DNA of 34,137 nucleotides, taken from assembly GCA_963169055.1 (NCBI GenBank), contig CAUJFU010000254.1:1-34137 (forward strand). Direction: 5' to 3'. Positions within the stretch are counted from its first letter, which is position 1. Each line of letters starts with the position of its first letter. The stretch comes from Myxococcota bacterium. GTDB taxonomy: Bacteria; Myxococcota_C; UBA6777. The translations under genes were made by a program, and so were the position numbers. Below, piece after piece: positions 1 through 34,137 of this stretch. Below the pieces are notes generated by a model that saw only the letters and a program-made list of their open reading frames with translations, was not told the DNA's origin and searched no databases.

Positions 1-1
1 A

Positions 2-349
2 GGAGCGATTTGGATCGTGATGTTGTTGGTATTGGTGTTGGGTGGGGGCGGGGCCGCCTTTTACTTTTTGGATGGACTTCAACTGTTTTCCCAAAGCGAT
101 GCCTCTTCTGCGATCGTTGAAGCCCCTGTCGAACCCGCCAGTTTGCGCCTACGCATCACTCCCCCTCAAGCCCGCATCACACTCAACGGAAGCCCCGTCC
201 AAGACAGCGGAGATGTGCGCGTGATCAAGCTGGTAAGCGGTCTGCAATACCGCTTGATCGTCAGCTTGGACGGTTACCAAAGCGAGCAACGCGATCTCAA
301 AGCCAAAGAAGGCGAAACAGAGATGATGATCCGTTTGCGGAAACGCTGA
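2..349 (+). CDS. C-terminus of a membrane-anchored protein with a PEGA domain (partial, 5' end off window)
   Basis: The reading frame is already open at the left edge (Gly-Ala-Ile-Trp-Ile-Val...) and stops with TGA at 347-349, so this is the end of a longer gene. It begins with one hydrophobic membrane span (IWIVMLLVLVLGGG, then AAFYFL), followed by a short Ser/Ala/Glu linker and a PEGA-type beta domain (LRLRITPPQARITLNG ... LDGYQSEQRDL). In known families this arrangement (TM then PEGA) is the usual tail of bacterial Ser/Thr protein kinases, where PEGA is thought to sit outside the cytoplasmic membrane. That the missing N-terminus is a kinase is inference, helped by two other kinase-type genes in the window. 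A GTG at 17 gives a plausible-looking start but has no ribosome site and falls inside the TM segment. It converges on the next gene with a 22-bp gap. Confidence 0.75.
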   Translation, partial: GAIWIVMLLVLVLGGGGAAFYFLDGLQLFSQSDASSAIVEAPVEPASLRLRITPPQARITLNGSPVQDSGDVRVIKLVSGLQYRLIVSLDGYQSEQRDLKAKEGETEMMIRLRKR

Positions 350-371
350 TCGGATCGAGTGGTGCGCTGTA

Positions 372-2306
372 TTATCGGGAAGGGAACCAAGGGGTCTCAC
401 CGACGGTGGTCCAATGGGAGCGTTGATCGGCGCGGTGATTTTCTTCGAGGCGCATCTGTGCGATCTGATGGAGAAAACGCAAGACTTTGGGATAGGCTTT
501 GAGTTCTTGAAGGAGTTCTTCGCGTTGGATGCGCAGCAGGACGGTGTTGCTTGCGGCGCGAGCAGAGGCGGTGGCAGGTTCGCGATAGAGCAAGGCCATC
601 TCGCCCAAAAACTGCCCAGCGCGTAGATAGCGGATGACTTCGGGGGTTCCTGCACCAGAAGGTCGGCGGAAGACTTCAACGCGGCCCGAGGCGACGAGGC
701 AAAAGTGATCGAGCATCTCGCCTTGGGCGATGATCTCTTGGCCTTTTGCGAGCGGGTAAAACGAGAACTTTTGAACAAAGGGGATGCGTTCTTCGAGGGG
801 GATAGTGGAAAAGAAGGGGGCGTAGCGGATGGTTTCTTGGAGGATATATTCGCGGTGAAAGATGCGAAAGAGTTCATAAGCGTGGGGATCTTCTTGGATC
901 CACTTGGCGAGGATCGGCTGATCGACGCGGTAGACTTGGGAGTGGCGGGAGGCTTCGGCGGTGAGGGAAGAGAGGGCGTTGGAGAAAAAGCTGGTGACAC
1001 CGATCATCCCGTCAGGTCCGATGCGGTCGACTTCGACGAGGCGGTCTTCTTCGTGATAAACGAGACGGATTTCACCGGATTTGACCATAAAAAAGGATTG
1101 GTGGTGGTCTTGAGCGGAGAGCAGGGGTTGGGCGGTTTGAAAGGTTTGGAGAGGTGCTTGTTGGACGAGATTACGGACGATCTGGAGATCTTCGATGCCA
1201 AAAAGGATCGGATGCCAAGGGTAGGCAGAGGGCGGGTTGGGGATCTCGGGTTCATCGGCAGCGAAAGGATGTAAAAGATTGGAGATGGCACGCGAATCAT
1301 CGAGGGTGTCCATGGATTCGAGGGCATTGAGGCTGAGTTCAAGAGAAGGGGTTGGCAAAGAAGAGAGCAGGCCAACACGCAAAAAGCTGATGGATTGGGG
1401 TCTTTGGTTGACTTCACGAGAAAGGCACTTATGGATTAGCTGTTCGAGGCGTTGGTGGTGGGGGAAGTTGGCAAGCGAGGGTTCGGTTGCGACGAGGGGT
1501 CGGGGAGAATGAAACAGCGGATTCATCAAGAGTTCTTGGGGAGAATCGCCGAGAAAAGGTAGCGAGCCTGTAAGCATCTCAAAGAGCAAGACGCCGAGCG
1601 CATAGATATCCGTGTGGGGTCCGATGGGTTGATTTTGAGTGCTCTGTTCGGGGGCCATGTATCCGGGGGTTCCGCAGATCATCCCGGGGATGGTCAAGTG
1701 TGTGTCGAACTCGTTGTGTTGCATCTCAAGACGAGCGGTGCCGAAGTCGCAGATCTTGACCATGATCTTTTGGGAGGGATGTTGTTGAAGCATGACGTTG
1801 GCGGGCTTGAGATCGCGGTGGATAATGCCGAAGTCATGGGCTTTTTCAAGAGCATCGCAGATCTGCAAAGCGATCTGCAAGGCGATCTTTGGGGTGAATG
1901 GGCCTTGGGTGGAAAGTTGTTGGCGAAGCGTCTGCCCTTCGATCAGTTCCATGACGAGGAAGATACCGTATCCGGGGGCGATACCAAACTCGTAAAGTTT
2001 GACAGCGCGGGGATGTTGGAGCCGCAGACCGGCCTCGGCTTCTCGGCGGAAACGGCGGATGGCTTGGGGTTGTGTGGCGAGTTCGGGTTGGAGCAGCTTG
2101 AGGGCGACCTGTTGGCCGGTGGCAAGGTGACGCGCTCGAAATATCCGGCCTGTGGCACCTTCGGCAAGGTATTCTTCGAGATGGTAGGAGTGGATGATCT
2201 CGCCAAGGAGAGCTCGTTGGCTTTGCGTGAGCGGCGCACCACAATGGCTGCAAACCGTCGCACGCAGAACCTCGTGTTTGCAATAAGCACAGACGACACT
2301 CTCCAT
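372..2306 (-). CDS. Zinc-ribbon Ser/Thr protein kinase with two C-terminal cyclic-nucleotide-binding folds
   Basis: 644 residues. The N-terminus has a four-Cys zinc ribbon (C6, C9, C19, C22). A complete Hanks-type kinase domain follows at about 40-315: Gly-loop EGATGRIF (50-57), VALK lysine K70, HRD loop D165 with N170, DFG 187-189 and APE 218-220, so catalysis looks intact. After a linker come two cyclic-nucleotide-monophosphate-binding (CNB) folds at about 370-480 and 495-615. The second has a recognisable phosphate-binding cassette (FLGEMALLYREPATASARA, 567-584), but the position of the usual cassette arginine (as in GTPRAAT of PKA regulatory subunits) is alanine, so ligand binding is doubtful. 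No membrane span is seen: it is probably a soluble kinase gated by its CNB domains (inference). Start is ATG at 2306; the C-terminus converges on the PEGA gene. Confidence 0.9.
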   Translation of the reverse strand: MESVVCAYCKHEVLRATVCSHCGAPLTQSQRALLGEIIHSYHLEEYLAEGATGRIFRARHLATGQQVALKLLQPELATQPQAIRRFRREAEAGLRLQHPRAVKLYEFGIAPGYGIFLVMELIEGQTLRQQLSTQGPFTPKIALQIALQICDALEKAHDFGIIHRDLKPANVMLQQHPSQKIMVKICDFGTARLEMQHNEFDTHLTIPGMICGTPGYMAPEQSTQNQPIGPHTDIYALGVLLFEMLTGSLPFLGDSPQELLMNPLFHSPRPLVATEPSLANFPHHQRLEQLIHKCLSREVNQRPQSISFLRVGLLSSLPTPSLELSLNALESMDTLDDSRAISNLLHPFAADEPEIPNPPSAYPWHPILFGIEDLQIVRNLVQQAPLQTFQTAQPLLSAQDHHQSFFMVKSGEIRLVYHEEDRLVEVDRIGPDGMIGVTSFFSNALSSLTAEASRHSQVYRVDQPILAKWIQEDPHAYELFRIFHREYILQETIRYAPFFSTIPLEERIPFVQKFSFYPLAKGQEIIAQGEMLDHFCLVASGRVEVFRRPSGAGTPEVIRYLRAGQFLGEMALLYREPATASARAASNTVLLRIQREELLQELKAYPKVLRFLHQIAQMRLEENHRADQRSHWTTVGETPWFPSR

Positions 2307-2341
2307 CGATGCTCTCCCTCAGATGATCGGCGGAAGTCCTA

Positions 2342-2359
2342 AACAAAATCCGTTTTGTT
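2342..2359. promoter_or_regulatory. Perfect inverted repeat upstream of the zinc-ribbon kinase
   Basis: AACAAAA-TCCG-TTTTGTT is a perfect 7-bp inverted repeat with a 4-bp centre, 36 bp upstream of the kinase start. A TATAAC hexamer (minus strand, 2357-2362) overlaps its arm and could be a -10 element, but I see no convincing -35. It may be an operator or a weak terminator for the HD-domain gene lying further upstream in transcription direction. Confidence 0.35.
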
Positions 2360-2383
2360 ATAGCGGAAGAACAGAGGCATTGG

Positions 2384-2503
2384 CTAGAGGCGTGGATCGG
2401 CGGAGATGCGCTGAAAGATACGACTAGAGGCGTGGATCGGAAGTGATGCGCTGAAAGATACGACTAGAGGCGTGGATCGGAGGTGATGTGCTGAAGGATG
2501 CGT
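2384..2503. repeat. Three tandem 40-bp copies of the HD-gene 3' end including the stop codon
   Basis: Three direct copies start at 2384, 2424 and 2464, each beginning CTAGAGGCGTGGATCGG. The 2464 copy is the true end of the HD-domain gene (minus strand, ...ILQHITSDPRL-stop). The copies at 2424 and 2384 would encode near-identical endings (IFQRITSDPRL-stop and IFQRISADPRL-stop). Because 40 = 1 mod 3, the three copies place the same terminal peptide and TAG in three different frames. Confidence 0.9.
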
Positions 2504-4029
2504 TGTGCTTGTTCGAGGTGATGGGGATGACAGTAGATACGGCGCAAGGATTGGGCTTGGGCGTAGCGGCGATAAAGGTGGCTGTATTGTTGGATGGGTT
2601 GTGCGGCTTGGAGCGAGTCATCAAGGACGTATATCGGGGGTTCGGAGTCGTGAGGTTGGCGGAAATAGCGTGAAAGCACCCAACGCGAAGTGGCTTGCAT
2701 GATGGGGATATGGGCTTCTTGGAGAGCGAGAGCGACAGTCTGGAGAAGCGTGTGAGGATCGGCCTTTGGGAAGGTGGAGTAAAGCTGGATCGAGGGGATG
2801 TGACTTGGCGGGCGTTCGGGAGAAGCGGAAAAAGCCGAATGATGGGAGTCTGTGCGCGAAACATTGGAGAGAGAAGTCGGCGTTGTGGGCGGTGTGTCGG
2901 GAAGAGTACAAGCTGTGTTGGAGAGAGCACGAGACGAAAGGGAACGCATCGGATCGGTTGAATCATCGGGAGCGTTGGGATCGAGAGGTGAGTGTTCGGA
3001 CGGTAAAAGGATCTCAAACAAGCGGATATACGGGCGATGTTGTGTAATGCGTTGCGCCCAAGGGTTGTGCGAACGTCGGAGGGCGGTGATCAGTTCGGCA
3101 TCATCGGTGCGTAGGTAGGCATCGAGATCTGCGGGGAGAGGGAAAGCGTCGGGTTCTTCTTGAAAGAAGCGTTGGAGCATCTCTTGGTAGCAGATCGAGG
3201 CGTGGTGGTAGTACACCGAAAAAAACATGTGGTAGCGGGAAAGTAGAAAGTCTTCAAAAGTGAAGAGCGCCCGCGAACGCAGCCCAAGATAGGCTGTTTG
3301 GTTGTGAAGGATGGGCGTAAGGTGTTGCAGCAACCAATCGAGATCAAATTGTCCGTAGGCTACGCCACAATAGAAGGCATCCCGCAAAAGGTAATCCATG
3401 CGATCGGCGTCGATCTCGGAGCTGATGATCTGGCGCATCATCGGGAAAAAATCGATACCTTGGCGATGAAACGTGGTGTCCTCTTTGAGGCGGATACCGC
3501 TGATCAATTGGGCGACGGACAGCGGGGAAACCTCCATGGCTTCGAGATGGCGGGCGATCGGGGAGTCGAGGATGATCTTGAGGGAGTAATCTTCGTGATG
3601 GGCCTGTCGCTCAGGATATCCATCGGAAAGCCACGAAGGAAGGGCGAGATCTTTTTGGGGAGGCATGACCGATTCGGTGGTATGGCTGAGAGGAGCGTGG
3701 CCGACATCGTGAAGCATCGCTGCCGCCCGAACGATCCGCAAAAACTGCGCAGCGTCTTGAGGTTCGAGAGGGAGATAGCGTTGCAAAGAGCGCCACATCC
3801 GCGTTGCGACGGCACCCACGCCGATGCTGTGGAGATAGCGCGTGTGGGTGGCACCGGGATAAGGGATTTCAGCGAAGCCGATCTGTTTAATGCCGCGAAG
3901 GCGTTGGTATGCAGGATCGCGCAGCATCGCCATTTCGGGCTCGGACAGCTCGATGCTTTTGTGGAGAGGGTCACGGATGGAAAGCGGGATGCTCGAAGAA
4001 AAAGCCGGTGTATCGGTATGTTGGGTCAT
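2464..4029 (-). CDS. HD-domain phosphohydrolase (SAMHD1/dGTPase-like, COG1078 type)
   Basis: 521 residues. The N-terminal part opens like the COG1078/SAMHD1 group (IRDPLHKSIELSEPEMAML, then QRLRGIKQIG) and has the metal-binding HD signature: H67 in THTRYLHSIG, H107-D108 in AAMLHDVGHAPLSH, and a later aspartate in EIDADRMDYLLRD (about D209). Members of this family hydrolyse dNTPs or other nucleotides; the substrate here cannot be read from sequence. The core ends near residue 345; the remainder (about 345-521) is low in conserved motifs and Ser/Thr/Pro-rich in its middle. The start ATG lies 13 bp after the argF stop, suggesting co-transcription and perhaps coupling. Its 3' end is part of a 3 x 40-bp repeat carrying duplicate stop codons. 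Confidence 0.85.
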   Translation of the reverse strand: MTQHTDTPAFSSSIPLSIRDPLHKSIELSEPEMAMLRDPAYQRLRGIKQIGFAEIPYPGATHTRYLHSIGVGAVATRMWRSLQRYLPLEPQDAAQFLRIVRAAAMLHDVGHAPLSHTTESVMPPQKDLALPSWLSDGYPERQAHHEDYSLKIILDSPIARHLEAMEVSPLSVAQLISGIRLKEDTTFHRQGIDFFPMMRQIISSEIDADRMDYLLRDAFYCGVAYGQFDLDWLLQHLTPILHNQTAYLGLRSRALFTFEDFLLSRYHMFFSVYYHHASICYQEMLQRFFQEEPDAFPLPADLDAYLRTDDAELITALRRSHNPWAQRITQHRPYIRLFEILLPSEHSPLDPNAPDDSTDPMRSLSSRALSNTACTLPDTPPTTPTSLSNVSRTDSHHSAFSASPERPPSHIPSIQLYSTFPKADPHTLLQTVALALQEAHIPIMQATSRWVLSRYFRQPHDSEPPIYVLDDSLQAAQPIQQYSHLYRRYAQAQSLRRIYCHPHHLEQAQRILQHITSDPRL

Positions 4030-4042
4030 CCAAGAAACTTTC

Positions 4043-4960
4043 TTAACGGCGCATCAACGTAAGCATCAACGCTTTTTGTGCGTGCAGCCGATTTTCGGCC
4101 TGATCGAAGACGATCGAGGAAGGGGCATCGACCACTTGATCGGTGACTTCTTCGCCGCGATGTGCAGGGAGGCAGTGCATAAAAAAGGCGTCAGGACGGG
4201 CTTTTTGCATGAGTTCGGTGTTGACTTGGTAATGAGCGAAGGTAATCTTGCGTTGCGCGGCTTCAGCTTCTTGTCCCATACTGGCCCAGACATCGGTGTA
4301 TACAGCATCTGCACCTTGGACAGCTTCGGCGGGTTCAAAGCAGGCATGGATCGAAGCGCCCGTCTGTTGGGCGATTTGGCGTGCTTCGTCGATCACCTCC
4401 GTCTCGGGGGTGTGGGCAGGAGGCGTGGCATAACGCAGATGAACCCCAAGCATCGCAGCACACAACGCAAGCGAGTGAAGAACGTTGTTGCCATCTCCGA
4501 TCCACGCAAGCGTCTTGCCTTGGAGTGGGCCGAGTCGCTCTTGGAGAGTGAAGAAGTCTGCGATGGCTTGGCAAGGATGAAAGCGATCACTCAGTCCGTT
4601 GATCACTGGGACGCTGCTGGCTTCGGCCATTCCGTCGATCAGATGGTGGCCGAAGGTGCGGATCATCACAGCATCCACCCATCGCGACAAGTTGGAGGCG
4701 ATATCGTAGAGGCTTTCGCGCTTTCCGAGTTGGATATCTGTTGGACCGAGATAGATCGCTTGTCCGCCCATTTGAAAGATCCCTGTTTGAAAAGTCACAC
4801 GTGTGCGCAACGAAGGCTTTTCAAAGATCATCGCCAAGGTGCGTCCTTCAAGAGCGCGCACAAAGCGTTCGGGATGGCGTTTGACTTCGCGGGTGAGGTC
4901 AAAGAGTTCGAGGAGGGCGGGGATCGTCAGGTCCGTAACTTTGCGAAAGTGCTTGGGCAT
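4043..4960 (-). CDS. argF: Ornithine carbamoyltransferase
   Basis: 305 residues, normal length for the family. It joins carbamoyl phosphate to ornithine to make citrulline in arginine biosynthesis, in the cytoplasm. Visible motifs are the carbamoyl-phosphate loop EKPSLRTRVTF (S50-R54), DIQLGKRESLYD (75-86), HPCQ at 128-131 (HPCQ rather than HPTQ favours ornithine over aspartate carbamoyltransferase) and the active-site HCLPAHRG at 262-269. The ATG at 4960 has a GAGG ribosome site five bases upstream. It is followed at 13 bp by the HD phosphohydrolase, and preceded at 72 bp by the giant lipoprotein gene on the same strand, so it may be read from an upstream promoter; no obvious own promoter was found. 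Confidence 0.95.
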   Translation of the reverse strand: MPKHFRKVTDLTIPALLELFDLTREVKRHPERFVRALEGRTLAMIFEKPSLRTRVTFQTGIFQMGGQAIYLGPTDIQLGKRESLYDIASNLSRWVDAVMIRTFGHHLIDGMAEASSVPVINGLSDRFHPCQAIADFFTLQERLGPLQGKTLAWIGDGNNVLHSLALCAAMLGVHLRYATPPAHTPETEVIDEARQIAQQTGASIHACFEPAEAVQGADAVYTDVWASMGQEAEAAQRKITFAHYQVNTELMQKARPDAFFMHCLPAHRGEEVTDQVVDAPSSIVFDQAENRLHAQKALMLTLMRR

Positions 4961-5032
4961 ATCAACCTCGTAGCGACAGGAGATCGAGAGAAGCGAGCGA
5001 TTTGTGCGGTTTGATATATCTGGAAGGTGCGT

Positions 5033-7942
5033 TTAGGGCAAGGGGGCGCAGGGCGTAAAATAGGAGGCTTCGAGGGACGGATGTTCGGGGTGGAGAGGAA
5101 GAACGGAAGACAGGGATATCTGGGCAAGGGTGGGATCGAAAGACCATTGGAGGTTTTGCGTTAGAAGAGTCTCGGCGTATTTGAGGGAGAGCGTGCTGAT
5201 GTCGGGTGTTTGGTCAAGATGAAAACGGGTGCGCTGGCCAAGAAAAGCAGCTTTGATCTCGGCGATCCAAGCATTGAGAACGAGCAAGCCACGAGGTTGA
5301 AGCATCGCGCAAAGGTCGAAGGCAAGGCCACTTCCTGCGTGCGTGCTTTCGATGTAGCGCGTTGCAGAGGAGAGTTGTGGGGAACAGGTTTGGGAGGGGA
5401 TCGCCGAAAACAGCAGCCATGGGGGATCATCTTGAGCGGTGGGGAGGTAGCGTTGAATGGAAAAAGTGGAGGCATCGTCTCGGGCCGATACAACGAGCGC
5501 AAGGGCTGGTCGTGCGACACCAAGGCTTTGGATATCGGCATCGCGCAAAGAAGACAGCGTTTTGGAAAGGGACGCCAGTCCTTGGGAACGGACATCGCGA
5601 TCGGTGAGCCAGAGTTGTTCGTGGCTGGTGAGGGCTTGGGGCGCTTCGAGCGAGGCGCGATAAAAGCGCAAGGTGACGCCATCTTGTTTGAGTTGTGAAA
5701 AGAGTTCAATCAGGCGTTGTTTGAGATCAAGCGAGGCAGCAAACGTTTCGATAGAGGGGTCGATATAGACGACCACATGGGCGTCTTGGAGCTTTCGCAT
5801 TGGGTAGGTACGCAGCGCGGGAAGCCCTGAAGAAGCTTGGAGGGTGGATTGCAAAGAAAAGGGCGATCGTTGTGCATCGAAGCCATCGAGTTGAAGGGAT
5901 GCGAAACTGCGAAAGGATTGGAGATTGCCGAGGGAGGGGGGAGTAAAACGCACCCACGCCACAGTGCGGGATTCTTTGGGTTGAAGGGTCAAGGGAAGTG
6001 TGGGCAAGCGCAAAACGAAGTCGTTGGTGGGCGCGTTGGGGAGGGAGATCTGGCGAAGAGTGAGAGGCGAATCGGTAGGATTGGAAAGCAAGAGGGGTGT
6101 CTCGGGAGAAGCACAAGCACGTGTCGCGGCGATGTATTGGCGAGGGGCGATCTGCGGGAGAGGTTGTTGGGTGATCTGGGCCTGCAATTGGACGGCGTAC
6201 GGGTATCCGCCGAGGCCAGAGATACCGCGCAAAAGCAACCACGCTTCATCGCGTCCTTGGAGAGAAGGGGCGGTGTAGACGAAGGTCAGGATATGTTGAT
6301 GGCTTTGTTGTTCAAGCCGAGGGACAGGAGGATAGGTGCGAAACTGGGTTGCGCGGCCTCCAAAAGCCGTGAGGATATCGACTTGTGCGTGGGTGAGGGA
6401 GCGTTTGGCTTCGGAGAGAGTGATCGGCAAAAAAGCGTAGCGGGTATCACTCGGCCCAAGATGCCCGAGCGAAACGACGTCATGGGGGAGGATGACGTTG
6501 GGGGTTCGCAGTTCGGCTCGGAGAGAAAACTTGGCGACAAAAGTATCGGACTGATCGGCCTTTTGGAAGCGAAGCAAGGCTTCGCCTTGGAAAGTTCCGT
6601 AATGGCCGGGCATCCATTGAAATTGAACACGTGCGGTTGCGCCCGAAGCAAGGCGCAAAGGGAGATGTTGAAGGGACGTCAACCAACGTTGGGTTTGATC
6701 GGCGGCAAGCAAGGCTTGAACAGGCGAAGTTCCCGTGATATCGGAAAGGACGACTTCTTGGTCGCATGTGTTGGTGAGATCAACGTCGTACAGTCCCGAA
6801 GGAGTGCCGGGTTGGGGCGGTGGGGTGGTGGGTTCGGTGATCTTGGTTTGGACGCACTGCGAAAGCGGAGCATTTTGGCCGATCACCATGCCCGAGAGCG
6901 GGATCGAAAACAGTTTGCCTTGTCCTTCATGGCGGGCAGAGATGTTGATTTTTGCTTGATAACGCCCGAACATCGGGATCTTTGAGTCCACAGAAAAGCG
7001 CACGATGGCTCGTAGGCTTTCTTGTGGAGCAAGACGAAGAGGCAACGAGGGAAGTCCTTCCAAAGAGAAGGTGTGTTCGGGATCTTGGAGGGAGATCGAT
7101 TCGATCAACAAGGGGCCGAGGCCGGTATTTTGGAGGAGTTCGCGTTCTTGGCGTTGTTCACCAGCGTAAACGATGGTGGGGAATTGGAGGGAAGGCGTGA
7201 GCAGTTTAAGAGAGCCGCCGTTGTCGGGGACACAAAAACCAGCTTCACAGATCTCGTCGTGGGCGCAAGATTGGGCGAAACAAGCGCGTTGGGGTTGGAG
7301 TCGGATGGGTTGATCAAGGCGGATGATCTGGCCGGGCTGTGGGCAGATATCATCGAGGCGGGATGGATGAAACGCGGCGGTTTGGATAGAAAGCGAGTGG
7401 CAAGCCGTTGTATTGTTCGGAAGCAAGGGAGGGATGCCACGCATCCGAAATGTCCCTTGCGTATCGAGAGTAAGGGTGGAGAGAGAAGTCCCCTTGAGAG
7501 CGATCTGGATGTTTTTTGCGCCGAAGCGAGGGGCCGCTTGGACGGTGCCTTCGAGGATCGCAGAAGGCAGCAGCGTGCGCTGCGGAGTATCGAGAGAAAG
7601 GGTATGATCGCGGACGATCCAGAGTTGAAGGCGAAGGCCGAATTCTTCGCCAAGACGAAAAAGGATATCACGTTTGCCCGCAGGGATGGAGGACAACAAA
7701 AAGTCGCCTTGGGCGTCTGTTTTGGCGGTGAGTTGCGGAAGGTTGACGACCTCGATGTGAGCAAAGCGGGCGGGTTCACCGCTCGGCAAGAGCAACGTCC
7801 CATGCAAGTGACCAAGGCCCTCAAAAAAGCGATCGTTGGAGATTGTACCGCAAGCACCAAAGAAAAACAGGGCAAGCGCAAAGAAGATCAGTGTTCCACG
7901 GCGGAACGAAGGGGGTTTGTGTCGGCGAAGATGACGGTGCAT
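5033..7942 (-). CDS. Giant lipoprotein: carboxypeptidase-regulatory-like, Cys-rich, Ig-like and vWA-like parts
   Basis: 969 residues from the ATG at 7942, chosen because AAGGAAG lies just upstream and the protein then opens with MHRHLRR, a hydrophobic segment and a lipobox (FFFGAC-G). The open frame continues 23 codons further upstream without a good ribosome site. After the lipidated Cys come beta-rich segments resembling carboxypeptidase-regulatory domains (HLHGTLLLPSGEPARFAHIEV ... TDAQGDFLLSSIPAGKRD), a small Cys-rich motif (CFAQSCAHDEICEAGFC), then several Ig-like repeats of the HYDIN/choice-of-anchor-D style (alternating SLPLRLAPQES and FSIPLSG-like strands). The C-terminal 200 residues (from DAHVVVYIDPSIETF) look like a degenerate vWA fold. 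Role unknown: a surface-exposed structural or adhesive lipoprotein is inferred. It follows the caspase gene by 99 bp on the same strand. Confidence 0.7.
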   Translation of the reverse strand: MHRHLRRHKPPSFRRGTLIFFALALFFFGACGTISNDRFFEGLGHLHGTLLLPSGEPARFAHIEVVNLPQLTAKTDAQGDFLLSSIPAGKRDILFRLGEEFGLRLQLWIVRDHTLSLDTPQRTLLPSAILEGTVQAAPRFGAKNIQIALKGTSLSTLTLDTQGTFRMRGIPPLLPNNTTACHSLSIQTAAFHPSRLDDICPQPGQIIRLDQPIRLQPQRACFAQSCAHDEICEAGFCVPDNGGSLKLLTPSLQFPTIVYAGEQRQERELLQNTGLGPLLIESISLQDPEHTFSLEGLPSLPLRLAPQESLRAIVRFSVDSKIPMFGRYQAKINISARHEGQGKLFSIPLSGMVIGQNAPLSQCVQTKITEPTTPPPQPGTPSGLYDVDLTNTCDQEVVLSDITGTSPVQALLAADQTQRWLTSLQHLPLRLASGATARVQFQWMPGHYGTFQGEALLRFQKADQSDTFVAKFSLRAELRTPNVILPHDVVSLGHLGPSDTRYAFLPITLSEAKRSLTHAQVDILTAFGGRATQFRTYPPVPRLEQQSHQHILTFVYTAPSLQGRDEAWLLLRGISGLGGYPYAVQLQAQITQQPLPQIAPRQYIAATRACASPETPLLLSNPTDSPLTLRQISLPNAPTNDFVLRLPTLPLTLQPKESRTVAWVRFTPPSLGNLQSFRSFASLQLDGFDAQRSPFSLQSTLQASSGLPALRTYPMRKLQDAHVVVYIDPSIETFAASLDLKQRLIELFSQLKQDGVTLRFYRASLEAPQALTSHEQLWLTDRDVRSQGLASLSKTLSSLRDADIQSLGVARPALALVVSARDDASTFSIQRYLPTAQDDPPWLLFSAIPSQTCSPQLSSATRYIESTHAGSGLAFDLCAMLQPRGLLVLNAWIAEIKAAFLGQRTRFHLDQTPDISTLSLKYAETLLTQNLQWSFDPTLAQISLSSVLPLHPEHPSLEASYFTPCAPLP

Positions 7943-8041
7943 GCTTCTTCCTTCGTTGGCTTCGGTCAATAGGGCTTTTGGCACACGCAACACGGATCGC
8001 GCAACAGCCAAACAGCGGCAGAACAGCCGAGTGCAAAGGGA

Positions 8042-9718
8042 TCAGAAATGCACAAAAACGCCGCCCAAGAACTCATAAGAGCCTTGGTGTCGAGCGGGGC
8101 CGGACTCTGTCGCCACGTACGTGTAGTTGACCCGCCCCTCGGCGAAAAGACTCCATCTTTCTAAAAACAGCGCTTCTGCGCCAAGCACGAAGCCGGGTTG
8201 AAAAGAGAAGAAGAAGTCGTTGATCTGTTTGTGGATATCGGATTGGCGTTCAAGGTAGATCGCACTCAAACGCGGCCCCACAAACAGCGAAAACCATTGA
8301 ATCTTCCACACATAAGTTGCAGCGATGGCCACATTGAATTCGGTGACGGTTTGCGGTCGATTGTCCTGTTCAAGAAGCTTGTGGCTATTGCGGGAGAAGG
8401 CGAATTCAAGGCGAAAATCGATGGGGATATGAGACCAAGGGCGTTGCAGTTTGAGCTCGACACCAAACAGCGGAAGTTCACGCGAGAGGATATCGGCGGA
8501 GGAGCCTTGGAGAAAGAACTGATAGCCCGCCTTGAGTGCGATGGCAAAGCGATAATCGCGGCGTTCAAAAAGCTCTTTGGCGTCCATGCGTTCGCCGTCT
8601 TGAAACACGACCATCCCTTCAAACAGTTTGTGTTCGCCTGTTTTGAGGGTGATCTGCTGTCGGCCCGTTTGAACAGGGATGCCTTTTGGGAAGGTGCCTC
8701 GTGGGATGCCGTTGATCTGGACTTCGACGCCTTGGAAGTGGTTGTCGTAGGCGTATAGAACGGGCTTTCCGTTGCGTTTCTTTTGCCCAGACAAGATGAT
8801 CGGATCGGTGCCAAGGATATCGGATTCTGCGTAGGCCCGTTGTGCGCCTTTGGTGTGAAAGTAGGTCATCTCACGGGCATAATCGTGTGCTTCGGAAACG
8901 GTGACGGCTCCGTCCCCGTTGGCATCGTAGCGGTGTTTGAGAGCTTTGATGAAGTAGTGGGTATAGATATCGTTTTGAAGCTCAGCGGATTCACGGGCCG
9001 TTTCACCAAAAGCGCAGACAGCGAGGAAGATGGTTGCGCGTGAGGAATCCTCGATCGGTTGGGTAAAAAAAGCGCCTTTGATGGTTTTGAGTTCTGCGAG
9101 CATGGTTTGATTGAGGCGACTTTTTCCTGTTCCAGAGTGGCAGGTGGCGAGCAGCATCACTTTGCGCTCACTTTTGAGTTTGGCGAAGTGATGGCGGAGG
9201 CGTGCGATGGAGAGGGCGCTTTTGTGGATATCACGTTGTTGGGTGTCGTAAGTGACGAGATAGCGGCGCAAAGTATGCTGAGGATCACGCGCAAGCGTTC
9301 CATGGCCCGAGATGTACACAAAAAGCGTATCGTGCGGATTGGTGTTCAGTTGGCGCAGGCGTTCAAAGGCGCGCAAGATGCCTTTTCGTGTGGTGGCGGT
9401 GGGATCGGCCAGTAACAGGACTTGATCAAAGCCCCCTGTTTTGGGATTGCGAAGTACGTCGGCGAGATCCGCAGCATCTTTGGCGGCAAAACGCAACGGA
9501 TGCCATGCGCGATCTTGGTAGCGATTCACGCCGATCAAGAGGGCGATCTTTTTTCCTTTTTTGGGCAAAATAGCGGTAGTTTGGAGAGATGCAAGCGGGC
9601 GAAAGCCCTTTTCCGTCGAGACAGCGCGTGAAGATGCACAACCAGCCAACAACAACGCTGACAACAGCGCCATCGGCTTCCCCCAGAAGGCCAAAAAGGT
9701 CATCTGTGGCGGATACAC
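8042..9718 (-). CDS. Caspase-fold (peptidase C14) lipoprotein with C-terminal beta-barrel-like domain
   Basis: 558 residues from GTG at 9718, preferred because GGAG sits six bases upstream; an alternative GTG is at 9730 and an ATG lies five codons further in. A lipobox (ALLLAGC, Cys about 27) predicts lipidation. The caspase-like domain starts at KKIALLIGVNRY and has the catalytic pair: His in FVYISGHGT (about H139) and Cys in VMLLATCHSGT (about C193). An EF-hand-type loop (DANGDGAVTVSE, about 265-276) follows. The last ~170 residues (RDYRFAIALKAGYQF ... FLGGVFVHF) are alternating amphipathic strands ending in Phe, like an outer-membrane beta-barrel. Known bacterial caspase-fold proteins are cysteine proteases specific for basic residues; a surface location is inferred. 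It lies between the DUF4384-like gene and the giant lipoprotein and may have its own promoter. Confidence 0.82.
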   Translation of the reverse strand: MYPPQMTFLAFWGKPMALLSALLLAGCASSRAVSTEKGFRPLASLQTTAILPKKGKKIALLIGVNRYQDRAWHPLRFAAKDAADLADVLRNPKTGGFDQVLLLADPTATTRKGILRAFERLRQLNTNPHDTLFVYISGHGTLARDPQHTLRRYLVTYDTQQRDIHKSALSIARLRHHFAKLKSERKVMLLATCHSGTGKSRLNQTMLAELKTIKGAFFTQPIEDSSRATIFLAVCAFGETARESAELQNDIYTHYFIKALKHRYDANGDGAVTVSEAHDYAREMTYFHTKGAQRAYAESDILGTDPIILSGQKKRNGKPVLYAYDNHFQGVEVQINGIPRGTFPKGIPVQTGRQQITLKTGEHKLFEGMVVFQDGERMDAKELFERRDYRFAIALKAGYQFFLQGSSADILSRELPLFGVELKLQRPWSHIPIDFRLEFAFSRNSHKLLEQDNRPQTVTEFNVAIAATYVWKIQWFSLFVGPRLSAIYLERQSDIHKQINDFFFSFQPGFVLGAEALFLERWSLFAEGRVNYTYVATESGPARHQGSYEFLGGVFVHF

Positions 9719-9762
9719 GGCAAACTCCACAACGCATCAAAAAAACAAACACACAACAAATC

Positions 9763-9846
9763 TTTGCGCAACACATTACAGCACACAGACTTGGATAGTA
9801 CACACCTGAAGGATGATCTTCAAGATCCACAGTGAAGTTGCGCAAA
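9763..9846. promoter_or_regulatory. Long-range inverted repeat in the leader of the caspase gene
   Basis: TTTGCGCAAC (9763-9772) and GTTGCGCAAA (9837-9846) are a perfect 10-bp inverted pair, 64 bp apart. Inside lies a tight palindrome GATCTT-C-AAGATC (about 9815-9827). Each arm is itself nearly palindromic (TTGCGCAA), so two dimeric regulator sites flanking the promoter, or a large stem-loop, are both possible. Confidence 0.45.
9795..9823 (-). promoter_or_regulatory. Candidate sigma-70-like promoter of the caspase-lipoprotein gene
   Basis: Minus strand: TTGAAG (plus 9818-9823), 17-bp spacer, TACTAT (plus 9795-9800), lying between the two TTGCGCAA-type arms and about 77 bp upstream of the GTG start. 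Position and spacing are good; the hexamers are moderate matches. Confidence 0.4.
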
Positions 9847-9889
9847 TCGTTTTGTTTGGTGGGGCGAAGTACCACACTTCTGAGGCGAG

Positions 9890-10876
9890 CTATCCGCGCT
9901 GACGAACAAACAGCGTGATGTGATCGGCGTGTAAGAAAAGCTGACGCAAGGCGGGAGAGAGGGCATTGCGTTCTTGGGGGAAGGTTTGGGGGGTGGATGA
10001 ATGGAGCAGCCAAAAGCGTTGGCGTCCGATCATCTTGGGTTCAAGGACGTAGACCATGGGTTGTTCGGCTTGTTTGAGGGTGATCTTGCCGGGATACTGG
10101 GGGGATGCGCGCTTTGGATCAAAGGGATAAAGAGTTTCAAAACGGCCCAGTGCGTCTTCGCGCAAAAGGTACAAATACCCGCGCCGAAGGTTGACGAAGT
10201 GAAAGAGCAGAGCATCTTCGGGATGGAGGATTGCGTTGTTGCGGAAGGGAAGGGCTTTTTTGGGATCTTGGGCGCGCAGGGCAGCGGGGTAGAGATCAAC
10301 GGCAAAAAAAGCGGCGCGATCGCGATCTCCTTTGTGAAGGATATCGGGAGCAACGGAGCGCGGTGCTGTCGTCGATCTTTCACGCGGCAAGGGCTGGTTG
10401 GAAACAGCACTTGGGGTCTTTGAAGAAAGAAAAGAAGGCGAAGTGGTCGAGAGGATGGGGAAGATCAACAATGCAGCCATGCCCACAGCAAGGGGAGCCA
10501 ACCAAGCGCGGCGGAGGCTTTGCCAAAGATCGCGCAGCAGCGATGGTTTCGAGGGATCAGCCGTTTGCGTACGCGGGTTCGATCGCATTTCGGCCAAAGG
10601 GTCGGCAGGAAGTGGCGAATGGACAGCGGATGTGGAGTGCGAAGAAACAGGCGAAGTCTGCTGCAAGATCGAGCGAAGGATCGCTTCGCTTTCTTGGGCA
10701 TCTAGTTCGAGAGGTTCGTTGGAGGCGTGAAAGGCTTGGAAAGGATCGAAAGCGTCGTCTTCTGTGTGCAAGGCCGCATACAGATCAGGTGCGTGTTGGT
10801 GAGATATCTCGCCGCGATAGATCTGCGCGATCATCTCGGCATCAAGGGCATGGGAAGCGACAGGTGTGGTCTTCAT
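9890..10876 (-). CDS. Single-TM protein with DUF4384-like domain; candidate anti-sigma factor/sensor
   Basis: 328 residues, ATG at 10876. The N-terminal ~110 residues are acidic and predicted cytoplasmic, with no zinc-binding HxxxCxxC anti-sigma motif. One membrane span lies at about 124-144 (AWLAPLAVGMAALLIFPIL). The C-terminal periplasmic half (about 195-295: FHFVNLRRGYLYLLRED ALGRFETLYPFDP) resembles DUF4384, a beta domain known in bacteria to accompany caspase-fold proteins and kinases. Its place 177 bp after an ECF sigma-factor gene, with a cytoplasmic N-terminus, single TM and periplasmic domain, is the usual geometry of a transmembrane anti-sigma factor; this role is inference. It precedes the caspase lipoprotein by 171 bp. 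No strong ribosome site is visible. Confidence 0.65.
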   Translation of the reverse strand: MKTTPVASHALDAEMIAQIYRGEISHQHAPDLYAALHTEDDAFDPFQAFHASNEPLELDAQESEAILRSILQQTSPVSSHSTSAVHSPLPADPLAEMRSNPRTQTADPSKPSLLRDLWQSLRRAWLAPLAVGMAALLIFPILSTTSPSFLSSKTPSAVSNQPLPRERSTTAPRSVAPDILHKGDRDRAAFFAVDLYPAALRAQDPKKALPFRNNAILHPEDALLFHFVNLRRGYLYLLREDALGRFETLYPFDPKRASPQYPGKITLKQAEQPMVYVLEPKMIGRQRFWLLHSSTPQTFPQERNALSPALRQLFLHADHITLFVRQRG

Positions 10877-11013
10877 GTTTTTTCGCTCAAGTCGAGTGTT
10901 TTGTGTTTTCTCGATGTGTTGTCTGCTTGCGCAGGATTTCGTTCAAAAACATACAAAAACAGCAGAAGGCACAACGCTTTTCGAGATAGGAGCGACGCGA
11001 TGGACTCGAAGGC

Positions 11014-11075
11014 AAGAGGCGCTTAAAGCTCCATCAGACGGGCCAAGAGGCGCTTAAAGCTCCATCAGACGGGCC
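11014..11075. repeat. 31-bp tandem duplication of the sigma-factor gene 3' end with stop codon
   Basis: GAGGCGCTTAAAGCTCC begins at 11016 and again at 11047 (period 31), with a third partial core (GGCGCTT) after 11080. The right copy contains the true stop (TAA, 11054-11056 on the minus strand). The left copy encodes the same ending, RLLARLMEL-stop, in a frame shifted by one. Confidence 0.85.
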
Positions 11076-11659
11076 AAAAGGCGCTTGCGTATACGATTGC
11101 GAAAACGATCAAGGCGCGTTGTCACGGTGCTTTTGGGGATATCGAGACGTTGCGCGATATCCGAAGTACTCAATCCTTCTATATAAAAGAAGCGTACACA
11201 ATCTTTCATTCCACCGTTCGGAAGATCGTCGATGATCTGGTGAACCAAAGCGATCTGACGCTCTGTCTCGATCTGCTCCAAGTTATCTGGCACAGAAAAA
11301 AGTTCCGTTTCGAGACTCCACGCCGAATGTTTTTTGCCAAAGTTTTCCTCTTTGCTGAGGTGGCTTAAACAACGGTTGCGTGTGATGGTCAACAGCCACG
11401 AAAGAAACTTTTGCCCTTCACGCAACTTATCGAGGTGACGAAACGCCCGAACAAAGGACTCTTGCAAGATATCCTTCGCGATGTCTCGATCGATCCCACC
11501 GAAGGTCTGACAGAAACGATAGACCGTCGAATAATACTTCCGATAGAGGGCCATAAACGCTTGCTCATCACCGGACTTTGCCTTCGCAAGCAGCGTCTTT
11601 TCATCGTGACCTTGCAATCCTTGCTCCTCAAGACTCGCACACACCCAAAGCGGTCTCAC
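11054..11659 (-). CDS. ECF-type sigma-70 family RNA polymerase sigma factor
   Basis: 201 residues from GTG at 11659; TTG at 11617, with AGGAG seven bases upstream, is an equally plausible start giving 187 residues. Region 2 is clear: DEQAFMALYRKYYSTVYRFC ... DIAKDILQESFVRAFRHLDKL ... FLSWLLTITRNRCLSHLSKE. Region 4 helix-turn-helix follows (LSTSDIAQRLDIPKSTVTTRLDRFRNRIRKRL). There is no region 1.1 or 3, as expected for ECF sigma factors that direct polymerase to stress or envelope-response promoters. It heads a same-strand run: DUF4384-like membrane protein, caspase lipoprotein, giant lipoprotein. Both ends of the gene are embedded in tandem duplications. Confidence 0.9.
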   Translation of the reverse strand: MRPLWVCASLEEQGLQGHDEKTLLAKAKSGDEQAFMALYRKYYSTVYRFCQTFGGIDRDIAKDILQESFVRAFRHLDKLREGQKFLSWLLTITRNRCLSHLSKEENFGKKHSAWSLETELFSVPDNLEQIETERQIALVHQIIDDLPNGGMKDCVRFFYIEGLSTSDIAQRLDIPKSTVTTRLDRFRNRIRKRLLARLMEL

Positions 11660-11753
11660 TCGAACACAAACCTAGCGCTTCGGTTCGAGAGGCAGTCGAT
11701 CAGACGAACCTAAAGCGCGATCAGACGAACCCAAAGCGGCCTCACACAAACCT
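11642..11753. repeat. Nested duplications of the sigma-factor start region
   Basis: The block containing the possible GTG start (plus ACCCAAAGCGGTCTCACT, from 11643) recurs as ACCCAAAGCGGCCTCACA at 11730 on the upstream side. Between them a 21-bp unit CGATCAGACGAACC(T/C)AAAGCG is repeated head to tail at 11697-11717 and 11718-11738. The upstream copy also carries a GTG followed by Arg-Pro-Leu-Trp codons, a decoy of the gene start. Confidence 0.75.
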
Positions 11754-11922
11754 GCTCTTTGTACTACAATCGCTTCTTTCTTGCGAGGTTGTTCTTCTCC
11801 GCCTACCACAGGATACGCGACAGCGGTGCAGATGAACCATACACGTTTCAGCCCAAGACCTCGCCCACCCTCGTTTGATCTCACTCACTCCGCACCCAAG
11901 CACCCCGCTCACCCACTGCTCA

Positions 11923-12099
11923 AGAACTCCAACACGCCGATCCACCAAAGCAGATCTCACAAACACGCATACGCTTAAACGAGAGTTCCAATGCGCCGAT
12001 CCACCGAAGCTCGCACAAGCACACATACGCTTAAACGAAAAAACCCCCGTGATTCGATCACACATACGCCCAAACGAAAAAACCCCCGTGATTCAATCA
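11923..12099. repeat. Tandem repeats leading into the groEL terminator
   Basis: Two diverged copies of a 56-59-bp unit (11923-11981 and 11982-12037), sharing CGCCGATCCACC and CATACGCTTAAACG. These run into two 39-bp copies (12022-12060, 12061-12099) sharing CACATACGC..AAACGAAAAA and CCCCCGTGATTC. The second 39-bp copy forms the left arm of the groEL terminator, so part of the terminator itself is duplicated. Confidence 0.8.
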
Positions 12100-12110
12100 C
12101 GAGGGTTTTT
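12077..12110 (-). terminator. Rho-independent terminator of groES-groEL
   Basis: AAAAACCC-CC-GTGATT-C-AATCAC-GA-GGGTTTTT forms a long stem with a 2x2 internal mismatch. Read on the minus strand, it lies 28 bp past the groEL stop codon and ends in a T-run. It is nearly symmetrical and could also stop transcription from the other strand. Confidence 0.85.
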
Positions 12111-12137
12111 GTTGACTTGTCGGATAGACAGGGGGGA

Positions 12138-13976
<1,839 letters not shown>

Positions 13977-14267
13977 TTAATCTTCGAGGATTCCGAGGAT
14001 ATCGTCTTCGCGCAAGATCAGGTGTTCTTTACCATCGATCTTGATCTCTGTGCCCGAGTATTTGCCAAACAGGACACGATGTCCTTCTTTGACATCGAGG
14101 TTACGGCGCGAACCATCTTCGAGGATCTTGCCAGCGCCCACAGCCACCACTTTTCCTTGGAGGGGTTTTTCTTTGGCTGTATCGGGGATGATGATCCCAC
14201 CAGCAGTTTTGTGTTCTTCTTCAATACGGGTGACAAGGATACGGTCATGCAACGGCTTCATCTTCAT
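13977..14267 (-). CDS. groES: Co-chaperonin GroES (Hsp10)
   Basis: 96 residues from ATG at 14267 ([18 protein letters not shown]); GGAG lies ten bases upstream, and a second ATG two codons later (14261) is a possible alternative. GroES caps the GroEL barrel. The sequence shows the usual mobile loop region ([20 protein letters not shown]), [10 protein letters not shown], and the C-terminal [29 protein letters not shown]. It is the first gene of groES-groEL, with a sigma-70-like promoter about 190 bp upstream. No CIRCE (TTAGCACTC-N9-GAGTGCTAA) element was seen in that leader. Confidence 0.97.
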
Positions 14268-14453
14268 CGAAGTAGATCTCCAAATCACAAGGACGCCGTG
14301 TATCCGAAAGGATCGTCGGCAACGAGCGTCTGTTCAGAAATGAATGAAAGGAGAAAGACGCGCCAAAACATCTCGTCGAGCGGAGAGTTTTTGGCGCTTG
14401 GCGTGGAGAGACAGAGCCGTCCACTTGGGGGGGGTCTGTCTTTGTTGGGCAAA

Positions 14454-14481
14454 GAGATAAGACCGCCTCAAAGGTTGTCAA
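14454..14481 (-). promoter_or_regulatory. Sigma-70-like promoter of groES-groEL
   Basis: Minus strand: perfect -35 TTGACA (plus 14476-14481), 16-bp spacer, -10 TATCTC (plus 14454-14459). The transcript would have a leader of about 180 nt, including a GACAGA/TCTGTC stem and a C8 tract. The rest of the 391-bp divergent gap to the kinase-like gene shows no other feature I can name. Confidence 0.55.
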
Positions 14482-14658
14482 GAAAAAATTTTCCAAAGGC
14501 GCTCATCGAAGAATTCTCAATCAATTTGGCAACCTAGCAAAAAATCAACTGTCCCGCTCTTGGACAAAGGCGCAGAGCGTGGGAATCTTCCAAAGCCTCT
14601 TGCCGTCTGAGGGGGTGTAGCGTCGCTATCAAACCGATGGAAAACCGCTGGGAATCGA

Positions 14659-17649
14659 ATGCGTTGTGAAGCTTGTGGTCATGAAAATCCCAAACAAAGC
14701 CGCTTTTGTGTTCAATGTGGCCGATTGTCGGACGCGAGTTGGCTGACTCCTGCACCCGCAAGTGTGCCGTCGAACGCATCGCAAAAAGGACTGCGCAGCA
14801 GTCTGGGAGATTCATGGGGAGGCTACGCACTGATCGAGATGTTGGGCGAAGGGGAGATGGGGCGGGTTTATCGTGCGAAGCGACACACGGATCAACAAGA
14901 ATTCGCGCTCAAGATGTTACCGCCCTTGCGGGAAGGCGATATCGCTGCAAGGCGATTGCTGCGACGAGAAGGAGAGATCCTCGCCCGATTGGTGCATCCG
15001 TCGATCGTGCGATTTGATGGCTTTGTGGAAGAAGAGGGCCGTTTCGCCCTTGTGATGGAGCTTTTGCGTGGACCGACTCTTCAAGCCAAACTCTTAGAAG
15101 GCCCGTTGGCTCCTGATATCACGTTGTCTTTGTTGTTGGATATCCTTGAAGCCTTGGATCATGCCCATCGACAGGGCGTGATCCACCGCGATCTCAAACC
15201 CAGCAATCTGTTTTTGGTCGAAACCCGACAAAGCAAAGCCCACGACCCGATCTTGCACGTCAAGATCGGCGGTTTTGGTGTCGCACGAATGCGCTTTGAA
15301 CAGCTTTCCTCAACGTTGGGGCAGCACGTTGGCGAAGCCGTTACCGTCCAGTACTTGGCCCCCGAACAGCTCGAAGATATCAGCGCCGTTGACGCCCGCA
15401 GCGATCTGTACGCGCTTGGGGTGATCGCTTACGAAACCCTCGTCGGCGAACGCATGATCGACGGGATCGCTCACCTTCACATCATCCAACAGATCCTCCG
15501 TGATCCTCGCCCCCCCCTACACCGAGGACTCCTTGATCGCCTTCCTTCGGGCTTTGATGATTGGCACCAAACCCTCCTCGCCAAAGACCCGAACGACCGC
15601 TTCCCCAACGCCCAAAAAGCACGTGACGCCCTGCTGTCTCTCCTCCGTCATCCATCCCCATCGCTCGAACGTTCCGCTCCCTCCCCTAGCCCTTCTCACC
15701 CTCGCAACTCATCGCCCTCTCCCGACTCTTCTCACCCTCGCAACCCATCGCCCTCTCCCGACTCTTCTCATTCTCCCGATCCATCGCGGCTTTCCGACTC
15801 TTCTCTCTTTCCCGATCCATCGCGACTTTCCGACTCTTCTCTCTTTCCCGATCCATCCGACTTTTTTCATCCATCAAAAGCCCCTGCTCCACAAAACTTG
15901 ATGGAGCCGTTGATCGCGCCGAGCGCACACACCAAACATCCCGCATCTCACGGAACTGCCGACTTTAACCGCGATGCACTCAAACAAGAACTCCACCAAG
16001 CCGCTTCGCTTGCCCCTACTTCCGCCTTTGACGAATCCCCCTCAGGTCTCCCACCCGAAGCCGTCTTCGCAGGGGCCGCCCATCCCCCTGCAACAGCCCC
16101 ACTCCGACACGCCTCAACAGGTACTCCCATCGGCCTAGCGCGCCCTCATACGCCACGTTCGGCCCCTCCCGCGCCCCACCAAGGAACCTCCGACTTTGAT
16201 CGCGATGCCTACCTCTCCTATCAACAAGCCATCCTCCAAGCCTCACCCGCTCCAGAACCTTTGGCCTTCGCACCTTCCACAAACGCCGCACCTTCCGCAC
16301 CCTCCACAAACGCCGCACCTTCCGCACCTTCCACAAACTCACCTTCCATCGCATCAACGCCCATCCCACCGAGCCTTTCGACACCCTCTACAGAGCCACC
16401 GTTGCCCAAATCCGCGAAAGCCCACCACCCTCCCCCTTCCTCGCTCGCCGATCTTGCCCAAGTCCTCGACGACTTTCCCACACTCCCCGACGATGATGAT
16501 CGCGTCGCTCGATTTCGTGCCGGAATCCTCTCAGGAACGTACCCTGCGCACGCTCTCGCTTCTTCCCAAGAACTCGCTGTTTCCGAACTGTCCGATTCTT
16601 CGGTCGATCCTTCGCTGCTTCACGAAGACGTTGCTTTTGCGCTCGGGGCCTCACCCTCTACCAGCAAATGGCGGTGGAGCTGGATACTGCTGTTGTTCGC
16701 CATCGCTTCGGCTCTTGGGTGGGCTTACTACAGCGGTCGCGCACAGCACTTGATCGAATACTGGATCTCACCCGAACCATCGAGTTCTTCGCTCTCCGCA
16801 ACTCCTGCCCTCCCCCGCTCCGCCCAACCTTCAAAACGTGCCTCTGCGCCTCGCCATCGCCCTTCTCCACGAAGAAAAATTCGCCCACGAGCGCGTCGAA
16901 CACAACCGCTTTCCCGATCTGCTGTTTCGCTCCGCTCTTCTCCACCCACACAATCCCTTGCACCGCCTTCACAACCCTTGCGCCTTCCGCCCGATCTCAA
17001 GGCCATGCGCCGCGTCCCCAAAGGCTGGTTTCCCTACGGTGGCCTTGGTAGCCCTGTTCCGATCCAATGGCGGCGTCTTCCGACGTTTTGGATCGACCGC
17101 TACGAAGTGACATGGCGCGATTACGCCACTTGTGTCAGCGCAGGCATTTGCCAGACTTTGGCAGCTTCCCAAAAGACGGGCTTTTCAGCACCCATGCAAC
17201 CCGTTGTGTCCGTCACATGGGAAGAAGCCGCCACATATTGCCGCTTTCGCAACAAGCGCCTACCTTCCTCTCTCGAATGGGAAAAAGCTGCGCGTGGCTT
17301 TGAAGGACAGATCTTTCCTTTCTCGGGCACGTCTCCAGATTGCACACGCGCTGTCTTTGGCAGCCCCAAAGGACGCAAGCGAACCTGCCCCCGTCCACCC
17401 AAAACTGCGACTGTTGGCTCCAAACCCTCGGATCGCAGCCCTTTTGGAGTGTTTGATCTCGCGGGCAACGTTCGCGAATGGACTCGCGATTGCGCCTCCG
17501 AGACCACCGCCGATCAGGCTTGTTCCCACCGCGAAGCCCGTGGGGGTAGCTGGTCCTCTCAACCCGCTGAACTCCTCGCCGCCCGAAGATGGGCCTTTTC
17601 TGCTTCTTCGCGCCGCTTGGATCTCGGCTTTCGATGCGTTTGGCCCTGA
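14659..17649 (+). CDS. Zinc-ribbon kinase-like protein (DFG to GFG) with periplasmic FGE/SUMF1-like domain
   Basis: 996 residues, ATG at 14659. Zinc ribbon C3, C6, C17, C20; kinase fold about 55-330 with Gly-loop GEGEMGRV (63-70), K85 and HRDLKPSN (D178). The metal-binding DFG Asp is Gly205 (codon GGT, 15271-15273; context HVKIGGFGVAR), so the domain may be a pseudokinase or poorly active. A Ser/Pro/Ala-rich linker (about 335-665) contains 36-bp and 27-bp tandem repeats. One membrane span lies at about 672-692 (WSWILLLFAIASALGWAYY), followed by a basic Pro-rich stretch. The C-terminal domain (about 780-996) is of the formylglycine-generating-enzyme fold (FWIDRYEVTWRDYATCV ... RLPSSLEWEKAARG ... 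GVFDLAGNVREWTRD ... RGGSW ... LDLGFRCV), but the catalytic cysteines expected shortly after RGGSW are absent, so a binding role is inferred. Confidence 0.88.
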   Translation: MRCEACGHENPKQSRFCVQCGRLSDASWLTPAPASVPSNASQKGLRSSLGDSWGGYALIEMLGEGEMGRVYRAKRHTDQQEFALKMLPPLREGDIAARRLLRREGEILARLVHPSIVRFDGFVEEEGRFALVMELLRGPTLQAKLLEGPLAPDITLSLLLDILEALDHAHRQGVIHRDLKPSNLFLVETRQSKAHDPILHVKIGGFGVARMRFEQLSSTLGQHVGEAVTVQYLAPEQLEDISAVDARSDLYALGVIAYETLVGERMIDGIAHLHIIQQILRDPRPPLHRGLLDRLPSGFDDWHQTLLAKDPNDRFPNAQKARDALLSLLRHPSPSLERSAPSPSPSHPRNSSPSPDSSHPRNPSPSPDSSHSPDPSRLSDSSLFPDPSRLSDSSLFPDPSDFFHPSKAPAPQNLMEPLIAPSAHTKHPASHGTADFNRDALKQELHQAASLAPTSAFDESPSGLPPEAVFAGAAHPPATAPLRHASTGTPIGLARPHTPRSAPPAPHQGTSDFDRDAYLSYQQAILQASPAPEPLAFAPSTNAAPSAPSTNAAPSAPSTNSPSIASTPIPPSLSTPSTEPPLPKSAKAHHPPPSSLADLAQVLDDFPTLPDDDDRVARFRAGILSGTYPAHALASSQELAVSELSDSSVDPSLLHEDVAFALGASPSTSKWRWSWILLLFAIASALGWAYYSGRAQHLIEYWISPEPSSSSLSATPALPRSAQPSKRASAPRHRPSPRRKIRPRARRTQPLSRSAVSLRSSPPTQSLAPPSQPLRLPPDLKAMRRVPKGWFPYGGLGSPVPIQWRRLPTFWIDRYEVTWRDYATCVSAGICQTLAASQKTGFSAPMQPVVSVTWEEAATYCRFRNKRLPSSLEWEKAARGFEGQIFPFSGTSPDCTRAVFGSPKGRKRTCPRPPKTATVGSKPSDRSPFGVFDLAGNVREWTRDCASETTADQACSHREARGGSWSSQPAELLAARRWAFSASSRRLDLGFRCVWP
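15692..15860. repeat. 36-bp coding tandem repeats in the kinase linker
   Basis: Two consecutive families of 12-residue units: SHPRNPSPSPDS-like (copies starting 15692, 15728 and, diverged, 15764), then LFPDPSRLSDSS-like units. Frame is kept. They encode a disordered Ser/Pro linker. Confidence 0.8.
16270..16350. repeat. 27-bp coding tandem repeat in the kinase linker
   Basis: Units at 16270-16296, 16297-16323 and a partial 16324-16350 encode APSTNAAPS-type nonapeptides. They lie in the same disordered linker as the 36-bp repeats. Confidence 0.8.
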
Positions 17650-17735
17650 TGCTCAGCAGCGATGCAGTCCAACTGTCGGATGGAGCGCGGACTGTACGCA
17701 CCAAACTCATCCATTCGTGAACAAAGGGCCCGACA

Positions 17736-20700
17736 TTGCGAAACATACTGCGCTTTTCTTGGCTGAATCTTCTTGGTTTTTTCCTCTTTTGCGGGGGGAC
17801 TCTTCCTCGCGCAGATGCCGAAGACGACTGGCAGATCAAGCGCGGTGATCGCGCCTCCGTCCTGATCAAACGCTGGACAGAAATCCTCCAAAACGAACCC
17901 TACTCCCCAAAAGCCTTTCACGAACTCTTGCGCCTCCACAAACAGACCCCTGCCCGCCGCGCCCTCTACGCCCAATGGAAGGCCCGCTATCAGCGCTCTC
18001 CCCAGACCCTCTCTGCCGCCATCGTCTACGCTCGCGCCCTTGAACGCCAAGGGCAACACGCCGATGCCTTGCGACTTTGGACCGATATCGCCAACCGTTC
18101 CACCCAAAAACAACCGCCCCTACTCCGTATCGCCTCCATCCATCTCGCGCAAAAACGCCCCCGCGAGGCCATGACCACCTTCCAACAACTCCTCCCCCTC
18201 GTCCCCGAAAACAACCGCCCTAAGCTGCTTTTGCGTATCTTAGAAGTCTCTCTCCAAGCCCGTGACGCCGCTTCTTTGGCATGGGTACAACCCCAAATCG
18301 CCAAGCTCACTTGGTCCGCCTCGCAACAACACGGACTCGCCCAACTTTACGAACAGCACCAGTATTGGGCCGATGCAAGCGCGATCCTCCGCCCTCTCTA
18401 CGAAAAATCCGCATCCGCCGAACGTCTGCGCCTCGCCCTTCGCCTCAGCCGCATCGAAATGAACCAACAACGCTACACCCAAGCCCTTCAACTCATCCAA
18501 GAAGCCCGTAAAATCGGCACTCTCCATGACTGGATGCGTTGGGAGCTCCTCGAACGCGAAGCCGAGATATTCCGACACCAAAAAGATCTCCCCACCCTCA
18601 CCGAACGCCTCGCCAAAACATGGAAACGTTCCAAAGATCCTCGCGAACTCTTGTTTCTTGCCCGACTCTACCGCGAAAACAAACAAGAGGCCGATGCCAT
18701 CGAGATCGCGAAACGCGTCCTTCGCATCAAACCCTCTCTACGTGAACCCCGCCTATGGCTCGTCGAACACCTCTCCAAAGAACAAGACTTCTCCGCCGCC
18801 AACGAACACATCCAAGCCCTCGTCAAGTACGGACACGCCCGCCCTTCGCACATGCTCCAACTCGCCGATAGCTTCCTCCGAAGCTCTGGCCGTCCCCTCA
18901 AAGGCCGCTGGACTCCCATCCATCTCTTCCAATCTTCTTCCTCTAGCTACGCGTCTTATCGAAGACACCTCTATTATCGCAGACGCTACGCCCCACCGCC
19001 CACCCCAACAACCGATGTCTGGTCCGCCCTCTCCATCCGAAACAGCATCCTCCGATGGGACGCACAACGCCGCCAAGAATGGACGATGTGGGCACGTTAT
19101 GCCACACAACAAGCCCGCAAAGACTACAACCAAGCCAAAAAACTCCTCGAACAAACCCTCCAACGCTACCCCAAAGATTGGGACACCTTGTTCAAGATCG
19201 AACAAACCGCCGATCAGATGGGCGCTTCCGCACTCGCCACCAAAGCCCGCCGCGCACTCGAACGCACCACCGATGCCGATCCCATGCAACTCAAACAAAT
19301 GCACATCCTCTTTCTTCAAACCCAACACGAAGAAAAGATCGCCTCTCTCGCCAAACGCGCCCTCACTCCGCCCCTCGCCCCCAAACAAGCCATCCTCGCC
19401 GCTGCTTGGGCTCTCCGCCCTTGGGACGAACTGCGCGGCTCTTACCAAAAAATGACCCGCTACGCCCAAACCAACCCACAAAAACAATGGCAACGCCAGA
19501 TCTGCCCCGCGATCAAACGCATCCTTCAACTCGACAAAACCGCTAAAATGCGTGGACTTGTCGACTCCCTTCGCCCTGTTTTGCGCCTCCAGATCTACGC
19601 CCTGCGCTGGCATTGCGGTGAACGCAACCAAACCACCCGCGAACATCTTCAACGCGCCGAAGATGCCCTGCTCCTTGAAAGCGACGGCTCTCAAAAACTC
19701 CTCGAAACCTACGTCCGTTCCCGCCTCGATCAGCCCCTACGCACCTATCTCCAACGCCGAAAACTCGCCGAAAACCCCCGCGAGATGATCGAGATGTTCC
19801 GACCCCTCCTCCAAAGCCCTTGGGCCAAACAAGCCACCGACGCCCTCTTCTCCGCCTTTTCTGGCGAACATACCGAGGCTCACCAACAAGCCCGCGCCGA
19901 AGCCCTCTTGATGCTCTGCCAACAACGCGCACATTGCACCCACACCGCCGATGCCATCGACTCTTTGGTTCAACATCCTCCCAAACCCATCACCCCGCTC
20001 CTTCAAATCATCGAACGCACCGCCTCTTACCAACTCTTCCCCAAAGAACGCGCCTCTTGGCTCACCAAGATCCAACTCCACCACCATGACGACCTCCCCG
20101 TCCAATACTTCCTCGCCACACAAAAAAATCTCTTCACCCTCCAATACACCGGCCTCATCCCTTATCGCGAGATCCAAACCATCCGCGAAGCACTCTCCAA
20201 AGTCTGGACCCAATCCGTGATCCAATCCCTCGCCCTGCGCGAGATCGAACCCGCTGACCTCCCCCTCTGGCGCACCTCCCTCCACCAAATGCTCTATCAA
20301 CTCCAATCCTTCCACAAAGAACGCGACCTCCTCTTCTCTCAACTCCTCCAAGCCTCCAAACGCTTCCCCTCCATCTACCGCACCCTTATCTCCCAAGCCG
20401 TCGGCATCTACGCTTACCGCCTCTCCCTCCAAAAAATCGCACCCGAACTCTTGTCCCAACCCTTCCAATGGGAAGACCTCCCTTGGATCGAACAGATCTA
20501 CAGCGCCCTCGCTCCTACCCACCGCAATCAACTCCTCCAAAAGATCCTCCAATCCCCCAAAAACTACGAAACCCTCCGCCTCTTTGCCTATCTCTCCGAA
20601 AAATACAACCAAACCGACCTCCTCCTGCGCATCCTTGAACTCATGCTCCTCCAACAACCCGAACAAACACCGCTCCTCCACAAAACCGCCCTCCTGCTCG

Positions 20701-22517
20701 AACGTTTGGGACACCCTGACCGCGCCGAAACCCTCTGGATGCGCTACATTCAACAACAACCCAACAAACGCACGCCCGCTTATCTCGAACAACTCTCCAA
20801 ACGCTGCTGCGTCGATACCAACGACCGCGCTTTCGCTCGACGCATCCTCCATCTCTCCATCGCCACCAACGGGCTAGAGGCCGTCTGGTCCCCTTTCCAG
20901 CGCCTTCTCCCACAACTCGATCCCTCCCACCAACAAACTCTGATCCTCTACATCGCCAACACACCCAACCTCCCCCCACAAACCCTCCAACAACTCGCTG
21001 ATCTCACGCAAAAAAAAGGCTTCCACCAAGCCGCTCTCCCCCTCTACCTCCGCCTCCAACAAGCCTCCCCCCGCGATCCCGCTCTCCACCAGCGCGTCGC
21101 CGCCCTCTACGATGCCCAAGGACAACACAAATCCGCTCACCACCATTGGCTCCAAAGCCTCTCCGCACTCGACCCCCCCAAACGCGAAGCCTTCTTCCTC
21201 CAACAAGCCGCCCAATACTCCCAAAAATCCAACCCGCAACTCGCCGCCATCTCCTACGCCCGCGCCTACCAAACCCAACCCGCCTTTGAACCCGACGCCC
21301 TGCGCGAACGCATCGCGGCTCTGCTCAAAAATCAAAAACACCTCCAAGCATGGGGATATTGGCTCCTACTCTCCGATCATGCCGACCGTTGCTTGAATCC
21401 CACTCCCCACCCAAACTTTCTACACTCCCCTCTCCCCGCACAACTCTGGCAAACCAACGTTCCCTACACCGGCCCACTCTTCTCTTTCCCCCGCTGCCAC
21501 TGGATGATCACCCACCCCACCCAACAACGCATCCTCAACCAGATCGCCGACTCCCTCAAACAAGCCCCCCAACAAAAGATCTCCCTACGCGCTGGCTCCG
21601 AACCCAACGAACCCGACGCCTCTTTCCTCACCCAACAACGCCTCCACACCCTCCAACACAACTTGCTCCAACTCGGCGTCAAACCCGAACAGATCGAGAT
21701 CTCCCCCCTCCCTTCCCAACCCCTCTGCCGCACCGACGACCACCTGATCAAAGAACACGGTATCTCCTGTGCCGCCTTCCAACGACAAGCCGCCCTCGGA
21801 CAAGATATCCCCAACTACCTCCAATTCCTCTCCCGCGACGCCGACGAAGATCAAATCCCCGATATCCTTGACCTTTGCCCCCTCCAGCACAAAGCAGGTG
21901 CCAGTTACCGACCCGCTCTCCCCGTCTCTCGCTCCCGAACCATCGGCCTCCATGCGGCTCGACCCACCGCCCCCACCGACAATGGCTGCCCACCCACCGC
22001 ACAATCCCCCCTCTCCTTCAACAAGATCCTACCCGACGGCACTCTCCAAATGCTCCGCCCTTTCCTCTTTACAGGCTACAGCTACCACGTCCCCCACAAC
22101 CAACGCGATATCCTCGGACAACTCACCGCCTTGCTACGCGCCGCACCTTCCCTCGGCAACCTCACCGTCGAGCTCACTCCCGTTATCCCCGCCCACACCG
22201 CCCCCAACCCCAATCCCTCTTCCCACAGCCGCTACTACGGACGCTACGGACGTTATAGCCGTTATCCACGCTATGGAAGACCTTCTTACTCCTACACACC
22301 CAGCTACGCCCGCGACCCCAAACGCCTCGCTCAGCTTCGCCTCCATTCCATCGGACAGATCTTTCGCTACTACAAAGCCCCCATGTCCCGCATCCGCCTC
22401 GTCTCCAACTCTCCCCTCAAACAAGCTGGTGCCACTCCCTACACTCCCCCCAAGATCCTCTTTCGCTTTGATTCCTCTCCGCCCCAGACCACCCCCAACA
22501 CCTCAAATCCCCTTTGA
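17736..22517 (+). CDS. Very large exported TPR protein with degenerate OmpA-like C-terminus
   Basis: 1593 residues from TTG at 17736, supported by AGGG seven bases upstream and by the signal peptide that follows (RNILRFSWLNLLGFFLFCGGTLPRADA). About residues 40-1220 are helical TPR-like repeats (for example YARALERQGQHADALRLWTDIA, LLRIASIHLAQKRPREAMTTF), rich in Gln, Leu and Arg. The end has an OmpA-like segment (about 1250-1328), a calcium-type thrombospondin-3 motif (DADEDQIPDILDLCP, about 1368-1382) and a second OmpA-like segment (about 1425-1568). The latter is interrupted by a Tyr/Arg/Gly insert (SRYYGRYGRYSRYPRYGR, about 1497-1515). Another Tyr/Arg-rich loop lies at about 400-420. OmpA-like domains usually bind peptidoglycan, so periplasmic assembly of an envelope complex is inferred. 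It follows the kinase-like gene by 86 bp, possibly in one operon. Confidence 0.8.
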   Translation: MRNILRFSWLNLLGFFLFCGGTLPRADAEDDWQIKRGDRASVLIKRWTEILQNEPYSPKAFHELLRLHKQTPARRALYAQWKARYQRSPQTLSAAIVYARALERQGQHADALRLWTDIANRSTQKQPPLLRIASIHLAQKRPREAMTTFQQLLPLVPENNRPKLLLRILEVSLQARDAASLAWVQPQIAKLTWSASQQHGLAQLYEQHQYWADASAILRPLYEKSASAERLRLALRLSRIEMNQQRYTQALQLIQEARKIGTLHDWMRWELLEREAEIFRHQKDLPTLTERLAKTWKRSKDPRELLFLARLYRENKQEADAIEIAKRVLRIKPSLREPRLWLVEHLSKEQDFSAANEHIQALVKYGHARPSHMLQLADSFLRSSGRPLKGRWTPIHLFQSSSSSYASYRRHLYYRRRYAPPPTPTTDVWSALSIRNSILRWDAQRRQEWTMWARYATQQARKDYNQAKKLLEQTLQRYPKDWDTLFKIEQTADQMGASALATKARRALERTTDADPMQLKQMHILFLQTQHEEKIASLAKRALTPPLAPKQAILAAAWALRPWDELRGSYQKMTRYAQTNPQKQWQRQICPAIKRILQLDKTAKMRGLVDSLRPVLRLQIYALRWHCGERNQTTREHLQRAEDALLLESDGSQKLLETYVRSRLDQPLRTYLQRRKLAENPREMIEMFRPLLQSPWAKQATDALFSAFSGEHTEAHQQARAEALLMLCQQRAHCTHTADAIDSLVQHPPKPITPLLQIIERTASYQLFPKERASWLTKIQLHHHDDLPVQYFLATQKNLFTLQYTGLIPYREIQTIREALSKVWTQSVIQSLALREIEPADLPLWRTSLHQMLYQLQSFHKERDLLFSQLLQASKRFPSIYRTLISQAVGIYAYRLSLQKIAPELLSQPFQWEDLPWIEQIYSALAPTHRNQLLQKILQSPKNYETLRLFAYLSEKYNQTDLLLRILELMLLQQPEQTPLLHKTALLLERLGHPDRAETLWMRYIQQQPNKRTPAYLEQLSKRCCVDTNDRAFARRILHLSIATNGLEAVWSPFQRLLPQLDPSHQQTLILYIANTPNLPPQTLQQLADLTQKKGFHQAALPLYLRLQQASPRDPALHQRVAALYDAQGQHKSAHHHWLQSLSALDPPKREAFFLQQAAQYSQKSNPQLAAISYARAYQTQPAFEPDALRERIAALLKNQKHLQAWGYWLLLSDHADRCLNPTPHPNFLHSPLPAQLWQTNVPYTGPLFSFPRCHWMITHPTQQRILNQIADSLKQAPQQKISLRAGSEPNEPDASFLTQQRLHTLQHNLLQLGVKPEQIEISPLPSQPLCRTDDHLIKEHGISCAAFQRQAALGQDIPNYLQFLSRDADEDQIPDILDLCPLQHKAGASYRPALPVSRSRTIGLHAARPTAPTDNGCPPTAQSPLSFNKILPDGTLQMLRPFLFTGYSYHVPHNQRDILGQLTALLRAAPSLGNLTVELTPVIPAHTAPNPNPSSHSRYYGRYGRYSRYPRYGRPSYSYTPSYARDPKRLAQLRLHSIGQIFRYYKAPMSRIRLVSNSPLKQAGATPYTPPKILFRFDSSPPQTTPNTSNPL

Positions 22518-22530
22518 TTCGCTGTTGTTT

Positions 22531-22553
22531 GCCCGACACACCGCTAGTCGGGC
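22531..22553. terminator. GC-rich hairpin after the TPR/OmpA gene
   Basis: GCCCGAC (22531-22537) and GTCGGGC (22547-22553) form a perfect 7-bp stem with a 9-nt loop, 13 bp past the stop codon. No T-run follows, so it may be an attenuator or processing hairpin ahead of the next gene rather than a full terminator. Confidence 0.4.
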
Positions 22554-22579
22554 CTCGACTTCAAAAAAAGGAAAAGCCC

Positions 22580-23242
22580 GTGACGCTAATCAAAACCATC
22601 CTGAGCAGCGACGATCCCATCAAAGCGTGCCGCGACCTGCTGCGCCCTATCTTCACACAAGGCCCTGAATGCCAAGTGATCTTTGATCGCCTCTTCGCAA
22701 AGATCGAATCTGTCGAGGAAAACGAAGACGGCTCGTGGGGCCTTTCTTTGCTCAACGATCAAGACGAATCTTGCGCGCTTTCCTTTGATCCAGCTTACAA
22801 AGGCAAGCCCCAAAAGAATGTTCCGCCTTCGTTTCTGGCCTTGGTGCGGAACTTTAATGGGATCACTTACGACGGTTATATCCCGATGGGCCTCAACGGC
22901 CTGACGCGATCGGGTTCGATCTTGGATGTTTGTGGTGGGTGGGACGCAGAGGCCCTCAAAGAAGGCGAAAACGAGGGCTTTTTGGAACAACTCGAAGAAG
23001 TCGAACTCACCGAGAAAGATGTGCCCGGCCCCATCGACTTCTTCCAAAACTGGATCATCTTGCACCCCGCAGAGACCAATCAACTCGGCGAGATGATGCC
23101 CTATTTCGTTTCTCATGAGGATTGCGAAGCGGTTCGCATCGATTCAGCCGAAGCACTGGCATGGGGGCCCTTGATGCTGCGGATCTTGGCTCAAGCGATC
23201 CTCACCGACGACAACGACTTTTTGCCTGAAGTCTACGATTAA
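22580..23242 (+). CDS. Protein of unknown function, acidic, cytoplasmic
   Basis: 220 residues from GTG at 22580, preferred over an upstream ATG at 22514 because AAGGA lies seven bases upstream and the N-terminus then reads as a normal soluble protein. No signal peptide or membrane span. It is acidic (EEVELTEKDVPGP, ILTDDNDFLPEVYD). Segments such as PPSFLALVRNFNGITYDGYIP, DVCGGWDAEALKEGENEG and WIILHPAETNQLGEMMPYFVSHE vaguely recall SMI1/KNR4 (SUKH) proteins, which are often immunity proteins, but I cannot establish the relationship. It sits 62 bp after the TPR/OmpA gene on the same strand, separated by a hairpin, and 281 bp before korA. Confidence 0.7.
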   Translation: MTLIKTILSSDDPIKACRDLLRPIFTQGPECQVIFDRLFAKIESVEENEDGSWGLSLLNDQDESCALSFDPAYKGKPQKNVPPSFLALVRNFNGITYDGYIPMGLNGLTRSGSILDVCGGWDAEALKEGENEGFLEQLEEVELTEKDVPGPIDFFQNWIILHPAETNQLGEMMPYFVSHEDCEAVRIDSAEALAWGPLMLRILAQAILTDDNDFLPEVYD

Positions 23243-23292
23243 TCTTCCAAATCCCACACAACCAGCCCAACCGTGCAAGCCCTGAGTGAAAT

Positions 23293-23323
23293 CCCCCGTG
23301 TTCGCGCCACTTCAAACGACAGA
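23293..23323. repeat. Partial third copy of the dispersed structured repeat
   Basis: CCCCGTGTTCGCGCCACTTC followed by AA-CGACAGAG matches the left end of the complete copy at 32456-32577 (CCCCGTGTTCGCGCCATTTC, AAGCGGCAGAG). The hairpin part of the element is not recognisable here. Confidence 0.55.
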
Positions 23324-23342
23324 GTCATCTAAAACGTGGCTC

Positions 23343-23372
23343 TTGCGTTGGGCTTGATCGGTGGGCTATAAC
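23343..23372 (+). promoter_or_regulatory. Candidate promoter of korA-korB-adk
   Basis: TTGCGT (23343-23348), 18-bp spacer, TATAAC (23367-23372), about 150 bp before the korA start and just after the partial dispersed repeat. The -10 is good, the -35 moderate. Confidence 0.4.
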
Positions 23373-23523
23373 ACCTCACGAGGTTCCCCACACCCCAGCG
23401 CCACCTAAACCCCAGTTCGAGTCACGGCGTTCTGTTTTGTAGGATCTTGCGTACCCCTGTAAAACGTACTACATCGTTTGAACGCCTGTTCATACGCGCC
23501 AGAGAAGAAAGGATCGCGAACTT

Positions 23524-25380
23524 ATGACTGAGACCAGCCAAGCCTCCGAGCCGCAAAATACGGCCCAAGGAGCGCGCCAGATCAATGACTTTTGCATCAA
23601 CGTGGCAACGACCAACGGGACAGGGAGCCAAACCTCGAACATCGCGTTGTTTCGAGCGATGTTTCGGATGGGGATTCCCGTGTCGGGAAAGAATCTCTTT
23701 CCCTCGAACATTCAGGGGCTTCCGACGTGGTATCGCATTCGATTGAACCACACGGGACATGTGGGATATCGGGACACATGGGAGATCTTGGTGACGTTGA
23801 ACGCCAAGACCCTCGCCGAAGACCTTGCAGCCGTTCCTTCGGGGGGCGTGGTGTTTTATGACAACGCATTGCCTGTCAAAGAAGACCGCGAAGATGTTGT
23901 GTATTATGCAATGCCCATCAAAGATCTGGTGAAGCAAAGCGGTGTGGCCCCGAACTTGCGCGAATACATCACCAATATGGTGTATGTGGGGATGATGGCG
24001 GAGCTTTTGGGGATCGAACGCAGCGCGATCCGCAGCGCGTTGGATACGCACTTTTCGGGCAAACAAAAGGCCGTCGATCTGAATATGCAGATGGTCGATC
24101 TGGCGGCAGATTATGCACGCAACAACTGCGTCAAGCGCGATCCTTACTGGGTCAACCGCATCGAAGGCGGCAACAACGACATGATCTTGATCGAAGGCAA
24201 CGCAGCAGCGGCGCTTGGTAGCGTGTATGGGGGCGTTAGTGTGCTTGCGTGGTATCCGATCACACCAGCCACGAGCCTTGCGGATGGGATCAACGAATAC
24301 TTGCCCAAGCTCCGAAAAGACCCAAAGACGGGCAAAGCGACGTACGCCGTGATCCAAGCCGAAGACGAGCTTTCAGCGATCGGGATGACGCTGGGGGCGG
24401 GTTGGGCAGGTGCGCGTGCGATGACTTCGACTTCGGGACCCGGGATCTCCTTGATGGCGGAGTTTACAAGCTACGCCTACCAAGCCGAGATCCCCGCCGT
24501 GATCTGGGATGTTCAGCGCGTCGGCCCCTCGACAGGGCTTCCCACCCGCACTTCCCAAGGCGATCTCGCCTTCACCTATCGCCTCGGTCACGGGGATACC
24601 CGCCACATCATCTTGCTTCCGCACGATCCTTCCGAATGTTTCGAGTTCGGCTACAAATCTTTTGACCTTGCAGAGTTTTTCCAAACCCCTGTCTTTGTTC
24701 TCAGCGACCTCGATCTCGGCATGAATGTGTGGATGTCCAAGTCCTTCACCTATCCCGAAACCCCGATGAATCGAGGCAAAGTTCTTTCCGCTGAACAACT
24801 CCAAGAACTCGGCGGAAAATGGGGCCGATACGTCGATGTGGACGGCGATGGTGTGACATACCGCACCCTCCCGGGTACGGAGCACCCAACGGCGGGCTAC
24901 TTTACACGCGGAACGGGACACAACGAAAAGGCCGGATACAGCGAGCGTTCCGAAGACTGGGAAGCCAACATGATCCGTCTTCGCCGCAAATTCGACACGG
25001 CGCGCCAACACGTCCCCAAGCCCGAGATCGTCCGACAACAGGGCGGCGATATCGCCGTCGTTTCCTTTGGCACCAACCACCAGTCCATCCTCGAAGCTGT
25101 CGATCTGCTCAAACAAGATGGACTGCGCTTTGATTATCTGCGTATCCGCGCACTCCCCACCAGCCCAGAGATCGGCGAATTCCTCGATGCCTACGAACGC
25201 ATCTATGTGATCGAAAACAACTTCAATGGGCAGATGCACGGGATCCTCTTGCAAGAATATCCCACTTACGCCACACGCTTGATCTCCATCTCCCGCCAAA
25301 ACGGGATGCCGCTCAGCGCTTCGTGGATCCAAGAACAACTCAAAACGACCCACCAACGCTTTCTCCAAGCCCTTGCTTGA
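23524..25380 (+). CDS. korA: 2-oxoglutarate:ferredoxin oxidoreductase, fused gamma-alpha subunit
   Basis: 618 residues, ATG at 23524 with AAAGGA about ten bases upstream. The N-terminal ~200 residues are the gamma-type domain (DFCINVATTNGTGSQTSN ... GIPVSGKNLFPSNIQGLPTWY ... GGVVFYDNALP). The rest is the alpha-type domain (IEGNAAAALGSVYGGVSVLAWYPITPATSLAD ... AMTSTSGPGISLMAE ... VGPSTGLPTRTSQGDL), including the YPITPAT and STGLPT signatures of CoA-dependent 2-oxoacid:ferredoxin oxidoreductases. With KorB it oxidatively decarboxylates a 2-oxoacid, probably 2-oxoglutarate to succinyl-CoA, passing electrons to ferredoxin in the cytoplasm. The gamma-alpha fusion is normal for this family. The korB ATG follows after 15 bp. 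Confidence 0.95.
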   Translation: MTETSQASEPQNTAQGARQINDFCINVATTNGTGSQTSNIALFRAMFRMGIPVSGKNLFPSNIQGLPTWYRIRLNHTGHVGYRDTWEILVTLNAKTLAEDLAAVPSGGVVFYDNALPVKEDREDVVYYAMPIKDLVKQSGVAPNLREYITNMVYVGMMAELLGIERSAIRSALDTHFSGKQKAVDLNMQMVDLAADYARNNCVKRDPYWVNRIEGGNNDMILIEGNAAAALGSVYGGVSVLAWYPITPATSLADGINEYLPKLRKDPKTGKATYAVIQAEDELSAIGMTLGAGWAGARAMTSTSGPGISLMAEFTSYAYQAEIPAVIWDVQRVGPSTGLPTRTSQGDLAFTYRLGHGDTRHIILLPHDPSECFEFGYKSFDLAEFFQTPVFVLSDLDLGMNVWMSKSFTYPETPMNRGKVLSAEQLQELGGKWGRYVDVDGDGVTYRTLPGTEHPTAGYFTRGTGHNEKAGYSERSEDWEANMIRLRRKFDTARQHVPKPEIVRQQGGDIAVVSFGTNHQSILEAVDLLKQDGLRFDYLRIRALPTSPEIGEFLDAYERIYVIENNFNGQMHGILLQEYPTYATRLISISRQNGMPLSASWIQEQLKTTHQRFLQALA

Positions 25381-25395
25381 TCAGGAGATCTCACT

Positions 25396-26436
25396 ATGTC
25401 AGACGTCACCGAAACCCTCAAAACCAACGCCGTCGGACTCGAAAAAAACGACTATAAGGGCCTTCCTTCCACGCTTTGCAAGGGCTGCGGCCACGACTCC
25501 GTCAGCGCACGCATCATGAACGTCGCGTATGATCTGAGCCTTCCACCCCAACGTACCGTCAAATTCAGCGGTATCGGTTGCTCCTCCAAAAGCCCCGCCT
25601 ATTTTCTCGGACGTTCCCACGCCTTTAACTCGCTTCACGGACGGATGCCGAGCGTTGCGACAGGAGCGATGGCCGCCAACCACAACCTGATCACCATCGC
25701 CGTTAGCGGCGACGGCGACACCGCCTCCATCGGCCTTGGTCAATTCAAACACCTGCTTCGCCGCAATGTGCCGATGGTCTACGTCATCGAAAACAACGGC
25801 GTCTACGGCCTGACCAAAGGCCAATTCTCCGCCACCGCTGACGAAGGCCAAACGCTCAAATACGCCGGAATCAACGACCTCCCCCCCATCGATATCTGCC
25901 TCGAAGCCATCATCGGAAGCTGCGGATTTGTCGCCCGTTCTTTTGCAGGAGATCCGCGCCAAGTCGAGACCTTGCTCAAAGCCGCGTTTAGCTACAAAGG
26001 CACCGCAATCCTCGATATCATCAGCCCTTGCGTGACCTTCAACAACCACGAGTCTTCGACGAAAAGCTATCCATTCGGAAAAGAACACGAGATCCAACTT
26101 CACGAACTCGCTCACGTCCCTGCTTATCAAGAGATCACCATCGACGAATACGCCGAAGGCGAGCGCAAACAAGTCAAGCTCCACGATGGTTCATGGATCA
26201 CCCTCAAAAAGCTTGAAAAAGGCCACGACCCCACGGACTTTACACAAGCCGTCAAAGTCCTCCGCGACGCCCAAGTCAACAAAGAACTGATCACCGGCCT
26301 GATCTACATCAACAACAACCTCCGCGATCTGCACGGCCTCCTTGGAACGGTCGAAACCCCCCTCGCCTTCCAAGCCCCCGAAGCTCTACGCCCAAGTCCT
26401 GAAAGCCTGCAAGCTTTGATGGCCGAGATGCGTTAA
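25396..26436 (+). CDS. korB: 2-oxoglutarate:ferredoxin oxidoreductase, beta (ThDP-binding) subunit
   Basis: 346 residues, ATG at 25396 with AGGAG upstream. It binds thiamine diphosphate and an Fe-S cluster. Visible are LCKGCGHDSV near residue 27 (Cys ligands), GIGCSS near 60, and the ThDP motif starting GDGDTASIGLGQFKH and ending ENNGVYGLTKGQ. It pairs with KorA, directly upstream. Specificity for 2-oxoglutarate rather than another 2-oxoacid is inferred from the overall resemblance to KorB. The adk ribosome site begins 12 bp after the stop, consistent with one operon. Confidence 0.95.
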   Translation: MSDVTETLKTNAVGLEKNDYKGLPSTLCKGCGHDSVSARIMNVAYDLSLPPQRTVKFSGIGCSSKSPAYFLGRSHAFNSLHGRMPSVATGAMAANHNLITIAVSGDGDTASIGLGQFKHLLRRNVPMVYVIENNGVYGLTKGQFSATADEGQTLKYAGINDLPPIDICLEAIIGSCGFVARSFAGDPRQVETLLKAAFSYKGTAILDIISPCVTFNNHESSTKSYPFGKEHEIQLHELAHVPAYQEITIDEYAEGERKQVKLHDGSWITLKKLEKGHDPTDFTQAVKVLRDAQVNKELITGLIYINNNLRDLHGLLGTVETPLAFQAPEALRPSPESLQALMAEMR

Positions 26437-26462
26437 CCCCTTGCTTGAAGGAGTTTTTTTTG

Positions 26463-27026
26463 ATGAACGAAACCTTGATCTTTATGGGCCCGCCCGGCGC
26501 AGGCAAAGGCACGCAAGCCACCAAGATCTGCGAAAATCGCCAACTCAAGCAGCTTTCCACAGGTGATATGCTCCGCGATCATGTTCGACGTGGCACCGAT
26601 CTCGGCGTCCAAGCCAAGCAGATCATGGATGCTGGAAAGCTCGTTTCCGACGACGTGATCATCGGGATGGTCCGTGCAGAACTCCAACAAATGGCCGATA
26701 TCCGCGTCCTCTTTGATGGATTCCCCCGTACCACCGCCCAAGCCCAAGCCCTCGATCAACTCCTTCAAGAACTCCGCGCCCCCCTTTATGCGGTCGTGCT
26801 CCTCGAAGTCGACGAAGAAGCTGTCGTCCAACGACTCCTCAAACGCGCTGAGATCGAAGGCCGCAGCGACGACAACGAAGCCACCATCCGCAAACGACTC
26901 AGCGTCTACAACGAACAAACCTCCCCTCTGATCGGCTATTACGCAGGCACCGGCAAGATCAAAAAGATCGACGGCATGGGGACTGTCCAAGAAGTCGAAC
27001 AACGCATCAAAGAGGCCCTTGCTTAG
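26463..27026 (+). CDS. adk: Adenylate kinase, short (zinc-free) type
   Basis: 187 residues from ATG at 26463 (MNETLIFMGPPGAGKGTQ), chosen because AAGGAG lies about nine bases upstream; an open frame begins six codons earlier without support. It interconverts ATP + AMP and 2 ADP. The P-loop GPPGAGKGT is at 9-17, then STGDMLRDHVRRG (AMP site), FDGFPRTTAQA, and a short LID (RAEIEGRSDDNEATIRKRL) without the zinc-binding Cys insertion. Being 26 bp downstream of korB, it is probably co-transcribed with it. Its 3' end (CCCTTGCTTAG) is repeated 67 bp downstream. Confidence 0.95.
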   Translation: MNETLIFMGPPGAGKGTQATKICENRQLKQLSTGDMLRDHVRRGTDLGVQAKQIMDAGKLVSDDVIIGMVRAELQQMADIRVLFDGFPRTTAQAQALDQLLQELRAPLYAVVLLEVDEEAVVQRLLKRAEIEGRSDDNEATIRKRLSVYNEQTSPLIGYYAGTGKIKKIDGMGTVQEVEQRIKEALA

Positions 27027-27125
27027 GTCATCGTGGGTCTTGTGGAGACGTTGGAGCAAGGTCGCTATATCTCGCGAGACGACCCTTGCTTAGGTTATTT
27101 GCTTCTGTCAGCGTGGGATCTTGTG
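27016..27125. repeat. Duplicated 3' ends of adk and the XRE gene in their convergent gap
   Basis: CCCTTGCTTAGGT, holding the adk stop, occurs at 27016-27028 and again at 27083-27095 (period 67). In turn the XRE gene's end (plus TCAGCGTGGGATCTTGTG, from 27108) has a diverged copy TCATCGTGGGTCTTGTG at 27028-27044. The gap therefore looks like a decayed duplication spanning both gene ends. Confidence 0.7.
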
Positions 27126-27947
27126 CCATCGGGTGAGCGCTTCGAGTGCGGCTTGGATCTCGAGTCGCCCATCACGACGAAGGAAGACGCGGGTGATCTC
27201 GGCGATATCGGCGCGCTGAACAGGCGTAAGCATCCGATACAGCACATAGAAGGGGTCTTCGGGATGAAGGGCGGGGATAATGGAGCCTTGTTGATCGACC
27301 AACGCAAGGCGAAAGCTGCGTTGCTGGCCGTCAGGAAAGCGTGCAAGGATGTGGTGGGGTGCGGGGCCATAGGCCCACGAAACAAGCATTTCCGAGAACA
27401 CTTTCTTGTAATCGGCGGCCTCACCTTCGGGATGAATCAACATCTCAAAAAAGGCTTCGAGCAAGAGGGGTCCATCGATCGCAGAGGCTTGGTTGGCTCG
27501 CGAGGGATCCGAGGGGGGGAGGAATCCCCAAAAGCCAAAATCGGCCATGCGCTGCGACATCCCATCGATCAAAAGACCGTAGAGAGCCGCTTCTAAGGGG
27601 CCAATCGAAGAACCGCTAAACAGTTGGCGCGCAGCTTCGGGGTCTTCGCAAAGCTCGATCAAGGCTTCTCGGGCCTCAGGATAACGAGGGCGGGGGGCGG
27701 GCTTGGGGGGAGGTTTTTCGACCGCAGACAGCCGTTGTCCAGCCCACTCCATATAGTCGTTTTCAGCTTCTTCAAGGGCATACGCCAAACGCCTCGCAAC
27801 ATCGGGCTTTGGGATATACGTCCCCTCTTCGATCCGCTCCACAAACGAGCCTTGAACCCCGATGTGGGCTGCAAGTTCTTCGGCTGTGTAGCCCATCGCT
27901 TCGCGTCTCGCACGCACACGCGCAGGAAAGTCTTTCAATACGGCCAT
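27108..27947 (-). CDS. XRE-family (Cro/C1-type) helix-turn-helix regulator
   Basis: 279 residues, ATG at 27947. The first ~65 residues are a Cro/C1 helix-turn-helix (FPARVRARREAMGYTAEELAAHIGVQGSFVERIEEGTYIPKPDVARRLAYAL). A Pro-rich hinge (EKPPPKPAPRPRYPEA, about 77-92) leads to a ~185-residue effector or dimerisation domain I do not recognise (IGPLEAALYGLLIDGM ... FLPPSDPSRANQASAIDGPLLLEAFFEML). The gene is divergent from the ThDP enzyme with 357 bp between, and a perfect inverted repeat lies 28 bp upstream of its start, so self-regulation or control of the divergent gene is plausible (inference). It converges with adk. Confidence 0.88.
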   Translation of the reverse strand: MAVLKDFPARVRARREAMGYTAEELAAHIGVQGSFVERIEEGTYIPKPDVARRLAYALEEAENDYMEWAGQRLSAVEKPPPKPAPRPRYPEAREALIELCEDPEAARQLFSGSSIGPLEAALYGLLIDGMSQRMADFGFWGFLPPSDPSRANQASAIDGPLLLEAFFEMLIHPEGEAADYKKVFSEMLVSWAYGPAPHHILARFPDGQQRSFRLALVDQQGSIIPALHPEDPFYVLYRMLTPVQRADIAEITRVFLRRDGRLEIQAALEALTRWHKIPR

Positions 27948-27974
27948 GTTGTCCTATGCCACCGACACGCCAAC

Positions 27975-27996
27975 ACCACACCCAAAGCGGTGTGGT
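27975..27996. promoter_or_regulatory. Inverted repeat upstream of the XRE gene
   Basis: ACCACAC (27975-27981) and GTGTGGT (27990-27996), a perfect 7-bp inverted repeat with an 8-bp centre, between the XRE promoter and its start codon. Candidate operator for the XRE protein or a 5'-leader hairpin. Confidence 0.45.
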
Positions 27997-28024
27997 CGAG
28001 TTCGAAAAGATCAAAGAAAGGCCG

Positions 28025-28053
28025 ACTGTAGGGAGCATCCTGCACGCTGTCAA
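28025..28053 (-). promoter_or_regulatory. Sigma-70-like promoter of the XRE gene
   Basis: Minus strand: perfect TTGACA (plus 28048-28053), 17-bp spacer, TACAGT (plus 28025-28030); the leader would be about 70 nt and include the ACCACAC/GTGTGGT repeat. Confidence 0.6.
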
Positions 28054-28096
28054 GTCTCTTCTATGCGCCCTCTGCGCTTTTGCCGAGAAAAATGCC

Positions 28097-28126
28097 TTGA
28101 CGCTTTTTTGGAAAGGCTGCTATCTT
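28097..28126 (+). promoter_or_regulatory. Sigma-70-like promoter of the ThDP-enzyme gene
   Basis: TTGACG (28097-28102), 18-bp spacer, TATCTT (28121-28126), about 180 bp before the start at 28305. It is back to back with the XRE promoter, 43 bp apart at the -35 boxes. Confidence 0.5.
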
Positions 28127-28304
28127 GGCGATACTTCCAAGAAGATCCCCACTCTCTCTTGGTTCCGTTTGCTGATTTCTCAGACGTTTCTATCTCGCCC
28201 GTCTTGCCGATGTCATCGGCTCTCACCGCACACGGTTCTCGACGTGTACTGCTCCAATGCCCTCCACACAGCAAGGGCGCACCCTGCGAAAGAAAGAACA
28301 ACAG

Positions 28305-30065
28305 ATGGCAAAACCAAACAAGATCAAAGGTGGTGAGATCCTCTCGCGGATGTTGGCCGAAGAAGGCGCCAAGCACGTATTCGGCATCATCGACGGGACG
28401 TATTTTGGCTTTTACTCCACACTCGAAGAAAACGGGATCGCTTTGATCTCCCCACGCCATGAAACCTGCGCAGCGCACATGGCTGGCGCTTATGCCCGAC
28501 TCACGGGAGGTTTGGGCGTGTGTATGGCAAGCAACGGACCCGGGGTCGCCAATATCCTCCCCGGCGTCGCCGTCGAACAAGCCGAAGGACACCGCGTTTT
28601 GTTGATCACAAGTTCCCGCCGCACAGGAATCAGCTATCCCGAACGCGGCGGCACTTACCAATACTTCCCCCAAGTCGACGTCACCCGACCGATGACCAAA
28701 TGGAGCTGCGCAGTTCCCTCGATTGACCGCGTTGCAGAACTAATGCGCCGTGCGTTGCGGATCAGTTTTACAGGACGCCCGGGCGTCGTACACCTCGATG
28801 TCCCCGAAGATATCATGAATACCACCTACGATCTGGATCCAACATGGTTCCGCTCCCCAAGCAGCTACCGCCTCCTTGAACCGTTGGCCCCCACAACTAC
28901 CCAAATCCACGCCGCTTGCCGTATGCTCATGGATGCGAAACAGCCGCTTCTCCACGTTGGTTCGGGCGTAATCCATGCCCAAGCCTTCGCAGAGCTTCAA
29001 GAAACCGCACGCCTACTCCAAGCCACGATCACCACCAGTTGGGCTGCACGCGCCGCTTTGGACGAGCGCACCGAAGGTCTCGCCCACATGCACTATGTGG
29101 ACGCCGTCGCAGAAGCCCGAACCAAGGCCGATCTCGTACTTGTTCTGGGTTCCCGACTCGGTGAAACCGATTGGTGGGGCAAAGCCCCTTATTGGGCCAA
29201 ACCCAGCGAACAAAAGATGATCCAAGTCGATATCGACCCCGAGATCCTCGGAAATATCCGACCGATCGACCTCGCCATCCAAGCCGATTGCAAGACTTTT
29301 CTCCAAGCCCTCAACAAGGAACTCGAACGCCTCCATCCCTCCATCCCTTCCCACCGCCAACAAGCCCGACAAAGCATCCTCCAAAGTACGCAAAAGCGCC
29401 GACAAGAACTCGACAAGATGCTCCAAGATCACGCCATCCCCATGCACCCCGCCCATGTACCCGTCGCTTGCCGAGATTTCTTTGATGACGACGCGATCGT
29501 CGTGATCGACGGCGGAAATACCTCGATCTGGGCGCACTTTTTCCACCAAGTCCGCACACCCAACGCCCTCCTCGGAACCCCCAAAATGGGCATGCTTGGT
29601 GCGGGTGTCTCCCAAGCCATCGGCGCACAAATCGCCTACCCCCAACGCCAAGTCTATTGCATCATCGGTGACGGTGCGATGGGTTTCCACATGCAAGAAA
29701 TCGAAACCGCTGTCCGAAATCATCTCCCCATTATCTACCTCGTCCTCTGCGACAAACAGTGGGGCATGGTCAAGATCAACCAACAATTCGCCCTCAAACC
29801 CCTCAAAACCTTGTTGATGAAATCCCTCAGCCCCGAAGAAACCATCAACACCGATCTGCATGAGATCGAATTTGACCAACTCGCCCGCGCAATGGGCGCT
29901 TATGGTGAACGAGTCGCCGATCCATTCGGCCTCCGCGAAGCCCTCGAACGCGCCCAATCTTCGGGCCGTTGCTCCGTGATCCACGTCGACGTCGACCCCA
30001 CCAAACACATGTGGGCCCCCAATCTCAAAACCTTCAAGGATATGCACCAAGAACCCGCTGGCTGA
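28305..30065 (+). CDS. ThDP-dependent enzyme of the acetolactate synthase / 2-hydroxyacyl-CoA lyase superfamily
   Basis: 586 residues from ATG at 28305 (MAKPNKIKGGEILSRMLAEEG); an ATG 16 codons upstream (28257) has no ribosome site, and this one has only a weak GAAAGAA. Three-domain layout: N-terminal Pyr domain with the catalytic Glu (SPRHETCAAHMAGAYARLTG), GPG motif (MASNGPGVANILPGV), middle domain (LLHVGSGVIHAQAF ... LVLGSRLGETDWW) and C-terminal PP domain (GDGAMGFHMQEIETAV ... CDKQWGMVKINQQF). The usual Asn-Asn of the ThDP motif is replaced at DKQWG. It decarboxylates or ligates 2-oxoacids; the exact substrate (acetolactate, oxalyl-CoA, 2-hydroxyacyl-CoA, other) is unknown. No small ilvN-type subunit is nearby, arguing against a biosynthetic acetolactate synthase. 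Confidence 0.85.
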   Translation: MAKPNKIKGGEILSRMLAEEGAKHVFGIIDGTYFGFYSTLEENGIALISPRHETCAAHMAGAYARLTGGLGVCMASNGPGVANILPGVAVEQAEGHRVLLITSSRRTGISYPERGGTYQYFPQVDVTRPMTKWSCAVPSIDRVAELMRRALRISFTGRPGVVHLDVPEDIMNTTYDLDPTWFRSPSSYRLLEPLAPTTTQIHAACRMLMDAKQPLLHVGSGVIHAQAFAELQETARLLQATITTSWAARAALDERTEGLAHMHYVDAVAEARTKADLVLVLGSRLGETDWWGKAPYWAKPSEQKMIQVDIDPEILGNIRPIDLAIQADCKTFLQALNKELERLHPSIPSHRQQARQSILQSTQKRRQELDKMLQDHAIPMHPAHVPVACRDFFDDDAIVVIDGGNTSIWAHFFHQVRTPNALLGTPKMGMLGAGVSQAIGAQIAYPQRQVYCIIGDGAMGFHMQEIETAVRNHLPIIYLVLCDKQWGMVKINQQFALKPLKTLLMKSLSPEETINTDLHEIEFDQLARAMGAYGERVADPFGLREALERAQSSGRCSVIHVDVDPTKHMWAPNLKTFKDMHQEPAG

Positions 30066-30087
30066 TCCGCATCTACTCACTTGTTTT

Positions 30088-30211
30088 TGTGGGGCACTGC
30101 CCCACACCCCGCAAGGGAACTTCGTCCCCTTGACCCCCGTGTTGGCGAAGAGAGCACTGTTTTTCAAACCAACAGCTTTGTCGCTTGAGCGCTTGCGAAC
30201 ACGGGGTTTTT
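30088..30211 (-). repeat. Structured dispersed repeat, copy A (inverted relative to copy B)
   Basis: About 124 bp, reverse-complementary over its whole length to 32456-32577, with some substitutions. It contains hairpins TGTGGGGC/GCCCCACA (30088-30106) and a CAAGGGRAC-type stem (about 30113-30132), plus a 9-bp pair CCCCGTGTT (30135-30143) with AACACGGGG (30198-30206) bracketing a 54-bp core. It lies just past the ThDP-enzyme stop and before the fused SDR gene. Confidence 0.8.
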
Positions 30212-30295
30212 CAGCGAACTGCTCCTTTTCTATCCGCACAAATCCCCCACGCTCCGTCGTCTCCCAAACCACCTATAACCCTTGAGAGAACGAAG

Positions 30296-32434
30296 ATGCC
30301 GAACAAAAACCTGTCCACAGCAGATGGATCGATAGAGTCCCACGCTTCGCAAAGCACGGAAAACGACCAGCGGGAGTTTCGCGCTTCGCAAAATACGGAA
30401 GGAAGACAAGAAGAGTCTAAAGCAGGCAGTTCAACGGAGTCTCACGCTTCGCAAATCACGGAAAATAGGGAAGGAAGACAAGAAGAACCTACCGCAGACG
30501 GTTTAAAGGAGTCTTGCGATCCGCAAAGCACCGAGCAGCGGAGCGCGTTGTTGATTACAGGTGCGGGCGGATACATCGGTCGTTTGCTCTTGCGTGCGTT
30601 GGCAAAAGAGCCGGGTGGATTCCACACGATCGTTGCGATGGATATCCGAATTCCTGATCCGCCCGAACGCATCGACGGTATCACCTACCTTCAACAAGAT
30701 ATCCGAGATCCTTCGATCGAGGGGGTATTTGCGCGATACAAGATCGATACGCTCGTTCACCTCGCTTCGATCGTGACTCCGCCCAAAGGCATGGATCGCG
30801 CCTTTCAATACGCGGTAGATGTCGAAGGCACAAAACATATCGTTCGCGCTTTTCTTGCCCACCAAGGAAAAAAACTGATCGTCACAAGCAGCGGTGCGGC
30901 TTATGGCTATCACCCCGACAATCCTCCCCTACTCACCGAGGATTGCACGCTGCGTGGAAATCAAGTCTTCGCCTATTCGGATCACAAGCGGCTTGTGGAA
31001 GAGTATCTCGCGCAAGTGCGCGCACAATCCCCTCAACTTCGACAGCTAATCTTGCGCCCCGGAACCATCCTTGGCGCGTCCGTTTCCAACCAGATCACCG
31101 ATATCTTTGAAAAGCCGATCATCACGGGTCTCAAAGGCTCCACCGTCCCCTTCCAATTTGTCTGGGATCAAGACGTCGTGCAGGCCCTGCTGCTCGGCAT
31201 CCATACCCCGAAAACAGGCATCTACAATCTGATCGGTGATGGCATCCTCACTCTGCGCGAGATCGCAACGCTGCTTCAAAAACCCTATGTTGCGATCCCT
31301 CCTGCTCTGCTCGAACGATCGCTCTCTCACCTCAAGCGATGGAACCTGACGCAGTACGGGCCAGAACAGATCTTGTTTCTCAAACATCGCCCTGTCCTCT
31401 CCAACGAACGACTCAAACGCGATTTCGGCTACACCCCCCAAAAAACATCCCGCGAAGTCTTCTTCCTCTACCTCCAAAGCAAAAAAAGCACATCCCCCCA
31501 TCTTCCCGCTGCATCGGCCTCTTCGTCAAAGAACTCTACTTCTTCCGCTGCATCGGCCTCTTCGTCAAAACAACACGCATCTTCCGCTGCATCGGCCTCT
31601 TCGTCAAAACAACACGCACCTTTCGCTGCATCGGCCTCAAAAGTTATCGTGATCACGGGTGCAGCGGGAGGAATTGGACGGGCGCTTGCCTTGCGTTTTG
31701 GGCAGCCGAACCACTGTCTCGCTCTGCTTGATATCGACGAGACGGGCTTGATCGAAACAAGCCGGTGGGTCGCTGAACAAGGAAGCGAAGTGCTCACCTA
31801 TCCTTGCGACATCCGCGATCTGTCGGCTTGTCAACGCACCTTTGACGCGATCATCGGGCATTGGGGGCACATCGATATCCTAATCAACAACGCAGGGATC
31901 ACCCACCGCAGCCTACTCTCCGAAACACGCGCCGAAGTCCTTCACCGCGTGATGGATGTCAACTTCTTTGGGGCCGTTCATTGCACACAGTGCGCGCTCC
32001 CAAGCCTAAAGGCCCGCAAAGGAACCATTGCGACGATATCGAGTATCGCGGGCTTTGCTCCCCTTGTCGGGCGCACAGGGTACGCCGCAAGCAAGCACGC
32101 ACTCCACGGATTCTTCGACTCCTTGCGTGCTGAACTCGAAGGTGCTGGTGTCCACGTCCTCTTGGTCTGTCCCTCCTTCACCCAAACCGCTATCGAACAA
32201 AACGCCCTCTCAGGAAACGGCCAACGCACACAAAGTAAGATCCGCGAAACCATCGGACAGATCGCCTCCCCCGAGCAACTCGCCGACGCCATCGCCCTCG
32301 CCATCGAACAACGACAAGATCTGCTTCTTCCCTCCGCCCTCTCGAAGATGTCCTACCTGCTTTCCCGCATCGCCCCCCCGCTTTACACCCGCATCATGCG
32401 CGCCAAACAGGGCAAAGAATTCGGGCTCTCTTGA
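30296..32434 (+). CDS. Fusion of an extended NAD-dependent epimerase/dehydratase-like SDR and a classical SDR
   Basis: 712 residues from ATG at 30296 (GAGAGA upstream); the frame is open 37 codons earlier inside repeat copy A without support. Residues 1-80 are a polar, low-complexity stretch with a repeating ASQ-x-TE motif. Module 1 (about 84-395) is an extended SDR: TGAGGYIG Rossmann motif, DIRDPSIEGVF, HLASIVTPP, VTSSGAAYG, and catalytic Y227-K231 in FAYSDHK. A Ser/Ala linker (about 400-448) is built of 13-residue repeats. Module 2 (about 449-712) is a classical SDR: TGAAGGIGRAL, ILINNAG, SSIAG, and catalytic Y596-K600 in GYAASKHAL. Both active sites look complete, so it probably carries out two NAD(P)-linked steps on a sugar, lipid or polyketide-like substrate (inference). 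Inverted repeat copies flank the gene. Confidence 0.9.
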   Translation: MPNKNLSTADGSIESHASQSTENDQREFRASQNTEGRQEESKAGSSTESHASQITENREGRQEEPTADGLKESCDPQSTEQRSALLITGAGGYIGRLLLRALAKEPGGFHTIVAMDIRIPDPPERIDGITYLQQDIRDPSIEGVFARYKIDTLVHLASIVTPPKGMDRAFQYAVDVEGTKHIVRAFLAHQGKKLIVTSSGAAYGYHPDNPPLLTEDCTLRGNQVFAYSDHKRLVEEYLAQVRAQSPQLRQLILRPGTILGASVSNQITDIFEKPIITGLKGSTVPFQFVWDQDVVQALLLGIHTPKTGIYNLIGDGILTLREIATLLQKPYVAIPPALLERSLSHLKRWNLTQYGPEQILFLKHRPVLSNERLKRDFGYTPQKTSREVFFLYLQSKKSTSPHLPAASASSSKNSTSSAASASSSKQHASSAASASSSKQHAPFAASASKVIVITGAAGGIGRALALRFGQPNHCLALLDIDETGLIETSRWVAEQGSEVLTYPCDIRDLSACQRTFDAIIGHWGHIDILINNAGITHRSLLSETRAEVLHRVMDVNFFGAVHCTQCALPSLKARKGTIATISSIAGFAPLVGRTGYAASKHALHGFFDSLRAELEGAGVHVLLVCPSFTQTAIEQNALSGNGQRTQSKIRETIGQIASPEQLADAIALAIEQRQDLLLPSALSKMSYLLSRIAPPLYTRIMRAKQGKEFGLS
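31508..31639. repeat. 39-bp tandem repeat encoding the inter-SDR linker
   Basis: Units at 31508, 31547 and 31586 (39 bp each) and a partial one at 31625, sharing GCTGCATCGGCCTCTTCGTC. They encode AASASSSKQHASS-type 13-residue repeats, in frame. The last two full copies are almost identical, so the expansion is recent. Confidence 0.9.
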
Positions 32435-32455
32435 ACGGCAAGCCGCTCGCGAACA

Positions 32456-32577
32456 AAAAACCCCGTGTTCGCGCCATTTCAAGCGGCAGAGCTGTTGGCC
32501 TGAAAAATGTCGGTTCGCCCCGTCCATACGGGGTCAAGGGAGCCGCGCTCCCTTGCGGGGAGTGGGGCAGCGCCCCA
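32456..32577 (+). repeat. Structured dispersed repeat, copy B
   Basis: About 122 bp starting AAAAACCCCGTGTTCGCGCC and ending in three successive hairpins: CCCCGT-CCAT-ACGGGG, CAAGGGAGC-CGC-GCTCCCTTG and GTGGGGC-AGC-GCCCCAC. Copy A shows paired changes in the middle hairpin (CAAGGGGAC-GAA-GTTCCCTTG), so pairing is preserved. It begins 21 bp after the SDR stop and may also act as its terminator; the remaining 90 bp to the lipoprotein gene holds A/G-rich GGAAGG-type repeats. Confidence 0.8.
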
Positions 32578-32587
32578 CCAAACCTAT

Positions 32588-32690
32588 CCAACAAGCAATA
32601 CCGAGGGATATGACGGAAGGAGAGGGAGGGAAGGAATATGACGGAAGGATGGGGGGAGAAGGAATATTACGGAAGGAGAGGGCAAGAGTT
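32588..32690. repeat. Short purine-rich repeats at the lipoprotein 3' end
   Basis: GGGATATGACGGAAGGAGAGGG, then GGAATATGACGGAAGGATGGGG, then GGAATATTACGGAAGGAGAGGG: three direct copies of a ~33-bp unit built on ATATNACGGAAGGA. The last copy overlaps the stop region of the Cys-rich lipoprotein gene (minus strand, stop at 32667). Confidence 0.65.
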
Positions 32691-33887
32691 GGTGGCAGGA
32701 TCGATCGGCATACAAGCATAAGGATCGATGCCGGGAGCGGGACGAGCGCCGCCTGTGCAGCAGAGTTGACCTTGGGGGCAACCCGAAACGGTGCAAGTGC
32801 AGATGCCGATGGCATCGTTGGGTTGGAGGCAGGGTTCGCCTTTTTTGCAGTTGGCGTCGGTGCAAGACACGCAGAAGTTGGCGCGGCGAAGGGGAGCGCA
32901 AAAGCCTTCGTGACAAACGCGACCGATGCGAACGCAATCACAATCGTGTTTGCAAGCGACGGGGCATTGGGAGGGATCATAACCGGGCTTGCTTGGATCA
33001 CACACAGCGGTCTTTTTGCATTTTCCGCCAGCATCGGGATAGGTGCCATCGAGAACGCATTCATAACCTTCGGGACAGGTCAAACCAGCGATACCACCGC
33101 AGAATTGGCCTTCTGGATTGCACACACCTTTTTCCCAATGACCTTTCCATTGGCCATCTTCGCCGGCTTGTTGGCGGATGTGAGCGCGCAATGCGCAGAC
33201 GTTGCTGTGGGTTCCTTGGGGGGCGGGTGTATCGGCGCAGATCGGGGCGTAGTAATAGGGGCAAGCAGTGCTTTGGCTTGCGCAAGAGCCTTCGCGAACG
33301 GTGGAAGTGACGATGGGGCCGGCGTTTGCGAGATGTTGTTTGGCTTCGGCTTCCGAAGAGACGTTGATCGCGTAGAGATTGCGATAGGATTGGCCTTGTT
33401 CGTCTGCGGTTTCATATTCGAGGCAGTACTTGGTACGGACGCAAGCAGCGTGCAAGGAGTACGTTCCCGTTGCGCGAGGCCACAAGCTATACACAGCCAC
33501 GAGATAAGCGACATTGCGGGTGGCTTGGTAGGTGACGCTCACTTCGTTTTTGTAAGGAGCGCGGGTGTAAGCAACGCGAGCGCCGTTGTCGAGTGTATAG
33601 ATCGCGATCGCTGCACCATTAGAAGGATGGTAAGTTGCTTTGAAATGAAACGTGTAGCGATAGCCGAGTTTTCCGGGGAAACGATACATGTGTGCGCTAT
33701 CGATTCCCACAAATCGGCCTTTCATCGTCTGATCACAAGCCCAATCATTGGGGAAATAACGCAGCCAAGAAGGAACCGAAGTCATCGTCAATGGCGCAGA
33801 TTGGCGCTCCAACGATTCTTCTCCACAAGCCACGAAGCTCACAGAAGACAACAACATCGCCCACAACAATACGCGGAATCTTTTCAT
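32667..33887 (-). CDS. Cys-rich secreted lipoprotein
   Basis: 406 residues from ATG at 33887 (MKRFRVLLWAMLLSSVSF then VACGEE lipobox); the frame is open another 78 codons upstream, but that part overlaps a hairpin and the end of the neighbouring gene, so it is not taken as coding. After the lipidated Cys comes a ~150-residue beta-rich domain (YRFPGKLGYRYTFHFKATYHPSNG ... VYSLWPRATGTYSLHAAC), reminiscent of the pre-peptidase-type beta-sandwich of secreted deltaproteobacterial proteins. A Kazal/EGF-like Cys-rich region of about 20 cysteines follows (CPYYYAPICADTPAPQGTHSN, CPEGYECVLDGTYPDAGGKC, CKHDCDCVRIGRVCHEGFC, CCTGG). Probably surface-exposed; function unknown. It converges with the SDR fusion. 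Confidence 0.8.
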   Translation of the reverse strand: MKRFRVLLWAMLLSSVSFVACGEESLERQSAPLTMTSVPSWLRYFPNDWACDQTMKGRFVGIDSAHMYRFPGKLGYRYTFHFKATYHPSNGAAIAIYTLDNGARVAYTRAPYKNEVSVTYQATRNVAYLVAVYSLWPRATGTYSLHAACVRTKYCLEYETADEQGQSYRNLYAINVSSEAEAKQHLANAGPIVTSTVREGSCASQSTACPYYYAPICADTPAPQGTHSNVCALRAHIRQQAGEDGQWKGHWEKGVCNPEGQFCGGIAGLTCPEGYECVLDGTYPDAGGKCKKTAVCDPSKPGYDPSQCPVACKHDCDCVRIGRVCHEGFCAPLRRANFCVSCTDANCKKGEPCLQPNDAIGICTCTVSGCPQGQLCCTGGARPAPGIDPYACMPIDPATNSCPLLP

Positions 33888-33896
33888 CGTTTTTAA

Positions 33897-33936
33897 GGCG
33901 CGGAGACCCCCTTCTTTAGAGGGGGGAGGAAGCGCC
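33897..33936. terminator. Two-part hairpin over the stop codon of the right-edge gene
   Basis: Outer arms GGCGC (33897-33901) and GCGCC (33932-33936) enclose inner arms CCCCCT (33907-33912) and AGGGGG (33920-33925). The structure covers the TAA stop (33916-33918, minus strand) of the right-edge gene and ends 9 bp before the lipoprotein start. It could be a terminator or the end hairpin of a mobile element. Confidence 0.45.
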
Positions 33937-34137
33937 GTCCTTTCTTTGGATAAGGGTGGTGGTTCGGGCGGCCAGCCGAGTGGCGGCCTTCTTGACATTG
34001 ACGGAAGGGGTGAGGGTTTGGCCGTCGATGGTTTCGAGTGCGAAAAAGCCCGTGCTGCGCTTGCCTTTGACCCATCCTGTGCCTTTTTCTGTCCTGACCA
34101 AGTCGTGTTTGCGTAGCCCAAACAGTTTTCCTGTGGG
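33916..34137 (-). CDS. C-terminus of a possible IscB/RRXRR-type HNH endonuclease (partial, 5' end off window)
   Basis: 73 residues in a frame open to the right edge and ending TAA at 33916. The sequence (KLFGLRKHDLVRT, GTGWVKGKRSTGFFALETIDG, SVNVKKAATRLAARTTTLIQRKDG) has the pattern of the C-terminal domain of IscB-like RRXRR/HNH nucleases: a hydrophobic-G-D-x-V-R start, then GxVxGxRSxGxF, then a closing (R/L)xxRxTTLIQR(K/R)DG. This is recognised from memory of the family; the RuvC, HNH and bridge-helix parts that would prove it lie outside the window. In OMEGA systems the guide (omega) RNA normally lies upstream of iscB, also outside. The TTG at 34101 is not a real start. A hairpin covers the stop codon. 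Confidence 0.5.
   Translation of the reverse strand, partial: PTGKLFGLRKHDLVRTEKGTGWVKGKRSTGFFALETIDGQTLTPSVNVKKAATRLAARTTTLIQRKDGASSPL

Follow-up and report, generated by a model that had tools for sequence, protein, structure and literature searches.

To our knowledge, bacterial caspase homologues are widespread, and nearly all of them are without known substrates or roles. Operons that join a caspase homologue to a sigma-70-type factor were described in 2012 in the lineage analyzed here: in M. xanthus, four of the five metacaspases have a sigma factor in their operon, and other genera show this arrangement too (Anaeromyxobacter, Haliangium, Sorangium) (Asplund-Samuelsson et al., 2012, PMC3501461). 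In its section on operons, that study mentions the sigma factors alone, with nothing about an anti-sigma factor, a barrel, a lipoprotein, a cleavage site, or a promoter. The combination that we propose here, of an ECF sigma factor, a one-pass anti-sigma factor, and periplasmic site-1 proteolysis, is that of the sigma-E system of E. coli (RseA/DegS/RseP), although the protease there is an inner-membrane PDZ serine protease, whereas here the putative cleavage would fall to an operon-encoded caspase with a predicted outer-membrane anchor. A precedent for a caspase-like protease that frees an ECF sigma factor is Craspase (Csx29/Csx30/CASP-sigma, type III-E CRISPR; PMC10028731). By description, it shares with our locus a caspase-fold protease, an ECF sigma inhibitor, and sigma motifs at its own locus, but its CHAT protease is cytoplasmic and RNA-activated and its inhibitor is soluble. 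Caspases are also found with a one-TM partner in EACC1 systems and with an ECF sigma factor nearby in EACC2 systems, and no outer-membrane barrel or lipoprotein is described for either in the parts of these papers drawn on here (Kaur et al., PMC7159879 and PMC8195603). Our locus differs from the EACC1 system in that its membrane partner has no EACC1 match (nor does the domain appear among the Pfam matches of 44 such partners) and its caspase falls below the cut-off of the EACC1-associated family NF047832 (96.5 versus 140 bits, NCBIfam). A sequence-only reading of this DNA had called the locus a candidate undescribed system, which is only partly right, the sigma-caspase association having been known since 2012 (PMC3501461). 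In the literature compared, with the ECF re-classification (NAR 2021) outside the comparison, we found no description of the anti-sigma factor, barrel, cut site, or lipoprotein; what appears to be new is the membrane inhibitor with its likely cleavage site, together with the outer-membrane barrel.

Within the window (the whole 34,137-nucleotide stretch analyzed), the block spans positions 5033-11659 and holds genes for an ECF sigma factor, a membrane protein with one transmembrane pass, a C14 caspase lipoprotein whose C-terminal part is a predicted 8-stranded barrel, and a large lipoprotein with Ig-like domains. As had been noted, all four open reading frames lie on one strand, the minus strand, to which every coordinate below refers. 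The proposed grouping of the four is borne out by a gene-neighbourhood search across relatives, in which the linkage was conserved among 67 distinct caspase loci. Of the 57 loci with enough sequence upstream, 56 have the sigma factor gene there in the same orientation; the membrane protein gene stands between sigma factor and caspase in 63 out of 67, and a related lipoprotein gene directly follows the caspase in 52 out of 67, although this lipoprotein can no longer be recognised in many of the more distant families. The gene order is retained in all five genomes of the window's family and also across Myxococcota, and M. xanthus possesses the operon at what is presumably one of the metacaspase loci reported in 2012 (L095). 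On comparative sequence grounds, such retention is beyond chance, and the four genes form one conserved operon across myxobacteria.

The sigma factor (11054..11617) probably starts at a TTG, giving 187 amino acids, rather than at GTG 11659, which would give 201, because a sister genome (L042) has the same 187-aa form. It matches Sigma70_r2 (57.1 bits) and Sigma70_r4_2 (28.7 bits), both above cut-off, and NCBIfam sigma70-ECF (83 bits, cut-off 42.9), the sigma2 and sigma4 regions without sigma3 that define an ECF factor. The adjoining gene, whose adjacency is conserved across relatives, encodes a membrane protein of 328 amino acids (9890..10876) with one transmembrane helix (residues about 124-142 by hydropathy; 10451..10507). 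Its AF2 model comprises N-terminal helices at the position of an anti-sigma domain (residues 13-20, 26-37, and 60-74; 10652..10843), predicted to be cytoplasmic, a disordered linker, and a confident C-terminal beta domain (9902..10309; pLDDT mostly above 93). This Ig-like domain is predicted to be periplasmic, and in Foldseek it matched beta sandwiches of the RhoGDI type weakly. The zinc anti-sigma motif H-x4-C-x2-C is present in 53 out of 60 relatives, and the zf-HC2 profile matches 4 out of 44 partners. The motif (H-x3/4-C-x2-C in class I) is absent from the window protein, as it is from the four orthologues in its family; with the zinc ligands lost in this family, the protein is therefore an anti-sigma factor by orthology only, and non-zinc members of class I do exist (PMC7406223). 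We infer that it is a divergent class I-type anti-sigma factor that would hold the sigma factor inactive, and the earlier idea of a sigma factor and transmembrane partner acting as a signalling pair finds support in the conserved linkage and the zinc motif of relatives. The label "DUF4384-like" was a fair hint and no more than that, the window protein scoring 13.9 bits against a curated cut-off of 27 (PF14326); 9 of 44 relatives match this family at E<=0.05, the best at 5e-12. DUF4384 is often found with C14 caspases.

The caspase lipoprotein (562 amino acids; 8042..9730) matches Peptidase_C14 at 53 bits (cut-off 21.4), and an alignment of seven orthologues shows no variation at its catalytic His143 (9302-9304) and Cys197 (9140-9142) or at the lipobox Cys31; profile and dyad together place it in this family. 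Its caspase domain (8822..9553) resembles that of MALT1 in structure (Foldseek E 1.7e-9, TMt 0.74) and matches Yca1 by sequence. The tail, which had been described as barrel-like, is modelled by AF2 as eight antiparallel strands (residues 394-561; 8045..8551), with Foldseek matches to NspA (TMt 0.74), OmpA (0.69), OmpW, and OmpX. It ends in Phe, as do the caspases of 61 out of 67 loci, so that by prediction it has the even number of antiparallel strands and the C-terminal aromatic residue of an outer-membrane barrel. The sequence-only reading took this for a surface caspase; the predicted topology makes a periplasmic caspase domain more likely than a surface-exposed one.

The last gene encodes a large lipoprotein of 969 amino acids (5033..7942, from ATG 7942; lipobox FGAC), with orthologues of 26-29% identity at the same position in three other genomes. 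CarboxypepD_reg was found in all five orthologues and Ig-like ASH/HYDIN/Cep192 domains in two to four of the five, and a choice-of-anchor D match reached 33 bits, below its cut-off of 45. Of the "giant Ig/vWA lipoprotein" first suggested, the lipobox, the size, and the Ig-like domains stand, and the vWA domain finds no support: no VWA family matched in the five orthologues at E<=0.01, there was no useful PDB match, and only D and E are invariant in the MIDAS DxSxS region. The adhesive role and the contact or predation function attributed to the locus drew no support from any of our analyses.

We found a conserved basic-Gly pair in the membrane protein (Lys182-Gly183; 10328..10333) that is a plausible caspase cut site. 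In the alignment, the first position is Lys or Arg in 44 out of 44 proteins and the second Gly in 42 out of 44, while the rest of the linker shows little conservation and is disordered in the AF2 model. A [KR]G pair just after the transmembrane helix occurs in 21 out of 27 representatives, compared with 5.6 expected by shuffling; among Myxococcaceae zf-HC2 proteins other than these, 4 out of 21 have it. Metacaspases and paracaspases cut after Arg or Lys (PMC8283722). The window caspase has Ala two residues before the catalytic Cys (LATCHSG). In metacaspases and MALT1, an Asp at this position helps to bind the basic P1 residue, and the basic specificity of the window caspase is therefore not assured. 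The pair could instead have a structural role.

We propose, with slightly better than even confidence, that the four-gene operon is a self-contained envelope signalling switch in which the caspase acts as the site-1 protease that frees the sigma factor. The linkage, the zinc motif of relatives, and the conserved dipeptide in the periplasmic linker all support the proteolysis-triggered envelope signalling suggested earlier. The single-pass protein would keep the sigma factor inactive, with its Ig-like domain in the periplasm, and the exported and lipidated caspase would be held in the outer membrane by its barrel, the protease domain therefore facing the periplasm under this proposal. On the arrival of an envelope or ligand signal, which the barrel or the large lipoprotein might receive, the caspase would cut the linker after the conserved Lys/Arg (site 1), and general intramembrane and cytoplasmic proteases would finish the release; site-2-type M50 proteases are encoded in the genome. 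The freed sigma factor would then transcribe its own operon from a conserved promoter, yielding more caspase and lipoprotein. A candidate for this promoter, TGAGACC-N16-GAGTCTTG (11629..11658), overlaps the 5' end of the GTG-annotated sigma ORF. The pattern TGAGACC-N15..17-GAGTCNTG has exactly one site per genome in all five family genomes, always directly upstream of the sigma gene, and its reversed control has none in the five; from this we infer that the operon may drive itself. Myxococcaceae have a related element (GTGGCC-N16-GGGTC) ahead of the sigma gene. Generic ECF promoter patterns, tried in front of the sigma genes, occurred at the shuffled level or no more than modestly above it, and the family-specific element was the only one to stand out. 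The loosened GAGACC-N15..17-GAGTC gave 8 to 20 sites per genome while its reversed counterpart gave 3 to 22, and thus no wider regulon can be claimed. The fuller statement, that an outer-membrane barrel-anchored caspase serves a transmembrane anti-sigma factor as its dedicated site-1 protease and cuts it at the conserved Lys/Arg-Gly, in a self-inducing operon widespread in myxobacteria, we advance tentatively, at a little under even confidence. The operon gives a bacterial caspase a specific candidate substrate, with candidates also for the cut site and the promoter, and M. xanthus offers a genetically tractable host. If the proposal is true, caspases would act as non-lethal signalling proteases that serve gene regulation across the bacterial envelope, in parallel to DegS/RseA and Craspase.

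Alternatively, another protease or a ligand might switch the sigma/anti-sigma pair, the caspase and lipoproteins being outputs of the regulon (e.g. self-lysis, fruiting-body death, or prey-directed proteolysis) and not its trigger. Effector genes are common in sigma-factor operons, M. xanthus metacaspases have been suggested to act in developmental lysis (Asplund-Samuelsson et al., PMC3501461), and the genes downstream vary, as outputs often do (a PKD/Ig lipoprotein and a PI-PLC-like protein in Citreicoccus, a beta-propeller protein in L096). We nevertheless consider this rather unlikely, given that it leaves unexplained both the K/R-G pair in caspase-linked anti-sigma linkers and the near-obligate pairing of anti-sigma factor and caspase, and that the promoter-like element of the window's family occurs only at the operon itself. 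It is improbable, in our view, that the Ig-like domain instead binds the caspase, whose freeing or titration would shift the anti-sigma conformation, with the caspase acting elsewhere and K-G serving as a docking surface: the DUF4384 matches among the partners and the nearness of K-G to the start of the folded domain fit such docking, but the AF2 model places the pair outside that domain, in the low-confidence linker. That the neighbourhood is accidental, or hitch-hikes with groESL, which precedes the block in the window's family, is hardly credible and already contradicted by the comparative data, as the block persists with different flanking genes in other groups and similar sigma-membrane protein-caspase trios recur elsewhere within the same genomes.

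Rfam found no RNA elements. A reading as anti-phage defence was rejected, since the only PADLOC results were a general model matching the caspase and marginal CARF matches to the sigma HTH. Also in favour of our main proposal, neighbouring operon genes in Citreicoccus either adjoin directly or share a few bases; against it, the caspase gene of a single Silvanigrellales locus (L097) is divergent from the sigma and membrane protein genes.

The four genes grouped by the sequence-only reading, encoding an ECF sigma factor, a single-pass membrane protein, a caspase lipoprotein and a large lipoprotein, lie in this order and in one direction on the minus strand of the window (11658 to 5033). With the preferred starts, the gaps between them are short (about 177, 159 and 99 bases); the Citreicoccus inhibens counterparts are a few bases apart and then overlap by 1 base. 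Because the sister genome starts its sigma factor at a TTG equivalent to 11617, the annotated extension up to GTG 11659 is probably untranslated. The sigma gene's 3′ end and the sequence immediately following it carry a tandem duplication of about 30-36 bases (window 11021-11078; repeat gcgcttaaagctccatcagacgggcca).

The gene-neighbourhood search proposed by that reading found the linkage to be conserved. Each of the window family's four other genomes has a caspase orthologue adjoined by the other block genes, and the block was also met at greater distance, in Myxococcaceae and other Myxococcota. Six-frame profile searches (E < 1e-90) gave 67 distinct caspase loci, which cover many genera and several families, some being closely related and hence not independent. 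A sigma factor lies upstream on the same strand in 56 of the 57 loci with more than 1.5 kb upstream, the sole exception being a Silvanigrellales contig (L097) in which the sigma and membrane genes are divergent from the caspase. The membrane protein adjoins the caspase in 63/67 loci, and a downstream protein resembles the N-terminal part of the large lipoprotein in 52/67. Among 44 more distant caspases from the same scan (L100-L143), some with little upstream DNA, none had a recognisable same-strand sigma factor within 2 kb. The flanks vary: the window's family has groESL there, Myxococcaceae have a gene called serC-like on its N-terminal sequence alone, and further groups have other neighbours. 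We conclude that selection maintains the linkage, which is not residual. In three family genomes (L043:4826-5377, L044:6011-6574, L045:9421-10011), groEL and the sigma gene are separated by a gene for a protein of about 190 residues with a hydrophobic segment at its N terminus; the window's genus lacks it. A record titled Comamonas sp. KCTC 72670 (L091, BNCN01000006.1) carries a Myxococcaceae-type operon copy with its flanks, and is probably misnamed or contamination.

The membrane protein had been called DUF4384-like; its DUF4384 score falls under the cut-off. An N-terminal H-x4-C-x2-C occurs in 53 of 60 relatives, close to the Hx3Cx2C signature of zinc class I anti-sigma factors (PMC7406223); zf-HC2 matches 4/44 relatives, and the zinc ligands are lost in the window's family. 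AlphaFold2 predicts N-terminal helices, a disordered linker and, at very high confidence, a C-terminal beta domain (weak Foldseek matches to Ig-like/RhoGDI folds). In an alignment of 44 sequences, the majority sharing about 20% identity with the window protein, the columns that hardly vary are Met1, Leu36 and Lys182-Gly183, the last being K/R in 44/44 and G in 42/44. This candidate caspase cut site is on the periplasmic side, within the linker, and typically follows the membrane helix by 10-20 residues (by 39 in the window). [KR]G occurs 5-25 residues past the helix in 21 of 27 representatives (<45% identity) versus 5.6 by shuffling (maximum 13 in 2000) and versus 4/21 single-TM zf-HC2 proteins from four Myxococcaceae genomes.

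The caspase lipoprotein (Peptidase_C14) has His143, Cys197 and lipobox Cys31 invariant in 7/7 orthologues and the family signature C[HY]SGxGKS. Its AlphaFold2 model (pLDDT 73) comprises a caspase fold, matched by Foldseek to MALT1 paracaspase (TMt 0.74), a middle beta region and eight antiparallel strands (394-561), matched to NspA, OmpA, OmpW and OmpX. This tail runs to a C-terminal Phe, the last residue in 61 of the 67 loci. Since the predicted strand number is even, and an even number in outer-membrane proteins places the N-terminal part on the periplasmic side, we infer that the protease domain would be periplasmic. Asp85 aligns with the conserved Asp of 'GCINDAHN' in yeast metacaspase Yca1, a residue assigned to the S1 pocket; at the second acidic position, two residues ahead of Cys, this caspase has Ala. 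Metacaspases accept either Arg or Lys as the P1 residue, and paracaspases Arg (PMC8283722).

The main rival explanation holds that the caspase is an output. We favour a role of the caspase as the site-1 protease that acts on the putative anti-sigma factor: such a role accounts best for the K/R-G in anti-sigmas linked to a caspase, for the topology predicted and for a pairing that is nearly obligate. Site 2 could then fall to the M50 proteases of the window's genome, a family present in nearly every genome. Craspase (PMC10028731) provides an example of caspase-fold proteases releasing an ECF sigma factor, and Asplund-Samuelsson et al. (2012; PMC3501461) reported sigma-70 factors in the operons of four M. 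xanthus metacaspases as well as in other genera. ECF sigma factors are also encoded at EACC2-caspase loci (Kaur et al., PMC7159879/PMC8195603), and CHAT proteins near ECF54 are noted in a review. No paper in the literature searched, a set without the 2021 ECF re-classification, united DUF4384, caspase and sigma factor.

For the large lipoprotein, read earlier as a giant Ig/vWA protein, the Ig part held, with ASH/HYDIN-type Ig in several of the five family members, and the vWA part did not, with none across the five. CarboxypepD_reg is present in 5/5; our guess is ligand binding or sensing at the outer membrane. In Citreicoccus, a CarboxypepD_reg lipoprotein of 358 residues takes the position of the large lipoprotein; behind it come a PKD/Ig lipoprotein of 925 residues and, directly after the operon, a PI-PLC-like protein (PF16670; L075:12584-14179).

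Each of the five family genomes has a single copy of a promoter-like element, TGAGACC-N16-GAGTCNTG, just before the sigma gene, and the reversed control has no sites in them; in L045, a family genome, a stop codon in frame ahead of the start codon makes the element non-coding. A looser pattern (GAGACC-N15..17-GAGTC) showed no clear excess over control in the family genomes. The pattern GTGGCC-N15..17-GGGTCTGGAGG is rare in Myxococcaceae too, with a single site in 5/6 genomes, four of the five before the sigma gene; the G213 genome's site is on a different contig from its caspase locus.

Trios of sigma factor, one-TM protein and caspase also occur at other sites in the window's genome and relatives (L048-L051, L054-L060; two in L050). 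Besides the block's own caspase, the window's genome has five that neighbour a sigma-type gene and two that lie at contig ends. Judged from sequence, the trios of this genome and family are an expanded set of parallel systems. Several partners in the L048-L051 and L054-L060 trios exceed the DUF4384 cut-off. Elsewhere, the window encodes a 996-aa fusion of a protein kinase with an FGE-sulfatase-type domain, adjoining groES (14659-17649), a TPR protein of 1593 residues (17736-22517) and a fused Epimerase-SDR protein (30185-32434).
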